In this document: positions 1 through 64,000 of the stretch, in pieces
How the letters are laid out: each line of letters opens with the position of its first letter
Numbering within the stretch: the first letter of the stretch is position 1
DNA from: Vulgatibacter incomptus
GTDB lineage: Bacteria; Myxococcota; Myxococcia; Myxococcales; Vulgatibacteraceae
Assembly: GCF_001263175.1 (NCBI RefSeq)
Contig: NZ_CP012332.1
Span: 490,001 to 554,000 of the forward strand
Direction: 5' to 3'
Length of the DNA: 64,000 bases
Notes under the pieces: model-generated
Told to the model about the DNA's origin: nothing
The model's input: only the letters and a program-made list of their open reading frames with translations
Databases searched by the model: none
Position numbers and translations under genes: made by a program

Positions 1-1
1 C

Positions 2-3559
<3,558 letters not shown>

Positions 3560-3585
3560 TACGCCCAACCTGCAGACGAATCTCT

Positions 3586-3607
3586 CTCGGGCCCGCGGGG
3601 GCCCGAG
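3586..3607. terminator. Bidirectional hairpin terminator between convergent genes
   Basis: A perfect 9-bp inverted repeat, CTCGGGCCC (3586-3594) and GGGCCCGAG (3599-3607), with a 4-nt loop. It sits in the 54-nt gap between the activator gene and the converging methyltransferase gene. There is no clear T-tract, so termination strength is uncertain. Confidence 0.6.
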
Positions 3608-3613
3608 GGCGTT

Positions 3614-6600
3614 TCAGCGCAGGCTCTTGCCGAACTCTGCGAGCCTCGCCGCCGCGGTCTCGAGCTTTGCGCGCGGGATCGAGAAGACCGCGCGGATCCG
3701 GTCTGGCGCCGAGCACCACGCGCCGTTGTTGAGGACCACGTGCGTGTGCTCGTAGACGAGCCGGGCGAGGTTCTCTGGCGTCAGGGTGACGCCGCCGACG
3801 CGCTTGCCGAGCCAATCCGTCATCAGCGGCGCGAGGAAGAGGCCGCCTGCCTCGCCCCCGTCCCCTCCCGCGTCGAGCGGCAGCGCCGACGCGAGGAGCG
3901 CGCGCTTCTCGGCCAGCTCGGCGCGCATCGCGTCCAGGTGGCGGCGTAGCGCCCTCTTTCGCTCCGGGTGGAGGAGCTTGCCGGAGGGGTTCCGCGCGAA
4001 GGCGCCGTAGAGATGCGACGCGGCACGGGCCGAGGCGAGGGGGAGGCCTCCGAGCTGGGACGCCATCACCCGGGAGACCAGCTCCCGGTCGCGCGAGGCG
4101 AGCCAGCCGACGCGCAGGCCCCCGGCGGCGAATTCCTTGGAGAGGCCGCCGAGGATCGAGGTGAGCGCCGTGACGCCGGGCACCGCCCTCTCGACCGAGA
4201 CGGGGCTGGCCACGGCCTCTGCCGCCGGGTGGGAGAGGTTCACCAGGCCGAAGATCTCGTCGGAGAAGATCCGGCAGCGGTGGCGCACCGCGAAGGAGGC
4301 GAGGGCGACCAGCTCCTCCCGCGAGAGGTAGGAGCCCGAAGGGTTGGACGGCTGCGAGATCACCAGCGCATCCGGCGGATCGACCCGGCCCTCGAGCACC
4401 CGGGAGAGGGGCGCGTACTCCACGTCGCAGCCGGCGGCGAGGAGGGTGGGCGGGAGGACGCCGTAGCACGGCGTGACCGCGAGGATCCGGGGCGTGCGGC
4501 TGAGGCTCTCGCGGAGGGCCACAGCGAGGTCGTGGATGAGCGGCCACACGCCTTGGGCGATCGCGACCTCGGCGCTCTCGAACGCCACGCCGCGCGTCTC
4601 GAGGAGGAACGCGGCCACGGCCTCCCGCAGCCCGTGGTGCTCGCGATCGCGCCGTGGTGCGGCGCAGGCAGCGAGGAGCCCCTCGACCAGGGGGTGGGGC
4701 ACGGCGGACTCGTTCTCGCCGTAGTCGAGCCGGATGAGCTCGGGATCGTCCTCTCGGAAGATCTTCGGCGCGAAGGCGGGGAACGCGGCCAGCGCCTCCA
4801 TGCGTGCGGAGCGGGGGAGCGGCACCGCCGGCGCCGCCCTCGCGGGCGCGGGGCTGGGAGGCTCGAACGAGATCCGGAAGGAGAGGAGGTCGGCGAAGGT
4901 CTTCTCGTAGAACCACTGGACCGGCGTCGAGATCCGCGAGTACGTCGCCTCCGCCGCGATCTCGAGATCCGCGTGGAGCCGCTCCGGAACCGGCAGCAGG
5001 AGCGTGAGCTCGAAGTCCGGGTAGACCGCGTTCTTCACCAGGCCGTAGAGCACCACCAGGTTGGGCCGGTGCGGCTCCCGGGCGAGGAACTCGAAGAGGG
5101 TGCGGGGCTCCACGCCGCTTGTGATCGTGAAGAACGCGCTCTCGTCGATGATCACCAGGATCCCGCGGGAGGCGGCCTCGTCCGCGATCTCCCGGAGCGC
5201 GGAGAGGTTGCTGCGCTCGCCGGGCTCGACCCCGAGGATCGCCACCTTCACGTCGAAGGCGCCGAGGAGCCGCTTCACCTCGCGCAACGTGTCGTTGGTG
5301 ACGATGGCGTCCACGCCCGCCTTCTCGAGGGCGCGGGAGTAGGTGGCGCGGAGGTTCCGGGTGATCAGGACGCCGTCGCCGGGATCGCAGGTGGCGAGGA
5401 GCAGCGAGTAGACGGTCTGCTCCCGCTCCGGCCCCACGAAGATCTCGCCCTCTCCCAGGCGGAGGCCGAAGAATCGCTCGAGGTAGCGGGCGATGGAGAC
5501 GCGGAACGCGGCGTCCCCCGCCTCGTGGGCGTAGGGGATCACCGGGTCGGCGGCGAGGCGCCTCGCCAGCGAAGCCACGAAGTCCAGCTGTTCCTGGGAG
5601 GCGTCGCTGAGGTCCAGATCGCCGAGCAGGCTGCCGCTGCCGGCCTCCCTCAGGGCGCGGCGAACGGCCAGCGTCTCCCGTGGCAGCGCGAGCTCGGCCT
5701 GCCAGACGGCGACCTCGTGCCAGATCGGGTTGCCGCTGGCGAGCCAGCCGAGGGCGGTCCTGGCTCGGATGGGTTCGGGGCTGTGCTGCTCCAGGTAGAA
5801 TTCGAACTCACGCTTGGTGTTTTCCTCCAGCGTGACCAGCGGCCGGATGTCGGTGTCGGCCGCCTGCCGGACCCGCCTGGCGACCAGGACGCTGGTGCGG
5901 AAGCCCCGGCGCGAGAACATCCGCTCGATGATCGCCCGGCCAGGCCTCCCCGCGAGGTTCAGGAGCAGCCTGCCACCGGGCGCGAGGCGCTCCGGGCACT
6001 CGTCGAGGAGCCGCGCGATCAGCCCGAGGCCGAAGTGATCCTCGTAGACGTTCTGGATCGCGCAGTAGTTCGACAGATCGTAGAGGGCCTGCTCCTCCTC
6101 CGGGGGCGCCCCGCCGAGGTCGTCGGCACGCAGGACCTGCGGGATGCAGCCCACCACGAAGTCCCAGCGCTCCTCGGCGGGGAGGTCGACGAGGAGATCG
6201 CTGGTGCCGAAGCGGAGTCGGGCGGCCTGCTCCGGGCTGCAGTTCAGCCAGGCGTTGCAGGTGGCGACGATCCGCGAGTGGGGGTTGAGGTCGACGCCGT
6301 GGATCTCCGCAAGCCCGGTGAACTTGGAGAGGGCGATCGGGATCCAGCCGGAGCCGGTGCCGACCTCGACCATCTTCTTGCCAGCGAGCTCGTCGGCCGG
6401 CACGTCCAGGAGGCCTTCGAGGAAGGTGAACGCCCAGTCCTCGGGAGCGAAGATCGAGGGGAGGAGGAGGAGCTCGAGGTGCTCGCGTTCGCCGCCGACG
6501 GCGGCGTCGATCTCCGCGAGCCGCAGGGGAGCGCCTTCGGGCTTCCCCCGTGCCTCCGCTGCCAGGAGGCGGAGCTCGTCGAGCGCGGACGCGCGGGCGG

Positions 6601-6676
6601 CCGGATCGGAGAGCGCGACGCTCAGGCGCGCGAGCTGCTCGAGTGCTTCCTTGGGGTGGGAGGGGTAGGTGTTCAT
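3614..6676 (-). CDS. Methionine S-methyltransferase, plant-type (methyltransferase plus aminotransferase-like domains)
   Basis: This 1020-residue protein matches plant methionine S-methyltransferase (EC 2.1.1.12), which makes S-methylmethionine from methionine and S-adenosylmethionine. SAM-binding motif I (VEVGTGSGWI) is at residues 103-112. Family-typical stretches follow: GVDLNPHSR, VVGCIPQVL, ALYDLSNYC and FGLGLIARLL. From about residue 320 come two PLP-aminotransferase-fold segments; the second has the classic lysine context GLSKEFAAGGLRVGW. Plant enzymes share this architecture at roughly 1,090 residues, whereas the short bacterial MmtN enzymes carry the methyltransferase part only. The gene stands alone, converging on the activator gene, with no methionine or DMSP genes beside it. 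Family membership is strong by remembered motifs; the cellular role (methyl storage, osmoprotection or DMSP precursor) is inference. Confidence 0.88.
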   Translation of the reverse strand: MNTYPSHPKEALEQLARLSVALSDPAARASALDELRLLAAEARGKPEGAPLRLAEIDAAVGGEREHLELLLLPSIFAPEDWAFTFLEGLLDVPADELAGKKMVEVGTGSGWIPIALSKFTGLAEIHGVDLNPHSRIVATCNAWLNCSPEQAARLRFGTSDLLVDLPAEERWDFVVGCIPQVLRADDLGGAPPEEEQALYDLSNYCAIQNVYEDHFGLGLIARLLDECPERLAPGGRLLLNLAGRPGRAIIERMFSRRGFRTSVLVARRVRQAADTDIRPLVTLEENTKREFEFYLEQHSPEPIRARTALGWLASGNPIWHEVAVWQAELALPRETLAVRRALREAGSGSLLGDLDLSDASQEQLDFVASLARRLAADPVIPYAHEAGDAAFRVSIARYLERFFGLRLGEGEIFVGPEREQTVYSLLLATCDPGDGVLITRNLRATYSRALEKAGVDAIVTNDTLREVKRLLGAFDVKVAILGVEPGERSNLSALREIADEAASRGILVIIDESAFFTITSGVEPRTLFEFLAREPHRPNLVVLYGLVKNAVYPDFELTLLLPVPERLHADLEIAAEATYSRISTPVQWFYEKTFADLLSFRISFEPPSPAPARAAPAVPLPRSARMEALAAFPAFAPKIFREDDPELIRLDYGENESAVPHPLVEGLLAACAAPRRDREHHGLREAVAAFLLETRGVAFESAEVAIAQGVWPLIHDLAVALRESLSRTPRILAVTPCYGVLPPTLLAAGCDVEYAPLSRVLEGRVDPPDALVISQPSNPSGSYLSREELVALASFAVRHRCRIFSDEIFGLVNLSHPAAEAVASPVSVERAVPGVTALTSILGGLSKEFAAGGLRVGWLASRDRELVSRVMASQLGGLPLASARAASHLYGAFARNPSGKLLHPERKRALRRHLDAMRAELAEKRALLASALPLDAGGDGGEAGGLFLAPLMTDWLGKRVGGVTLTPENLARLVYEHTHVVLNNGAWCSAPDRIRAVFSIPRAKLETAAARLAEFGKSLR

Positions 6677-6761
6677 CCGCCCGGCATCGTCTGCGGCGAA
6701 CGTCGCCGTGTCAACGCGAGCGATCGAGAGTCGAAGGGGAGCGCTCTCGCTCCGGGCAAGC

Positions 6762-6801
6762 GCCCTTCACCCGCCCCGTTGCGCGAGGGCGGGTGAAGGG
6801 C
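6762..6801. terminator. Perfect 15-bp hairpin after the small exported protein gene
   Basis: GCCCTTCACCCGCCC (6762-6776) pairs exactly with GGGCGGGTGAAGGGC (6787-6801) across a 10-nt loop. It lies 9 nt beyond the stop of the minus-strand gene at 6811-7044. No U-run follows on the minus strand. It is probably a terminator or an mRNA 3'-end stabiliser. Confidence 0.6.
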
Positions 6802-6810
6802 CTGGATGGA

Positions 6811-7044
6811 CTACTTCGCCGGCGTCGCGGCCTTCTCGGCCTTGTCGGTCTTCTCGGCCTTCATCTTCTCGACCTTGTGGAGCTTCTTCTGCTTCTTGTC
6901 GGCCTTCGTTTTCGCGTCGGTCTGGCCGTTGTTGGCAGCAACGGCCACGGGCTTCACCGAGCTCGGCGCGGGGGCGGCCGCGAGAGCGGAAGTTGCGGAG
7001 AAGACAAAGAGAGACATCGCAGCCAGAGCGAGCAGCTTCTTCAT
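6811..7044 (-). CDS. Small Lys-rich exported protein, unknown function
   Basis: About 77 residues if started at the MKKLLALAAM methionine (base 7044); an in-frame ATG six codons upstream (7059) is also possible. The N-terminus is a typical Sec signal peptide with probable cleavage after SALA. The mature part is short, with an Ala/Pro/Val segment followed by a strongly basic, coiled-coil-like tail of KADKKQKK and EKMKAEKTDKAEK units. Low-complexity Lys/Ala-rich secreted proteins like this are common in Myxococcota and have no assigned function. A strong hairpin follows the gene. The signal peptide and the downstream hairpin support a real gene; no function is proposed. Confidence 0.75.
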   Translation of the reverse strand: MKKLLALAAMSLFVFSATSALAAAPAPSSVKPVAVAANNGQTDAKTKADKKQKKLHKVEKMKAEKTDKAEKAATPAK

Positions 7045-7225
7045 TTGCATGACCTGCACTCGTAGGGAGAGACGTCAGCCTCGGTCGCTCGAAGGAGCAG
7101 AATCCGAGACGGCGACCGGCGCCGGAGCCCATCAGCGCCTGCGCCAAATCAACCCGGAGGTCGGACTTTCATTCCAGCTCGTCGCTCGATGGCTGGAATT
7201 CCGAGCCGCGACGCCTACTTGCCGA

Positions 7226-9232
7226 TCATCGAGCCACGACGTCCGGCGATCCGTCGAGGTTCCCGTGTCGGAGGAAGACGGTCCTTCGCACGTCCGTGGA
7301 GCCGGACGACCCGGGACGCGGGCTCCGGTCCTCCAGGAGGGCCACCTCGAAGGCGACGATCCGGTCGGCGGGCTTTCCGGTCCGCTTGTGATGTTCCAGG
7401 ATCCAACCTTCGAGGGTGTGGTGGTAGGCGGGGTTGTCCTTGATGCGGGTGGAGTAGTCGAACCAGAACTGGTTCATCCCCTGGAGATCCGGCACCTCGC
7501 GGAGCGCTGGACCGTCGTAGCCAAATGCGGCGAAGTTGAAGGGGTCGATCCGGCGTCCGTCCACGGTCAGGGCGTCGACGACCACCATCCAATCCTTGTC
7601 CGGAGCGTTGGGCGCGAACATCGACCATCCCTGGCCGAAGCGGCCATAGGCCACCAGCGCGCGGAAGACCGTCGGCTGTGGAAGCTTGAGCCAGCGGGGA
7701 ATCGACGAATTCTCCACGAGGATCTGGCTGATCACCGACAGGAGGAAGACCAGGACGAGGGCCTCGCGTGCCCATCCGAGGCCCGAACGAAGGGCGATGG
7801 CGAAGGGCGCCGGAGGCGTGGCCTGCGCCGAACTTCCGAAGGTCGCCCGCGGGAGGCCACAGGCGGCGAGTCCGAGACCCGTCGAGATCCGGACGCGGTT
7901 CGACGCGACGAGATCGTAGACGCGGTCCGCGAGCGCGCGGAGGCCGGGGGCAGAGAGGAGGACGGCGATCGGGAAGCCGCCCGGGATCGCGCGGAAGATC
8001 GACGCGAACGCGGCGGACCGCGTGTGCTGGCGTCCCTGATCGTCGACCACGACCACGGTCCGCTCCACGAGCTCGGGCGTCACGCCGGGCGGGAAGAGCG
8101 AAGCATCCGCGTTGTCGACGAAGCGGAGCCGCCCCAGCCGATCCATCGCCGTGAGGAGCCTCGCCGTCTGGAAGCAGATTCCACAGGAGGCGTCGAAGAA
8201 GACCGTCCTCGGCCCGACTCGCTTGCGCAGGAAGCGCGAGGCAGCGTCCCAATCCGCGGCGGACAGGAGCAGCGGATAGAAGGCGCACATCGCCGGCGAG
8301 AAGAAGCCGACGTTCAGGAAGAGCGCGAACCCCATGTGCATCGCGGGGAGCGCGATCATCGCGACTCGCCTCGCCCAGGTCGTACCCCAGGGCGTGAGGA
8401 TCAATGCTGGAGCGGCCGCCTCGAGGGCGAGGGTCGACCAGGTCAGAGCCTTGCCCAACCACATGGGCAGGTGATCGCGGAGCTGGTAGCCCAGCCAGGT
8501 GACCATTCCGTCCCGCTGGAGCACGTAGTGGACGACCGAGCCCTCCATCCACGTATTGCCGCCCTTGTGGATCGCGTTGAAGAAGTAGATCACCGCGAGC
8601 TGCAGGAGGAGCCCGAAGGCGGCAAGCGAGACCACGGGCCGAACCGGGCTCGGGACCCCTTGGGCCAGATCCGCCGCGGTCGACGCAGGCCTCTCTCGAA
8701 GGGAGGCGAGGAGGGAATCGACGGAGAACCGCCGGCCCAGCGGGAGGAAGAGGGACCAGGCCGCGAGCAGGTTCATCGTCACGTCGCCGCCGTTGACGAG
8801 GATCACGCCGCGGCTGTGGAGGCTGATGGTGGCGATCAGGCTGAGCAGCTGGAAGAGGCGGGTCTTCCAGCCGATGAGCAGCCCCAGGAACGACAAGCCG
8901 CAGAGCAGGAAGCCGATCGCCGCCTCGGTCGGCGTCGAGGCAAGGAAGAAGACCGAGAAGATCCAGCGCGCCGCCGGCCGCCAGAGCTGCGTGTGGTTGG
9001 GGATGAGGCCGTCGTTCGAGTACCAGACCACCAGGTCCGGCAACCGGCGCAGGAGATCGCCCAGGAGCAAGGTGGCGAATCCGATCCGGAACAGCCCGAG
9101 GCTCCGCGGGTCCAGGCTGAACCAGGTGTCGCGCAACCGCGTCCCGATCGACGCCTTGTCCGATCGTGAACCCTCGACCGCCATCGGCGAAGCGTGTGAG
9201 ACGTTCTTGCTTGCCTTCATTCCGTTCCCCAA
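7226..9232 (-). CDS. HTTM-domain membrane protein fused to a thiol-disulfide oxidoreductase-like (DCC) domain
   Basis: A 668-residue polytopic membrane protein. The first half fits the HTTM family (horizontally transferred transmembrane domain, related to vitamin K-dependent gamma-carboxylase): it opens with the FRIGFATLLLGDLL segment, and many hydrophobic helices follow. At about residue 343 a DCC/DUF393-type domain begins (VFFDASCGIC, cysteines at about 349 and 352). A further membrane segment and a C-terminal soluble part with WSMFAPNAP and DWMVVVDAL follow, typical of bacterial HTTM proteins. Bacterial HTTM proteins have no established carboxylase activity. The CxxC suggests thiol redox chemistry, but this is inference. 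The gene diverges from the glycosyltransferase gene. Confidence 0.85.
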   Translation of the reverse strand: MGNGMKASKNVSHASPMAVEGSRSDKASIGTRLRDTWFSLDPRSLGLFRIGFATLLLGDLLRRLPDLVVWYSNDGLIPNHTQLWRPAARWIFSVFFLASTPTEAAIGFLLCGLSFLGLLIGWKTRLFQLLSLIATISLHSRGVILVNGGDVTMNLLAAWSLFLPLGRRFSVDSLLASLRERPASTAADLAQGVPSPVRPVVSLAAFGLLLQLAVIYFFNAIHKGGNTWMEGSVVHYVLQRDGMVTWLGYQLRDHLPMWLGKALTWSTLALEAAAPALILTPWGTTWARRVAMIALPAMHMGFALFLNVGFFSPAMCAFYPLLLSAADWDAASRFLRKRVGPRTVFFDASCGICFQTARLLTAMDRLGRLRFVDNADASLFPPGVTPELVERTVVVVDDQGRQHTRSAAFASIFRAIPGGFPIAVLLSAPGLRALADRVYDLVASNRVRISTGLGLAACGLPRATFGSSAQATPPAPFAIALRSGLGWAREALVLVFLLSVISQILVENSSIPRWLKLPQPTVFRALVAYGRFGQGWSMFAPNAPDKDWMVVVDALTVDGRRIDPFNFAAFGYDGPALREVPDLQGMNQFWFDYSTRIKDNPAYHHTLEGWILEHHKRTGKPADRIVAFEVALLEDRSPRPGSSGSTDVRRTVFLRHGNLDGSPDVVAR

Positions 9233-9561
9233 GGATTGCGCAACCGGCGCGACATCCTACTTCATCGGGTCGATCGAGGGGACGGGCTTCCCGCAGACGG
9301 TGACTTCCCGCGAGACCCGACGACACCCGACGTCATCCCATCCGACGCTCGCTCCCGACGCATGAGCGACCCGCGATTGGTCGTCGAAGGGCTATCGGAC
9401 CGTCGCGATTCGGACGTACACTCGTTCTACCAGGAGATCGCGAAGATGCCGCGAGTCGTGCGGGCGAGCGCCCGTCGTCTCCGGACGGCGCCGTCGGCGC
9501 CGAGAGGCGAAGGGTCCCGTCCAAGCCGGGACTCGTGGACCCCTGGATGAGGGAAGGTCCG
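9233..9561. other. Divergent intergenic region
   Basis: About 330 nt separate the divergent HTTM and glycosyltransferase genes. It must hold the promoters of both. I could not pick out convincing -35/-10 pairs, and no RNA or repeat was recognised. Confidence 0.5.
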
Positions 9562-11655
9562 GTGGCAGAAATCGACCGCGTCGCTGCATCGGAGGCTGTG
9601 GCGGATCCACGGCCGGTTGGATTCGCCGGAGAGGCCCTCGCGCGAAGGATCGCCGTCCTGCTCGTGATCGCCTGCGCGATGTCCTACATCGGGCTTCGCG
9701 CGGCTCGCTTGTCCGAGGCCTACTACGGAAACGTCGTCGACGATTCGCTGATCTCGATGCAATACGCGAAGAACCTCGTCGAGGGACACGGGCTCGTCTT
9801 CAACGTCGGCGAGAGGGTCGAGGGCTACACCAACTTCCTCTGGGTCGTCTTCCTCTCGGGCCTGTATCTGCTCTCGAAGGCGCTGGGGATCGGGCTCGTG
9901 CCGCTCGCCGTCTGGGCGAGCGTCGGGGTCTCGATGGGGGTGGCGGGGCTGGTCTTCTTCCTGGGCCGGCGGCTCTGGGGAGGGGATCCGATCCCGACGG
10001 CCGTGGCCCTCGGGCTCTGTGCGCTCGACTCCTGCTACGTGCCCTGGGCGATTCAGGCGCTGGAGGGTCACTTCCTCCTGCTGTGGATTCTCCTCACCCT
10101 GGCGATCCAGGTCGCGAGACCGCGGTATTGGCCCGTCTGGGTTGGCCTCTGCATGGCCTTCGTCGTCATGACCCGGCCGGACGGCGCGATCTTCGTCTTC
10201 GCGGCGTTCGCGAGCCAGGCTATCGAGGTCCTGAGACGCGCGCGTGAATCCCGGGGCTACGAAGGCATCCGCGGTGTCATCATCCCGTGGATGGCTGCCG
10301 CCGGGGTCTTCGTCCTCGTCTATGGCTCCTATTTCCTCTGGCGATACCAGTATTTCGGATACCTTCTGCCCAACACCTTCTATCTGAAGGTGGGCGGAAG
10401 CGGGTTCGACGGCTGGAGCCGGGGCTTCGCGTATCTGGCGGGTTTCCTCGGGGAGAGGGCCTACGTCCCGCTGCTCGCGGCCTTTGCGATCGCGCGGATC
10501 GGGCACCCGCTGGTGCGGACGCTGTTGGTGTATCTTCTGACACATTGCGTGTATGTCGCGTACGTCGGAGGAGATTTCTATCCGGGGCATCGCTTCCTCC
10601 TGGTCGTGGTGCCGGTGATCGCGCTCCTCGTCGGCGTGGTCGTGCGCGATCTGCTCTCGATGGCCTTGTCGAAGGCGGGCTCGAACCATCGTGCCGCGAT
10701 GGCGTCGCGGATCGCCGTGGGAGCGGCCTCGTTGCTCGCGCTGGCGATCGTCTGGCAGACCGGCTCGGTCTCGGGGCCGGCGACGACGGAGGTGGTCCGA
10801 TGGGGCGATAGGGTCGAGGCCACCCGCAAGTTCATGCTCTGGCTGAAGGAGCGAAGCGGCCCCGACGACGTGATCGCCCTCGGCGACATCGGTTCGGCGG
10901 GGTTCTATGCGGGCCTTCGGGTGGTCGACGTCTACGGTGTGGTGGATCCGGTCGTGGCCCACTCGCAGGTGCCCTCCCTCGGCAAGGGCAAGGCGGGGCA
11001 CGAGAAACGCGCGACCGACGGCTACGTCCTGGGGAAGCGGCCCCGGTTCATCAAGCTCGGCTACCTGAGGGGCGACCTGCATCGGCAAGGCTACTACCTG
11101 AATGGCGAGATGCCTCCCGAGACCGGCGCCGAGGGGATCTGGGAGCTGGATGGTCTCGCCGACGCGGAACGGTTCGAGGAGCTTGCGAGCCTGGACCTGC
11201 GGGGATCCGATTGGCAGGTCGAGGGAGAGGCCTTCTCCCGGCGGAGCCCGGGCACGGCCAGACCGGGACAACAGCCGCTCGTGGGAGCGACCCCCGGGGT
11301 CGTGAACTCCTTTCACACTTCCATCGGTGACCACGCCATCGGGCGGATGACCTCACCGGCCTTTCCCATCGACGGCGACCTGCTGGTCCTACGGGTCGGC
11401 GGGGGAAGGGATCCGGAGCGGCTTCGTGTCTCGCTCCTCGTGGATGGGGTCCGGGTCCTCTCGTCGACGGGGCGGAACAGCGAGGTCCTCGCGCGCACGA
11501 CCTGGGACGTGGAGCCTTACCGCGGGCGGATGGCCGTCCTCGAGATCGTGGACGAGGCGGTGGGGCCGTGGGGTCACATTTTGGTGGACGAAGTGGTCCA
11601 GTACCGGCGAAAGGAGACGGCCGAGGCAGGCCTCGGCAGCCCGGGAGCGCCTTGA
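9562..11655 (+). CDS. Polytopic GT-C-type glycosyltransferase-like protein
   Basis: About 697 residues from the preferred GTG at 9562, which has a strong ribosome site GAGGGAAGG (9549-9557) at good spacing. GTG 9535 and ATG 9547 are in frame but lack one. After the first membrane helix comes a DDSLISMQYAKNLVEGHG segment and then GERVEGYTNFLW, a hallmark of arabinofuranosyl/mannosyltransferase-like GT-C enzymes; the Asp pair in the first external loop is the usual catalytic site. About ten hydrophobic helices follow, and then a C-terminal soluble domain of some 270 residues. Such enzymes transfer sugars from polyprenyl-phosphate donors on the outer face of the inner membrane. Donor and acceptor cannot be told from the sequence, and no cell-wall sugar genes are nearby. 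Confidence 0.82.
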   Translation: MAEIDRVAASEAVADPRPVGFAGEALARRIAVLLVIACAMSYIGLRAARLSEAYYGNVVDDSLISMQYAKNLVEGHGLVFNVGERVEGYTNFLWVVFLSGLYLLSKALGIGLVPLAVWASVGVSMGVAGLVFFLGRRLWGGDPIPTAVALGLCALDSCYVPWAIQALEGHFLLLWILLTLAIQVARPRYWPVWVGLCMAFVVMTRPDGAIFVFAAFASQAIEVLRRARESRGYEGIRGVIIPWMAAAGVFVLVYGSYFLWRYQYFGYLLPNTFYLKVGGSGFDGWSRGFAYLAGFLGERAYVPLLAAFAIARIGHPLVRTLLVYLLTHCVYVAYVGGDFYPGHRFLLVVVPVIALLVGVVVRDLLSMALSKAGSNHRAAMASRIAVGAASLLALAIVWQTGSVSGPATTEVVRWGDRVEATRKFMLWLKERSGPDDVIALGDIGSAGFYAGLRVVDVYGVVDPVVAHSQVPSLGKGKAGHEKRATDGYVLGKRPRFIKLGYLRGDLHRQGYYLNGEMPPETGAEGIWELDGLADAERFEELASLDLRGSDWQVEGEAFSRRSPGTARPGQQPLVGATPGVVNSFHTSIGDHAIGRMTSPAFPIDGDLLVLRVGGGRDPERLRVSLLVDGVRVLSSTGRNSEVLARTTWDVEPYRGRMAVLEIVDEAVGPWGHILVDEVVQYRRKETAEAGLGSPGAP

Positions 11656-11680
11656 CCCACCGGGCGGGCCATGCTAAGCC
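11652..11680 (+). promoter_or_regulatory. Possible sigma-70 promoter for the rimP-nusA operon
   Basis: TTGACC (11652-11657), 17-nt spacer, TAAGCC (11675-11680). It overlaps the stop codon of the glycosyltransferase gene. The -10 box is a poor match. It is suggested by the same TTGACC-17 layout before infB and rpsO. Confidence 0.3.
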
Positions 11681-11708
11681 AACTTCACATTTTTCGAGAT
11701 TCTTTCGG

Positions 11709-11743
11709 AGAGTGGGCGCGGTTTCGCCCGCTCTTTTGTTTTT
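11709..11743 (+). terminator. Intrinsic terminator / leader attenuator immediately before rimP
   Basis: AGAGTGGGCG (11709-11718) pairs with CGCCCGCTCT (11725-11734, one G-U pair), with a 6-nt loop, followed by TTTGTTTTT (11735-11743). This is a classic Rho-independent terminator. The rimP start codon is at 11749, leaving no room for a promoter downstream. All rimP transcripts must therefore read through it, so it can act as an attenuator of the nusA operon. Confidence 0.8.
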
Positions 11744-11748
11744 CAGGC

Positions 11749-12255
11749 ATGAGCGAAATTTTCCGAGATACAGCCGAGCGCGTTCGCGAGCTCTCCGAGC
11801 CCATCGTCGAGGCGGAGGGAATGGAGCTCGTCGACGTCGAGTACCTGCGTGAAGGCGGCCGCTGGGTGCTTCGCCTCTTCATCGACAGGCCGGAGGGTGT
11901 GGGGCTCGACGACTGCCAGTCCATCTCACGCCAGGTGGAGAAGCTCCTCGACGTCGAGGACGTGATCGAGCCCGCCTACTCGCTCGAGGTGAGCAGCCCG
12001 GGCATCGAGCGCCCGCTCAAGAAGCGGGAGCACTTCGAGCAATTCGCCGGGCGCCAGGTCGAGATCAAGACCTACGGCCCGATCGGCGATCCGCCCCGCA
12101 AGAATTTCAAGGGCCGATTGTTGGGGATGGGATCGGGCGGAGAGATCGAGGTCGAGATCGACGGCAAGACCTTCGCGGTGCCGTTCGACAAGGTGGCCAA
12201 GGCCCACCTCGCATTGGACCTCGACGCGCTCGCCAAGGATCTGCGCGGGAAGTAG
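11749..12255 (+). CDS. rimP: Ribosome maturation factor RimP
   Basis: A 168-residue protein that binds the 30S subunit and assists its maturation. Typical features are the N-terminal domain with [19 protein letters not shown], the [12 protein letters not shown] segment, and the conserved [13 protein letters not shown] motif leading into the C-terminal SH3-like domain. The ATG at 11749 is chosen because the family starts near the [11 protein letters not shown] helix; the longer frame upstream runs through the terminator hairpin. It is the first gene of the nusA-infB operon, the usual bacterial position, with 50 nt to nusA. Confidence 0.97.
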
Positions 12256-12305
12256 CCGAGGGGGCTTCGCGCGCGCAAAACATTGGACGAAACGGAGAAA
12301 AAGCG

Positions 12306-14018
<1,713 letters not shown>

Positions 14019-14022
14019 GTCG

Positions 14023-14325
14023 GTGGGAGAGCGTCCGACGCGCACCTGTGTGGGGTGCGGAAGCCGGGGACCGAAGGAGGAGCTCCTTCGGATCGTTTGC
14101 GGGCCCGAAGGCGACGTCCACGTGGACGCGCTCATGAGGGCCCAGGGAAGGGGCGCCTACGTCCACCGGACGAAGGAATGCCTCGAGAAAGCGCAGGGAC
14201 CGCGCGCGCTGGGAAGGGCCTTTCGAGGCCGGGCGCGCCGCCCGGCGGAAGGGGCGCTCCTCGACGAGGCATTGGCCGTCGCCGGGCGGCTCGAAGATGA
14301 GGAAGCGGGCAGAGGCGGTGGTTGA
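14023..14325 (+). CDS. ylxR: YlxR family RNA-binding protein (DUF448)
   Basis: A 100-residue protein starting at GTG 14023, 4 nt after the nusA stop, so probably translationally coupled. It carries the family signature RTCVGCGSRGPKEELLRIV, then GRGAYVHRTKECLEKA. YlxR proteins are small nucleic-acid-binding proteins almost always encoded between nusA and infB; in some bacteria they associate with RNase P or regulate transcription. The C-terminal extension (AGRLEDEEAGRGGG) is low-complexity. Confidence 0.93.
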   Translation: MGERPTRTCVGCGSRGPKEELLRIVCGPEGDVHVDALMRAQGRGAYVHRTKECLEKAQGPRALGRAFRGRARRPAEGALLDEALAVAGRLEDEEAGRGGG

Positions 14326-14333
14326 CCTCGTGG

Positions 14334-14362
14334 TTGACCTCTCGGCCCCATCGGACTACTAA
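14334..14362 (+). promoter_or_regulatory. Probable internal promoter for infB
   Basis: TTGACC (14334-14339), exactly 17 nt, TACTAA (14357-14362), in the gap between ylxR and infB. A second TTGACC lies 12 nt upstream (14322-14327) in an imperfect tandem repeat. The infB start is about 70 nt downstream. It is a sequence prediction only. Confidence 0.5.
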
Positions 14363-14430
14363 CGGCGCTCCCGTTGTTGCCCCCGGACGGCGTGGCTCGG
14401 GAGCAAGACGCCCGGGGAAGACAGAGGATT

Positions 14431-17214
14431 ATGGCGAAGAAGCGCGTGTACGAGCTTGCGAAAGAGCTCGGGATGCAGAACAAGGAGCTGGTGGATTGGC
14501 TCCAGGCCCGCGGCTACGACGAGGTCAAGTCGCACTCGAGCTCGCTCGACGACGACGTCGCGCAGTCCGTGTTGGACAAGGTGCTCGCGGCGCGCAATCC
14601 CGCGCCGGCGGCCCCGGCGGCCCAGGGATTCGTGGTGCGCCGCCGCCGCGCCGAGCCGAGCGCTCCGGCGGCCGAGGCCGCCCACGGCGAGGCACCCGCT
14701 GCGCATGCAGCGGAGGAGGCCGAGGCCGAGGCTCCCGCCGAGGAGTTCGAGGCGGCGCCCGCTGCTGAGGAAGAGATGGCCCCAGAGACGGCAGAGGAGC
14801 CCGTCGTCGCCGAGGAGCCCGAGATCGTGGCGAAGGCCGAGGTCGAGGCCGAGGAGGCTGCGCCCGCTCCGGTTCCGGAGGCGCCGCCCGTGCCCGTGGC
14901 CCCTCCCGCTCCTGTCGCTCCTGCCGCTCCCGCGGCACGGGACACCCGTCCGGCCCAGGAGCCTCGTGCGCTCTCGCCGAGCCAGATGGCGGCGGCCCAT
15001 GCGGTTCCGACCCCGAACATGCCTGGCATCCGGGGCCCCAACGTGCCCGCCCAGGCCGGTGTCGACCACCGCACCCTGCGCCCCACCGCCACCCAGGCCG
15101 TGGTGATCTCGCGGCCGCTGATCCCGGTGCGCCGGGTGACGCCGCCGTCGTCCACGTTCAAGCCCGCTCCGGCTGCACCCGGCAAGCGCGCGATCGGCGA
15201 GGTCCGCGAGTTCCGCGTGGTCCCCGATTCGCAGGGCCGTGGGCGCGACTTCATCGACGTCACCCGCACCGGCGCCGGTGGCCCGGCCCGCGGTCGTCGC
15301 GGCGCTGGCCGCGCCGCTCCCGCTGCGGCTCCCGGCGGAATTCCGTCGAAGCAGGATCTGATCGACCTGGCCAAGGGCCGCGGCGGCGCGCTGCCGGTTC
15401 GCGCCCGCAAGCGCAAGCCGACCAAGAAGGGCGCCAAGACCCTCATCACCACGCCGAAGGGGTCGAAGCGCGTGATCCGGGTCGAGGAGGCGATCAGCCT
15501 CACCGACCTCTCGCAGCGCCTCGGCGTCAAGGCGAACGACCTCATCCGCAAGCTGATGCGGATGGGCGTCCCCGCGCAGATCAACCAGATGCTGGACGTC
15601 GATACGGCCCAGCTCCTTGCCGCCGACTACGACTACACGGTGGAGAAGGCGGGCTACATCGAGGAGGAGTTCATCTCCGCCGTCGAGGATCGCCCGGAGG
15701 ATCTGGTCTCGCGGCCGCCGGTCGTCACGATCATGGGTCACGTCGACCACGGCAAGACGTCGCTCCTCGATGCGCTCCGCCACGCCAACGTGGCCAAGGG
15801 CGAGGCGGGCGGGATCACCCAGCACATCGGCGCCTACTCGGTGCAGACGGCCAAGGGTCCCGTCACCTTCCTCGACACGCCGGGTCACGAGGCCTTCACG
15901 GCCATGCGCGCCCGCGGCGTTCAAGCCACTGATGTCGCAGTGCTGGTGGTGGCCGCCGACGACGGCGTGATGCCGCAGACGGTGGAGTCCATCAACCACG
16001 CGAAGGCGGCGGAAGTCCCGATCATCGTCGCCATCAACAAGGTCGACAAGCCCGAGGGCAACCCGGACCGCGTCAAGCAGATGCTCGCCGAGCACGGCCT
16101 CGTCCCCGAAGAGTGGGGCGGCGAGACGATCATGATCCCGGTCTCCGCCAAGGCGAAGCTCAACCTGGATCAGCTCCTCGAGTACATCGCGCTCCAGTCC
16201 GAGGTCCTCGAGCTGGGAGCGAACCCGACGAAGCCCGCCAGCGGTGTGGTGATCGAGGCGAAGCTCGAGAAGGGCCGCGGCCCCGTGGCCACGGTGCTGG
16301 TGCAGGAGGGCACGCTCAAGGTGGGCGAGGCCGTCGTCACCGGCACCCACTTCGGCAAGCTCCGCGCGATGACCGACGACAAGGGTCGCCCGGTCAAGGA
16401 AGTGAAGCCCGGCTATCCGGTGGAGATCGTCGGCCTCTCGGGCGTCCCGTCCGCGGGCGACGAGTTCCACGTGGTCAAGGACGTGCGCGCCGCCGAGGAG
16501 GTCGCCAAGAACCGCGAGCTCCAGGAGCGCAAGAAGGAGCTCACCAAGACCTCGAAGCTCACCCTCGAGGAGATCTTCGCGAAGGCCGGCAAGGCCGACC
16601 AGAAGGAGCTCAAGATCGTCCTCAAGGCCGACGTCCAGGGCTCCACCGAGGCGGTGGCCCAGGCGCTCGACAAGCTCTCCACGGCGAAGGTGCGGGTCCA
16701 CATCATCCACAAGGGCGTGGGCGCCGTCACCGAGTCGGACATCAACCTCGCCAAGGCCTCCGGCGCCGTCGTGCTCGGCTTCAACACGAAGGCCGAGAGC
16801 AAGGTCGCCGAAGTGGCCAACCGCTTCGGGATCGACGTCCGTCACTACACCGTGATCTACGAGGCGGTCGACGACGTTCGCCTCGCGATGGAGGGGCTGC
16901 TCGACATCCTCACCCGCGAGCGCACCATCGGCAAGGCCGAGGTCCGGACGCTCTTCAGCGTCCCGAAGTTCGGCGTCATCGCCGGCTCCGCGGTGCTGGA
17001 CGGCAAGATCCTCCGCTCGGCCTACGCGCGGGTCCTGCGTGGCGGCAAGAAGGTCTTCCAGGGGAAGATCTCCTCGCTGCGCCGCTTCAAGGACGACGTG
17101 AAGGAGGTCGTGCAGGGCTTCGAGTGCGGTATCGCGCTCGAGGGCTACACGGAGCTCGCGGCCGGCGACATCATCGAGGCCTTCGACATCGAGCAGATCC
17201 GGCAGAAGCTCTAA
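14431..17214 (+). CDS. infB: Translation initiation factor IF-2
   Basis: 927 residues from the ATG that begins [14 protein letters not shown], the standard IF-2 N-terminal fold. An upstream in-frame start at 14374 is rejected because it adds non-homologous residues. A long Ala/Pro/Glu-rich linker spans about residues 55-200. A second IF2_N-type domain lies around 340-400. The GTPase domain starts at about residue 430 (GHVDHGKT, G3 DTPGHEAF, G4 NKVD, G5 VSAKAKLN), followed by domains II, III (DVQGSTEA) and IV, which binds fMet-tRNA. It delivers initiator tRNA to the 30S subunit. Confidence 0.98.
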
Positions 17215-17239
17215 GACGAGCTTGCTCCGGACGACGAGC

Positions 17240-17264
17240 GGGGGCTGCCCACAAGGCGGCCCCC
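17240..17264 (+). terminator. GC-rich hairpin after infB (no T-tract)
   Basis: GGGGGCTGCC (17240-17249) and GGCGGCCCCC (17255-17264) form a stem with one mismatch and a 5-nt loop, 26 nt after the infB stop. Without a T-tract it is more likely a processing or attenuation hairpin within the operon than a full terminator. Confidence 0.4.
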
Positions 17265-17317
17265 GTCGCGTGTCGGGGATCTGGATCGTTCGGATTCGAC
17301 CGGGTGTTGAGAAGCAT

Positions 17318-17800
17318 ATGGTGATCGGCACTCTCCGCTTCGTCCTCCAGATCCCTGGGGTGGCCTCGCTCAAGGGCAAGCGCCACATCCTGCGAAAGGT
17401 GATCGACCGGGTCCGGGCGCGCTTCAACGTCTCGGTTGCCGAGGTCGGCGACAACGACCTCTGGCAGCGCGCGACCATCGGCGTCGCCGCGGTGGGCAAC
17501 GAACCTGCCTTCGTCAACGAGGTGTTGGACAAGGTGCTCCGCTCGGTGGACGAGAGCGGGGTCGAGGCCTGGGTGGTCACCCACCAGCTCGAGATCACCA
17601 CGGTCGGCGACGTCTACGGCGGGATCCCGGGCGTCGGCCCGGAGCGGACGCTGGCGGAGGCGGAAGGTCTCGTCGACCACGAGGATGAGGATGAAGACGC
17701 CCTCTTCGAGGGCGAGGAGCTCCCGACTCTCGAGGAGCTCGAAGCCGCGGCGGAGATCGAGCTCTCCACGCCGCGAGGACCCCCGCGCAGGCGGGGATAG
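17318..17800 (+). CDS. DUF503 (YlxP-like) protein
   Basis: 160 residues. The first 95 form the DUF503 fold: LRFVLQIPGVASLKGKRHILRKVIDRVRARFNVSVAEVGDNDLW followed in the protein by the ATIGVAAVGNEPAFVNEVLDK segment. The ATG at 17318 is chosen because the family starts directly at the first beta strand; the frame upstream overlaps the hairpin after infB. After the domain comes an acidic tail (DHEDEDEDALFEGEE) of about 60 residues. DUF503 proteins are usually encoded between infB and rbfA, as here. Their function is not established, although a role in ribosome assembly or RNA binding is often assumed from position. Confidence 0.9.
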   Translation: MVIGTLRFVLQIPGVASLKGKRHILRKVIDRVRARFNVSVAEVGDNDLWQRATIGVAAVGNEPAFVNEVLDKVLRSVDESGVEAWVVTHQLEITTVGDVYGGIPGVGPERTLAEAEGLVDHEDEDEDALFEGEELPTLEELEAAAEIELSTPRGPPRRRG

Positions 17801-17812
17801 GGGATTTTCGAA

Positions 17813-18193
17813 ATGCACGACAGACCGCAGCGCGTGGCGCACCTCATCCAGCAGGAGCTGGGGCGCCTCTTCACCAAGGGTTTCAAGGATCCGCGGATCA
17901 CCGGCTTCGTCACGATCACCGGCGTGAAGCTCAGCCCCGACCTCAAGCAGGCGGTGGTCTACTACTCGGTGCTGGGCGAGCCGTCGGAACCCAAGGAGAC
18001 GGCCGCCGGCCTCAAGGCCGCGGTGGGCTACATCCGGCGCGAGGTCGGCCAGACCCTCAGCCTGCGCTACACGCCGGAGATCAAGTTCATCTTCGACGAG
18101 GCCATCGAGCGCGGCGACCGGATCGAGCGTCTGATCAAGGAGATCAAGGACCGCGACGCAGAGGCCCGGTCCGAGGACGAGACGAAGGAATAG
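17813..18193 (+). CDS. rbfA: 30S ribosome-binding factor RbfA
   Basis: 126 residues of the KH-like RbfA fold. It binds the 16S rRNA helix 1 region and is needed for late 30S maturation and cold adaptation. Family features are RVAHLIQQELGRLFTKGFKDPRI at the N-terminus, the LKQAVVYYSVLG strand, and the LRYTPEIKFIFDEAIERGDRIERL C-terminal region. It begins 12 nt after the DUF503 stop with a GGGGA-type ribosome site. It ends 4 nt before truB. Confidence 0.97.
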   Translation: MHDRPQRVAHLIQQELGRLFTKGFKDPRITGFVTITGVKLSPDLKQAVVYYSVLGEPSEPKETAAGLKAAVGYIRREVGQTLSLRYTPEIKFIFDEAIERGDRIERLIKEIKDRDAEARSEDETKE

Positions 18194-18197
18194 CGCC

Positions 18198-19118
18198 ATG
18201 GACGGCATCCTCATCGTCGACAAACCCGAAGGTCCCACCTCCTTCGACGTGGTGAAGCGGCTCCGCCGTCTGGGCCGCGATCGCAAGGCGGGCCACACGG
18301 GCACCCTCGATCCGATGGCAACGGGCGTGCTCCCGATCTGCCTCGGAGACGCGACCAAGCTCGTGCCCTTCGTGATGGAGGGCGAGAAGGACTACGAGGG
18401 CGTCGTCGCGCTCGGTGTCGAGACCGACACCTACGACGCCACGGGGACCCCGGTGGAGGAGCGCGACCCGTCCGGCATCGGGCGGGGCGACGTGGAGGCG
18501 GCGGTGGCCGCCATGGTCGGCGAGTACTGGCAAACGCCGCCGATGTACTCCGCGGTGAAGGTCGGCGGGCGCAGGCTCTACGAGCTCGCGCGCAAGGGGG
18601 AGGAGGTCGAGCGGAAGCCGCGCAAGGTGCGGATCGACTCCATCGAGCTGCTCGACTGGGATCCGTCCGCCGCGACGGCGAGGATCCACGTCCGCTGCGG
18701 CAAGGGGACGTACATCCGCTCGATCGCTCACGAGCTGGGCCAGACCCTCGGCGTCGGCGGGCACCTGGCCCGCCTTCGTCGCCTCCGTACCGGCTCGTTC
18801 CCGATCGAGCGGGCCGTCCCGTTCCAGGTGGTGCTCGACGTCATGGCCGCCGGGCGGGAGGCCGAGCTCGAGGCCCACCTCGTCGGCATGCGCGATTGCT
18901 TGCCCGAGCTCCCCGAGATCGTGGTGGACGACGCCCGGGCGCGGAAGGTCCTTCACGGGATGGCGCTGGGCGGTCGCGACCTCGCCGAGTGCGGGTCGAG
19001 GCGGCTGGAGGACGGGGCGCAGGTCCGGGTCGTCGCGCCGGACGGCGGGCTCCTCGCGGTCGGCGAGATGGAGCGGGGCGGCCTTCGCTACGCGAGGGTC
19101 CTGGTCGGGAGGGGTTGA
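18198..19118 (+). CDS. truB: tRNA pseudouridine(55) synthase TruB
   Basis: 306 residues. It converts U55 in the T-loop of tRNAs to pseudouridine. The catalytic Asp lies in GHTGTLDPMATGVLPI. Other conserved parts are the opening GILIVDKPEGPTSFDVVK, the TPPMYSAVKVGGRRLYELARKG segment, and the CGKGTYIRSIAHELG motif. A C-terminal PUA-like domain follows (RKVLHGMALGG). A GAAGGA ribosome site overlaps the end of rbfA, so the two are coupled. Confidence 0.97.
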   Translation: MDGILIVDKPEGPTSFDVVKRLRRLGRDRKAGHTGTLDPMATGVLPICLGDATKLVPFVMEGEKDYEGVVALGVETDTYDATGTPVEERDPSGIGRGDVEAAVAAMVGEYWQTPPMYSAVKVGGRRLYELARKGEEVERKPRKVRIDSIELLDWDPSAATARIHVRCGKGTYIRSIAHELGQTLGVGGHLARLRRLRTGSFPIERAVPFQVVLDVMAAGREAELEAHLVGMRDCLPELPEIVVDDARARKVLHGMALGGRDLAECGSRRLEDGAQVRVVAPDGGLLAVGEMERGGLRYARVLVGRG

Positions 19119-19152
19119 GCGCAGAAAACCGAGGTCGGCGAACGAAAAGGCG

Positions 19153-19177
19153 CGCCTTCGCGCTGGGCGCGAAGGCG
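19153..19177 (+). terminator. Hairpin after truB
   Basis: A perfect 11-bp stem: CGCCTTCGCGC (19153-19163) and GCGCGAAGGCG (19167-19177), loop of 3. It lies directly between truB and the candidate rpsO promoter. It may stop upstream transcripts in part; there is no immediate T-run. Confidence 0.5.
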
Positions 19178-19178
19178 G

Positions 19179-19207
19179 TTGACCCAATGCTGTTTTCCCC
19201 CTAAGTT
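19179..19207 (+). promoter_or_regulatory. Probable promoter for rpsO-pnp
   Basis: TTGACC (19179-19184), 17-nt spacer, TAAGTT (19202-19207). It would give a leader of about 130 nt before rpsO. That leader is GC-rich and foldable (for example around 19280-19325). S15 is known to repress its own mRNA in several bacteria, but no specific S15 site could be confirmed here. Confidence 0.5.
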
Positions 19208-19342
19208 CCGCCGCCTGCTGGCGCCCCAGGCGCCGCGCAAGTGACTTCGGGCCGCCCCCTCTGCTCCGCTCCGCGGATGGGGACCAACTGGCCCGGCCGA
19301 GCCCCCAGGGGCCCGGTCTGGAGCGGAGGAAAGAAGAACCAG

Positions 19343-19612
19343 ATGGCACTTCTCAAGGATCGGAAGCAGGAGCTCGTCAGCAAGTTCGCCCGCAAAGAGG
19401 GCGACACGGGTTCCCCCGAGGTGCAGATCGCGCTCCTCACCGAGCGGATCGTCTACCTCACCGAGCACTTCAAGACCCACGCGAAGGATCACCACTCGCG
19501 TCGCGGTCTGCTCAAGCTCGTCGGCCAGCGGCGCCGCCTCCTCGACTACCTCAAGGGGAAGGATCTGAACCGCTACAAGACGGTCATCGAGCAGCTCGGC
19601 ATCCGGAAGTAG
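19343..19612 (+). CDS. rpsO: 30S ribosomal protein S15
   Basis: 89 residues, the exact usual length of S15. The conserved regions are all present: [17 protein letters not shown], the [19 protein letters not shown] segment and the [12 protein letters not shown] motif that contacts 16S rRNA. The ATG at 19343 is preceded by GGAGGA (19325-19330). The longer in-frame extension upstream is non-homologous leader. It is paired with pnp downstream, the classic rpsO-pnp arrangement. Confidence 0.98.
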
Positions 19613-19630
19613 GTCCGGGTCCCGGGCGGG

Positions 19631-19655
19631 GGCGCTCCTTGGCGAAGGGAGCGCC
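19631..19655 (+). terminator. rpsO-pnp intergenic hairpin
   Basis: GGCGCTCC (19631-19638) and GGAGCGCC (19648-19655) form an 8-bp stem 18 nt after the rpsO stop, followed by TCCTT. It could be a partial terminator or an RNase III-type processing site, as known for rpsO-pnp in enterobacteria. Confidence 0.45.
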
Positions 19656-19832
19656 TCCTTCCGCCTGCCGAAGTCTTTCGGGGGACGTTCGGCGGAGCTT
19701 TTGGTTTCCGATTGGAGCGGCCGAGGCATCGGCCGCTGCGATCAGAGATCAAGAGTCTCCGACCGATTCCTCCAGAGCGCGAGGCGGGCAGTTCGCCGTT
19801 CATCCCGGCCAGCAGGCCGTGGGAGGAATCAA

Positions 19833-21980
19833 ATGAAGCACATCATCAAGACCGCGTCGATCGGCGGCAAGGAAGTCACGATCGAGACCGGCAAGATTGC
19901 CAAGCAGGCCGACGGCTCGGTCTGGGTGCGCCAGGGCGACTCCATCGTCCTCGTCACCGCCGTCAGCGCCAAGGAGAAGAAGGAGGGTCTCGACTTCTTC
20001 CCCCTCACCGTTGACTACGTGGAGAAGCTCGCCGCTGCGGGCAAGATCCCCGGCTCGTTCTTCCGTCGCGAAGGCCGCCCCACCGAGAAGGAGACGCTTT
20101 CCTCCCGCGTGATCGACCGCTCGTGCCGGCCCCTCTTCCCCGAGGGCTACCAGAACGAGACGCAGATCATCGCCACGGTGCTCTCGGCGGATCCGGCCGT
20201 CGACCCCGACGTCCTCGCGCTCACCGGCGCCTCCGCGGCGCTGGCCTGCTCGGACATCCCGTTCAACGGGCCCATCGCCGGCGTGCGCGTCGGCCGCCTC
20301 GACGGCACGTTCGTCGCCAACCCGACCTACGAGGAGCGCGAGCGCTGCGACCTCGAGATCTTCATGGCGGCCTCCGCCGACGCGATCGTGATGGTCGAGG
20401 GCGGCGCGAGCGAGGTCTCCGAGGACGTGATGGTCGAGGCGCTGCTCTTCGGCCAGAACGCCGTCAAGGATCTCCTCCGGGTCCAGAACGAGCTCACCGC
20501 CGAGCTTGGCAAGACCGTGAAGCGCGCCTTCGACCCGCCGAAGGTCGACGAGGCCCTCAAGGCCGAGTTCAAGGCGATCGCGTGGGAGCCCATCCGGGCC
20601 GGCTACGCCATCGGCGAGAAGCTCGAGCGCTACGCCGCCCTCTCCGCGGCCAAGAAGTCCACCCTCTCCGCCATGAAGGAGAAGCTCGGCGACGCCTACG
20701 CCGCGCGGGAGAAGGAGCTCAAGGGCTTCTTCGAGGACTTCAAGTACGACTACATGCGGCAGATGATCGTGAACGAGGGCGTTCGCATCGCCGGCCGCAA
20801 GCACGACGAGGTCCGCGATATCTGGATCGAGACCTCTGCGCTGCCCCGCAGCCACGGCTCCTCGATCTTTACCCGCGGTGAGACGCAGTCGATCTGCACG
20901 GCCACGCTGGGCACCGCCGACGACGAGCAGCGGATCGAGATGCTCACGGGCATGCACTTCAAGAAGTTCATGCTCCACTACAACTTCCCGCCCTACTCCG
21001 TGGGCGAGGTGAAGTTCCTCCGGTCGCCCGGCCGCCGCGAGATCGGCCACGGCGTGCTCGCCGAGCGTGCGCTGCGCTACGTGATGCCCACGCCGGAGCA
21101 GTTCCAGTACGTCGTGCGCCTCACCTCCGACATCACCGAGTCCAACGGCTCGTCGTCGATGGCCACCGTCTGCGGCGGCTGCCTCGCGCTCATGGACGCC
21201 GGCGTTCCCATCAAGGCGCCGGTGGCCGGCATCGCCATGGGTCTGATCAAGGAGGGCGACAAGATCGCCATCCTCTCGGACATCCTGGGCGACGAGGATC
21301 ACCTCGGCGACATGGACTTCAAGGTCTGCGGCACCAAGGCCGGCATCACGTCCATCCAGATGGACATCAAGATCGGCGGCGTGACCAAGGAGATCCTCGA
21401 GCGGGCGCTCTACCAGGCGCGCGACGGCCGGAACCACATCCTCGGCAAGATGCTCGAGGCGCTCCCCGCCACGCGGTCGGAGATCTCCCAGTACGCTCCG
21501 CGGATCACCACGATCAAGATCCGCCCCGAGCGCATCAAGGACGTCATCGGGCCCGGCGGCAAGGTGGTGAAGGACATCATCGCCCGCACCGGCTGCGCCA
21601 TCGACATCAACGACGACGGCACCATCAACATCGCGTCGTCCGAGTCGTCCAAGGTCGACGCCGCCATCCAGATGATCCGCAACCTCACGCAGGAAGCGGA
21701 GATCGGCAAGACCTACCTCGGCACCGTGCGCCGGGTGGTGGAGTTCGGCGCCTTCGTGGAGATCTTCCCCGGCACCGACGGCCTCGTTCACATCTCCGAG
21801 CTCTCCGACAAGCGCGTCAAGGCCGTTACCGACGTGCTCAACGAGGGCGACGAGGTGCTCGTGAAGGTCGTCTCCGTCGACCGCCAGGGCAAGATCCGCC
21901 TCTCGCGCAAGGAGGCCCTCAAGGAGGCCGGCGGCGGCGAGGGCGGCGAGGCCGCGCCCGAGGGCGAAGGCAACGCCTGA
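19833..21980 (+). CDS. pnp: Polyribonucleotide nucleotidyltransferase (PNPase)
   Basis: 715 residues. A phosphorolytic 3'-5' exoribonuclease of the degradosome. Two RNase PH domains are visible (first from [20 protein letters not shown]; second with [19 protein letters not shown] and [13 protein letters not shown]), joined by the helical linker. Near the C-terminus are a KH domain ([20 protein letters not shown]) and an S1 domain ([20 protein letters not shown]). The ATG at 19833 follows GGGAGGA and matches the family start; the frame upstream is leader. It is the last gene of the operon, followed by a strong terminator. Confidence 0.98.
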
Positions 21981-22048
21981 TCGGCGACCCAGCCGCCGCG
22001 AACGAACGCGGCGCCTGATCGACGACCGAGCTAGACCGTAGCGAAGAG

Positions 22049-22080
22049 GGCCGTCCCGGCACACGGGGCGGCCTTTTTCT
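22049..22080 (+). terminator. Rho-independent terminator after pnp
   Basis: GGCCGTCCCG (22049-22058) pairs with CGGGGCGGCC (one G-U), loop of about 5, ending in TTTTTCTTT. This closes the rimP-pnp operon. Confidence 0.85.
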
Positions 22081-22375
22081 TTACACGCCGGGCACGATTC
22101 GCTTTCACAAGCGTCGCGACGCTGAGCTCCCCTGTTCGTCGATGAAACGCTGCCCTTCCGTCTCGGCGGATGCTCTCTTCCAGGGCAAGCGACCACCTCC
22201 TTGCCCCCGATTGTGTCACCCATGTCCCTGGACTCCGGTGTCACCCGGTCACCGATCTCGGCAGCACGATCCGTTACCTATCCACGCGATCTGGACCTGG
22301 CCGAATCCCCGCCCGAACCCCCGATGTCAGGGGTCCGCGATAGGATCTGTGCCGATTCATGTTGGGGGACAGACC
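22081..22375. other. Intergenic region with two GTGTCACCC repeats
   Basis: No gene is seen. GTGTCACCC occurs at 22213-22221 and 22238-22246, 25 bp apart. Repeats of this kind with TGTCACCCATGTC context occur at ends of some IS elements (IS21-like). With no second end visible, this is at most a relic. Confidence 0.3.
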
Positions 22376-23032
22376 ATGCGAAAGCGGTGTTCTGACGGGC
22401 AGTTGGAGATGCGGTTGCCGATGTGGGGAGGTCGCCGAACGGGCGCGGGACGGAAGCCCGTCGGCCCCCGACCTGGCGTTACACATTCGGCGCGCGGCGC
22501 GTTGGCGAGCAGGCACCCGGTCCACGTCACCTTGCGGGTGCTGGACGACGTCTGGAACCTTCGCAGCAGGCGATGCTTCCGGGTCATCGAGGCCGCGCTC
22601 TTCCGCGGTTCGAATCGCCTCGGTCTCCGACTCACGCACTACTCCGTGCAAGGAAACCACCTGCACCTCATCGTCGAGGCCCGCGACACCCAGGCGCTGT
22701 CGCGGGGGACGCAGGGCCTGAGCGTACGCATCGCGCGAAGCCTCAACCGGCTGATGGGGCGCAGAGGAAAGGTCTTCGCCGATCGCTTCCACTCGCACGT
22801 GCTGCGCACGCCCCGCGAGGCGCGCAATGCGATCCACTACGTGCTCGGCAACGCGCGGATCCATGCGCGCCGACAGGGCCGCTCGACCTCGGCGCATCCG
22901 GACCCCTACGCGGCGGGACCCATCGACGGGGGCGCGTCGTCGGCGCTCCGCTCCGTCGTCCCTCCGCGGACGTGGCTGCTCCGGGTCGGGTGGCGCGTGA
23001 GGAGCGACGGCGGTCCGGCTGGGCCGGCCTGA
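22376..23032 (+). CDS. Y1/HUH transposase of the REP-associated (RayT) type
   Basis: 218 residues from ATG 22376. The catalytic HUH histidines are in the NHLHLIVEA motif after LRLTHYSVQG. Later come the segments IARSLNRLMGRRGKVFADRFH and EARNAIHYVLGNARIHAR, which include the candidate nucleophile Tyr, as in TnpA_REP enzymes. These single-copy domesticated relatives of IS200/IS605 transposases are associated with dispersed REP palindromes rather than with classical IS ends. No flanking REP hairpins were found here. The N-terminal WGGRRTGAGRKPVGPRPG segment is typical for this family in GC-rich proteobacteria and myxobacteria. It follows the pnp terminator and precedes a restriction-gene relic. 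Confidence 0.82.
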   Translation: MRKRCSDGQLEMRLPMWGGRRTGAGRKPVGPRPGVTHSARGALASRHPVHVTLRVLDDVWNLRSRRCFRVIEAALFRGSNRLGLRLTHYSVQGNHLHLIVEARDTQALSRGTQGLSVRIARSLNRLMGRRGKVFADRFHSHVLRTPREARNAIHYVLGNARIHARRQGRSTSAHPDPYAAGPIDGGASSALRSVVPPRTWLLRVGWRVRSDGGPAGPA

Positions 23033-23116
23033 GTCGACGACGGGCCATCTCTCGCAACAGCGGAAGCTCCCGCCGCAGGGCTGAATCCTCCGGGATTCCC
23101 CCTCGATGAAGCTATA

Positions 23117-23323
23117 ATGCCCGAACCTCGACGCGCCTGGAGGCGAAGGATGGGGCCACTTGGCTCGCCGAGCCCAGAGCAGCTCGCCCGGCGACGGATC
23201 GATGCGATGCTCGAGGCGTCGGGCTGGCCTGTGCAGAGCCGAGCAGAGCTGAGCAGAGCTGAACCTCGGGGCCGGCGAAGGCGTGGCCGTGCGCGAGCTG
23301 CACACGGCCACGCCGACTACTGA
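23117..23323 (+). pseudogene. Relic of the N-terminus of a type I restriction R subunit (HsdR), frameshifted
   Basis: The reading frame begins SPEQLARRRIDAMLEASGW then PVQSRAEL, matching the start of HsdR-type proteins, which run roughly SPEQxARxxIDxLLxAAGWxVQDR. At 23241-23260 the 10-mer GAGCAGAGCT is present twice in tandem. Removing one copy restores the frame to AELNLGAGEGVAVREL, again the HsdR consensus. Similarity ends soon after; no helicase or nuclease domain follows before the lipoprotein gene at 23403. A TATAAT sits at 23113-23118. This is a short decayed remnant; identification is from remembered family consensus. Confidence 0.55.
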
Positions 23324-23402
23324 AACTCGGTTCTCGAGGCCTGTCGAGATGGAGCAGCTGTCGAGCGACAAGAGCGGTTGATCCGGAGGACATGAGCGAG
23401 TC

Positions 23403-25694
23403 ATGAGAGCCAAGATCCTGATCCCGATGCTCGTCCTCGCTTGCGGGGCGTGCTCGTCCCGTGATCACGAGACTCCCCCTCCGATAGACGATCCGAAATG
23501 TACGGAGGCCAATCCGTGCATCGACTCGGTCCGGGTGGAGCCGGAGGAAGCCTCGGTATCGGTGGGCGGCTCTCTGATGCTGTACGCGTTTGACGCTGAC
23601 GATCGGCCGATCCCGGTCGGCCGCGTCGCGTGGACCTCGAGCGACCCGGTGGTGGCGACGGTCGACGCCGAAGGGCGGGTGACGGGCCTGTCCCCCGGCG
23701 TCGCCACGATCGCCGCCAAGGCAGGCAGCGCCACCGCGTCCAGCCGTGTGGCGGTCGAGAGGCCCGTCGTTGCAGCGATCGAGATCCAGGGCGCGTCCGC
23801 CGTCGAGCTGATCGTCGGGCAGAGGCTGCAGCTCGCAGCCATCGTCCGCGACGCGAATGGGGAGCGGCTGACGGACAGAGAGCTAGAGTGGTCTTCCGAC
23901 GCGCTCAACGTGGTGGCGGTCGACGGCTCGGGGTTCGTCCGCGCGGTTTCGCCGGGCTCCGGCAACGTGACTGCCTCGGTCGAAGGCGTGAGCGCATGCG
24001 TCGCGATTCGGGTCTACGCCGCTCCCGTGGTGTCGGTCCGCCTGAAGGCGGCCAAGAGTTCCATCGCCATCGGCGAGGAGCTCGCGATTGCAGTGACAGT
24101 GGAGAACTCGCGGGGTGAAGTGCTCGATCGGGAGGTCCGCTGGAACGCCCTCCCCGAAGATCGTGTCTCGTTCGAAGATGGGGCAGTCGTCCGGGGCGTC
24201 CGGGCGGGTCGGGTCGAAATCCGGGCGGAGGTCGACGGAATCTCCGGATCGCTTGCCCTCGAGGTGGTTGGACACCCGACCTCGATCGCGATCGACGGGG
24301 CGCCACGAATCGATGTCGATCTCGGCGAATCTCGACAGCTTCGCGCCGTCGTCCTGGACGAGAACGGCGACCCGATCGACGGGAAGGAGCCGGTCTGGAC
24401 CGCGAGCGACTACCACTTCGCCATCGTCTACGTTCAGGGCGCTATGGAAGCGCGGAAGCTCGGGACGATCATGGTCACGGCGACCTACGGCGGTGTCCAG
24501 GCACGAGCCCTTCTCCGCGTGGGCATCCCCCGTTTCTCGCGCATCACGGGAGGCGAGGGATCCGTCTGCGGGATCACCGGGGATGGGCGGGTGTTTTGCT
24601 GGGGGCAGCCACATGGGTTGCAAGCGGTGGTCGTCAATGGGCTGTATCGGACGGTCTACGCGCCCGCTCGCGTTCTTCCCGGCTTCGGGCTCGAGAGCTT
24701 GACCGTGGGCACTTTTCGGCAGACCGGAGGAGCATCGAGCACCGACACCCATTATTGCGGGATCCTCCTCGGAGGCGACACCTTCTGCTCCGGCGTGAAC
24801 TATTTCGGCGTCGTCGGGAACGGCACCACGGCTCCCGCCTCCGAGCCCTACGTATTCGGACAAGCGTTCAAGCTCGTGGATACGGGGCTCACCCACGGAT
24901 GTGCGATCGACCAGGACGACCTCGCCTGGTGCTGGGGCAGGAACGACTTCGGACAGCTCGGCACTGGCGACGAGGTGGAACGGTGGGTTCCGACCCCGGT
25001 GGCGGGCGGGCTGAGATTCTCGAGCATCTACGCCGCCCGGGACGGAGGGGCGACCTGCGGAATCACCACTTCTGGCGATGCGTGGTGCTGGGGTCGGAAC
25101 CAGAGCGACGCCCTCGGCAATGACACCGAGCAGGACAGCAGCGTTCCGGTCCCCGTCTCGGGCGCGATCGCCTTCCAGAGCATCTCGATCCTCTCCGGTC
25201 TGCCGGGTGCCGTTGTGGACGGCTTCGACTCCAGCAGCGGACACGCCTGCGGCCTATCGCGGGATGGGCAGGGCTACTGCTGGGGCAAGAACGGCTGGGG
25301 GCAGCTGGGCAACGGCGGCATCGAGCCCTCGAGCGTTCCGGTCGAGGTCGCGGGGGGCCATACCTTCCGCCAGATCGAGATTTCCCACCCCTACCGATCC
25401 GAGTGGGACTCCACCTCGTGCGGCCTGACGACCGATGGCGAGGTTCTCTGCTGGGGAAGCGGCTACAACGGCGAGCTCGGACGTCCTTGCAACTCCCCGG
25501 TCGAATGCGAGGCGACCGAGCCCCGCCCGGTGGAAGGGGATTTCCGCTTCGAACAGCTCGCGATCGGTGGAGGGACGATCTGTGGCCTGTCCAGGGATGG
25601 CGTTGCCTACTGCTGGGGCGCGATCGTGAGCCAGGCCACGACTTGGGAGCCGACGCCCATCTTCGGCCAGGAGCGGTGGGTCGAGGATCCGTAG
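23403..25694 (+). CDS. Lipoprotein with four Ig-like (Big_2) domains and an RCC1-type beta-propeller, copy 1
   Basis: 763 residues. The N-terminus is a lipoprotein signal (MRAKILIPMLVLACGACSS). About residues 35-375 hold four bacterial Ig-like domains, each with the pattern of VGxxLxLxA, WxSSDPxVATVD and GxATIAAKAG. From about residue 385 to the end come RCC1-type propeller repeats with paired Cys and CWG turns (CGITGDGRVFCWG, CAIDQDDLAWCWGRNDFGQLG, CGLSRDGQGYCWGKNGWGQLG). Such proteins are surface-exposed and probably bind protein or carbohydrate ligands; no function is established. The next gene is a tandem paralogue 65 bp downstream. Two distant paralogues lie near 57 and 63 kb on the other strand. 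Confidence 0.9.
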   Translation: MRAKILIPMLVLACGACSSRDHETPPPIDDPKCTEANPCIDSVRVEPEEASVSVGGSLMLYAFDADDRPIPVGRVAWTSSDPVVATVDAEGRVTGLSPGVATIAAKAGSATASSRVAVERPVVAAIEIQGASAVELIVGQRLQLAAIVRDANGERLTDRELEWSSDALNVVAVDGSGFVRAVSPGSGNVTASVEGVSACVAIRVYAAPVVSVRLKAAKSSIAIGEELAIAVTVENSRGEVLDREVRWNALPEDRVSFEDGAVVRGVRAGRVEIRAEVDGISGSLALEVVGHPTSIAIDGAPRIDVDLGESRQLRAVVLDENGDPIDGKEPVWTASDYHFAIVYVQGAMEARKLGTIMVTATYGGVQARALLRVGIPRFSRITGGEGSVCGITGDGRVFCWGQPHGLQAVVVNGLYRTVYAPARVLPGFGLESLTVGTFRQTGGASSTDTHYCGILLGGDTFCSGVNYFGVVGNGTTAPASEPYVFGQAFKLVDTGLTHGCAIDQDDLAWCWGRNDFGQLGTGDEVERWVPTPVAGGLRFSSIYAARDGGATCGITTSGDAWCWGRNQSDALGNDTEQDSSVPVPVSGAIAFQSISILSGLPGAVVDGFDSSSGHACGLSRDGQGYCWGKNGWGQLGNGGIEPSSVPVEVAGGHTFRQIEISHPYRSEWDSTSCGLTTDGEVLCWGSGYNGELGRPCNSPVECEATEPRPVEGDFRFEQLAIGGGTICGLSRDGVAYCWGAIVSQATTWEPTPIFGQERWVEDP

Positions 25695-25759
25695 GCCGCC
25701 GTGCGACGGCAGCCGTTCGAAGGTTGATCAGGAGGGCCAGATCGGGACATCTGCGAGGT

Positions 25760-28057
25760 ATGAGAGCGAAGATCTGGATCCCGATGCTCGTCCTGGCTTG
25801 CGGGGCGTGCTCCTCCCGGCATCACGAGGCTCCCCCTGTGATCGAGGAGCCGAAATGCACCGAAGCCAATCCGTGCGTCGACTCGGTTCGCGTGGAGCCG
25901 GAGGAGGCCTCGGTCCTGGTGGGCGGCACGCTGAAGCTGACCGCATTCGACGCCGACGACCGGCCCATCCCGGCCGGCCGGGTCACGTGGACCTCGAGCG
26001 ACCCGGTGGTGGCGGCGGTCGACGCCGAAGGACGGGTGGCGGGCGTCACGCCCGGCGTCGCCACGATCGCCGCCAAGGCGGGCAGCGCCACGGCATCAAG
26101 CCGCGTGGTGGTCGAGGGGCCTACCGTCGCGGCGGTGGAGATCCAGGGCGCGTCCTCCGTCGAGCTGGTCGTCGGGCAGCGGCTGCAGCTCGCGGCCATC
26201 GTTCGCGACGCGACCGGAATGCGGCTGACGGACCGGGAGGTGGAGTGGTCCTCGGACGCGCCCAACGTCGTCGCGATCGAGGGCTCGGCGGGGTTCGTCC
26301 GCGCGGTCTCGCCAGGCTCGGGCAACGTGACCGCCACGGTCGAGGGCGTTAGCGCTTCCGTCGCCGTACGGGTCGTCGCCGCTCCCGTCGCGTCCGTTCG
26401 CGTGAACGCGGCGAAGAGCTCCATCGACATTGGCGAGGAGCTCGAACTAGACGTAACCGTTACGAACACGCGCGGAGAGGTGCTCGACCGGGAGGTGCGC
26501 TGGAGCGCCGTCCCGGAGGGCCGCGTCTCCTTCGAGGGCGCGGTCGTGCGTGGCGTCCGGGCGGGCCCGGCCCAGCTTCGAGCGGAGGTGGACGGCGTCG
26601 TCGGGACGCTCCCACTCACGGTAATCGGACACGCGGCCTCGATCGCGATCGAAGGTGCGCCGCGGATCGACGTCGATCTCGGCGAATCCCTGCAGCTCCG
26701 CGCGGCCGTCCTGGACGAGAACGGCGACGCGATCGAGGGGAAGGTGCCGCTCTGGATTGCGAACGACCCCGAGATCGCGCGGGTCGACCTCCAGGGCGCG
26801 TTGGTAGCGCGCAAATTGGGTACGCTCACCGTCGCGGCTTCGTACGGCAGTGCCCAGGCGCGAGCGGAGGTCCGCGTGGGAATCCCCCGCTTCGCGCGCC
26901 TCACGGGAGGGGAGGGATCCGTCTGCGGGATCACCTCCGACGGGCGGGCGTTCTGCTGGGGTTCACCGCATGGTTCGCGGTACAACGAATCTGTCCGCGT
27001 CCTTCCCGACTTCAGGCTCGAGAGCTTGACCCTGGGGACGATCAGGCCGGGCGGGGCCAGTTCGCCACTCGACACGCACTATTGCGGGATCCTGGTTGGA
27101 GGAGACGCCTTCTGCTCCGGTGGCAACGACTTCGGAGTCCTCGGCAATGGCAGCACCAGTCCTGCGTTCGAGCCCTACATCTTCGAACAAGCCTTCAACG
27201 TCATGGATTCGGGCCTCACCCACGGATGCGCCATCGACCAGGATCACCTGGCCTGGTGCTGGGGTAGGGGCGACTTCGGGCAGCTTGGCGACGGCAACAC
27301 GGCGGATCGGTCGGCCCCGTGGCCGGTCCAGACCGGGCTGAGATTCTCGAGTATCCACGCCGCCCGGGACGGAGGGGCGACCTGCGCCATCACGAGCTCG
27401 GGCGAGGCGTGGTGCTGGGGCCGGAACCACAGCGGCGCCCTCGGCAATGGAACGGAGCAGGACAGCCACATTCCGGTCCCCGTCTCCGGCGGGATCGCCT
27501 TCGACAGCGTCTCGATCGTCTCCGGGCTGCCGGGATCGGTCGTGCATAATTCCCTCACGTCCGGACATGCGTGTGGCGTGTCGCGTGAAGGGAAGGGCTA
27601 CTGCTGGGGCACGAACTCGTGGGGGCAGCTGGGGAACGGCGGCGTCGAGCCGTCGAGCGTTCCGGTCGAGATTGCCGGTGGCCATTCCTTCCGCCAGATC
27701 GAGATCTCCCACTCGTACCGATCCGAGTGGGACTCCACCTCGTGCGGTCTGACGACCGACGGCGAGGTCCTCTGCTGGGGAACCGGCTACAACGGGGAGC
27801 TCGGACGGCGTTGCACCTCCCCGGTCGAATGCGAGGCGGTGGAGGCCCGCCCGGTCGGAGGGGGCCTCCGCTTCGAAGAGCTCGCGGTCGGAGGCGGGAC
27901 GTTCTGCGGCCTGTCCGGGGACGGCGTCGCCTACTGCTGGGGGAGCTTTCGCCAGGGTGTGACGTGGGAGCCGACGCCCATCTGGGGTCAGCAGCGGTGG
28001 CTGGAGGGTCCGGCACACCTCGCCAACACCAACCAGGATCTGCCTGGCGGCGAGTGA
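25760..28057 (+). CDS. Lipoprotein with four Ig-like (Big_2) domains and an RCC1-type beta-propeller, copy 2
   Basis: 765 residues, a tandem duplicate of the preceding gene: the same MRAKI start, the same lipoprotein signal (MLVLACGACSS), four Ig-like domains and an RCC1 propeller, collinear throughout. Start ATG 25760 is chosen by alignment to copy 1; the frame extends further upstream only through the 3' end of copy 1. Differences are spread along the protein and include a shortened loop near the first propeller blade, where copy 1 has an extra LQAVVVNGLYRTVY segment. The pair may be co-transcribed; the 65-bp gap resembles the leader of copy 1. Confidence 0.9.
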   Translation: MRAKIWIPMLVLACGACSSRHHEAPPVIEEPKCTEANPCVDSVRVEPEEASVLVGGTLKLTAFDADDRPIPAGRVTWTSSDPVVAAVDAEGRVAGVTPGVATIAAKAGSATASSRVVVEGPTVAAVEIQGASSVELVVGQRLQLAAIVRDATGMRLTDREVEWSSDAPNVVAIEGSAGFVRAVSPGSGNVTATVEGVSASVAVRVVAAPVASVRVNAAKSSIDIGEELELDVTVTNTRGEVLDREVRWSAVPEGRVSFEGAVVRGVRAGPAQLRAEVDGVVGTLPLTVIGHAASIAIEGAPRIDVDLGESLQLRAAVLDENGDAIEGKVPLWIANDPEIARVDLQGALVARKLGTLTVAASYGSAQARAEVRVGIPRFARLTGGEGSVCGITSDGRAFCWGSPHGSRYNESVRVLPDFRLESLTLGTIRPGGASSPLDTHYCGILVGGDAFCSGGNDFGVLGNGSTSPAFEPYIFEQAFNVMDSGLTHGCAIDQDHLAWCWGRGDFGQLGDGNTADRSAPWPVQTGLRFSSIHAARDGGATCAITSSGEAWCWGRNHSGALGNGTEQDSHIPVPVSGGIAFDSVSIVSGLPGSVVHNSLTSGHACGVSREGKGYCWGTNSWGQLGNGGVEPSSVPVEIAGGHSFRQIEISHSYRSEWDSTSCGLTTDGEVLCWGTGYNGELGRRCTSPVECEAVEARPVGGGLRFEELAVGGGTFCGLSGDGVAYCWGSFRQGVTWEPTPIWGQQRWLEGPAHLANTNQDLPGGE

Positions 28058-28071
28058 GCCGAGAAAGGACC

Positions 28072-28089
28072 GGGGCGGACGAACGCCCC
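28072..28089. terminator. Weak hairpin between convergent genes
   Basis: GGGGCG (28072-28077) and CGCCCC (28084-28089), 6-nt loop, between the second RCC1 lipoprotein gene and the converging envelope pseudogene. Only 6 bp, no T-tract. Confidence 0.35.
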
Positions 28090-28105
28090 AGCTCGCTCGT
28101 GCCGC

Positions 28106-28966
28106 CTAAAACATGTACGAAAGCGCCAGCCCGCCCGTGTGATGCCAGGTGCCCTCGAAAAACTGCCCGGGCTCTGAGCCGCGGCCCAGGTCGTATTCTA
28201 TGGTGAGGAGCACGTGTCGACCGAATGACACGTCCACGCCCAGCCGAGGCCCGAGCACGAGCTCGCTCGTCGTTTCAAAAAAACCCGTCGCGCCCGCCAC
28301 CGGGTTCCGATACGTCGTCGTAGCGGTACTGGCGACGAATCCTCCGGTGAAGAGATAGATGGAATCGGAGAGCGGTGCTCGCAGCCTCGTGCCGGTCCAG
28401 AGGCTCCCGCCCAGGTCGGGGATGGCGAACAAGCCGAGCTCCAGCGCCAACTACCTCGCGGGAATCCACTGCGCTTGCCAGCCTCCGAAGTGACTGGGGC
28501 CGAGGGCGACGAGGCCGAGTCCGAACGTCGGCCGCCGATCGGGAGGATCGAAGCGGGGGGACAGCGACTGGATCTCGCTCGTGGCCAGCTTGAGCTGCCG
28601 ACGGTCGCCGAAGAGGAGGGAGTCCGCCGGAACCTCGAAGTGCAGCTCCTCTCCCTCCAGCGCGACGGATCCGATCGGCATCGTGACGACCGGGAGGCAA
28701 TCTCTGATTTGGAAGGACTTCTCCAGGTCCGAACAGCCGCGATTGACGTCGACGAGAAGCTCGGGCGAATAGCTCGAGTCCACTTGGAACGACTCTTCGC
28801 CGTCGTGGACCTCGATGGCAGCGCCTGCCGCCACCGCCACGACCTCCGGCAACCGCTCGACCGGAATCTGAACGGTGGTGTGGGCGCAGCCCGAGAGCAG
28901 GACCGCCGCCACGGTGGAGATGAAGACTGCCTCGACGAATCGCGTGCGACAAACGCCCAGCGCCAT
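28106..28966 (-). pseudogene. Lipoprotein / outer-membrane beta-barrel-like gene interrupted by in-frame TAG
   Basis: Reading from ATG 28966 gives a lipoprotein signal ([15 protein letters not shown]), then a soluble part with [16 protein letters not shown] and [20 protein letters not shown]. It enters a glycine/aromatic-rich membrane-like region ([16 protein letters not shown]) and meets TAG at 28451-28453. The same frame continues without a shift into [19 protein letters not shown] and ends in GGLALSYMF, a C-terminal Phe typical of outer-membrane barrels. One nonsense mutation therefore splits a 286-codon frame. Alternatives are two genes, readthrough, or a sequence error. It diverges from dut. 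Confidence 0.7.
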
Positions 28967-29053
28967 GGATTGCCCCCCCTCTCGAGGGGTGATCCTACCC
29001 GAAAGTACGGTAGCGAGCTTGACCGTGGGGAATCGATTCGGGAAGTTGCCGCC

Positions 29054-29494
29054 ATGCAGCTCCGGATCCTTCGCGTCGGTGGCAGGGGCGAGCCCCTGCC
29101 GCTCCCGTCCTACGCCACCGCCGGCAGCGCCGGCCTCGACCTCCGCGCCGACGTCGAGGTGCACCTCTCGCCTGGCGAGCGAAAGCTCGTCCCGACCGGT
29201 ATCGCAATCCAACTCCCCGACGGCTTCGAGGGCCAGGTGCGCCCGCGCTCCGGCCTCGCGCTACGGCACGGCGTCGGCATGGTGAACGCGCCCGGTACGA
29301 TCGATGCCGATTACATCGGGGAGATCGGTGTCATACTAGTTAACCACGGGCAAGAGGTCGTGCGCTTCGAGCGGGGCGACCGGATCGCCCAGCTCGTCAT
29401 CGCGCGCTTCGAGCGCGTGTCCCTCGTCGAGGTCGACGCCCTCGAGCAGACGGATCGCGGAGCGGGAGGCTTCGGCCACTCCGGGCACCGATGA
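29054..29494 (+). CDS. dut: Deoxyuridine 5'-triphosphate nucleotidohydrolase (dUTPase)
   Basis: 146 residues. It hydrolyses dUTP to dUMP and pyrophosphate, keeping uracil out of DNA and feeding dTMP synthesis. All five trimeric dUTPase motifs are visible: [38 protein letters not shown] (catalytic Asp), [10 protein letters not shown] and the C-terminal [10 protein letters not shown] lid. The ATG at 29054 begins MQLRILRV, the usual start; the upstream extension lies antisense to the envelope pseudogene. It is functionally related to the uracil-DNA glycosylase encoded near 48 kb. Confidence 0.97.
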
Positions 29495-29535
29495 CGCGGT
29501 TGCTCGCTCCGGACCCCGGCGCCTGATGCGCGGCG

Positions 29536-30228
29536 CTACATGGGCCAGGCCTTGAGCGCCTCCAGGATCTCGTGCGCGACGCCCCTGGCGGAGGCCGGGT
29601 TCTGGCCGGTGACCACGTGGCCGTCGCGGACGACGTGGGGCTTCCAGGCGGGGCCGTTCTCGTAGCGGGCGCCGAGCTCGCGGAGCTTGGTCTCGAGGAG
29701 GAAGGGCACTACATCGGCGAGGCCGACGGCGACCTCCTCCTCGTTGGTGAAGGACGTGACGCGGTGGCCGCGCAGGAGTGGCTCGCCGTCGGGCTTCACG
29801 GCGCCGACGAAGGCGGCGGGGCCGTGGCAGACGGCGGCGACGACGGCCTTGCGGCGGTAGGTCTTGGAGAGCTGCTCGGACGCCAGGGAGTTGGCGAGAT
29901 CCCACATGGGGCCGTGGCCGCCAACGACGAGGACGGCGTCGAAGACGTCGTCGCCGAGGTCGTCGAGGCGGCGGGTCTGGGCGAGCTTGCCCATCGCGTG
30001 CTCGTCGGCCAGGAAGGCCTTCATGTCCTCGGTCGGCTCCTCCTGGCTCCGCGGATCGATGGGAGGGCGGCCGCCGCTCGGCGTGGCGATCTCGAGCTTG
30101 GCGTGGCCCTTGAGCGCCACGTACGGGGCGGCGAGCTCCTCGAGCCAGAGGCCGGTCTTCCGGCCGGTGGCGCCGAGCGAGGCGTGGCTCGTGGCGATGA
30201 GCAGGATCCTGGGCTTGGCGTTCTGCAT
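29536..30228 (-). CDS. DJ-1/PfpI superfamily protein (Hsp31-like)
   Basis: 230 residues with the class I glutamine amidotransferase-like fold. The nucleophile elbow is AAVCHGPAAF (Cys134). Other family stretches are DAVLVVGGHGPMWDLA, EVAVGLADVVPFLLE and GHVVTGQNPASA. Members close to this sequence are Hsp31-type chaperone/glyoxalase III or deglycase-like proteins induced by stress. The start ATG 30228 gives MQNAKPRILLIAT; the longer frame upstream is antisense or out-of-frame to the Cys-rich gene. The specific activity cannot be told from sequence. Confidence 0.93.
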   Translation of the reverse strand: MQNAKPRILLIATSHASLGATGRKTGLWLEELAAPYVALKGHAKLEIATPSGGRPPIDPRSQEEPTEDMKAFLADEHAMGKLAQTRRLDDLGDDVFDAVLVVGGHGPMWDLANSLASEQLSKTYRRKAVVAAVCHGPAAFVGAVKPDGEPLLRGHRVTSFTNEEEVAVGLADVVPFLLETKLRELGARYENGPAWKPHVVRDGHVVTGQNPASARGVAHEILEALKAWPM

Positions 30229-30320
30229 GGCGTCTCCCGCGGGGTGGGGCGAGGTTCCGGGAAACCTACGCCCCCGCCCGGCGGGAGACACCACCCGCTG
30301 GGGGCGGTTCTGTTCGAGCG

Positions 30321-31721
30321 TCAGTTGTTGGGCGCGCCCGAGTTGATCCAGTCGCGGACCGTATTGAGCTGGGTCGCGTTCAGGTAGTCGCCCGTCCTGG
30401 GCATGCGTTCGCCGCAGCTCTGGGTGCCGGCGAGCTTCCGGTAGAGGAAGCTGTTCGCGGCGTCGCCCGCGACGATCCGGGTGTTGCCCGGACAGCTCGT
30501 CGAGGCCACGCCGACCGTGTTCGCGTGGAAGGTCGACTTCGACGACCCGACGCTGAAGCCACCGCCGTTGGTGCCGTGGCAGCTGGAGCAGCCCTTGGCC
30601 TGGATGATCGGCCACACGTCGCCGCTGAGCGTCGGGGTGGGGGCGACGCACTGGCCGGCGGAGGTGCAGGTCGCCGGGGCGGTGCAGGTGCCGCAGGAGC
30701 CGCCGCAGCCGTCGTCGCCGCACGACCTGCCGTCGCACTGGGGAACGCATTGGCAGTGTCCGGCCTCGCAGGCGAAGCCGGCGGTGCAGCCCGGAGCGCA
30801 GGTGCCGCCGCAGCCGTCGCTCCCGCACTCCTTGCCCGCGCAATTGGGAGCGCAGACACACCGCCCCGTGGCGTTGTCGCAGGTCCGATTGGTGCCGCAG
30901 GTACCGCAGGAACCGCCGCAGCCGTCGGGGCCGCACTGCTTGCCCGTGCACTGCGGGGCGCAGGCGCAGTGACCGCCGTCGCAGCGCTGCCCGGGGCCGC
31001 AGCCTTCGCCGCAGGCGTGTCCACAGCCGTCGTCTCCGCATTCACGACCGGTGCAGTCACCGGTACAGGCGTCTACACATCGACCCGCGGCAGTGTCGCA
31101 TGCCTGGCCCGCCGCGCAATCGCCGCAGGATCCGCCGCAGCCGTCGGGGCCACAGCTCCTGCCGTCGCACTGCGGAGTACAGACACAGGTGCCCGCCGCG
31201 TTGCAGGACTCGCCGTCGGAGCAGGTGCCGCAGGACTCGCCGCAGCCGTCGTCGCCGCACTCTTTGCCGTCACAGTTCCTCGCGCATGCGCACGTCCCGT
31301 CGTCCTGGCACTGCTTGCCGGCCGGACATTCCCCGCAGGAGGCCCCGCAGCCATTGTCGCCGCACGACTTCCCCTCGCAGTTCGGCCGGCAAGGCTCCTC
31401 GACGCAGACGTGGGAGGCGTTGCAGACGAAACCGGAAGCACAGGTGCCGCAGGTCCCGCCGCAGCCGTCGTCTCCGCACTGCATGTCTGCCGTGCAATGG
31501 GGCACACACGAGTCCGGGATGCAGGAACCGTCGCGGCAGGAATTGCCCGCTTCGCAGGAACCGCAGACGCCGTTGCAGCCATCCGAGCCGCAGACGCGGC
31601 CCTCGCATCGCGGCTCGCATCTGCCGCCGTCGTCGCCACCTCCGCCACACGAAAGACAGACCGCTACGACCAGGAGACCACACCCAATCCCGAGCAGACG
31701 CGAAACGACGGCCGAACTCAT
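30321..31721 (-). CDS. Cys-rich nine-repeat lipoprotein with C-terminal c-type haem site
   Basis: 466 residues. The N-terminus is a lipoprotein signal (GLLVVAVCLSCGGGG). Nine tandem repeats of about 35 residues follow, each with a CxPxCxGxxCGxDGCGGxCGxC core, suggesting disulfide-rich modules outside the cytoplasm. The C-terminal 100 residues resemble a cytochrome c-like domain: WPIIQAKGCSSCHG (CxxCH, about residue 378) and a likely axial Met in GERMPRTGDYL (about 440). CGxDGC repeats of this kind occur in myxobacterial secreted proteins of unknown function. Haem attachment is inferred from CxxCH; electron-transfer or surface roles are possible. Confidence 0.85.
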   Translation of the reverse strand: MSSAVVSRLLGIGCGLLVVAVCLSCGGGGDDGGRCEPRCEGRVCGSDGCNGVCGSCEAGNSCRDGSCIPDSCVPHCTADMQCGDDGCGGTCGTCASGFVCNASHVCVEEPCRPNCEGKSCGDNGCGASCGECPAGKQCQDDGTCACARNCDGKECGDDGCGESCGTCSDGESCNAAGTCVCTPQCDGRSCGPDGCGGSCGDCAAGQACDTAAGRCVDACTGDCTGRECGDDGCGHACGEGCGPGQRCDGGHCACAPQCTGKQCGPDGCGGSCGTCGTNRTCDNATGRCVCAPNCAGKECGSDGCGGTCAPGCTAGFACEAGHCQCVPQCDGRSCGDDGCGGSCGTCTAPATCTSAGQCVAPTPTLSGDVWPIIQAKGCSSCHGTNGGGFSVGSSKSTFHANTVGVASTSCPGNTRIVAGDAANSFLYRKLAGTQSCGERMPRTGDYLNATQLNTVRDWINSGAPNN

Positions 31722-31823
31722 GACGACCTCGATAATTTCAGGGGCGGCAAGATCCTTTCATTTGGGGAGACAAAGTGTCAATCGGTTCGACAGGCCAGCC
31801 CGTCGCTCTGAACGGCTCGAGGC

Positions 31824-34394
31824 CTATCTGCCGGCGATCCAGGCGGCGAGCCGCGGCGCCTCCCGCTTCCGGAGCTCGTCGCGAAGCTCCATCTCCTGGA
31901 GCGCAATGGCGATGGCGCGGCGGGCCTCTTCGACCGGGTGGGCCTCGAAGAAGCGCTTCATCTCGCCGCGCTTCGCGAGGGGCAGGGCGCCGAGGCCCTC
32001 CACCAGGCGGGAGATCTGCATCAGGCCGGCGCGCTCGACGACCTCGCTCCAGCGGGACGAGAGGAAGCGCCACGTGGCGAGGGTGGAGGCGGGCCGGGAC
32101 AGCAGGGGCCGGAGGACGCCGACCATCGACTCCTGGGGAACGACGTCGGAGAGGGAGAGCTCCAGCACGGCCTTGACCAGCGCAGGACGCTCGAAGGCGG
32201 AGAGCGCTCCCAGGTAGCGGAGCTGCTCCTCGGGGGGCGCCCGGCGCTGGCGGCGGCGCTCGTATTCGGCCACGTAGGTGTCGAGCCGGCGCTTGTCGCC
32301 AGTGAGGGCGGCAAGGCGGACGACGACCGACGCGAGGTTGGCGTCTACCGAGGCAGGGGCTGCCCGCTCCTGGTCCGCCCGAAGGGTGGCCTCGCGCAGG
32401 ACGTCCTCGTCGCGGGCGAGGTCTCCCAACGCGGCGATGACCGCCGCACGGGCGGAGGCGCGGGCCGGATCCCCGCCGGGCTCGGGCTCCCAGCCGAGGT
32501 CGGCGAGGGCGGGGCGGAGGAGCTCGCCCACGAAGGCGCGTAGGGCGGGGAGGCTGGCCTCGTCGGCGAGGCGGTGGACGAGGACGTCGAGGCGGCCGGC
32601 GACGGCCTCCAGGACGACGTAGTCGCGCTCGTTCCGATAGGCGGCGAGCAGATCGAGGAAGCGATCGATGGGGGCCTGGCCGCAGAGCACGAGGGCCCAG
32701 GCGTCGTCGAGGAGCGTCTGCCGCTCCACCGCGGTGAGCCCCTCGAGCCCCGCGCCGGTGAGCCGAGCCAGGAGGTCCTGGGAGAGCGCCACCCGATAGA
32801 AGCCGACGCCGTCGGCGTTGCCGTGGAGCCACGCGGCCTTGCCGGGGAGCTCGTGCTCGATCTCGTTCTCCTCGAGCAGGATTCGGCTCGTGGAGATCTT
32901 CTTGCCGTCGGACCAGCGGATCTGCACCGGGATCTTCCAGCGCTGATCGTTGGGCTTCTCCGCCGCCTCGGGCCGCGCGAAGAAGCGCCGCTGCGAGAGG
33001 CGGAGCACCGTGCGGCCCCCGCTCTCCTTGGCCTCGATGCGCACCAGCGGGAGGCCGGACTGCAGGATCCAGCTCTCTGCCAGCGCCCCGACGTCGCTCC
33101 CCGACGCCTCGCCGAGAGCTCTCCAGAGATCCGCGCCGGCGGCGTTCTTGTCCTTGTAGCGGTCGATGTAGACGCGCAGGCCGTCGCGGAAGGCCTCCGC
33201 CCCCAGCCACGCCTCGATCTGTCTCAGGACGCAGCACCCCTTGTAGTAGGTGATCGCGTCGAAGAGCTCGGTGACCTGGCCCGGGCTCTCGACCTCCGAA
33301 TAGATCGGGTGCGTGGTCTCGAGGGCGTCGAGGCCCATGGCGTTGCGGCGCATGGCCTGGAAGTCGTCCCAGATGCGCCAGCCGGGCTGCCACTCGTCCA
33401 CGGCCTTGTGGCTCACCCAGGTGGCGAAGGCCTCGTTCAGCCAGAGGTCGTCCCACCAGCGCATGGTCACGCGGTTGCCGAACCACTGGTGCGCGATCTC
33501 GTGGGCGATGGTCTCCGCGATCTGCTTCTTGCCGTGCCAGGAGGTGGTGGCCTCGTCCATCAGCAGGAGCTGCTGGCGGTAGAAGATCGCGCCGGCGTTC
33601 TCCATCGCTCCGGCGTCGAACGCGGGCAGCGCCACCTGGTCGAGCTTGCCGTAGCGGTAACGCTGGCCGAAGTACTGGGTGAACCAGGGCAGAACCTGAT
33701 CGGTCACCTCCTCGGCGAACCGGGCCTGGTCGAGCTTGCCGGGGAGCGCGAGCACGCGGCAGGGCGTGCCGGCCACCTTGCGCACGGCGGTGGCCTCGTA
33801 GCGGCCGACCGTCACCGCGGCGAGGTAGGTCGGAAGCACCTTGGTCGGTTCGAAGCGGTGCACCTCGGTGCCGGTCTTGGGGTCGCGTCGCACCGAGACC
33901 GGCGCGCCGTTCGTCACCACCGTGAGGCCGGGGTCGGTGCGCACCGTCCACTGCAGCGTCGCCTTGCGGTCGGGCTCGTCCCAGCAGGGGAAGATCGCCC
34001 GGGCCTCTGCCGCCTCGCACTGGCTGGCGATGGCGCGCTCCGGCCCGTTCTTCGCGAGGTAGAGGCCGTTCATGCCGGGGTCGAGCTTGCCGGTGTAACT
34101 CAGAGTGAGCGTCAGCTCGCCCTTGGGAAGCTCCTGGTCGAAGCGAAGCGTGAGCGTCTGTGCGGCGGCGTCGGCCTTCACCTTGGCGGCGAGGCGGCGG
34201 CGGCCGACTTTGGCGAACGCTTCGATCACCCGCAGGCCTCGGCCGTGGAGCACCACCTGGTCGGTCGCTTTCGCCACGCGGGCGGTGACGATCACGGTGC
34301 CGGAGAAGCCCCTGCGGCGCAGGGAGACGTCGAGGTCGATCTCGTAGGCGCTGGGGACGACGTCGCGGGGGAGGCGGTAGGCGGTTTCGCTCAT
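31824..34394 (-). CDS. M1 family metallo-aminopeptidase
   Basis: 856 residues. A zinc aminopeptidase removing N-terminal residues from peptides. The exopeptidase motif GAMEN is at about residue 261. The zinc site HEIAHQW lies at about 296, with the third ligand Glu in LWLNEAFATW downstream. A C-terminal ERAP1-like helical domain completes the protein (from about 520). The ATG at 34394 starts MSETAYRLP. It is the third gene of a minus-strand run with the exonuclease and pcm genes upstream (gaps 51 and 76 nt). No signal peptide is seen, so it is probably cytoplasmic. Confidence 0.95.
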   Translation of the reverse strand: MSETAYRLPRDVVPSAYEIDLDVSLRRRGFSGTVIVTARVAKATDQVVLHGRGLRVIEAFAKVGRRRLAAKVKADAAAQTLTLRFDQELPKGELTLTLSYTGKLDPGMNGLYLAKNGPERAIASQCEAAEARAIFPCWDEPDRKATLQWTVRTDPGLTVVTNGAPVSVRRDPKTGTEVHRFEPTKVLPTYLAAVTVGRYEATAVRKVAGTPCRVLALPGKLDQARFAEEVTDQVLPWFTQYFGQRYRYGKLDQVALPAFDAGAMENAGAIFYRQQLLLMDEATTSWHGKKQIAETIAHEIAHQWFGNRVTMRWWDDLWLNEAFATWVSHKAVDEWQPGWRIWDDFQAMRRNAMGLDALETTHPIYSEVESPGQVTELFDAITYYKGCCVLRQIEAWLGAEAFRDGLRVYIDRYKDKNAAGADLWRALGEASGSDVGALAESWILQSGLPLVRIEAKESGGRTVLRLSQRRFFARPEAAEKPNDQRWKIPVQIRWSDGKKISTSRILLEENEIEHELPGKAAWLHGNADGVGFYRVALSQDLLARLTGAGLEGLTAVERQTLLDDAWALVLCGQAPIDRFLDLLAAYRNERDYVVLEAVAGRLDVLVHRLADEASLPALRAFVGELLRPALADLGWEPEPGGDPARASARAAVIAALGDLARDEDVLREATLRADQERAAPASVDANLASVVVRLAALTGDKRRLDTYVAEYERRRQRRAPPEEQLRYLGALSAFERPALVKAVLELSLSDVVPQESMVGVLRPLLSRPASTLATWRFLSSRWSEVVERAGLMQISRLVEGLGALPLAKRGEMKRFFEAHPVEEARRAIAIALQEMELRDELRKREAPRLAAWIAGR

Positions 34395-34470
34395 GGTCCC
34401 GCAGGCTATCCCGCAGTGGTGCCGGCCGTCGCTGGCAAATCTCACCGGGTGCGGCGTGCCCGGCTCGGGA

Positions 34471-35112
34471 TCAAGTCGGCGCCCGTTCCTCACCTGGGCC
34501 GGAGACGAGGCTCACGAAGCGGGCCCCGACGAGCTCCGAACCAGAGTCCAGAGCGCCGCCGCGCTTGTGGAAGACGGTGACCACTTCGGCGCCACCGGGA
34601 CCCATGGGCTGCACCAGGATCCCGCCCTCGGCGAGCTGCTCCACCAGGGGTGGGGAAACGTCGGGCGACGCGGCGGCGACCACGATGGCGTCGTAGGGCG
34701 CCAGCGGCGGATGACCCAGCGTACCGTCGCCGTGGATCACGGTGACGGTGGTGATCCCGGCGTCGCGCAGGTTCCGGCGCGCCCCTTCCGCCAGCCCGGC
34801 GAAGCGCTCGATCGTCACGACCTCGGCGCAGAGCCGAGACAGGACCGCCGCCTGGTAGCCGAGGCCGGTTCCGACCTCGAGGACGCGCTCGTCCCCTTCG
34901 AGGCGCAACGCCTCGACCATCCGCGCCACGAGCGACGGCTGGGTGGTCACCTGCCCGTCGGGGATCCGGATCGGCGTGTCGTTCTGCGCGAGAAAGCGGA
35001 AGCTCGTCGGCACGAAGGCCTCGCGCTCGATCGTGGCGATGGCGTCGAGCACCCTCGCGTCTCGGACGCCCGTGCGGCGGCTCGCCGCCACCAGCGGCGA
35101 TTCGATGCCCAT
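34471..35112 (-). CDS. pcm: Protein-L-isoaspartate O-methyltransferase
   Basis: 213 residues. It methylates L-isoaspartyl residues with SAM, starting repair of aged proteins. Motifs include the substrate region FVPTSFRFLAQNDTPIRI, QVTTQPSLVARMVEAL, SAM motif I VLEVGTGLGYQAAVLS, and LAPYDAIVVAAASPDVSPPLVEQL followed by GGILVQPMG. The start is ATG 35112, 51 nt after the exonuclease gene. Length matches the family. Confidence 0.95.
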   Translation of the reverse strand: MGIESPLVAASRRTGVRDARVLDAIATIEREAFVPTSFRFLAQNDTPIRIPDGQVTTQPSLVARMVEALRLEGDERVLEVGTGLGYQAAVLSRLCAEVVTIERFAGLAEGARRNLRDAGITTVTVIHGDGTLGHPPLAPYDAIVVAAASPDVSPPLVEQLAEGGILVQPMGPGGAEVVTVFHKRGGALDSGSELVGARFVSLVSGPGEERAPT

Positions 35113-35163
35113 GTAGGGAAGGAGGGCGCTTCGATCGAAGAGGTCAACCCCGCGACGTCTCCG

Positions 35164-36096
35164 TCAGGAGGCCGCGCGCTCCGAGACCAGCCGGACGAAC
35201 TCGGCCTCGCTGAGGATCTGGATGGCCTCCCCAGCGTCGCGCCGCGCCTCCGCCTCGCGGAGCTTCGTCGTCGACTGGGCGCCGCCGGCGGTCCCCACCA
35301 CGAGGATCCGGGTCTTCCCGTTCACCGCGCTGCCGTAGCTCCCGCCAGCGTCCACCACGCGCTGCATGGCCTCCAAGCGGTCCATAGAGGCGAGGTCGCC
35401 GGTGAAGACCACGCGCATGCCGTAGAGCGGATGGCCGGGATCGACGAGGTTCACCCGGGGCGTGAGCGCCCCCTGCCTCGGCGTCGGCGTCCGGTGGACC
35501 CAATCGCCCGGCTGGGGAACCGGATCGATCGGATGGTGGGCGCAGCCGTCGTGGAGGGAATCTGGGCCGCATCGGAGATGAGCCAGGAGCTCGGCCAGCG
35601 AGCCGGCGCCATACCGCCGGCATGCCCCCAGGGCGATCTGCGCGCAGGCCTCGGCGTCGGCCAGGGCGTGGTGGTGGCGGAACTCGAAACCCAGGCTCGA
35701 GGCCACGGTCTTCAGGTCGTAGCGGGGAAGGCTCCAGGTCCTGCGGGCGAGGGAGACGGTGCAGGCGTAGTCGAGCGACGGATAGGGGAGCCCGCCCTGA
35801 TCGAGCACCTGCTTCAGCACGCCGACGTCGAAGGCGGCGTTGTGTGCGATCACCAGCCGGCCCTCGAGGAGGGGCGCCAGCTCCGGCCAGAGCTCGGCGA
35901 AGGTCGGCGCGCTCGCTACGTCGCGGGCGGTGAGGCCGTGGATGGCGACATTGTGGCGGTTGAAGACGTTGGGCGTCGGCCGGATCAGGAAGTACCTGCG
36001 ATCCACGACCGCGTCGCCCTCGACTAGGGCCAGGCCGATGGAACAGGCGCTGCTTGCGGCGGCGTTGGCCGTCTCGAAGTCGATGGCGACGAACAT
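35164..36096 (-). CDS. DnaQ-like 3'-5' exonuclease with C-terminal BRCT domain
   Basis: 310 residues. The N-terminal DEDDh exonuclease domain has Exo I VAIDFETANAA, Exo II IAHNAAFDVGVL and Exo III HHALADAEACAQIAL. From about residue 215 a BRCT domain follows (PLYGMRVVFTGDLASM, RILVVGTAGGAQSTTKL), as in proteins annotated as polymerase III epsilon-like with a NAD-ligase-type BRCT. It is a proofreading- or repair-type nuclease; the exact pathway is unknown. It diverges from purB with about 120 nt between the starts. Confidence 0.93.
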   Translation of the reverse strand: MFVAIDFETANAAASSACSIGLALVEGDAVVDRRYFLIRPTPNVFNRHNVAIHGLTARDVASAPTFAELWPELAPLLEGRLVIAHNAAFDVGVLKQVLDQGGLPYPSLDYACTVSLARRTWSLPRYDLKTVASSLGFEFRHHHALADAEACAQIALGACRRYGAGSLAELLAHLRCGPDSLHDGCAHHPIDPVPQPGDWVHRTPTPRQGALTPRVNLVDPGHPLYGMRVVFTGDLASMDRLEAMQRVVDAGGSYGSAVNGKTRILVVGTAGGAQSTTKLREAEARRDAGEAIQILSEAEFVRLVSERAAS

Positions 36097-36215
36097 CTCT
36101 CTCTTTCGGCCAACGCGCCGCGGCGCGGGAACATGCGCCGATTCTACCGGACGCGCGCCCCTTGCGCCCCCCGACGAGATCGGCTAGGCGCGTCTTTTCC
36201 AAAGGAGCTGCCGAG

Positions 36216-37529
<1,314 letters not shown>

Positions 37530-37530
37530 G

Positions 37531-37713
37531 CTAGGAGCCTGTTGCGGTAACCGCCGTAGCGAGGCGAAGGAGACGGGGAGCGAGGGCGGCGCGCGCACCG
37601 ATGAGCGACGAGGCGTAGCCGTAGCTACGCCGCAGGAGCGAAGAGGGAGCACGTCGTCCGCAGCCCCCGGATCGTTCGCCGCAGTAGGCAGCGTTACTGC
37701 AACAGTCTCCTAG
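37531..37713. mobile_element. MITE-like element with 21-bp terminal inverted repeats
   Basis: CTAGGAGCCTGTTGCGGTAAC (37531-37551) is the inverted complement of 37693-37713, matching at 19 of 21 positions. The 183-bp element carries no gene. Its centre (37612-37631) is a perfect hairpin, GGCGTAGC-CGTA-GCTACGCC, exactly at the midpoint. CTAG is present at both ends and could be the target duplication or part of the repeat. It lies between purB and the guanidine riboswitch. Copy number elsewhere is unknown. Confidence 0.6.
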
Positions 37714-37841
37714 GCCAGTCGCAGGAGGGCGGGCGACGTGCTCGCGGGCTTCACGGCTGTCTCTGGCAGCCTGGGCCCGCGAGGCGGAATCGGAGGCGAG
37801 TGCCCGCCATTCTTGCTATGGAGAACCCGGCCTTCGCGGCC

Positions 37842-37882
37842 CCGGACGAGACGCGCCGTACCCGGTGAGGACAAGACGACGC
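37842..37882 (+). promoter_or_regulatory. Guanidine-III (ykkC-III) riboswitch
   Basis: The 41 nt from CCGGACGAG through GCGCCGTACCCGGT, AGGACAAGACG and CGC match, with only four or so differences and no length change, the guanidine-III aptamer that I recall from the Thermobifida fusca crystal structure. The pseudoknot-forming segments and the GACAAGACG core are intact. Ligand-bound aptamer is known to switch on guanidinium exporters and degradation genes. Downstream, a hairpin (37892-37900 with 37905-37913) abuts the ribosome site AGGGAG (37912-37917) of the exporter gene, suggesting control at translation initiation. Confidence 0.88.
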
Positions 37883-37924
37883 CAACCCGAGCTGCATCCG
37901 TACACGGGTGCAGGGAGTGTCGTC

Positions 37925-38245
37925 ATGTTCTACTGGATGTTGCTGATCGTCGCCGGCCTCCTCGAGACTGGCTGGGCCATCGGGCTCAAGTACACCGAGG
38001 GATTCACCAAGCTCGTACCCAGCATTCTCACTGGCACCGCGCTCCTGGCGAGCATGGGCCTGCTGGGCGTCGCCGTGAAGGGGCTGCCCATCGGCACGGC
38101 CTACGGCGTCTGGGTCGGGATCGGCGCGCTCGGAGTCGCGGTGCTCGGGATCGTCCTCCTGGGCGAGTCCGCGTCGCCGGCCCGGTTGTTCTTCCTCGGC
38201 CTGCTCCTCGTCTCGATCGTCGGCCTCAAGGTGACGGGTTCGTAG
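37925..38245 (+). CDS. gdx: Guanidinium exporter Gdx (SugE subfamily of SMR transporters)
   Basis: 106 residues with four membrane helices. The essential Glu is in helix 1 ([16 protein letters not shown]). The second and third helices carry the SugE-type [14 protein letters not shown] signature. The C-terminal helix ends GLKVTGS. SugE-subfamily proteins under guanidine riboswitches are Gdx antiporters that export guanidinium against protons (established in other bacteria). The riboswitch upstream makes Gdx rather than a multidrug role the best call. ATG 37925 follows AGGGAG; the in-frame extension upstream runs through the riboswitch. Confidence 0.95.
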
Positions 38246-38477
38246 CCAAGGGGTAGCACCGCGTAGTGCACTCCCGATCGGCGGCGGCTGTTTCCCGACC
38301 GGAAACAGCCGCGCGATCGACGCACGACCGGTAGCAGTCCCGATCGGCGTCATCGTCCCGGGGACCGCCGACCTGGATCGGCGGAGAGCCGGCGATCGAG
38401 AAGGCCCCTGACGCGCAGCCCGGCAGCATCAAAGCTGCGACGAGCAACCAGGCCTTCCCGATTCGCCGCCTCGCCAT
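38226..38477 (-). CDS. Small Cys-containing lipoprotein, unknown function
   Basis: 83 residues starting 2 nt after the purC stop. Signal and lipobox: [16 protein letters not shown]. The mature part has a pattern of four Cys ([12 protein letters not shown] and [11 protein letters not shown]) that suggests two disulfides. Its 3' end overlaps the end of gdx by 20 bp, tail to tail. Not recognised as a named family. Confidence 0.65.
38284..38312. terminator. 12-bp hairpin downstream of gdx, inside the opposing lipoprotein gene
   Basis: GCGGCTGTTTCC (38284-38295) and GGAAACAGCCGC (38301-38312) pair perfectly with a 5-nt loop. It is about 40 nt after the gdx stop and could end the gdx transcript, while also coding for part of the small lipoprotein on the other strand. 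No T-tract. Confidence 0.4.
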
Positions 38478-38479
38478 GA

Positions 38480-39439
38480 TTAGCGAAGGATGCCCACCGC
38501 GCGCAGGTTCTGCTCGAGGCGCGCCTTCGGATCGCCGACCGCGGGCTCGAAGGGCTTGCCGGTGAGGCGCTCGAAGTTCATCACGTACTTGCGAGCGAGG
38601 TCCACGCGGACGTCAGCGGGGATCTCGGGCGCGGGCCCCTGGCCCTTGAAGCCCCGCTCCTGGATGAGCCACTGGCGGAGGTTCTCCTTGTCGAGCATCC
38701 GCTGCTCCTTGCCGGCGGCGAAGCGCTCCTCGTACTCGGAGGCCTCCCAGAACCGCGAGGAGTCGGGGGTGTGGATCTCGTCGATCACCAGGAGCTCGTC
38801 GCCGAAGAGGCCGAACTCGTACTTGGTGTCGACGAGGATGAGCCCCTGCTCGAGCGCGAGCTCCTGCCCGCGGGCGAAGAGGGCGAGGGCGCGCTTCTGC
38901 ACCTCCTCCCACAGATCCGCCGGAACGAGGCCACGCGTCACCACCTCGTCGCAGGAGATGGGCTCGTCGTGCTCGCCCACCGGCGCCTTGGTCGACGGAG
39001 TGATGATGGCGTGGTCGAAGGCCTGGTCCTTCTTGAGGTCCTTCGGGAAGTCGATGCCGTACACACCGGCCTTGCCCTCGAGGTAGTCGCGCCAGAGCGA
39101 GCCCGTGATGTAGCCGCGGACCACCACCTCCACCGGGAGCGCCTTGCACTTGCGTGCGAGGAGCGCGGTCGGATCCGGCTGGGAGATCACGTGGTTGGGC
39201 GCGACGTCCTTGGTGGCCTCGAACCAGAACGAGGCGATCTGGTTGAGGATCTGCCCCTTGAACGGCAGCGAGGTGAGCTCCACGTCGAAGGCAGAGAGGC
39301 GATCGGTGGCGACGATGAGGATCTGGTCGCCGAGGTCGTAGGTGTCGCGGACCTTGCCCTGGTAGCGGCCTGGGAGGGGGAGGTTCGTGCCGACGAGGGT
39401 CTGATCGAGCTGCTGGCTGAGGAGGGAATCGGAAACCAT
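38480..39439 (-). CDS. purC: Phosphoribosylaminoimidazole-succinocarboxamide (SAICAR) synthase
   Basis: 319 residues, the longer yeast-like form. It couples CAIR and aspartate with ATP. Family motifs are GKVRDTYDLGDQILIVATDRLSAFD, which runs from residue 28, VVVRGYITGSLWRDY, LILVDTKYEFG, and DEIHTPDSSRFW. ATG 39439 begins MVSDSLLSQQLDQTL; the frame upstream overlaps the next gene and is rejected. The small lipoprotein gene follows 2 nt downstream. Confidence 0.96.
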   Translation of the reverse strand: MVSDSLLSQQLDQTLVGTNLPLPGRYQGKVRDTYDLGDQILIVATDRLSAFDVELTSLPFKGQILNQIASFWFEATKDVAPNHVISQPDPTALLARKCKALPVEVVVRGYITGSLWRDYLEGKAGVYGIDFPKDLKKDQAFDHAIITPSTKAPVGEHDEPISCDEVVTRGLVPADLWEEVQKRALALFARGQELALEQGLILVDTKYEFGLFGDELLVIDEIHTPDSSRFWEASEYEERFAAGKEQRMLDKENLRQWLIQERGFKGQGPAPEIPADVRVDLARKYVMNFERLTGKPFEPAVGDPKARLEQNLRAVGILR

Positions 39440-39525
39440 GTGAATACCTGACGCGCCGCCGGCCTCGGCCGCGACGATCGTCGATGGGGTCTGCAGAGAG
39501 CAGATACGGCAGTGCCGCAGCGTTT

Positions 39526-40239
39526 CTACCCGAGGTCGACGACGACGGGAAGATGGTCCGACGCTTCGGTCGGCACCGCCCACGCCCGTGAGGCCGGGGG
39601 CAGGTCGCCGCTGCGAAGGACGTGATCGATGCCGATCGTCGGCCGATGGGACGGATAGCTTCGTACCAGCCCGCCCCCGGCGTCGGCAACGCAATCGGTC
39701 AGGGAGGCGGAGAGCTTCGCGTAGGCGGGCTCGGTGCGCCCCTCGTTGAAGTCGCCGCAGAGGAGCGTCCGGGGCCTCCGATGGAGCCGGCTCGCGATGG
39801 CGTCCGCCTGGAGCCTCCGTTCGGTGGGATCGAGGCCGAGGTGGGTCACCGCGAAGGTGAGCGCCGTCGCTCCGTCCACCAGTCCCGCCGGTAGCTCGAT
39901 CTCCGCCTCGACGAGAATCCGCGGCTCGGCGCCATCGCCCAACGGGAGGATGGCGCGGGAGGGCAGGGCCGTCGTCTCCCGCCCGAGGATGGGAAACCGC
40001 GAGAGGACGGCGACCCCGTAGAGTCCGCTCTCCCACGGGCAGGCGGCCGCGAAGGTGTGGTGGAAGCCGAGGCGGTCCGCGAGCTCGGCGGCCTGCCAGG
40101 CACCGCCCGAGCGTTCGACGCCCTGATCGACCTCCTGGAGGCCGATCAGATCGGCGTCGATCCCGGCGAGGACCGAGGCGATCGCGTCGAGCCCCTTGAG
40201 GCTCGCATGGAGGATGTTGTACGTCGCCACCCGGATCAT
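39526..40239 (-). CDS. Endonuclease/exonuclease/phosphatase (EEP) family hydrolase, 1
   Basis: 237 residues with the EEP fold: ATYNILHAS (Asn), IGLQEVDQG (metal Glu), FAVTHLGLDPTERRLQA (His), LLCGDFNEG (Asp/Asn) and ASDHLPVVVDL (catalytic Asp-His). Members hydrolyse phosphodiesters in DNA, RNA, lipids or sugar phosphates; the substrate is not predictable. No signal peptide, so probably cytoplasmic. ATG 40239 is 18 nt from the divergent trmJ start. Confidence 0.88.
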   Translation of the reverse strand: MIRVATYNILHASLKGLDAIASVLAGIDADLIGLQEVDQGVERSGGAWQAAELADRLGFHHTFAAACPWESGLYGVAVLSRFPILGRETTALPSRAILPLGDGAEPRILVEAEIELPAGLVDGATALTFAVTHLGLDPTERRLQADAIASRLHRRPRTLLCGDFNEGRTEPAYAKLSASLTDCVADAGGGLVRSYPSHRPTIGIDHVLRSGDLPPASRAWAVPTEASDHLPVVVDLG

Positions 40240-40257
40240 CGGAAACAGGATAGCGAC

Positions 40258-40983
40258 ATGGGCGAGGAAGTGGGCTTCGTGCTGTACAAGCCGCGGTTGG
40301 CGGACAACGTGGGCGGCGTCGCCCGTGCGTTGGTCAACTTCGGCTTCTCTCGCCTGGCGATCGCGGATCCCGCCACGTGGCACTTCGATCCGCGCAGCGC
40401 GGTGAAGGCCGAGCACGTGCTAGAGAAGGCCTACATGGCGCTGACCCTCGACGAGGCGATCGGCCCGTACGCCTGGGTCTGCGGCACCACCAGCCGCAAG
40501 ATCCGCCGCCGCCCCGCGATCTCGCCGCGGGAGCTGGGAGAGGAGGCCGCTCGCCGTATGGCGGCCGGGGCCTCGATCTGCGTGGTGCTCGGCAGCGAGA
40601 ACCACGGCCTCACGGACGAGGATCTCGAGCGCTGCGACGCGATCTGCCGGATCGACACCTCGCTGGAGCAGCCGTCGATCAACCTCGCCCAGGCGGCGGC
40701 GATCCTGGCCTACGAGCTCCGGCAGGGCCTGAAGCTGCCGCGGCCGCCACGCGAGCTGGCCGTGGCGGCGACGAGGGAGGAGGTCGACCGCCTCGTAGCG
40801 TCTACTCGCGAAGCGCTCCTCGGCGCGGGCTTCCTCAACCCCCAGCAGCCCGACAAGATCCTCGGCGAGCTGCGCCGGCTCCTCGTCCGCGGCGAGCCGA
40901 CCAAGCGCGAGGTCGAGCTCCTCACGGCCGCGGCGAAGCAGGTGCAGCGAACCGTGGTGCCGACGCCGCGCCGCTCGGAGTAG
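40258..40983 (+). CDS. trmJ: tRNA (cytidine/uridine-2'-O)-methyltransferase TrmJ
   Basis: 241 residues of the SPOUT superfamily; TrmJ methylates the ribose of nucleotide 32 in the anticodon loop. The knot motifs are clear: FVLYKPRLADNVGGVARALVNFG at the N-terminus, CVVLGSENHGLTDEDLERCD, and SLEQPSINLAQAAAILAYEL. The C-terminal helical extension distinguishes TrmJ from TrmL. Start ATG 40258 is chosen by homology. Confidence 0.92.
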   Translation: MGEEVGFVLYKPRLADNVGGVARALVNFGFSRLAIADPATWHFDPRSAVKAEHVLEKAYMALTLDEAIGPYAWVCGTTSRKIRRRPAISPRELGEEAARRMAAGASICVVLGSENHGLTDEDLERCDAICRIDTSLEQPSINLAQAAAILAYELRQGLKLPRPPRELAVAATREEVDRLVASTREALLGAGFLNPQQPDKILGELRRLLVRGEPTKREVELLTAAAKQVQRTVVPTPRRSE

Positions 40984-41003
40984 CGGCACGCCTCAGAGCG
41001 TGT

Positions 41004-41042
41004 GAAGAAGTCTGTCCCGCCTGAAGCGGGCCCGACTTCTTC
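41004..41042. terminator. Hairpin after trmJ, between convergent genes
   Basis: GAAGAAGTC (41004-41012) pairs with GACTTCTTC (41034-41042); inside, after a 3x3 internal loop, CCCGC pairs with GCGGG. A T-run follows later on the plus strand (41110-41116). Likely a bidirectional terminator zone for trmJ and the antiporter gene. Confidence 0.6.
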
Positions 41043-41074
41043 AGCCGCGGTTCCCGCGGTCGCGCTTTTGCGTG

Positions 41075-41140
41075 GCTCCGCCTTCGGCTCCGCGTGCGCG
41101 GAAACGCTCTTTTTTTCGTCTGCTCCGCCTTCGGCTCCGC
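41075..41140. repeat. 19-bp direct repeat in the trmJ-nhaC gap
   Basis: GCTCCGCCTTCGGCTCCGC occurs at 41075-41093 and 41122-41140, separated by a T-rich stretch. Each copy is internally near-palindromic. It could be part of the terminator zone or a small dispersed repeat. Confidence 0.55.
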
Positions 41141-41177
41141 CCGGCTCCCGCCTTGGCCGGCGGGAGCGGCGAGGCCG

Positions 41178-43199
41178 TCAGACCGCCGGAGGCGCCTCGA
41201 CGGAGGCCGGAGCGGCTGCGGGCTCGAGGCCGGCCCACGGGTTCTTCCCGATGAGCAGGATCACCGCGGCCATGCTGCCCGGCCCGAGGATCCAGCCGAT
41301 CCCGTAGCCCCAGCCCATCGCGTTCCAGACGTAGCCGAAGAGCGCCGCGGCCACCAACGCGACCGTGGCGTAGGGGAGCTGCGTGCGGACGTGATCCAGG
41401 TGGTCCGAGCCCGAGGCGATCGACGACATCACGGTGGTGTCGCTGATCGGGGAGACGTGGTCGCCGTAGATCGCGCCGTCGAGCACCGCCGCGAGGGCGA
41501 GGAACATCCCCTCCGGTCCGGCGAGGTGGTAGGCCAGCGGCGCCGCGGTGGGGATGAGGATCCCCATCGTCCCCCAGCTCGTCCCGGTGGCGAAGGCGAT
41601 CAGGGCGGCGAGGAAGAAGACGAGGAGCGGGAGGGCGCGCGGGTGGACCACGTCCTGGAGGCCGGCCACGAGGAAGTGGCTCGTGCCGAGGTCGTCGCAG
41701 ACCGCCTTGATCCCCCAGGCCAGCGTGAGGATCGCGAGCGCGAGCCACATCGAGCGGGCGCCCTGGAGGTAGGCGGCGAAGGCCTCCTTCACTCCGAGGA
41801 GCCGACGCCCGAACACCAGGCCGAATAGGAGCAGCGACGATCCGAGCGAGGCGATGCCCAGGACCTTGGACGAGGACGCGTCGCCGAAGGCGTGGCGCCA
41901 GGTGGTGACGGAGAAGAGGGCCGCAGGGTTAGCGGCGACCTCTGCGAGCCCACCGCCGTCCCAGAGCAGGCCGAAGAGCACGCCGGCGAGGAGCGCGCCG
42001 ATCGGGAGGAGCGCGATGTGGGCGAGCCGGGGGATCCCGTCCTTCGCCCGGTTGCCCTGGACGCCGGGCGAGGAGAGAGGCTTCGCGCCGGGCCGGATCA
42101 GCATCCCGGTCCTCGCTGCGCGGCGCTCCGCCTCGAGCATCGGCCCGAAGTCGCGCTTCGAGAGCACGAGGATCGCGATGAAGACCAGCGTGAACATGCA
42201 GTAGAAACGGTAGGGCAGCGCCTGGAAGAAGAGGCCGTAGCCGTCCATGCCGAGGCCCAGGCTCTTGGACAGCTCGCCCAGCAGCCCGACCTCGTAGCCG
42301 ATCCAGGTGGAGATCACGGCGATGCCGGCGACCGGCGCGCTGGTCGAGTCCACCAGGTAGGCGAGCTTCTCCCGCGACACCCGCATGCGATCCGTGAGCG
42401 GCCTCATCGTGTTGCCGACGAGGATGGTGTTCGCGTAGTCGTCGAAGAAGATGGCGACGCCGAGCAGGTAGGTGACGAACTGCGCCGAGCGCGGCCCCTT
42501 CGCCACCCGCGTGATCCGGTCGACCACCCCTTGGATCCCGCCGGCCTTCGTGGCGAGGCCGACGAGGCCGACCAGGGCGGTGGTGAACACGAAGATCCAG
42601 ATCTTCTCACCCTGGGAGAACGTGGCCTCCCAGCCGTAGCCGACGGCGGTCCTCACCACCATGCCCCAAGGGTCGAGGCCCACCGCGAGGGCCGCGCCGA
42701 GGAGGATCGACGAGAGGAGCGAGAGGACGAGCCGACCCGTCGCGAACGCGAGGACGATCGCGACCAGCGGCGGCAGCACCGACCAGGGGCGGATCGGCGC
42801 GTGGGTCTGGACCACGTCGATCGGGCCGACGGAGCCCTCGTCGAAGGCCAGGCCCGTCTTCGCCACGCCTGCCTCGTCCACCTTGAGGAGGAAGCGCAGC
42901 GTCTTCCCGTTGCCCCGCACCCGGAGCACGGGAGAGCGGCCCACGCTGGCGCGGAGGATGGACTCCGCCGCCTTGGCCTCCGCGCCGTCGAAGTAGAGGG
43001 CCACGTCGACCGGGAGCTCCAGGTCGGGGCGCTCCTTCGGCAGGCGCTCGGTGAGCGCTGCGACGCTCCGGTCCACGGAGGCGGCGATGGTCGCGTTCCT
43101 CGCCTGCGGATCGAGCTGGGGCAGGGCGAAGAAGGAGAGGGCGAGGACGGCGGCGGCGATCGACCAGCGAATGAGGTCGCGGACGGAGGGGCGTTTCAT
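41178..43199 (-). CDS. NhaC-family Na+/H+ antiporter-like protein with N-terminal extracytoplasmic extension
   Basis: 673 residues. After an N-terminal hydrophobic segment (IAAAVLALSFFALPQL) there is an unusual soluble stretch of about 110 residues, predicted outside the cytoplasm. From about residue 140 come around twelve membrane segments. NhaC-type stretches include FFDDYANTILVGNTMRPLTDR, APVAGIAVISTWIGYE and GTSWGTMGILIPTAAPLAYH. Close relatives exchange Na+ for H+ or transport carboxylates/amino acids (malate-lactate type); the exact substrate is uncertain. It lies downstream of the HtrA gene, separated by a 12-bp inverted repeat. Confidence 0.88.
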   Translation of the reverse strand: MKRPSVRDLIRWSIAAAVLALSFFALPQLDPQARNATIAASVDRSVAALTERLPKERPDLELPVDVALYFDGAEAKAAESILRASVGRSPVLRVRGNGKTLRFLLKVDEAGVAKTGLAFDEGSVGPIDVVQTHAPIRPWSVLPPLVAIVLAFATGRLVLSLLSSILLGAALAVGLDPWGMVVRTAVGYGWEATFSQGEKIWIFVFTTALVGLVGLATKAGGIQGVVDRITRVAKGPRSAQFVTYLLGVAIFFDDYANTILVGNTMRPLTDRMRVSREKLAYLVDSTSAPVAGIAVISTWIGYEVGLLGELSKSLGLGMDGYGLFFQALPYRFYCMFTLVFIAILVLSKRDFGPMLEAERRAARTGMLIRPGAKPLSSPGVQGNRAKDGIPRLAHIALLPIGALLAGVLFGLLWDGGGLAEVAANPAALFSVTTWRHAFGDASSSKVLGIASLGSSLLLFGLVFGRRLLGVKEAFAAYLQGARSMWLALAILTLAWGIKAVCDDLGTSHFLVAGLQDVVHPRALPLLVFFLAALIAFATGTSWGTMGILIPTAAPLAYHLAGPEGMFLALAAVLDGAIYGDHVSPISDTTVMSSIASGSDHLDHVRTQLPYATVALVAAALFGYVWNAMGWGYGIGWILGPGSMAAVILLIGKNPWAGLEPAAAPASVEAPPAV

Positions 43200-43247
43200 C
43201 GTGCGGCAGATCTAGCACGCCCCGGTGGGGGCGCTCCATACCGCTCC

Positions 43248-43297
43248 GCTCGCCAGACGCTGCGAATCTCCCGCATAGAGCTGCACGTCTGGCGAGC
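43248..43297 (-). terminator. 12-bp inverted repeat between the HtrA and NhaC genes
   Basis: GCTCGCCAGACG (43248-43259) and CGTCTGGCGAGC (43286-43297) pair perfectly around a 26-nt loop, 10 nt after the stop of the minus-strand protease gene. It is probably a terminator or attenuator; an operator is an alternative, given the long loop. Confidence 0.5.
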
Positions 43298-43307
43298 CGG
43301 CGACCGA

Positions 43308-44477
43308 TCAGCCCCCCGGGTTGCCGGTCGGATCGGCCGGGACGCCGAGGGTGCGGGCCTCGTCCGGGAGCTCGCGGAGCGTCACGGCGAGCTGGATGGT
43401 CTTGCCCTTGCGCAGCACCTGGAGCGGGACCTTGCTGCCGATCTTGCTGCAAGCCACCTCCCAGCGGAGGGCGGGCGCGCTGCGGATCGGGCGGTTCTCG
43501 AAGCGGAGGATCACGTCGCCGTCTTCCAGGCCGGCCTCCGCGGCGGGGCTCCCGGCCGTCACCTTGCTGATCACCACACCGCCGGGCTGGTGGAGTCCGA
43601 GCGACTGCGCCAGGTCCCACGGGACGTCGCGGATCGACAGGCCGATCCAGGCACGGGTCACCTTGCCGGTGGCGGCGAGCTGGGGGATCACCTTCTTGGC
43701 CATGTTGATCGGCACGGCGAAGCCGATGCCCTGGCCCGAGGCGTTGACCGCGTTGTTGATCGCCACCACCTCGCCCTGGAGGTTGATCAGGGGGCCGCCG
43801 CTGTTGCCGGGGTTGATCGAGGCGTCGGTCTGGATGAAGTCGAAGTAGCCGTGGCGCCCTTGGGGGGTCACGTCGGTGCGGCCCTTCTGGCTGACGATTC
43901 CGAAGGTGACGGTCTGCGTCAGGCCGAAGGGATTGCCGATCGCCACCACCCAGTCGGCGATCTCGACGGCGTCGGAGTCGCCCAGGGGGAGCACCGGGAG
44001 CGGATGGTTGGCGCTCACCCGCAGCAGGGCGAGGTCCGTGGCCGAGTCGGCCCCCACGACCGTCGCCTCGAGCTCGTGGGGAAAGCCCTCGTCATCCAGC
44101 ACCACCCGGATGCGGCTGGCGTTCTCGATCACGTGGGCGTTGGTGAGGATCAAGCCCGTGGAATCGATGATGAAGCCGGTGCCGAGTCCTTCGTTCGGCT
44201 CCTCCGACGAGTTCTTCTCGAAGAAGTCGTGGAGGGGATCGAGAGGGGAGAGGCGTCGGTTGCGCTTCTCCTCGACCACGATCGACACGACCGCCGGCGA
44301 CGCCTGTTTCACGATCTGCGAGAGGTTCGGGAGGCCATGCGCTGCCGGGCCCGCCTCTTTCGCCCTCGCCCCGATCTCGGTCCAGATCCGCCGCGGTGGC
44401 TCGGTCCTGGAGGGGACGGGCGCTCCCAGAAGGAGCGCCGCAGCCACCAGCAGACCGGTTCGCCCGAATCGCCCCAT
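43308..44477 (-). CDS. HtrA/Deg-type periplasmic serine protease with PDZ domain
   Basis: 389 residues from ATG 44477, which has a strong GGGAGGTGG ribosome site; an in-frame start 19 codons upstream is rejected. Signal peptide: TGLLVAAALLLGAPVPS. Catalytic triad His115 (LTNAHVIEN), Asp148 (ADSATDLALL) and Ser226 (NPGNSGGPL). One PDZ domain follows (VVISKVTAGSPAAEAGLEDGD, after residue 290). Single-PDZ members of the DegS/DegQ type are envelope quality-control proteases. No RseA-type pathway genes are adjacent. Confidence 0.95.
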   Translation of the reverse strand: MGRFGRTGLLVAAALLLGAPVPSRTEPPRRIWTEIGARAKEAGPAAHGLPNLSQIVKQASPAVVSIVVEEKRNRRLSPLDPLHDFFEKNSSEEPNEGLGTGFIIDSTGLILTNAHVIENASRIRVVLDDEGFPHELEATVVGADSATDLALLRVSANHPLPVLPLGDSDAVEIADWVVAIGNPFGLTQTVTFGIVSQKGRTDVTPQGRHGYFDFIQTDASINPGNSGGPLINLQGEVVAINNAVNASGQGIGFAVPINMAKKVIPQLAATGKVTRAWIGLSIRDVPWDLAQSLGLHQPGGVVISKVTAGSPAAEAGLEDGDVILRFENRPIRSAPALRWEVACSKIGSKVPLQVLRKGKTIQLAVTLRELPDEARTLGVPADPTGNPGG

Positions 44478-44597
44478 GCCCCACCTCCCGTGCACCTTCG
44501 AAAAAGGTGGGCACGAAAGGCACAGGAGCGCCATCGAGGGGGTAGGGCTTGCATGCTCGGCGGCTCCGCGATCACCTGCAGGGACGCCCCTGGAACC

Positions 44598-44879
44598 TCA
44601 ACGGATGCGATCACCGATCAGACGATCGAGTGCTTTGCGATCGTCGTCGGAGGGGGCCTCGGCAGGCGGCCGGTTGGCCGAGGCGGGGATGGGCGCGGCG
44701 GAGGCCCGGGCAGGGGGCGCCTTCTGCCGATCGGCCTTCGGCGACTCGGACGACCCCTGGCCGAGGAGCGCGCGAACGTGCTCTGCCGCCGTCTTCCCTT
44801 CGATGGGGAGGCTGACGGCGGCGAGCCCCACCGCGATGGCGACCAGGACGAGAAAGGCGAACTTGACCAGACCCCACAT
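44598..44879 (-). CDS. Small single-pass membrane protein, unknown function
   Basis: 93 residues. One N-terminal membrane helix (VKFAFLVLVAIAVGLAAVSL), then a short KTAAEHVRALLG helix and a Pro/Ala-rich linker, ending in DDRKALDRLIGDRIR. The start at ATG 44879 (MWGLVKFAF) resembles many myxobacterial small membrane proteins. It lies upstream of the HtrA gene on the same strand with a 120-nt gap. Function unknown. Confidence 0.65.
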   Translation of the reverse strand: MWGLVKFAFLVLVAIAVGLAAVSLPIEGKTAAEHVRALLGQGSSESPKADRQKAPPARASAAPIPASANRPPAEAPSDDDRKALDRLIGDRIR

Positions 44880-45011
44880 GGCTGGCGATGGTGCACGCGT
44901 CCGGGCGGTCCGTCGAGCTTCCCGGCTCGCCTCGGCTGTGATCAACGGCGCGGGTCGACCCGATCGAGCCGCCCGCTCGTGATCGATCGCCCTTCGAGAC
45001 CGAACGACGCC

Positions 45012-45593
45012 ATGGAAGCCCCAGAGACCCTCCCGGAATCCCCCCACCGCCAGAAGCCCAATTGGCGGAGCCGCGCCCTGCTCCTCGCGTTCGTGGCCGT
45101 TGCGGCCGTGCTCCTCGTGCGGATCGCGACGCGCGGAGTCGACGGGCTCCCCTCGATCGGCGGCGAGCCACGGGAGCTCCGGCTGTCGATGCTGGACGGC
45201 TCGACGCTCGCCCTAGAGGAGGCACGAGGGAAGGTGGTCGCCCTCGACTTCTGGGCCACCTGGTGCCCGCCCTGCGTCGAGTCGATGCCGATCCTCGACA
45301 AGGTGGGACGCGAGCTCGAAGCCAAGGGGGTGGTGACGGTGGCGGTGAACCGCGACGACCTCGAGCCGGAGAGGCGGGCGGCCCTCGTCCGCCGCTTCCT
45401 CGACCGCCATGACCTCGCCGGGCTGAAGGTCGCCCTCGACGACGGTGTGGCCGCCGGGGCCTTCTCGGTGCGGGCGCTACCGACCCTAGTGGTCCTCGGC
45501 CGGGACGGCCGCGTCGCTGCGGCCCACCTCGGCAGCATGCCCGAGGACGAGCTCCGCGACCTCCTGACCCGGGTTGCCGACCAGGGAGGCTGA
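45012..45593 (+). CDS. TlpA-like membrane-anchored thioredoxin-fold protein
   Basis: 193 residues. N-terminal membrane anchor at about residues 20-38 (ALLLAFVAVAAVLLV), then a TlpA/ResA-type thioredoxin domain with the redox site FWATWCPPC (Cys85 and Cys88) and the cis-Pro region VRALPTLVVLGRDG. Such proteins reduce disulfides outside the cytoplasm, often for cytochrome c maturation; a Cys-rich cytochrome-like lipoprotein is encoded at 30-32 kb. The gene diverges from the small membrane protein gene, and its 3' end overlaps the end of the response regulator frame. Confidence 0.93.
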   Translation: MEAPETLPESPHRQKPNWRSRALLLAFVAVAAVLLVRIATRGVDGLPSIGGEPRELRLSMLDGSTLALEEARGKVVALDFWATWCPPCVESMPILDKVGRELEAKGVVTVAVNRDDLEPERRAALVRRFLDRHDLAGLKVALDDGVAAGAFSVRALPTLVVLGRDGRVAAAHLGSMPEDELRDLLTRVADQGG

Positions 45594-45977
45594 AGGTTCC
45601 TCCGCCGAGGGCACGCTGGCAGCGAGCCGGACGAGGCAATCGCCGACGTCGCGCCGCCGGAAGGGCTTGGCGAGGATCGCGTCGGGAGGGATGTCCGTCT
45701 CCAGCTCCGGGCTCTGCGAGCCTGCGAGAGCCGAGATCACGACGATCTTTCCGCCGTAGCCCTGCTCCCTCAGCCTCGAGAGGGCCTCGAGTCCGTTCAT
45801 CCGCGGCATGAGCACGTCGAGGAAGACGGCGTCGGGCTGATGCGCGAGCACGCGCTCGACGGCTTCGAGGCCGTCCCGCGCCTCGACGATCTCGTGACCG
45901 AACGACCCGATGGCGAGCGCCAGGAGGCGTCGGACGGCGTCGTCGTCGTCCGCGATCACGATTTTCCAGTGCGACAT
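45486..45977 (-). CDS. Single-domain response regulator (receiver)
   Basis: 163 residues. The receiver domain covers residues 1-120: acidic triad IVIADDDD, phosphoacceptor Asp54 (AVFLDVLMPRMNG), Ser in VVISA and Lys in LAKPF. No output domain. The last 36 residues are encoded antisense to the 3' end of the tlpA-like gene (108-bp tail-to-tail overlap) and look like an unconstrained tail. No kinase gene is adjacent, so it is an orphan regulator, probably acting through protein contacts. Confidence 0.9.
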   Translation of the reverse strand: MSHWKIVIADDDDAVRRLLALAIGSFGHEIVEARDGLEAVERVLAHQPDAVFLDVLMPRMNGLEALSRLREQGYGGKIVVISALAGSQSPELETDIPPDAILAKPFRRRDVGDCLVRLAASVPSAEEPSASLVGNPGQEVAELVLGHAAEVGRSDAAVPAEDH

Positions 45978-46012
45978 CGGCCTACATTAAGCGAATGCGT
46001 CGGTTTTGTCGA

Positions 46013-46372
46013 TTAGGATGCAAAGATCCGTCGCCGCGCGAAGAAGAGCCCCAGGCCAGCGGCCCCGGCGGCGATGATCCCGTAGCCGACCAGGCGGGCA
46101 CGCCGCGTGCGGGCCATGTGACCGAGGTCGATCGGCGTCGCGGTCGAGAAGGTGAGCCGGTACGGGTCGAGGGTTGGATGGAGGTGCCGGAGCTTCTGCA
46201 GGACCTGGGACGACGAGCCGGCGTCGTCGCTCGCGATGAACTCCCAGGGCCCCATGTGGCGCGGCAGCCGGTCGCCCACCTTCAGGCGGGCGAGCTTGTT
46301 GAACTTCTTCGAGTAGTAATAGCCGTGCTGCTCGACGGGATCGCTGTGCAGATCCGGATAGTGACGGCCCAT
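46013..46372 (-). CDS. Hypothetical protein with C-terminal membrane helix
   Basis: 119 residues from ATG 46372. It starts with a Tyr/His-rich stretch (YYYSKKFNKLARLKVGDRLP), followed by DPYRLTFSTATPIDLGHMART and a single C-terminal helix (LVGYGIIAAGAAGLGLFF) with a basic end, so it is probably tail-anchored. I do not recognise the family. It ends 35 nt before the upstream side of the response regulator gene and is transcribed in the same direction. Confidence 0.65.
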   Translation of the reverse strand: MGRHYPDLHSDPVEQHGYYYSKKFNKLARLKVGDRLPRHMGPWEFIASDDAGSSSQVLQKLRHLHPTLDPYRLTFSTATPIDLGHMARTRRARLVGYGIIAAGAAGLGLFFARRRIFAS

Positions 46373-46511
46373 CGTCGCCCTTCCCGAGTTCGCTTCTCTC
46401 CGAGGACGGTCTTCACCCCGCGGCCCCCGGGCCAGGGGGTCGGCGCCCCCCGAAATGGAGGGATGCCGGACGGTGTCGCCCATGCCACGCTTGTCCGAGG
46501 GAGGATTGCGC

Positions 46512-47201
46512 ATGAAGAGACTGGCGGCATTGGGTGCGACGATCGGGTCCGCGGCGCTGCTCGCCGGGTGCATGCACGCCCACGAGGGGCCGACGATCAA
46601 AGAAGAGTGGTTGGCCAGGGTTCCCCCCGCCCGGATGGCTCCCGTGGAGGAGTCCCGGTCATCGATGCGCTCGGCGATGGACGAGCACAACCGCGCCTCG
46701 GCCGCGCTGACCGACGCCAAGAACCAGGCCGACGTCGCGAGGGCGGAGCGCGACACCGCCGACTCACGGGTGGCCGCTGCCGAGGCCGAGGTGAGGGCCG
46801 CGAAGGACACGGGCGAGGGGTCCCGGCTCAAGAGGTCCCACGCCGTTCTCGACCAGGCGAAGGAGGCGAAGAAGGTCGCCGACGCCAAGGTCGATCTGGC
46901 GGACGCCAACGTGAAGACCGCCTCCACCAAGAACGACCTCGCCAAGGCGCGGGTGGCGACGAAGCAGGCCGAGGTCAACCAGGCCGAGTATCAGGTGCTC
47001 GCACAGAACGGCGACACGCGGGTGAAGAACATGAGGCCCGCCGAGTTCGAGGCGGCGATCTCGTCGCGGAAGGCCAACGAGTCCAAGCTCGAGGCGCAGC
47101 TCGCGAACGATCAGCAGGCGGCGGCCTCGGCGCGGAAGAAGTGGAACGACGAGCGCGCGAAGCTGCAGGCCTCGAAGCCGGCGACGCCTCCCGCGGGTTG
47201 A
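46512..47201 (+). CDS. Coiled-coil lipoprotein
   Basis: 229 residues. Signal and lipobox: GATIGSAALLAGCMHAHEG. From about residue 50 to 215 it is an Ala/Lys/Glu-rich coiled coil with heptad-like repeats (ADARVDLADANVKTAS-type segments), ending in a Pro/Ala tail. It resembles myxobacterial envelope spacer or efflux-adaptor-like lipoproteins, but no specific family is recognised. An 8-bp hairpin follows the gene. Confidence 0.8.
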   Translation: MKRLAALGATIGSAALLAGCMHAHEGPTIKEEWLARVPPARMAPVEESRSSMRSAMDEHNRASAALTDAKNQADVARAERDTADSRVAAAEAEVRAAKDTGEGSRLKRSHAVLDQAKEAKKVADAKVDLADANVKTASTKNDLAKARVATKQAEVNQAEYQVLAQNGDTRVKNMRPAEFEAAISSRKANESKLEAQLANDQQAAASARKKWNDERAKLQASKPATPPAG

Positions 47202-47218
47202 TTCGAAGGGTCCGAACC

Positions 47219-47237
47219 GGGCCGCCGATGGCGGCCC
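47219..47237. terminator. Hairpin between convergent genes
   Basis: GGGCCGCC (47219-47226) and GGCGGCCC (47230-47237), 3-nt loop, in the 60-nt gap between the coiled-coil lipoprotein and AMMECR1 genes. Confidence 0.5.
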
Positions 47238-47261
47238 GCCGGGACCTCGAGCCACGCTGCG

Positions 47262-47810
47262 TCAGCAGGTCGCGTGGATCGTGCGCAGGGCCTCCACCCG
47301 GGTTTCCTGTCGGCGCCAGGCGCCGGCGGGAAGCCCGGCTTTTCTGCAGGCGTAGGCGAGGCAGGTCTGGGCGCTCCACTCCTTGGCGAGGGCCACGTCC
47401 GGAAGGAGCGTCGCGGTGCGAATTCCCTGTGCGATCCGCAGCGCATCCACGCGGGGATCGATCTCCTCGACCTCGCGGATCGGGCGCGGCGGTCCCATGA
47501 GGAGCCAGAGCTCCAGGTCCACGTCGGCGAGCTCATCCGCGCGCACGGGCGGGTTGCGGGGATCGTCGGTCGCCGCGTCGCGGATCAGCGCCGGGAGCAG
47601 ATCGTCGGGAGCGCCTGTCAGGTTGGTGGTTCCCACCGCGCCTCGGACCTCGCCGCTCCCTCGCTCCCGAACGATCACGAAGAGGCCGGCGGCACCCTCG
47701 ATCGGGGCGAGGTCGGCGGTGGGAAGCTCGGGCGCCGCGCCGTTCACGAGCGCCTCGAGGTAGGTGCGGGATCGCGAGCAGAGCTCGGCGAGGATCTTCT
47801 CTTCCGTCAT
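47262..47810 (-). CDS. AMMECR1-domain protein
   Basis: 182 residues with AMMECR1 features: VRGAVGTTNLTGAPDD (the RGCIGT-like region), LIRDAATDDPRNPPVRADEL, the DVDLELWLLMGPPRPI strand, and the C-terminal CLAYACRKAGLPAGAW. The family is widespread in all domains and its biochemical role is not established. Its ATG overlaps the stop of the uracil-DNA glycosylase gene by 4 nt, so the two are translationally coupled. Confidence 0.88.
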   Translation of the reverse strand: MTEEKILAELCSRSRTYLEALVNGAAPELPTADLAPIEGAAGLFVIVRERGSGEVRGAVGTTNLTGAPDDLLPALIRDAATDDPRNPPVRADELADVDLELWLLMGPPRPIREVEEIDPRVDALRIAQGIRTATLLPDVALAKEWSAQTCLAYACRKAGLPAGAWRRQETRVEALRTIHATC

Positions 47811-48520
47811 GGCAACTCGATCCCGAGCTCGGCGAGCTCACGGGTGACGATCCCGGCCCACCCCTGGTTGGCCTTGGGGCTGGCGGGGCTCGGGTGGAGG
47901 ATCCGCCCGACTTTCACCTCGAGGCCGGCGAGGGCCTCCCGGGCACGGTCCTCGGCGAAGCCGCCGATCCCGATCACCCAGCGGGGGCGCATCCTCTCCA
48001 CCGTCTCGCGCAGGGCCTCGTCGCAGACGGCGAAGAGCGGCTCGCGCTCGGCTCGAGGCAGCTTGTCCGGGGTGACGTTGCGGCCGGAGGCCTCCATGAA
48101 GACCAGCGGGCAGTAGTTGATCACGAAGAAGCGCGCGAAGAAGCGCTCCGGCGTGCCGAAGGTCTCCTTGGCCCAGCCCCAGACCCGCGCGCCGCTCACC
48201 TCCGAGCGATGGCACGCGAAGCCCTGGATCGGCCGGTTGGGATTCTCCTCCGAAGGCCTGCCGACCTCGCCCTCGATCCCGAGCCAGGTGCGGACGTGGT
48301 GGACTTCGCCGAAGGGCACGCCGGTCTGGGCCATCCCGAAGGGGCCGGGGTTCATCCCGAGGAGGAGGATCTCGCGCGTCCCGCGTCCGTACCGATCCAC
48401 GTATTCGTCGAACGCCGCCCGCGCGTATTCGAGCGGGTCGTAGACGTGGGTGACCGGGGGGCCGAAGCGCAAGGGGCGCAGGGCATCGATCAGTCTGTCG
48501 GTGGAGCTCCGGGCGGACAT
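47807..48520 (-). CDS. SMUG1-type uracil-DNA glycosylase
   Basis: 237 residues from ATG 48520; a TTG three codons upstream is possible. Motif 1, GMNPGPFGMAQTGVPFG (residues 55-71), and motif 2, HPSPASPKANQGW (from 209), are the hallmarks of SMUG1, which removes uracil and 5-hydroxymethyluracil from DNA. SMUG1 was first known from animals; bacterial members such as that of Geobacter are established. Asn in GMNPG is the water-activating residue. It is the first gene of a pair with AMMECR1. Confidence 0.92.
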   Translation of the reverse strand: MSARSSTDRLIDALRPLRFGPPVTHVYDPLEYARAAFDEYVDRYGRGTREILLLGMNPGPFGMAQTGVPFGEVHHVRTWLGIEGEVGRPSEENPNRPIQGFACHRSEVSGARVWGWAKETFGTPERFFARFFVINYCPLVFMEASGRNVTPDKLPRAEREPLFAVCDEALRETVERMRPRWVIGIGGFAEDRAREALAGLEVKVGRILHPSPASPKANQGWAGIVTRELAELGIELP

Positions 48521-48571
48521 CGGCGGCAAGGTACGCGATTTTCCGCCGGGGAGGGGAGTGCATCTAGGGTT

Positions 48572-49537
48572 CTACGACGCCGGCACGGCCAGGCCGCTCT
48601 CCGGGCGGATCTCGAACCGCCCGATCAGCGGCGTGTGGTCGGAGAGGCCCTGGAACGGCCCCTCTCCGAACGGGAGTGTGCCGTCGAGGTCGAGCCAGTG
48701 GATCCGTCGATCCGAGAAGAGGTGGTCGAGGTGCATCCGCAGCTTCATGAAACCAGCGGTCGGGAACCTCCGGGGATGCTCGAGGTCGATCTGCCCGAGC
48801 TCGAGCTGGGGCGCTACGAAGCCGGCATGCTCGCAGAGGAAGCGGAAGACGGGTGAGCCGGGGAGCGAGTTGAAGTCGCCGCAGATGAGGAAGGGCTCGT
48901 CGCCCGCCTTCTCCCGGACGAAGTCGACGAGCCGGTTGGCCTCGGCGAGCTGGTTCACGCCGTAGCCCATCTTCAGCTTCACGGACCAGTACTCCCGGGC
49001 GAAGGGGCTGGGCAGGCTGAGGTGGGTGTTGAAGAGGTGGAAGCCGCGGCCCGCCGCGTCCTCCAGCCGGATGTGCGCGCAGATCCGGCTCTGCTTGCGG
49101 TCCTTCCAGGCGGCCACCTGGTAGTGCGTGATCCCCTGCGGCGCCTCGGCGTTGTGCTGCTCGATTCGCAGGGTCCGCTTGTTCACGAGAACGGCGAGGC
49201 CCGTGGTGTAGAGCGAGATCTCCCCCAGGCGGTAGTTGTGCGCCCGGAAGTACAAGGCCTCGAACGGCAGCTCCATGCCGCGGAGGGCGTAGGCCTGCCG
49301 CAGGTTCGACATGAACGACTCGAGCTGGGTCTCCTGGGGGTGGAGCCGGGGCCTGCCGAGGTTGCTCCGCACCGAGCTGGTCTCGACCTCCTGGAGGCAG
49401 ATCGCGTCCGGCACGGGATCGAGGCCAGCGATGGCCTTGGCGATCTCCCGCTTCCCGGCGCGCGTGCTCGCGAGGCCGCGGACCGCGTGGCCGAAGTAGC
49501 GGACGTTGTAGCTGACGATTCGAAGTGGACTCGTCAT
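48572..49537 (-). CDS. Endonuclease/exonuclease/phosphatase (EEP) family hydrolase, 2
   Basis: 321 residues from ATG 49537 (MTSPLRIVSYNVRYF). EEP catalytic motifs are VSYNVRYF, ICLQEVETS, LFNTHLSLP, ICGDFNSLPGS and LSDHTPLIG. It is not closely similar to the other EEP gene at 39.5 kb. No export signal. It is probably a DNase/phosphodiesterase-type enzyme; the substrate is unknown. Confidence 0.88.
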   Translation of the reverse strand: MTSPLRIVSYNVRYFGHAVRGLASTRAGKREIAKAIAGLDPVPDAICLQEVETSSVRSNLGRPRLHPQETQLESFMSNLRQAYALRGMELPFEALYFRAHNYRLGEISLYTTGLAVLVNKRTLRIEQHNAEAPQGITHYQVAAWKDRKQSRICAHIRLEDAAGRGFHLFNTHLSLPSPFAREYWSVKLKMGYGVNQLAEANRLVDFVREKAGDEPFLICGDFNSLPGSPVFRFLCEHAGFVAPQLELGQIDLEHPRRFPTAGFMKLRMHLDHLFSDRRIHWLDLDGTLPFGEGPFQGLSDHTPLIGRFEIRPESGLAVPAS

Positions 49538-49711
49538 GGATACCCGCGACGCGCCTCCCGGCGGTCGTGACACGGGATCGTCGCGCGGCCGGAGACGCTC
49601 GAGACGAATCTAACGCAGGACCGACAGACCGCCACCGGAGGGGGACGCTTTCTCCGTCGAGGCGGGTTTTGCTTCTTGCCCTCCCCGAGGCGGGGAGGAG
49701 AGAACGAGACC

Positions 49712-50872
49712 ATGCAGGAACTCTTCGAAGCAATCCGGGAAGAATGTTCGGCCGCCACCTGGTCGAGGGGCGTGGAGCTCGCCCGATCGGGGAGCGTGCT
49801 GGGGGAAAGAGCCTCCCCCAAGCAGGTCACGTGCCGCGTGTCCTCCGCCAACGAGCCGGTGAGCCGCACCGTGGTCCTGGACATCGAGGGGACGGAGTGG
49901 TCCTGCGACTGCACGGGGCGCGACGCCGTCTGCGTCCACGTGGCCGCCGCGGCGATCGCCCTGCGGCAGGCCCGGAAGGCGGGCGCGAGCCTGCCGGTCG
50001 CCAAGATCGAGGCGGCCACCGTGGGCTACCGCTTCCAGCGCTCTTCCGCCGGCCTGGTGCTCGACCGCGTCCTCGTCCGAGGCGGGCGCGAGGAGCCGCT
50101 CCAGACCACGCTCTCCGCCCTCACCTCCGGGCGCATCGCCGGTCCGCCGCTGATGCCGACCGCCGCGGACCTCGAGGTGGACGTGGCGCTGGGCAGCAAG
50201 CGCCACGGCTGGTTCTCGCGGGAGGTGCTCGGTCCCGTCTTCGACAAGCTCGACGACGCCGCCGACGTGCGCCTCGACAGCGAGACGATTCGGCTCTCGC
50301 GGGAGCGCGCGGGCGTTCGCGGAAAGGTGGAGGATCAGGCCGACGGCTTCCGGCTCTCGATCGAGCAGGATCCCGCCATCGTCGAGATCTTCGCCAACGG
50401 GGTCGCCCGCTGCGGCGACACCTTGAAGGTGGTGGCGGATCCGCCGCTCACCGGGCGGGAGCTCGACGACCTGCGCAGGGGCCTCTCCTTCGGACCCGAT
50501 CGGATCCACGAGCTCGTCTCCGAGGTTCTCCCGTCGCTGCGCAAGAGGATCCCGGTTGACGTCCGGACGCGGAAGCTCCCGGAGGTGGTGCGCCTCCGTC
50601 CGCGTCTCCAGCTCCAGACGGAGCAGGAGGGCGACGCGCTCTCCATCCTGCCCTCGATCGTCTATGGCGAGCCCGTGTGCGCGAGGGTCGCCGGCGATCG
50701 TCTGATCTCGGTGGGGAGGGCCCGCTGCCGCTGCGCGACTCGGCAGCGGAGGAGCGCCTCGCTCGGATCCTGCAGCAGGGGCTCTCCCTCTCCGCCGGCA
50801 AGCGCGTCGTGTTTCGCGGAGATGAGGCGGTGGCCTTCGCCCGCAGGATGGGCGCCTTCGACGCCGAGGTGA
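49712..50872 (+). CDS. SWIM zinc-finger N-terminal half of a frameshifted SNF2 helicase
   Basis: ATG 49712 follows GGGGAGGAG. The N-terminus carries a SWIM zinc finger, [14 protein letters not shown] (Cys65, Cys67, Cys74, His76), the usual N-terminal module of bacterial SNF2 helicases. The homologous frame ends at about 50716. There the run GTGGGGAG lacks one G relative to an open reading into the next frame; the remaining 50 codons of this frame (rich in Arg/Ser) are out-of-frame translation. With the next entry it forms one broken or frameshifted gene of about 965 codons. Confidence 0.7.
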
Positions 50873-52614
50873 GCGGCCCCGGCGCGGCGGCCTTCGCCCT
50901 CGCGCCGCCCCTCGAGGCGCTGTTCACCGTTGGTGATGGAAACTTTGACATTTCCTTCCGCGCGGGCGGAGACGAAGGGAGCTCGGCGAACCCGGCGGCG
51001 GTCCTGCGGGCCTGGCGCCAGGGTGAATCCCTCGTGCCCCTGCTGGGTGGCGGCGTAGCGCCCCTGCCAGCGGGCTGGCTTGAGCGCTTCGGCCGGCGCG
51101 TCGCGGATCTCCTCGCGGCGCGAGGCGAGCGCGACGAGCTCCCCGCTTCCGCGCTCCCCGACCTGGGGCGGCTCTGCGAGGAGCTCGATCTCCCGCCGCC
51201 GCCCGCCCTCGCGAAGCTGCGGCCCCTCCTCGAGGAGTTCGACGGCCTCCCCGAGCCCGTGCTCCCCGGCGACCTTCGCGCCAGCCTGCGCATCTATCAG
51301 CACCAGGGCGTCGCCTGGCTCTCGTTCCTGCGACAGGCGGGTCTCGGCGCGCTCCTCGCCGATGACATGGGCCTCGGAAAGACGCTGCAGGCGAGCTGCG
51401 TGCTGGAGCCCGGCAGCCTCGTGGTGGCGCCCACCAGCGTGCTCCACAACTGGAAGGCCGAGCTCGCCCGCTTCCGCCCCGGGCTGCGCGTGGGCGTCTA
51501 CCACGGCCCCCAGCGCCGCCTCGATCCGAAGGACGACGTGGTGCTCACTACCTACGCGATCCTGCGGCTCGACACGGATGCCCTCGTGGCGAAGCGGTGG
51601 CGCACCGTGGTGCTCGACGAGGCGCAGGCGATCAAGAACCCCGACAGCCAGCTCGCCGTGGCCGCCTGCAAGCTCCAGGCGGACTTCCGGATCTGCCTCT
51701 CGGGTACGCCGGTCGAGAACCGCCTCGAGGAGCTCTGGAGCCAGCTCCACTTCCTCAACCCCGGCTTCCTCGGCGGCCGGAAGGACTTCCAGGATCGCTA
51801 CGCCAAGGCGATCGCCGACGGGCAGCCCGGCGCCGCGGCGCACCTGCGCGGACGGATCAAGCCCTTCGTCCTTCGGCGCCTCAAGCGGGAGGTGGCGCCG
51901 GAGCTGCCGCCCCGCACGGAAGTGGTGCTTCATTGCACGCTCAGTGAAGAGGAGCGGAAGGTCTACGACGCCGTTCGCGCCGCCGCGATGAGCGATGTGG
52001 TGGAGCGGCTCTCGGCTGGCGGGAACGTCCTCGCCGCGCTCGAGGCGCTGCTGCGGCTGCGCCAGGCCGCCTGCCATTCGGCGCTCGTGCCCGGGCAGCA
52101 GGCGGAGGGCTCGTCCAAGCTGGAGCTCCTCGCCGAGCAGCTCGAGCAGGCCGTCGCCGACGGCCACAAGGCGCTGGTCTTCTCCCAGTGGACCTCGCTC
52201 CTCGACAAGGTCGAGCCGCGCTTGCGGCAGGCCGGGATCCGTTTCAACCGCCTGGACGGCGCCACCGCCGATCGCAGCGCGGTGGTCTCGGAGTTCCAGG
52301 CCGAGGACGGTCCGCCGGTGATGCTGCTATCGCTCAAGGCGGGTGGAACGGGACTCAACCTCACCGCGGCAGATCACGTCTTCCTCCTCGACCCGTGGTG
52401 GAACCCCGCCGCCGAGGATCAGGCCGCCGACCGCGCCCACCGCATCGGCCAAGAGCGGCCGGTCTTCGTCCACCGCCTCGTGGCGGAGGACACGGTGGAG
52501 GAGCGGATCCTCGCGCTGCAGGAGCGCAAGCGGGCCCTGGCGGAGGCGGCCCTCGGCGGCGGCACGACCGCCGGCGGGATCACGAGGGATGAGCTCCTCG
52601 AGCTCCTCGCGTAG
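50677..52614 (+). CDS. SNF2-family DNA helicase/ATPase core (C-terminal half of the frameshifted gene)
   Basis: The open frame from GTG 50677 is collinear with the SWIM half from about 50716 onward. It contains the complete Swi2/Snf2 ATPase: motif [12 protein letters not shown], Ia [59 protein letters not shown] and [13 protein letters not shown]. These proteins remodel protein-DNA complexes, often in repair or restart of transcription. If the frameshift is real, this half may still be made from its own start, though no ribosome site is evident at 50677. A sequencing error or programmed -1 shift would also fit. Confidence 0.85.
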
Positions 52615-52679
52615 CGCACGGTGGAGGTCCGCGCGCCGCGAATGCGTCCGTGCATTCGAGCGCGCGGGTCCGTCGAGTC

Positions 52680-53099
52680 TCAGAGCCTGCGGCGCTCACC
52701 CGTGCGGCGGTAGCGGAGCACGTCGCGGACGATCTCGCCGTGGTCGAAGACGAGCTCCGGGAGCGAGTCGGGATCGAAGGCCCGGGCCTCGGCGGCGTCG
52801 TCGCCCCCCTTCGGCTCCCCTGATGCGCGGGCGAGGAAGACCGTGGAGATCGTGTGCTTCCGGGGATCGCGGGCGGGATCGCTGTAGGTGAAGAACTGCT
52901 CGAGGAGCTCCACCTCGAGGCCGGTCTCCTCCAGGGCTTCCCGGCGGGCCGCGAGATCGAGGCGTTCGCCTTCGTCGACGAAGCCACCCGGCAGGGCCCA
53001 CCCGTGGGGAGGGTTCTTGCGGCGGACGAGCACGATCCGGCCGTCCTCGAGCTCGATGAAGCAATCGACGGTGGGCAGGGGATTCCGATACGCGCTCAT
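52680..53099 (-). CDS. NUDIX hydrolase
   Basis: 139 residues from ATG 53099 ([17 protein letters not shown]); the frame upstream is not conserved. The Nudix box [28 protein letters not shown] spans about residues 41-68 with its REALEETG catalytic core intact. Close relatives act on ADP-ribose or on damaged nucleotides; the substrate is uncertain. It converges on the SNF2 gene, 65 nt away. Confidence 0.9.
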
Positions 53100-53248
53100 C
53101 CGGGCGACGTTGGCACGGCGGGATCGGTGGAGCAAGCGCCGGAGCCCGGCGGGATCGGTCGGCATGGGACCCTGCGCGATGTCCAATCGCATCGAGGCCA
53201 TGGCAGCTGGATGCTGCCGCTTCGACGGGCCATCGCTAGCTTGGACGG

Positions 53249-53725
53249 GTGCGCCTCCCGCTCGCCGTTTGCCTGCTTTCGCTGCTCCTCTCCACGGCGT
53301 GCAACTACGCGATCGAGTCCGGCAACTACGTCTTCGAGCGCCGGGAGCTGATCCAGCAGTTCTGCGACTTCGAGCCCCCGATCCCCGACGTCTTCACGGG
53401 GAAGCTGACCAAGAGGGGCCGTACCGTCACCATCGAGCTCGACGACCCCGCCTTCCGGGCGAAGATGGACCAGCGCTTCTTGGTCGGCGTCTTTCCCCAG
53501 GATCCGGATCGGGATCACTTCCTGGTCTCTTCGTCGTTCGAGGTGACCGCGGAGGTGAACGGCCTCTCTTGCCTGGTGTTCACCCATATCGACATCGAAG
53601 GGAACCTACTGAACGATCGCACGTTTTCGGGAACGTTCCTCTTCACCTACGACCGCCAGGTCGAAGCCCCTCTGGAGTGCCCGGCTTCCTGCGTCTCGAG
53701 CTTCACCTACATCGCCTTCAAGTAG
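53249..53725 (+). CDS. Small lipoprotein, unknown function
   Basis: 158 residues from GTG 53249. Lipoprotein signal: [16 protein letters not shown]. The mature part is beta-rich with several Cys ([18 protein letters not shown]). A stretch [10 protein letters not shown] near the C-terminus suggests a small beta-sandwich. Not a recognised family. Confidence 0.75.
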
Positions 53726-53793
53726 AGGTGGCCCGGTTGCCCGCACGGCCCGGAAGGACATAGGGTCGACGCATTTCCCGAAAGGCGGTGGGC

Positions 53794-55764
53794 ATGGCGA
53801 AGACCCAGGGTTCGGAAACGTCGTTCGACTCGGTGCTCCAGGAGGAGCGGGTCTTTCCGCCGCCGAAGAGCTTCTCGGAGAGCGCCTGGATCGGCGATCT
53901 CGACATCTGGCGGCGCCTCTCCGACGAGGCCCGGTCCGATCGCGGCGCGTTCTTCGGCAAGCTCGCGCAGGAATTGCTCGTGTGGAGGCGGCCCTTCACC
54001 AAGGCACTGGAGGGCAAGCTCCCCGACGCGCGCTGGTTCGTCGACGGCGAGCTGAACGCCACCGAGACCTGCATCGATCGGCACCTGTCCACGTGGCGGC
54101 GGAACAAGGCCGCGATCATCTGGGAGGGGGAGCCCGGCGACGAGAGGGTCCTCACCTATAACGAGCTCGCTCGCGAGGTGGGCCGGTTCGCCAACGGCCT
54201 CCGCAGCCTGGGGGTCGAGAAGGGCGACCGCGTCTGCCTCTACCTGCCGATGATCCCCGAGGCGGCGATCGCCATGCTCGCCTGCGCGCGCATCGGGGCG
54301 ACCCACACGGTGGTCTTCGCCGGCTTCTCCGCCGAGGCCCTGCGCGATCGCATCAACGACACGGGCGCCAAGGTGGTGGTCACGGCGGACGGCTTCTTCC
54401 GGAAGGGAAACGTCGTCAAGCTGAAGAGCGCCGTGGACGAGGCCCTGAAGGGTGCGCCGTGCGTGCGCAAGGTCGTCGTGGCCCGGCGCGCGAACGCGAC
54501 GGTCTCCATGAGCGAGGGGCGGGACCTCTTCTGGCAGGATCTCGTGGCGGAACAGCCCGACGTCTGCAAGGCGGAGCCCGTCTGGTCGGAGCACCCGCTC
54601 TTCGTGCTCTACACCTCGGGCTCCACCGGAAAGCCCAAGGGCGTGGTCCACGGCACGGCCGGCTTCCTCCTCGGCGCGGCGCTGACCTCCCGGTGGGTCT
54701 TCGATCTCAAGGACGAGGACACCTGGTGGTGCACCGCCGACGTCGGCTGGGTCACGGGCCACACCTACGCGGTCTACGGCCCCCTCGCCCTCGGGGCCAC
54801 CGTGGTGATGTACGAGGGCGCGCCCCTCTCGCCGGCGCCCGACCGCTTCTGGAGGATCATCGAGAAGCACCACGTGACCGCCTTCTACACAGCGCCCACC
54901 GCGATCCGGACCTTCCTGCGGCTGGGCACTTCGTGGCCCGAGAAGCACGACCTCTCCTCGCTCCGGCTCCTGGGCTCCGTGGGTGAGCCGATCAACCCCG
55001 AAGCCTGGATGTGGTACCGCGAGGTGATCGGGAAGAACCGCTGCCCGGTCGTCGACACCTGGTGGCAGACCGAGACGGGGGCCGCGATGATCGCCCCGCT
55101 CCCCGGCGCCACGCCCACGAAGCCCGGCTCCGCCACGCTGCCGCTCCCGGGGATCTCCGCCCGGATCGTCGATGAGGGCGGCAAAGACGTGCCGGCGGGG
55201 AAGGGCGGCTACCTCGTGATCGACGAGCCTTGGCCCTGGATGTCCCGGACCCTCTACGGCGACCGCGAGCGCTTCCTGAAGAGCTACTTCTCCCAGTATC
55301 CAGGCTGGTACACCACGGGTGATGGAGCTCGGCAGGACGAGGACGGCTACTTCTGGATCATGGGCCGCGTCGACGACGTCATCAACGTCGCCGGCCATCG
55401 CCTCGGCACCATGGAGATCGAGAGCGCGCTCGTGGCCGCCGACGACGTCGCCGAGGCCGCAGTGGTCGGGACGCCCGATCCGGTCAAGGGGACGGCGATC
55501 GTCGCCTTCGTCACGCTGCGGCAAGGCGTGGCCCCCTCGCCGGTGGTGGCCGACTCCCTCCGAGCCCACGTCAGCCGCGAGATCGGCGCCATCGCCAGAC
55601 CGGACCAGATCCGCTTCGCCGACGCGCTCCCGAAGACCCGCTCCGGCAAGATCATGCGCCGCTTCCTGCGCGACCTCGCCGCCGGACGGGAGGCGCAGGG
55701 AGACATGAGCACCCTCGAAGACATCGGCGTGCTCGCGTCGCTCCACGAGGGCGACGAGGAGTAG
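53794..55764 (+). CDS. acs: Acetyl-CoA synthetase
   Basis: 656 residues from ATG 53794, spaced 8 nt from AAAGG; the GTG at 53788 is too close to it. It forms acetyl-CoA from acetate, ATP and CoA. AMP-binding motif [17 protein letters not shown], the [13 protein letters not shown] and [10 protein letters not shown] acetate-type motifs, [20 protein letters not shown], and the C-terminal catalytic Lys in TRSGKIMRR, the site of regulatory acetylation in the family. It ends 15 nt before the converging rnhB gene. Confidence 0.95.
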
Positions 55765-55779
55765 CGGGCTCCCGTTGCC

Positions 55780-56610
55780 TCAGGACGACCGGCGGGCGGC
55801 CCCGAAGAGGACGCCCTGGTCGGGCTCCAGGCCCAGGACCTTGCGGACCGGCGCGAACGAGCGCCGGTGCACGGGCGAGACTCCGAGCTTCTCGAGAGCC
55901 CGCACGTGCTCGGCCACCGGATAGCCCTTGTGCTTCGCGAAGCCGTAGCCGGGGAACGTGCGGTCGAGCACCACCATCCGAGCGTCTCGATCCGTCTTGG
56001 CGAGGATGGAGGCCGCGGCGATCGAGAGGCTCTTCGCATCTCCCTTCACGATCGCCTCCTGCCGCATGGGAAGCTCGGGGATCCGACGCGCGTCGACGAG
56101 CAGGGCCTCGGGTACCGCGCCGAGCGCCCGAACCGCGCGGAACATCGCCAGGAGCCCGGCGCGGTAGATGTTGATCCGGTCGATCTCCTCCGGCTCCACC
56201 GCGCCGATCCCCCAGGCGACGGCGCGCTTCCGAATCTCGTCCGCAAGACGCTCGCGCGTCGAGGCGTCGAGCTTCTTGGAGTCGTCCACGCCCGGGATCC
56301 GGCAGCCTTCGGGCAGGATCACCGCCGCCGCCACCACCGGGCCGGCGAGGGGGCTCATCCCGGCCTCGTCCACGCCGGCGACCCGCTGGAACCCTTCGGA
56401 CCAGAGCGCGCGCTCGTAGCGCAGCATCGTGCGGAGCCGCTGGCCCTCTGCGCGGGCCTCGGTGCGGCGCCTCTCGATCGACTGGAGGATCGATCGCGCC
56501 CCCGCTCGGGGATCGCTCCTGAGCTCCTCCTCCGCCGCTGCGGTCAGGGGGAGGCCTTCGTCCAGGTATCGGCGCTTGAGCTCTGCGAGAGGACGGCGAT
56601 GGCTTGGCAT
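55780..56610 (-). CDS. rnhB: Ribonuclease HII
   Basis: 276 residues from ATG 56610; a GTG at 56628 is an alternative. It cleaves RNA in RNA-DNA hybrids, including single ribonucleotides. A 75-residue N-terminal extension (found in several bacterial RNase HII) precedes the catalytic domain: [16 protein letters not shown] (DE at 81-82), [23 protein letters not shown] and [10 protein letters not shown]. The first 120 codons are duplicated at 61.66-62.02 kb. It follows the RCC1 lipoprotein gene by 82 nt. Confidence 0.95.
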
Positions 56611-58588
56611 GGCGACGATTCGCGCCACGGAGCGGAGCCGGGCGCACGGCGCCGCATTCTACATCACAGGCCGTCCAGGTTCAGCCTCGGCCTTACTCTT
56701 GCCCGGCAATCTGCGTCGGAACCTCCAGTGGATAGCCCTGTGATCTCCTCCCCACTGCGCCGTATCCCCAGCAGTAGACCCTTCCCTCGTAGTCGAGGCC
56801 ACAGCCGCCTTCGGATCCCAAGCCGATATCGACGAACCGGAGCTGTCCTGAAAGCAGGATTGGAGTCGCCTCGTAGCAGAGGAAGATATCGTTCCCACGG
56901 GGGCACGCTTCTTTGCCGAGCTGCGAGAAGGCATTGGAGCCCCAGCACCAAGCCCGACCATCTTCAGCCAACCCGCAGGAGAATCCGAGCGATGAGGGCG
57001 AAACGGCCGTTCTAATGCGGGTGAATACGTGTCCCCCTTCGATCGGCACTGGAACGGAGGAAGTCCCGTTCGAGCCAGTTCCAAGCTGCCCGGTGAGGTT
57101 CGAGCCCCAGCAGTATCCCTCTCCCTCACGGGTCAGCGCGCAGGCGTGTCCCAACGAGCCGACATATCCGCCCGTCGAGGCGGAGATCTCGACGAACGTG
57201 TTTCCACCTTCTACTTCGGCGAGCGCGCTCGAGCTCGGCGGCGGACCTTCCTCCACCGGGTCACGGAGCTCCCTTCCCCAACAGTAGGTCCGCTCGTCCA
57301 GTGCAATGCCGCAAGTCGTTCCACCCACTCGTGTAGGCGAGGTCGAAGGCTGGTGGAAGAGCAAATCGGTCTCGACCGGAGTTGGAATCAGTACGACCTC
57401 GGGAGACTTGATTCCGAGCTGTCCGCGCAGGTTAAATCCCCAACAGAACGCTCTGCTGACGGGGTCCAACGCACAGGTGTAGCCATATCCTGCGGAAACC
57501 GAAATAAACCGAAAGCCGAGCGATACAGCGTCGAGCGGTAGGTCGGTGGTTCCATTTCCCAGCTGGCCCCAATCGTTGTCGCCGGTGCAAATGGTCTCCC
57601 CGGATGTCGTGATTCCGCATGCATGTGAGTCACTGAAGCTCAGCGATTCGAAGCGATAGAGGTCCAGAAACGGCACGGCGGTTTGGGGTTGAGGCTCTTG
57701 ACCTTCTCGAGTGGGTAGAGGGGCCCGCCAATAGTACGCGCGTCCGTCAACCGTGAGACCACCTGCGGTATTTCCTCCGACGAACAGCTTCGCCAATCGA
57801 GGGATTACCACACGAACTTGCGCGTGAGTTTCCAAGGGACCAACCGTGGCCGAGATGGTCGTCGTCCCCGCCTTCTTGCCCACGACGGTCCCGTCGTCCA
57901 AGACGGCGGCGATCTCCGGATCGCTCGAACTGAAAGCAGGCTCGCCTACCTCCATCGGGTCTCCGTTCTCGTCTCGCATGGTCGCTCGAAGCCGATCGTG
58001 ATACCCGAGGTCCACGATCAGGGGATTTGGCGTCAGTTCGAGCGAGGTCGAATGGCCGGAGATTCGAATGCGAACTGAAGCCTCGAGCGCTTCGACGCGA
58101 GCGTACACCGTCACCACTCCTGCTTGGCGTCCCGCTACCGATCCTGTCGGTGAGAGAGTGATGAGCTCCGGTGGTTTGGCCTCCCATGTCACCGAGGGGT
58201 CCACGATCGGAGCGCCCCACGCGTCGTTCACTCGAGCGACGAGCTGGGCCTCTTCTCCGATGAAGAGCTCGCCTGGAGCTCCCTCGATGCGAATGGATGC
58301 CGCGGGAGGCGAGGTCACCTCGATTTGTACCGAGCTACTGACTCCATCCGAGGTGGCCGTTACGTTGGCCCGGCCGATCGCCTTCGCCGTAACGAGTCCG
58401 TCTCTCGAAACCGTAGCAACCTCGGGTGTATCCGAAGTCCACTCGACCTTGCGATCCTCGAGGACGGTTCCGTGTTCGCTCAGAACCGTGGCGTGTAGAC
58501 GTTTGCCTTGATGTACGAGAAGGGCGAGGGAATCTGGCTCGATCTCGATGCGAGCCACCCTCTCGCCGTCGTCAATCGGAAGGACCAC
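56253..58588. repeat. Segmental duplication, copy A (part shown in window)
   Basis: From 56253 this segment (5' part of rnhB and most of the upstream RCC1 lipoprotein gene) matches 61664-64000. The offset is 5,411 at rnhB and 5,412 from the lipoprotein stop to the window end, so almost no indels occur over 1.9 kb. Divergence is by scattered substitutions, heaviest toward the Ig-like part. Copy A continues to at least 58942; the matching part of copy B is beyond the window. Confidence 0.85.
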
Positions 58589-58942
58589 GATCTGGCTCGT
58601 ACCCTCGATGCCATCGGCGCGGACAGAAACGACGACCTCGCCAGGCGAGATCGCTTCGACGAGGCCCTCCGCCGAGACCGTCGCGGTTGCGGTCGAGCTC
58701 GACGACCAATCGAAGCGCTCGACCGCAACCTGCTTGCCTGCATCCGACCAAGCGGTCGCGTGAAGCTCAGCTGTCTCTCCGGGGTGAAGGCGAATGGACT
58801 CAGGCTCAACTCTGATCGATGCGGCGACTTCGGGTTCAACTTCGACCGGAGGGTTGACGGGAGGCGGTGTTCCGCACGCCCAGCAAAGCGCGTGGGTTCC
58901 CATCATCAGCAGTCTGGCGAGCGTGGCGATACGCGGTGCCAT
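56693..58942 (-). CDS. Ig-like/RCC1 beta-propeller surface protein, copy 3
   Basis: 749 residues with ATG 58942 after GGGAGGAG. The N-terminal hydrophobic segment contains THALCWACG; its lipobox is atypical, so lipidation is uncertain. Four Ig-like domains follow (ATATVSAEGLVEAISPGEVVVSVRADG and similar segments, about residues 40-370), then RCC1 blades with CWG turns (CGITTSGETICTGDNDWGQLG, CALDPVSRAFCWGFNLRGQLG). The fold is shared with the two genes at 23-28 kb but the sequence is distinct. A nearly collinear duplicate lies at 62.1-64 kb. Confidence 0.88.
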   Translation of the reverse strand: MAPRIATLARLLMMGTHALCWACGTPPPVNPPVEVEPEVAASIRVEPESIRLHPGETAELHATAWSDAGKQVAVERFDWSSSSTATATVSAEGLVEAISPGEVVVSVRADGIEGTSQIVVLPIDDGERVARIEIEPDSLALLVHQGKRLHATVLSEHGTVLEDRKVEWTSDTPEVATVSRDGLVTAKAIGRANVTATSDGVSSSVQIEVTSPPAASIRIEGAPGELFIGEEAQLVARVNDAWGAPIVDPSVTWEAKPPELITLSPTGSVAGRQAGVVTVYARVEALEASVRIRISGHSTSLELTPNPLIVDLGYHDRLRATMRDENGDPMEVGEPAFSSSDPEIAAVLDDGTVVGKKAGTTTISATVGPLETHAQVRVVIPRLAKLFVGGNTAGGLTVDGRAYYWRAPLPTREGQEPQPQTAVPFLDLYRFESLSFSDSHACGITTSGETICTGDNDWGQLGNGTTDLPLDAVSLGFRFISVSAGYGYTCALDPVSRAFCWGFNLRGQLGIKSPEVVLIPTPVETDLLFHQPSTSPTRVGGTTCGIALDERTYCWGRELRDPVEEGPPPSSSALAEVEGGNTFVEISASTGGYVGSLGHACALTREGEGYCWGSNLTGQLGTGSNGTSSVPVPIEGGHVFTRIRTAVSPSSLGFSCGLAEDGRAWCWGSNAFSQLGKEACPRGNDIFLCYEATPILLSGQLRFVDIGLGSEGGCGLDYEGRVYCWGYGAVGRRSQGYPLEVPTQIAGQE

Positions 58943-59015
58943 CGTTATCTCTCCTCCCGTAGCCCCGTTTGCGGATCACGTGGTCGTGGTTCGAGAAGAA
59001 CCGCGGCCATGGTCG

Positions 59016-60068
59016 TTACCGTAGAGCAACTTTGCAGTGATGGATCCTCGCTTTCGAGGCGGGATGCAAGGGATCGGAATGATCGTCATAGGTCTCGAGA
59101 TAGGCGAAGCTATCCTGGTCGATATCGTACGAATATACCCCGTTGCCTCTGTTCACCTCGTCGACCGAGGCGACGAGATAGGTAAGCCCCGTCACAAGAT
59201 CGGTGAGATAGATGGGGTCGATTCCATCTTCGGCGGGGCACGAGTCCCCGCTATAGAGCACGAATCTGCCGGTCGCGTTGAGCCTCGGCTTGTGGTGTGA
59301 AAGACAGGGGCCCGAGACGAGCTCTTCCGACGTTGGGTCGAGGACCGACCGATAGGCGATAAGCGATTCGCCGATGCTGGTGATCTTCTCGTAAGCGACG
59401 AGGTCGCTGCCTACGTTGGGGGTCTGGAATCTCTCTCCGTCCTCCGGGCTGCCAAAATCGCCGTTCAGCCCGAGTAGAGACCGAAAGCCAATCGTGCCGT
59501 CGAGTTCGTACGCAACCAATCCGCTACGAATGCTCGGATTTGTTCCAACAGAAAAGTCGGTGAGGGTTGAATTGCTGAACCGGTACAGTTTCACTTTGGC
59601 GTTCGCCGACCAGACTGCGTTGCCCGAATGAAAGGAGGGAGCGGAGAGTTCAGTAGTTGGCGAATATTCTGCCAAAACAATCTCGCTTTGATTCGCAACG
59701 CTCATGGAAATGACTTTGTATGGGTAGGCCTGCGAATCGGTCTTCACGGTGTAGATCAGCCTCCATGCGTGAAGAGCGAACCCCAGTGAACCCCCTGGCA
59801 CTCCGACGAAGGTCGGGTCGCGATCATGAGGCCCGACCGACGTTCGCTCGTCGGCGAACCGATTGAACGCGAGATTGTTGATGGGGACGCCGTTGTCGTC
59901 GACGACCTGCGCCACAGCCACTCCGCCCCATTTTCCGCGGGTGGATTCCCATTCGGTACTCAGATCCTGCTCCACACAGCCCGTGACAGGAAGCGGCGGC
60001 GTAGCGTGAGCTCCCGCCGCGACGAAGCAGACAGCCAGCACGACCAGCTTCATGATACAAGTTTTCAT
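59016..60068 (-). CDS. Exported beta-propeller-like protein, unknown function
   Basis: 350 residues from ATG 60068. Signal peptide KLVVLAVCFVAAGAHA. The mature part has repeating short strands with patterns such as SGNAVWSANAKVKLYRF, RSGLVAYELDGTIGFRS and GSDLVAYEKI, resembling TolB-type propeller repeats. Base composition is less GC-rich than neighbours (many A/T-ending codons), suggesting later acquisition. A good promoter is 70 bp upstream. No named family recognised. Confidence 0.8.
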   Translation of the reverse strand: MKTCIMKLVVLAVCFVAAGAHATPPLPVTGCVEQDLSTEWESTRGKWGGVAVAQVVDDNGVPINNLAFNRFADERTSVGPHDRDPTFVGVPGGSLGFALHAWRLIYTVKTDSQAYPYKVISMSVANQSEIVLAEYSPTTELSAPSFHSGNAVWSANAKVKLYRFSNSTLTDFSVGTNPSIRSGLVAYELDGTIGFRSLLGLNGDFGSPEDGERFQTPNVGSDLVAYEKITSIGESLIAYRSVLDPTSEELVSGPCLSHHKPRLNATGRFVLYSGDSCPAEDGIDPIYLTDLVTGLTYLVASVDEVNRGNGVYSYDIDQDSFAYLETYDDHSDPLHPASKARIHHCKVALR

Positions 60069-60143
60069 TGAATCCCCCGTGTGTGAAGGCCGTCGCCAGC
60101 CGCCCCCTACTTCGTTCCGGGCTGGCGTGGGCATTCACATCGA

Positions 60144-60172
60144 ACCCTAGCTGTCGCTCCAGGTCTTGTCAA
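60144..60172 (-). promoter_or_regulatory. Promoter for the exported propeller-like protein gene
   Basis: On the minus strand: TTGACA (60172-60167), 17-nt spacer, TAGGGT (60149-60144). The -35 is a perfect consensus. About 70 nt precede the start codon. Confidence 0.55.
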
Positions 60173-60295
60173 ACTCGTCGATTCTATATGTAGGGAGCGC
60201 TGGAAATGTCCGGGTCAATGGGGGTTGTAGGTGTTCAGCCTTCATCACGGCAGTGCCGGAGAATAGCGAGCGCGCGTGAAAGCACGGCGCAGCCT

Positions 60296-60490
60296 TCAGC
60301 ACGCCTCCAATGAGCGGATGCGCTCCTCACACTGCTCCACGAGCTCCTCGATGGGACGCTGGTCGTGAGCTACTGGATTACGCTGATCGGTCGTTTCTCG
60401 GAGCTCGATCGGGAGAGTCCAGCCGGCGAACGAGCGCCTGGGCCAGGTTGGATCGGGCCAAACCAAACGGACATCTACGAGGGCACTCAA
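60296..60490 (-). CDS. Doubtful small reading frame
   Basis: 64 codons from a TTG start, with a protein-like composition (DPTWPRRSFAGWTLPIELRE; IEELVEQCEERIRSLEAC). No ribosome site is evident, and codon use is mixed. It could be a fragment of a decayed gene. Not recognised. Confidence 0.2.
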   Translation of the reverse strand: MSALVDVRLVWPDPTWPRRSFAGWTLPIELRETTDQRNPVAHDQRPIEELVEQCEERIRSLEAC

Positions 60491-60559
60491 TCGGACTGGT
60501 ACGAATGTCCCTGACCTTCGTCGAGCCGCTGCGGTTCCGGAGCCAGCTTCATGCCATGG

Positions 60560-60898
60560 TCAGGCGACGAGCAGGCCGTCCCACATATGGCTCTCGCGCT
60601 CCAGCACCTGCGGGCCGTCAGCCGGGCGGAGATAGGAGATCATCCTCGCCTTGACCCGGCGCAGATCCTCCCAGCTCGGCTGATCGTAGGTGGACGAGAG
60701 CCCGTGGAAGAAGCTGCGGGCCTTGAGCTGGACCATCCGCTGGACCTCGGCCTTGCTGGCGTTGGGCGCGGTGAACCGCATGCCCTTGCGGACCTGGGCC
60801 TCGCCATGCTGCGCGAACCAGGTGACGAGCGCGTCACGCACTTCGAGAACGGATGGAGCGTTGCACGCGGCGCGGCGCGCAAGCGATTCGACGATCAC
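60560..60898 (-). CDS. Hypothetical protein
   Basis: 112 residues from GTG 60898, preceded by GGGGGGAA. A helical, soluble, cytoplasmic-looking protein with segments such as LEVRDALVTWFAQHGEAQVRKGM and KAEVQRMVQLKARSFFHGLS. No motif was recognised. It lies just upstream of the aconitase fragment on the same strand. Confidence 0.5.
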   Translation of the reverse strand: MIVESLARRAACNAPSVLEVRDALVTWFAQHGEAQVRKGMRFTAPNASKAEVQRMVQLKARSFFHGLSSTYDQPSWEDLRRVKARMISYLRPADGPQVLERESHMWDGLLVA

Positions 60899-60987
60899 GG
60901 TGTTCCCCCCGGAAAAACCTTGGAGGGCTAACTACCACACCGACCCACACGTTCAAGCGAGATCATAGGGAGCGACCCGGACGGGGT

Positions 60988-61663
60988 TCAGCGCTCGACC
61001 TTTTGGCCCGCGCCGGGGCCGAGACGCTCCTTCATCCAGTTGATCAGGCCGCCGTTTCGCAGGATGTCGACCTGTCTCGGCGAGAGGGAGTGGGTCACGA
61101 AGAAGGAGCGGCCGTCCGCACGGGCCTGGAGGTGCTTGCCGCTCTCGAGGCCGTCGAGGTCGATCGAGAGGGTGTCGCCCTTGGAGACCGCCTCGTAGTC
61201 GCCCGGATCGACGAAGGTGAGGGGCGCGATGCCGAAGTTCACCAGGTTCTGCGAGTGGATGCGGGCGAAGCTCTTGGCGATCACCGCGCGGAGGCCGAGG
61301 TAGCGCGGCGCCAGCGCGGCGTGCTCGCGGCTCGAGCCCTGGCCGTAGTTGCTTCCGCCGATCACGACGTGGCCGCCGTCGTCCCGCACCTTCATTGCGC
61401 GAGCCGCGTAGGTGGGATCGACCTGGTCGAAGGCGAACTCGCTGATCTTGGGGATGTTGCTCCGATAGGGGAGGACGGGGGTGCCGGCAGGGAGGATCTC
61501 GTCGGTGGTGAGGTCGTCCCCCACCTTGAGGAGCACCGGCACCGAGAGGTCGCGACAGCCGGGGTTCGCCGACGAGCCGATGTAGGCCTGGTAGATCGGC
61601 CGGCCCGCAACCTCGCTCACCGGGACCACGTCGCCGTGGCTCGAGGGGAGCGCGGTCAGCGCC
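60988..61663 (-). pseudogene. Aconitase fragment (C-terminal domain only)
   Basis: About 225 codons of an aconitate hydratase: the C-terminal swivel domain with ALPSSHGDVVPVSE at the left edge, VIGGSNYGQGSSREHAAL, VIAKSFARIHSQNLVNFGIAPLTF and SPRQVDILRNGGLINW near the end. The [4Fe-4S] domains, including the cluster cysteines, are missing. The sequence stops being aconitase at 61664, where the duplicated rnhB segment begins. The open frame continues across the junction by chance. No own start is apparent. Confidence 0.85.
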
Positions 61664-62021
61664 CGCGCGTCGAGGCGTCGAGCTTCTTGGAGTCGTCCAC
61701 GCCCGGGATCCGGCAGCCCTCGGGCAGGATCACCGCCGCCGCCACCACCGGGCCTGCGAGCGGGCTCATCCCGGCCTCGTCCACGCCGGCGACCCTCTGG
61801 ATCCCCTCGGACCAGAGCGCGCGCTCGTAGCGCAGCATCGTGCGGAGCCGCTGGCCCTCTGCGCGGGCCTCTGCGCGGCGCCTCTCGATCGACTGGAGGA
61901 TCGTCCGCGCCCCCGCCCGCGGATCGCACCTGAGCTCCTCCTCCGCCGCTGCGGTCAGGGGGAGGCCTTCGTCCAGGTAGCGGCGCTTGAGGTCTGCGAG
62001 AGGACGGCGATGGCTTGGCAT
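61656..62021 (-). pseudogene. Truncated rnhB duplicate
   Basis: 121 codons from the ATG equivalent to the intact rnhB start, nearly identical to it ([16 protein letters not shown] is kept). The match ends at [10 protein letters not shown], where the sequence runs into the aconitase fragment and stops a few codons later. It lacks the later catalytic residues, so it is inactive as RNase HII. Confidence 0.9.
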
Positions 62022-64000
62022 GGCTACGATTCGCGCCACGGAGCGGAGCCGGGCGCATGGCGCCGCATTCTACATCACAGGCCGTCCAGGTTTCAGCCTC
62101 GGCCTCATTCTTGCCCGGCAATCTGCGTCGGAACCTCCAGTGGATAGCCCTGTGATCTCCTCCCCACTGCGCCGTATCCCCAGCAGTAGACTCTTCCCTC
62201 GTAGTCGAGGCCACAGCCGCTTTGGGATCCCAAGCCGATATCGACGAATCGGAGCTGTTCTGAAAGCAGGATTGGAGTCGACTCGTAGCAGAGGAAGATA
62301 TCGTTCCCGTGGGGGCATGCTTCTTTGCCGAGCTGCGCGAAGGCATTGGAGCCCCAGCACCAAGCCCGAGCATCTTCAGCCAACCCGCAGGAGAATCCGA
62401 GCGATCCGAGCGAAACGGCCGTTTTGACGCGGGTGAACACGTGTCCGCCTTCGACAGGAATGGGAACGGAGGACGTCTCGCTCGTGCCGTTTCCAAGCTG
62501 CCCGGTAATGTTCGAGCCCCAGCAGTATCCATCGCCCTCGCTGGTCAGCGCACAGGCGTGCCCCAACGAGCCGATCGCTCCGCCAGTCGAGGCGGAGATC
62601 TCGACGAACGTTTCGCCACTCTGGACTTCGGTGAGTGCACTCGAGCTCGGCGGAGGACCTTCGTCCACCGGGTCACCGAGCTCCCTTCCCCAACAGTAGG
62701 TCCGCTCGTCCAGTGCAATGCCGCAGGTCGTTCCTCCCACTCGTGAAGGCGAGGTCGAAATTTGGTGAAAGAGGAGCTCAGTCTGGACGGGCGTAGGCTC
62801 CAAGACGGGGTCGGGAGGCTTGATTCCGAGCTGTCCGCGCAGGTTATTTCCCCAACAGAATGCCCCGCCGACGGGATCCAACGCACAGGTGTAGCCATAT
62901 CCTGCGGAAACCGAAATAAACCGAAAGCCAAGCGATACAGCGTCGAGCGATAGGTCCCTGGTTCCATTGCCCAGCTGGCCCCAATCGTTGTCGCCGGTGC
63001 AAATGGTCTCTCCGGAAGTCGTGATCCCGCATGCATGTGAGTCACTGAAGCTCAGCGACTCGAAGCGATCGGGGGCCAGAAATGGCACGGCGGTTTGGGG
63101 TTGAGGCTCTTGACCGTCTGGAGTGGGTAGAGGGGCCCGCCAGAAGTACGCGCGTCCGTCTGCCGTGAGACCGCCTGCGGTATTTCCTCCGACGAACAGC
63201 TTCGACATTCGCGGGATTACCACATGGACTTGGACGTGTGTTTCCAGCGGACCAACGGTGGCCGAGATGCTCGTCGTCCCCACCTTTCGTCCAAAGACGG
63301 TGCCGTCGTCGAGGACGGCCGCGATCTCCGGATCGCTGGAGTGGAAAGTCGCCTCGCCGACCTCCATCGGAGCTCCGTTCTCGTCCAGCACGGTGGCTCG
63401 AAGCCGGTCTTTATCCCCCAGATCTACGTTCAGGGGATTGGGTTTCAGCTCGAGCGAAGTCGAATGGCCGGAGATTCGAATGCGCACCAAAGCTTCGAGC
63501 GCTTCGACACGCGCGAACACCGTTACAACTCCTGCCTGGCGTCCTGTGACCATTCCCGTCATCGAGAGAGCGATGAGCTCTGGCGGGCTGGCCTCCCACG
63601 TCACGGAAGTGTCGACGATCGGGGCTCCCCATGCGTCGGTTACCCGAGCCACGAGTTGGGCGCCTTCTCCGATGAAGAGCTCGCCTGGAGCGCCCTCGAT
63701 TCGAATGGATGCCGCGGGCGGCGGCGTCACTTCGACCTGAATCGAGCTACTGACTCCGTCCGAGGTGGCCGTGACGTTGGCCCGGCCGATCGCCTTCGCC
63801 GCAACGAGTCCGTCGCTTGAAACGGTTGCGACCTCGGGTGTATCCGAAGTCCATTCGACCTCGCGATCCTCGAGGACGTTTCCGTGTTCGCCTAGAACCG
63901 TGGCCTGCAGGCGTCTGCCTTGATGTACGAGTAGGGCGAGGGAATCTGGCTCGATCGTGATGCGAGCCACCTTCTCGACCTCGTCGATCGGAAGGACCAG
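61664..64000. repeat. Segmental duplication, copy B (runs off window)
   Basis: Copy of 56253-58588. Its left edge at 61664 is sharp: homology to copy A starts within CGCGCGTCGAGGCGTCGAG, and to its left the sequence is aconitase. The right edge lies beyond the window. Confidence 0.85.
62105..64000 (-). CDS. Ig-like/RCC1 beta-propeller surface protein, copy 4 (5' end outside window)
   Basis: The frame is open to the last bases of the window, where it still aligns with copy 3 (LPIDEVEKVARI against LPIDDGERVARI), so the start is off the right edge. At least 631 residues are visible: about three Ig-like domains and the full RCC1 propeller, the same length as copy 3 over this part. Substitutions cluster in Ig-like loops and some blades (for example QSGETFVEISASTGGAIG against EGGNTFVEISASTGGYVG), while the C-terminal blade is nearly identical. 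Confidence 0.88.
   Translation of the reverse strand: MVLPIDEVEKVARITIEPDSLALLVHQGRRLQATVLGEHGNVLEDREVEWTSDTPEVATVSSDGLVAAKAIGRANVTATSDGVSSSIQVEVTPPPAASIRIEGAPGELFIGEGAQLVARVTDAWGAPIVDTSVTWEASPPELIALSMTGMVTGRQAGVVTVFARVEALEALVRIRISGHSTSLELKPNPLNVDLGDKDRLRATVLDENGAPMEVGEATFHSSDPEIAAVLDDGTVFGRKVGTTSISATVGPLETHVQVHVVIPRMSKLFVGGNTAGGLTADGRAYFWRAPLPTPDGQEPQPQTAVPFLAPDRFESLSFSDSHACGITTSGETICTGDNDWGQLGNGTRDLSLDAVSLGFRFISVSAGYGYTCALDPVGGAFCWGNNLRGQLGIKPPDPVLEPTPVQTELLFHQISTSPSRVGGTTCGIALDERTYCWGRELGDPVDEGPPPSSSALTEVQSGETFVEISASTGGAIGSLGHACALTSEGDGYCWGSNITGQLGNGTSETSSVPIPVEGGHVFTRVKTAVSLGSLGFSCGLAEDARAWCWGSNAFAQLGKEACPHGNDIFLCYESTPILLSEQLRFVDIGLGSQSGCGLDYEGRVYCWGYGAVGRRSQGYPLEVPTQIAGQE

Follow-up and report, generated by a model that had tools for sequence, protein, structure and literature searches.

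A gene in the soil myxobacterium Vulgatibacter incomptus probably encodes a Group III (plant-type) methionine S-methyltransferase (MMT) that makes S-methylmethionine (SMM) and whose chain also contains a PLP-binding domain, which may act on this product. The 64,000-nucleotide stretch of DNA that was analysed (the window) contains the gene as a single 1020-aa open-reading frame on the minus strand, at 3614 to 6676 by ORF calling, and frame 1 of the plus strand contains a stop over the same interval. The start ATG at 6676 is supported by a conserved N-terminus, MxTYPxSPREAF, and chance is excluded for the reading frame because full-length orthologues with 65–67% identity, mostly from Myxococcaceae, span that family. 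The features of the gene and its upstream context are as follows.

3614 to 6676, minus strand: Group III (plant-type) methionine S-methyltransferase, 1020 aa (ORF, orthologues, conserved N-terminus)
5684 to 6676, minus strand: MmtN-like SAM methyltransferase domain, residues 1–331 (match to 7vvv, motifs, alignment)
4853 to 5683, minus strand: middle aminotransferase-fold domain, residues 332–608, short and divergent (profile match, model, alignment)
3617 to 4831, minus strand: C-terminal class I/II aminotransferase domain, residues about 616–1020 (Pfam, profile, Foldseek, alignment)
6811 to 7050, minus strand: small ORF rich in Lys, its N-terminus signal-peptide-like, lying between the HTTM/DCC1 and MMT genes (by eye; context, not part of the enzyme)
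7226 to 9232, minus strand: HTTM/DCC1-like membrane protein gene (context; also adjoins the MMT gene in a relative of the same family, genome G001)

In the protein, two domains of aminotransferase fold come after a methyltransferase of the MmtN/MMT type. Residues 76–331 match MmtN (7vvv, E=6.5e-12), the profile of residues 330–608 matches aspartate aminotransferase 1j32 (E=4.7e-8), and Pfam Aminotran_1_2 matches residues 680–1012 (E=6e-27). The C-terminal profile matches class I aminotransferases across the whole domain, including ACC synthase 1m4n (E=2.6e-17), and a Foldseek search with the AlphaFold2 model, which is confident (pLDDT 85, pTM 0.84), returned class I aminotransferases with TMt of 0.7–0.8 as well as ACC synthase. 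With a C-terminal aminotransferase region and a total size of about 115 kDa, the protein has the makeup of a Group III MMT, bearing out the preliminary description of a full-length plant-type MMT in a bacterium; the family stretches quoted there are also present, VVGCIPQV at residue 174 and LYDLSNYC at residue 198. Like Arabidopsis MMT1 (Q9LTB2), a plant Group III enzyme, it arranges three domains over about 1000 residues and carries the methyltransferase motifs. Proteins of this fold normally work as dimers whose subunits share their active sites, and the presence of two copies in a single chain therefore suggests an internal pseudo-dimer, in which the degenerate middle domain would pack against the C-terminal domain with its PLP site. 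The middle domain keeps GLVKN (Lys548) and Asp511 and has no NPxG motif. Its lysine was considered as a second active site and dropped as a conserved bacterial feature, as it is lost in two divergent relatives, G001 and G009.

In the window, the MMT gene is flanked by genes for a sigma-54 activator, the small Lys-rich ORF, and the HTTM/DCC1-like membrane protein, so the earlier remark that it stands alone was right for this stretch. By eye, a G+C-rich hairpin follows the small ORF and lies upstream of the MMT gene, suggesting that the latter has its own transcription. No operon partners are conserved beyond close relatives, with the neighbours varying among Myxococcus, Corallococcus, G011/G093, and others, and no SAM or other riboswitch was found at the gene with Rfam. 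Elsewhere in the window, an ordinary Guanidine-III riboswitch (Rfam RF01763, 56.8 bits) lies at 37824–37885 on the plus strand, followed by an ORF at 37865–38245 whose product, a small membrane protein, looks like guanidinium exporters.

Within the methyltransferase domain, the motifs GTGSGW (residue 106), GCIPQV (176), DLSNYC (200), FGLGL (215), and ADTD (273) were located together with Asp129, and DLSNYC and FGLGL are shared with the Arabidopsis MMT sequence. These motifs are intact in the 52 distinct bacterial sequences, except for G001, substitutions in G009, where Ser replaces Cys and a Gly lies within LSNY, and one truncated row. The domain is 32.5% identical to MmtN (Group I/II; 7vvv) over 246 aligned residues, and the GxGxG motif and the equivalents of MmtN Asp69 (Asp129) and Cys121 (Cys177) are conserved, while Ser101 and Leu102 have no secure placement. 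MmtN differs in having about 300 residues without aminotransferase domains, and its methionine-binding loop does not align; Glu127, Arg132, and Glu250 of MmtN fall opposite Arg or gaps in this poorly aligned loop, without secure equivalents, and the loop at 181–214 was modelled at pLDDT below 50 (AlphaFold2). From homology to MmtN and plant MMT, we infer that the domain makes SMM from SAM and methionine. It is improbable, and the least probable of the readings considered here, that the methyltransferase has an acceptor other than methionine and that the PLP domain acts on that other product. The unlike binding loop would fit such an acceptor, as would the best NCBIfam match of the PLP domain, the amino-acid cyclodehydratase GntC, which scored far under its cutoff; against it, the motifs are common to plant MMT, whose substrate is known, and bacteria containing Group III enzymes are reported to S-methylate methionine (PMC9135737).

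The C-terminal domain carries the signature of a PLP site, consisting of Asn778, Asp806, Lys847, Arg855, and Arg995, so that the Schiff-base Lys, pyridine Asp, Asn, and phosphate Arg of class I/II PLP aminotransferases are all present, with the usual PLP-contacting tyrosine (Tyr225) replaced by Phe809. In the alignment, Lys847, Asp806, and Arg855 are found in all 52 distinct bacterial MMT sequences, and Asn778 and Arg995 in 51 of the 52, the exception being G001. By this measure, the site is under strong constraint in the bacterial proteins, and bacterial MMT most likely binds PLP and acts on an amino acid. The fold and PLP-site residues are shared with ACC synthase and class I aminotransferases (1m4n, 1gd9), from which the Vulgatibacter domain differs in its identity of only about 20%, its fusion to a methyltransferase and a degenerate second copy, and its Phe at the Tyr225 position.

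Plants are represented in the comparison by a single Arabidopsis MMT sequence of 1071 residues, 986 of them aligned; identity is 35–39% over the methyltransferase domain but only about 20% over the aminotransferase domains. This sequence has Leu in place of Lys847, Ser in place of Asn778, and Lys in place of Arg855, with Asp and Arg retained at Asp806 and Arg995. The preliminary description had counted the PLP-lysine context among the likenesses to the plant enzyme; that context (GGLSKEF, residue 843) is indeed kept throughout the bacteria, but as a plant likeness it fails on the Leu of the Arabidopsis sequence. In a tree with this one plant row and without MmtN, the plant row sits on a very long branch and the deep branches are unresolved.

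MMT is present in 60 of the 147 genomes of the host class, distributed over 12 of 48 genera, with Myxococcus xanthus, Corallococcus, Pyxidicoccus, and Citreicoccus among the named carriers. A wider search of 195 genomes of the phylum added no carrier, and no MMT homologue was found in the plasmid collection. More distant relatives are found in the metagenome-assembled genome SZUA-336 (L067, 57% identity), G001 (45%), and G009 (41%). G001 belongs to the same family as the window genome and has the same gene neighbourhood. Its orthologue (L014, 9070–11991, minus strand) has an in-frame deletion from the GCIPQV to the FGLGL methyltransferase motifs and keeps the C-terminal Lys. This copy was set aside as a clear case of the PLP domain functioning on its own, given that its PLP site is altered too (Asn778 to Asp, Arg995 to His), and it may simply be decaying. 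A further record, L061 (BNCN01000002.1), is titled 'Comamonas sp. KCTC 72670', contains a typical Myxococcaceae MMT, and corresponds to G056, a genome grouped with the relatives of the window's host; the organism name looks wrong.

The host genome was searched for enzymes that use SMM. This genome, from the order of Myxococcaceae, consists of one contig with 4,350,553 bases (4.35 Mb) and is 100% complete. PF02574 (HMT, MetH) is absent from it, with 9 of 14 control genomes positive, and PF01717 (MetE) and PF02219 (MetF) are likewise absent, with control genomes positive for each. With no HMT, MetH, MetE, or MetF of known type in a complete genome, the host is a predicted methionine auxotroph, and on these profile searches the plant SMM cycle cannot run here with any known enzyme. 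Among the 60 MMT carriers, our count gave 47 with a MetH-sized PF02574 protein only, 3 with none, and 10 with a short one. These results bear on the reading that SMM is made for a plant-like SMM cycle, with the aminotransferase domains structural or regulatory. The architecture is that of plant MMT, which works with a homocysteine methyltransferase (PMC9135737). The missing PF02574/PF01717 partner in this genome, the 47 of 60 carriers with only the MetH-sized protein, and the invariant bacterial PLP site all speak against that reading, and we consider it quite unlikely, even though Arabidopsis MMT works without the C-terminal PLP lysine.

The other known fate of SMM is DMSP synthesis. PF02784, the family of the known SMM decarboxylases, has one member in the host genome, a clear SpeA arginine decarboxylase, so the PF02784 search yielded no SMM decarboxylase of the known type for DMSP synthesis; one of an unrelated type may still be encoded. 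The SMM decarboxylases known so far belong with the ornithine/diaminopimelate decarboxylases (PMC11464771). That MMT catalyses the first step of DMSP synthesis in the methylation pathway, as the preliminary description had raised, is conceivable, since Group I MmtN bacteria make DMSP by this route, one of four tested Group III strains made DMSP (PMC9135737), and the PLP domain could stand in for the missing decarboxylase, an SMM transaminase-decarboxylase activity having been named for higher plants (PMC5557254). The SpeA result and the absence of linked genes at the MMT loci, as also described for Group III (PMC9135737), weigh on the other side, leaving DMSP synthesis weakly supported and unlikely, if somewhat less so than the plant-like cycle. 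As neither known fate is supported, SMM may be exported, used by an enzyme of another kind, or acted on by the attached PLP domain. The host genome also encodes one protein of the cystathionine gamma-synthase/lyase type and another that resembles methionine gamma-lyase but scores under the cutoff.

In the preferred reading of a Group III SMM synthase with a fused PLP-binding domain, the N-terminal domain would transfer a methyl group from SAM to methionine to give SMM, and the C-terminal domain would bind PLP and act on an amino acid, most naturally SMM itself. The PLP reaction on SMM could be a transamination, a transamination-decarboxylation, or a gamma-elimination; PLP binding, catalysis on SMM, and the pseudo-dimer are more tentative parts of this proposal than SMM synthesis. 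ACC synthase, which the C-terminal domain matches in fold, can reportedly process SMM (Ko, Eliot and Kirsch 2004). A bolder version, which we hold to be doubtful though less so than DMSP synthesis, is a bifunctional bacterial MMT that makes SMM and turns it over at its own PLP site, to a keto acid, to DMSP-aldehyde, or to dimethyl sulfide and a C4 product, the plant version then being one with a dead PLP site and its product redirected to the SMM cycle.

Plant-like dual-domain MMTs (Group III) have been reported in some Deltaproteobacteria and Oligoflexia (Peng et al. 2022, citing earlier work; PMC9135737), and Myxococcaceae were classed in Deltaproteobacteria at the time of that paper. The Vulgatibacter protein thus joins an already known group, which it resembles by description in being plant-like, dual-domain, and unlinked to DMSP or methionine genes, and a bacterial plant-like MMT is not novel. 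The published Group III genes are unlinked to DMSP, NRPS, and methionine-cycling genes, and the function of the enzyme, and with it the role of SMM in these bacteria, was called difficult to predict (PMC9135737). In the literature searched, no mmtN report was found for Myxococcus, the S-methylmethionine search returned only a RiPP methyltransferase review, and we found no statement of what the aminotransferase-like half of the plant enzyme does. What is new here is that the PLP site is kept, and invariant, in the C-terminal domain of bacterial MMT and that known SMM-using enzymes are absent from a complete MMT-bearing genome. A predicted methionine auxotroph without known SMM reuse argues against the plant cycle in this organism, and the invariant PLP site provides a concrete hypothesis for the aminotransferase-like half of MMT, in a family whose gene is also present in Myxococcus xanthus, where deletion and metabolite measurement are possible.

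Follow-up and report, generated by a model that had tools for sequence, protein, structure and literature searches.

A tandem gene pair of Vulgatibacter incomptus predicted to encode cysteine-paired RCC1-type propellers on Ig-like stalks

Results

Two adjacent genes of Vulgatibacter incomptus, here called g1 and g2, probably encode exported and probably lipid-anchored binding proteins whose seven-bladed RCC1-type propeller sits on a stalk of four Ig-like domains; we put the probability of this reading at about 0.6. They lie in a stretch of 64,000 nucleotides (the window; positions 490001-554000 of the one 4,350,553-bp contig of this genome, which is given as 4.35 Mbp for strain DSM 27710 in PMC4765838).

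Gene structure and predicted fold of g1 and g2

Gene g1 (23403..25694, + strand; 763 aa) runs from an ATG at 23403 to a stop at 25694, and g2 (25760..28057, + strand; 765 aa) is a tandem copy whose ATG at 25760, 65 bp past the g1 stop, corresponds to the start of g1; a longer g2 frame from a GTG at 25403 would overlap g1. The two are 76% identical, with nucleotide homology between 23388-25691 and 25745-28012 (79.9% identity), and g1 is 36–37% identical to g3 and g4, the other members of the family in the window. Judged by their sequences, both g1 and g2 are real genes. The Pfam models Big_2, RCC1 and RCC1_2 match both at E values of 1.3e-24 to 1.2e-28, and in g1 all three score above their cut-offs (Big_2 89.6 bits against 22.8, RCC1 99.9 against 21.7, RCC1_2 93.1 against 22); the whole-domain model WD40_RLD is below its cut-off in g1–g3 (124–131 against 150).

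An AlphaFold2 model of g1, built from a 40-row alignment of relatives (mean pLDDT 89.1), contains four Ig-like sandwiches and a seven-bladed propeller. Ig-like domain 1 (23523..23759, + strand, aa 41–119) was delimited by the best Big_2 stretch, aa 41–111, together with the strands of the model, and domains 2 (23769..24017, +, aa 123–205), 3 (24027..24269, +, aa 209–289) and 4 (24282..24524, +, aa 294–374) by the model; the propeller (24534..25673, +, aa 378–757) was placed by the model and by structural alignment. The first-pass annotation of this DNA had described a tandem pair of Ig-like/RCC1 genes with four Ig-like domains and an RCC1 propeller, and had counted four such genes in the window; the Pfam matches, the identity of the pair and its dN/dS (below), the predicted structure and the presence of g1–g4, of which g4 is cut by the window end, all bear this out. 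The best PDB match of g1 by sequence profile is UVR8, and structural alignment of the modeled head likewise gives UVR8 a Z of 43.8 (rmsd 1.9 over 335 residues); RCC1 (Z 36.0), BLIP-II (1jtd; Z 23.7), HERC2 and the CRINKLY4 ectodomain also align with it, more weakly than UVR8.

Paired cysteines in the propeller blades

Every blade of the g1 and g2 propellers carries a pair of cysteines, which in g1 are residues 389/399, 452/462, 500/510, 552/562, 616/626, 673/683 and 727/737; the first to second Cys spacing is 10 (C-X9-C), and in six of the seven blades the second is followed by WG (blade 2 has CSG). The claim of the first-pass annotation that all blades keep paired Cys thus stands for g1 and g2 but not for g3 and g4, in which the pair is present in 6/7 blades and CWG in 5/7, and blade 1 has G/Y and G/F, respectively, in place of the pair.

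Seven cysteines and one proline are the invariant columns of the 40-row alignment, and 272 of its 280 blades have both Cys; six have neither (one of these is gapped on one side), one has a single Cys opposite a gap and one is gapped. This figure is flattering, because 25 of 65 external ORFs were hand-picked for the alignment from a list that displayed Cys counts, and matches lacking paired Cys were excluded. The fairer test used all 65 ORFs of other genomes (the phmmer choice among 71 matches, with six from the V. incomptus genome removed) and a pattern independent of Cys: 271 blades have both cysteines, 39 have neither and only 6 have a single one, against 72.9 expected under independence. 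The ORFs of V. incomptus itself had been selected with a Cys pattern, and the covariation test rests on the external set only; one scan pattern behind the external loci accepted Tyr or Phe as well as Cys for the second cysteine. In the g1 model the two cysteines of each blade are opposed in a hairpin, as judged by hand from the strand ends, and their positions add up to the hairpin register within 1 for the strand boundaries of the model. Since the pair is kept or lost jointly and is opposed in the modeled hairpin, the blade cysteines very probably form cross-strand disulfides. The Cys-bearing strands a and b are conserved, and variation is about equal in the loops and in strands c and d; a comparison across the faces of the propeller for a hypervariable one found none that stands out.

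Export and lipid anchoring

The predicted signal peptide of g1 (23403..23453, + strand) ends at Cys17, the probable lipid-modified residue (Cys14 is the alternative). Ala-Cys at residues 16–17 is invariant across six close paralogues, and p1 and p2, an Ig-stalk pair elsewhere in the genome, have LGAC there. We applied a strict lipobox test consisting of a pattern that we take to be the form of Prosite PS51257 plus a start rule of our own. Sixteen of 24 family genes match it and none of g1–g4 does, as these have Cys at -3; p2 fails solely by the added start rule. The first-pass annotation had called the window genes lipoproteins outright, which goes beyond this outcome, although from their sequences a lipid anchor on g1–g4 seems likely. 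Its preference for an extracytoplasmic over a cytoplasmic location fares better, in that the predicted signal peptides and the pairwise-conserved cysteines support export of g1 and g2. Another protein of this genome (L033) combines an RCC1 part with one of di-haem oxidoreductase type (DHOR, 6.9e-91). It looks exported and has no Cys pair in five matched blades; the cysteines therefore seem unnecessary for export as such. Published predictions for Leptospira point both ways: an RCC1-family protein was dismissed as a false-positive lipoprotein and predicted to be cytoplasmic (PMC2387172), which counts against an exported lipoprotein, and a COG5184 protein was listed among predicted outer-membrane proteins (PMC5348505).

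An expanded family

The expanded family postulated by the first-pass annotation is readily seen genome-wide, where at least 144 RCC1_2 repeats occur in at least about 24 genes; both numbers are lower bounds because 150 of 220 candidates were scored, and the gene tally takes in one 154-aa fragment and counts split genes once. All 16 Ig-stalk genes have Big_2 above the Pfam cut-off, among them p1/p2 (genome 1360163-1366391) and five tandem copies, c1–c5 (genome 1665007-1676847), in which the linkers of c3–c5 contain an in-frame 18-bp repeat of slightly variable length. Short-blade members comprise five genes and the 154-aa fragment, with blades of 37–40 residues and up to 13 matched blades; fn3 exceeds its cut-off in four of the five (L043 is the one without), and two of the genes are split between reading frames. 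One further gene (L031) consists of RCC1 repeats alone.

The Ig-RCC1 build is not peculiar to this genome, since WD40_RLD matches at E <= 1e-20 are present in 96 of 117 Myxococcota genomes (a survey that scored at most 15 candidates per genome) and a scan of named genomes found relatives at 61 loci, 20 of them titled Gemmatimonad-; at seven of the 61 the match begins within the stalk, before residue 300, and continues into the head. In the sole other genome of the taxonomic family (two genomes, one per genus) the best g1 match is 35% identical. Among the literature matches listed, no title or abstract start dealt with Ig-RCC1 proteins or bacterial crinkly repeats, the word 'crinkly' having been queried without 'bacteria'.

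Divergence between paralogues

In a tree of the heads, g1/g2, g3/g4 and p1/p2 form separate pairs with 100/100 support, and by this sequence evidence g1/g2 and g3/g4 are separate young duplications. The first-pass annotation was therefore right that the window holds two independently duplicated pairs, but g3 and g4 are not adjacent and lie 3.2 kb apart within a larger duplication.

Genes g1 and g2 are under ordinary purifying selection (dS 0.49, dN 0.15, dN/dS about 0.30). Their stalks and heads diverge to a like extent (dS 0.52 and 0.47, dN 0.14 and 0.17, respectively), which is unlike the pattern of a diversifying recognition head, and head-specific diversification of this pair was rejected. 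Synonymous change is spread somewhat unevenly over the gene (92 of 5000 shuffles). Other pairs are mosaic. The stalks of c4 and c5 are 97% identical (dS 0.11) and their heads 66% identical (dS 0.40, dN 0.28), with a run of 124 unchanged same-residue degenerate codons that was matched in 0 of 5000 shuffles; the dS of c1/c2 is 0.38 in the stalk and 1.10 in the head; and g3/g4, also with an overall dN/dS of about 0.30, are the reverse, their heads (dS 0.20) being more alike than their stalks (dS 0.44). Gene conversion would be a good account of all three pairs on these substitution patterns. In p1/p2 the difference is slight (dS 0.33 in the stalk and 0.47 in the head; pSyn 0.27 and 0.35, P 0.04), and the shuffle test found no significant unevenness along the gene. 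No pair tested reaches a whole-gene dN/dS of 1; the highest value, 0.63, belongs to c4/c5, where one segment (aa 304–353) is at about 1. Outside this genome, eight loci have at least two matches; a constant 5' tract is found at only one of them (L075; 1928/4889), and another (L077) leans the opposite way, so that a constant stalk with a variable head does not hold up as a pattern in other genomes.

A segmental duplication around g3 and g4

Gene g3 (56693..58942, - strand) encodes an Ig(x4)-RCC1 protein of 749 aa, and g4 (62105..64000, - strand), a similar protein, continues beyond the window to genome position 554354 (its full coding part is 4109-6355 of L032). Both belong to a 5.3-kb tandem duplication on the - strand: copy 1 (56249..61548; genome 546249-551548) contains the rnhB 5' part, g3, a gene designated X and the aconitase 3' part, and copy 2 runs from 61660 past the window end (genome 551660-556949), the copies being 89.1% identical over 5,317 columns. 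The junction is marked by gene fragments (60988..62040, - strand), a 5' part of RNase HII (RNase_HII, PF01351, 4.2e-08) adjoining a C-terminal part of aconitase (Aconitase_C, 3.5e-23) that matches a longer aconitase frame at genome 556392 at 95%. Scored in 100-bp windows, identity is 95–100% for the aconitase end with its flank and 93–98% for the RNase HII end, against 84–93% in X and 75–95% in the g genes, with a drop near 550.6 kb. Because identity is lower in the middle than at the acn and rnhB ends, the middle of the duplication has the older history; either a divergent allele was captured or the ends were converted later.

Gene X (59016..60068, - strand) encodes an exported orphan, possibly a TolB-like propeller, and is present in three copies in the genome, each directly upstream of an Ig4-RCC1 gene (g3, g4 and p1); no copy turned up beside g1/g2 or p2. 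It matches no Pfam family at E <= 5 and no PDB sequence at E <= 1, and its model is weak (pLDDT 60.8; nearest structure TolB, E 1.9e-10). Among 195 Myxococcota genomes X was found in one, that of V. incomptus itself, and the idea of X as a general partner was rejected.

Discussion

RCC1-repeat genes are abundant in Myxococcota and take their name from a nuclear exchange factor. A large subset of them has the look of exported, Cys-paired propellers on a stalk, and this shifts the question from a 'eukaryote-like RCC1' to what the ligand of the head might be. In the reading we prefer, the four bacterial Ig-like domains would set the reach of the head, and each blade would be pinned by a probable cross-strand disulfide of its C-X9-C hairpin; WG comes next in most blades, which gives the crinkly motif. 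Such disulfides would suit the head to an oxidising periplasm or to the cell exterior; the proteins may be displayed at the surface. The head would be a rigid extracytoplasmic binding head, probably working like CRINKLY4 ectodomains, themselves thought to bind, and by analogy with BLIP-II and beta-lactamases its most likely ligand would be an extracytoplasmic protein or glycan. The family of about 24 genes has been enlarged by tandem duplication and was probably reshaped locally by gene conversion.

What such a family is for could be read in other ways. Its members might form a repertoire for recognizing kin or prey, in which heads diversify under selection, conversion holds the stalks constant and the products serve as strain-specific surface tags. 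The conserved stalks and diverged heads of c4/c5 and c1/c2, the g genes of the g3/g4 duplication being less alike than the 93–100% identical acn and rnhB ends, and the lack of a close g1 match in the only other genome of the taxonomic family are what one would expect of such tags, and selection for variable heads, including those of c4/c5 and c1/c2, is possible from the sequences. However, g1/g2 lack that pattern, p1/p2 hardly show it, in g3/g4 it is the head that is more alike, no pair tested has a whole-gene dN/dS above 1, and the external loci mostly fail to follow. Nor is this organism known to have the social lifestyle assumed by the first-pass annotation: it is cited as forming neither aggregates nor fruiting bodies nor spores when grown pure (PMC11821767), and it is counted with the exceptions whose predation and other traits are different (PMC12093494). 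We consider the recognition repertoire unlikely. A different proposal, that the possibly TolB-like X joins the Ig-RCC1 protein in a periplasmic envelope complex and that there is no surface receptor, would make sense of an exported orphan lying three times directly upstream of an Ig4-RCC1 gene. Against it, X was found in one genome of the 195 and not beside g1/g2 or p2, and its model is weak; we hold this scaffold to be improbable.

It might also be supposed that repeat-rich genes simply duplicate and convert readily, so that copy number has no selected role. The tandem copies, the 18-bp linker repeat of c3–c5, the two frame-split short-blade genes and the junction fragments near g3/g4 are all of the kind that neutral amplification would leave behind; however, reading frames are under purifying selection in both g1/g2 and g3/g4, and Cys pairs are intact in nearly all blades, and we regard it as very unlikely. 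Exported, stalked binding proteins remain our preferred reading for g1 and g2. Whether stalks are constant and heads variable among c4/c5 and c1/c2 is testable with a few strain genomes.

Known proteins provide two working models for the head, a solved plant receptor ectodomain and a bacterial protein inhibitor. UVR8, RCC1 and HERC2, which share its fold, are cytosolic or nuclear propellers, and UVR8 has no Cys pair where aligned. BLIP-II (1jtd), a secreted inhibitor of beta-lactamase, is a bacterial RCC1-type propeller known from its PDB entry titles to bind protein tightly. In the aligned stretches its paired positions hold no Cys, and the matched chain has no Ig stalk. The CRINKLY4/ACR4 ectodomain (PDB 7a0j, 7a0k) is, like the modeled g1 head, a seven-bladed RCC1-type propeller; it is extracellular and has C(X~10)CWG in its repeats. 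Plant CR4 receptor kinases have been described as having seven crinkly repeats with this motif, likely disulfide-bridged, in a survey of the green lineage (PMC4617170) in whose main text 'bacteri' and 'prokaryot' are absent. The bacterial proteins differ in having an Ig or FN3 stalk, and long-blade heads such as that of g1 match UVR8 better; g1–g4 have no Pfam match to TNFR-Cys or kinase domains, so g1 is not a member of the CR4 family.

The likeness to CR4 is closest in the short-blade genes. In the two of five that were ranked, the top PDB match is the CR4 ectodomain (L038, 7a0k at 5e-39 and 7a0j at 1.1e-27; L039, where 7a0k at 3.7e-22 is almost level with BLIP-II at 2e-21). The resemblance rests much on the Cys pair, since with a Cys-masked query (also trimmed to the blades) CR4 (1.9e-15) falls behind BLIP-II (1.3e-21) and UVR8 (1.1e-17), and common descent is accordingly no more than possible. 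One could still imagine a large bacterial class of receptor heads that are braced by crinkly-type (C-X9-CWG) disulfides and sit on stalks that can be exchanged (Ig with blades of roughly 50–60 residues, FN3-type with blades of roughly 39), that tandem duplication and stalk-homogenising conversion turn these into a diversifying binding repertoire, and that the plant CRINKLY4 ectodomain descends from such a short-blade propeller; we hold that combination, taken whole, to be unlikely.

The stalk portion of the family profile finds Ig-type stretches, and no RCC1-type head, in a teneurin-like protein (2.5e-31), Leptospira LigA (1.7e-15) and LigB, and the S-layer protein SbsC (1.1e-12). Among myxobacteria, COG5184 RCC1-like genes have been noted as multi-copy in Haliangium (15 genes; PMC3035250), and the RCC1 repeat protein MXAN_0889 was detected in outer-membrane vesicles of M. 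xanthus (PMC4158809); these accounts assign the genes no function and, as far as available to us, do not treat Cys pairing or Ig stalks.

Tandem duplication and the neighbouring gene

A 5' fragment of the RNase HII gene and a 3' fragment of the aconitase gene lie side by side on the (-) strand of the window (60988–62040), and this junction is the mark left behind when a tandem duplication gave rise to g3 and g4, two genes for probably exported proteins with a stalk of four Ig-like domains and an RCC1 propeller head (Ig4-RCC1). An Ig4-RCC1 gene stands directly downstream of all three copies of protein X: g3 (X at window 59016–60068, -), g4 (X at locus L032, local positions 6432–7484, -) and p1, from a further paralogue pair (X at L034, 3889–5091, +). 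X is an exported orphan that may be TolB-like; it had no match in the 194 other Myxococcota genomes searched.

Variation within the family

Five Ig-RCC1 genes, c1–c5, stand in tandem at L036 (5008–16848, -). The heads of c4 and c5 have diverged, whereas their stalks are nearly identical. In c3–c5 a Gly-rich linker joining signal peptide to stalk is encoded by in-frame 18-bp tandem repeats (11195–11419, 14076–14289 and 16190–16404) of about 12 copies, with slight length differences between genes.

An exported-looking RCC1 protein at L033 (4875–8006, +) lacks the paired blade cysteines, carries a Glu-Pro linker and is fused to a di-haem oxidoreductase domain (Pfam DHOR, 6.9e-91). Cys-Gly-Gly repeats are an extra feature of an Ig-RCC1 protein at L040 (5221–7974, +), which also shows weak similarity to CBM96, scoring narrowly under the Pfam cut-off (25.6 versus 26). 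Two genes with short blades (37–40 residues) are broken across two reading frames (L038, genome 1851127–1854563, -; L044, genome 3602466–3605977, +); these splits may be pseudogenes, phase variation or sequencing errors.

Surroundings and extra cysteines of g1

Upstream of g1, window 22142–23350 (+) holds stretches that, judged by their motifs, appear to be relics of two genes, one for a Y1/REP transposase and one for a type I restriction subunit; the transposase-like stretch gave no Pfam match on profile search. Within g1, an additional cysteine pair (residues 696 and 702) lies in the loop following blade 6, and in the alignment it is common to all six close paralogues.
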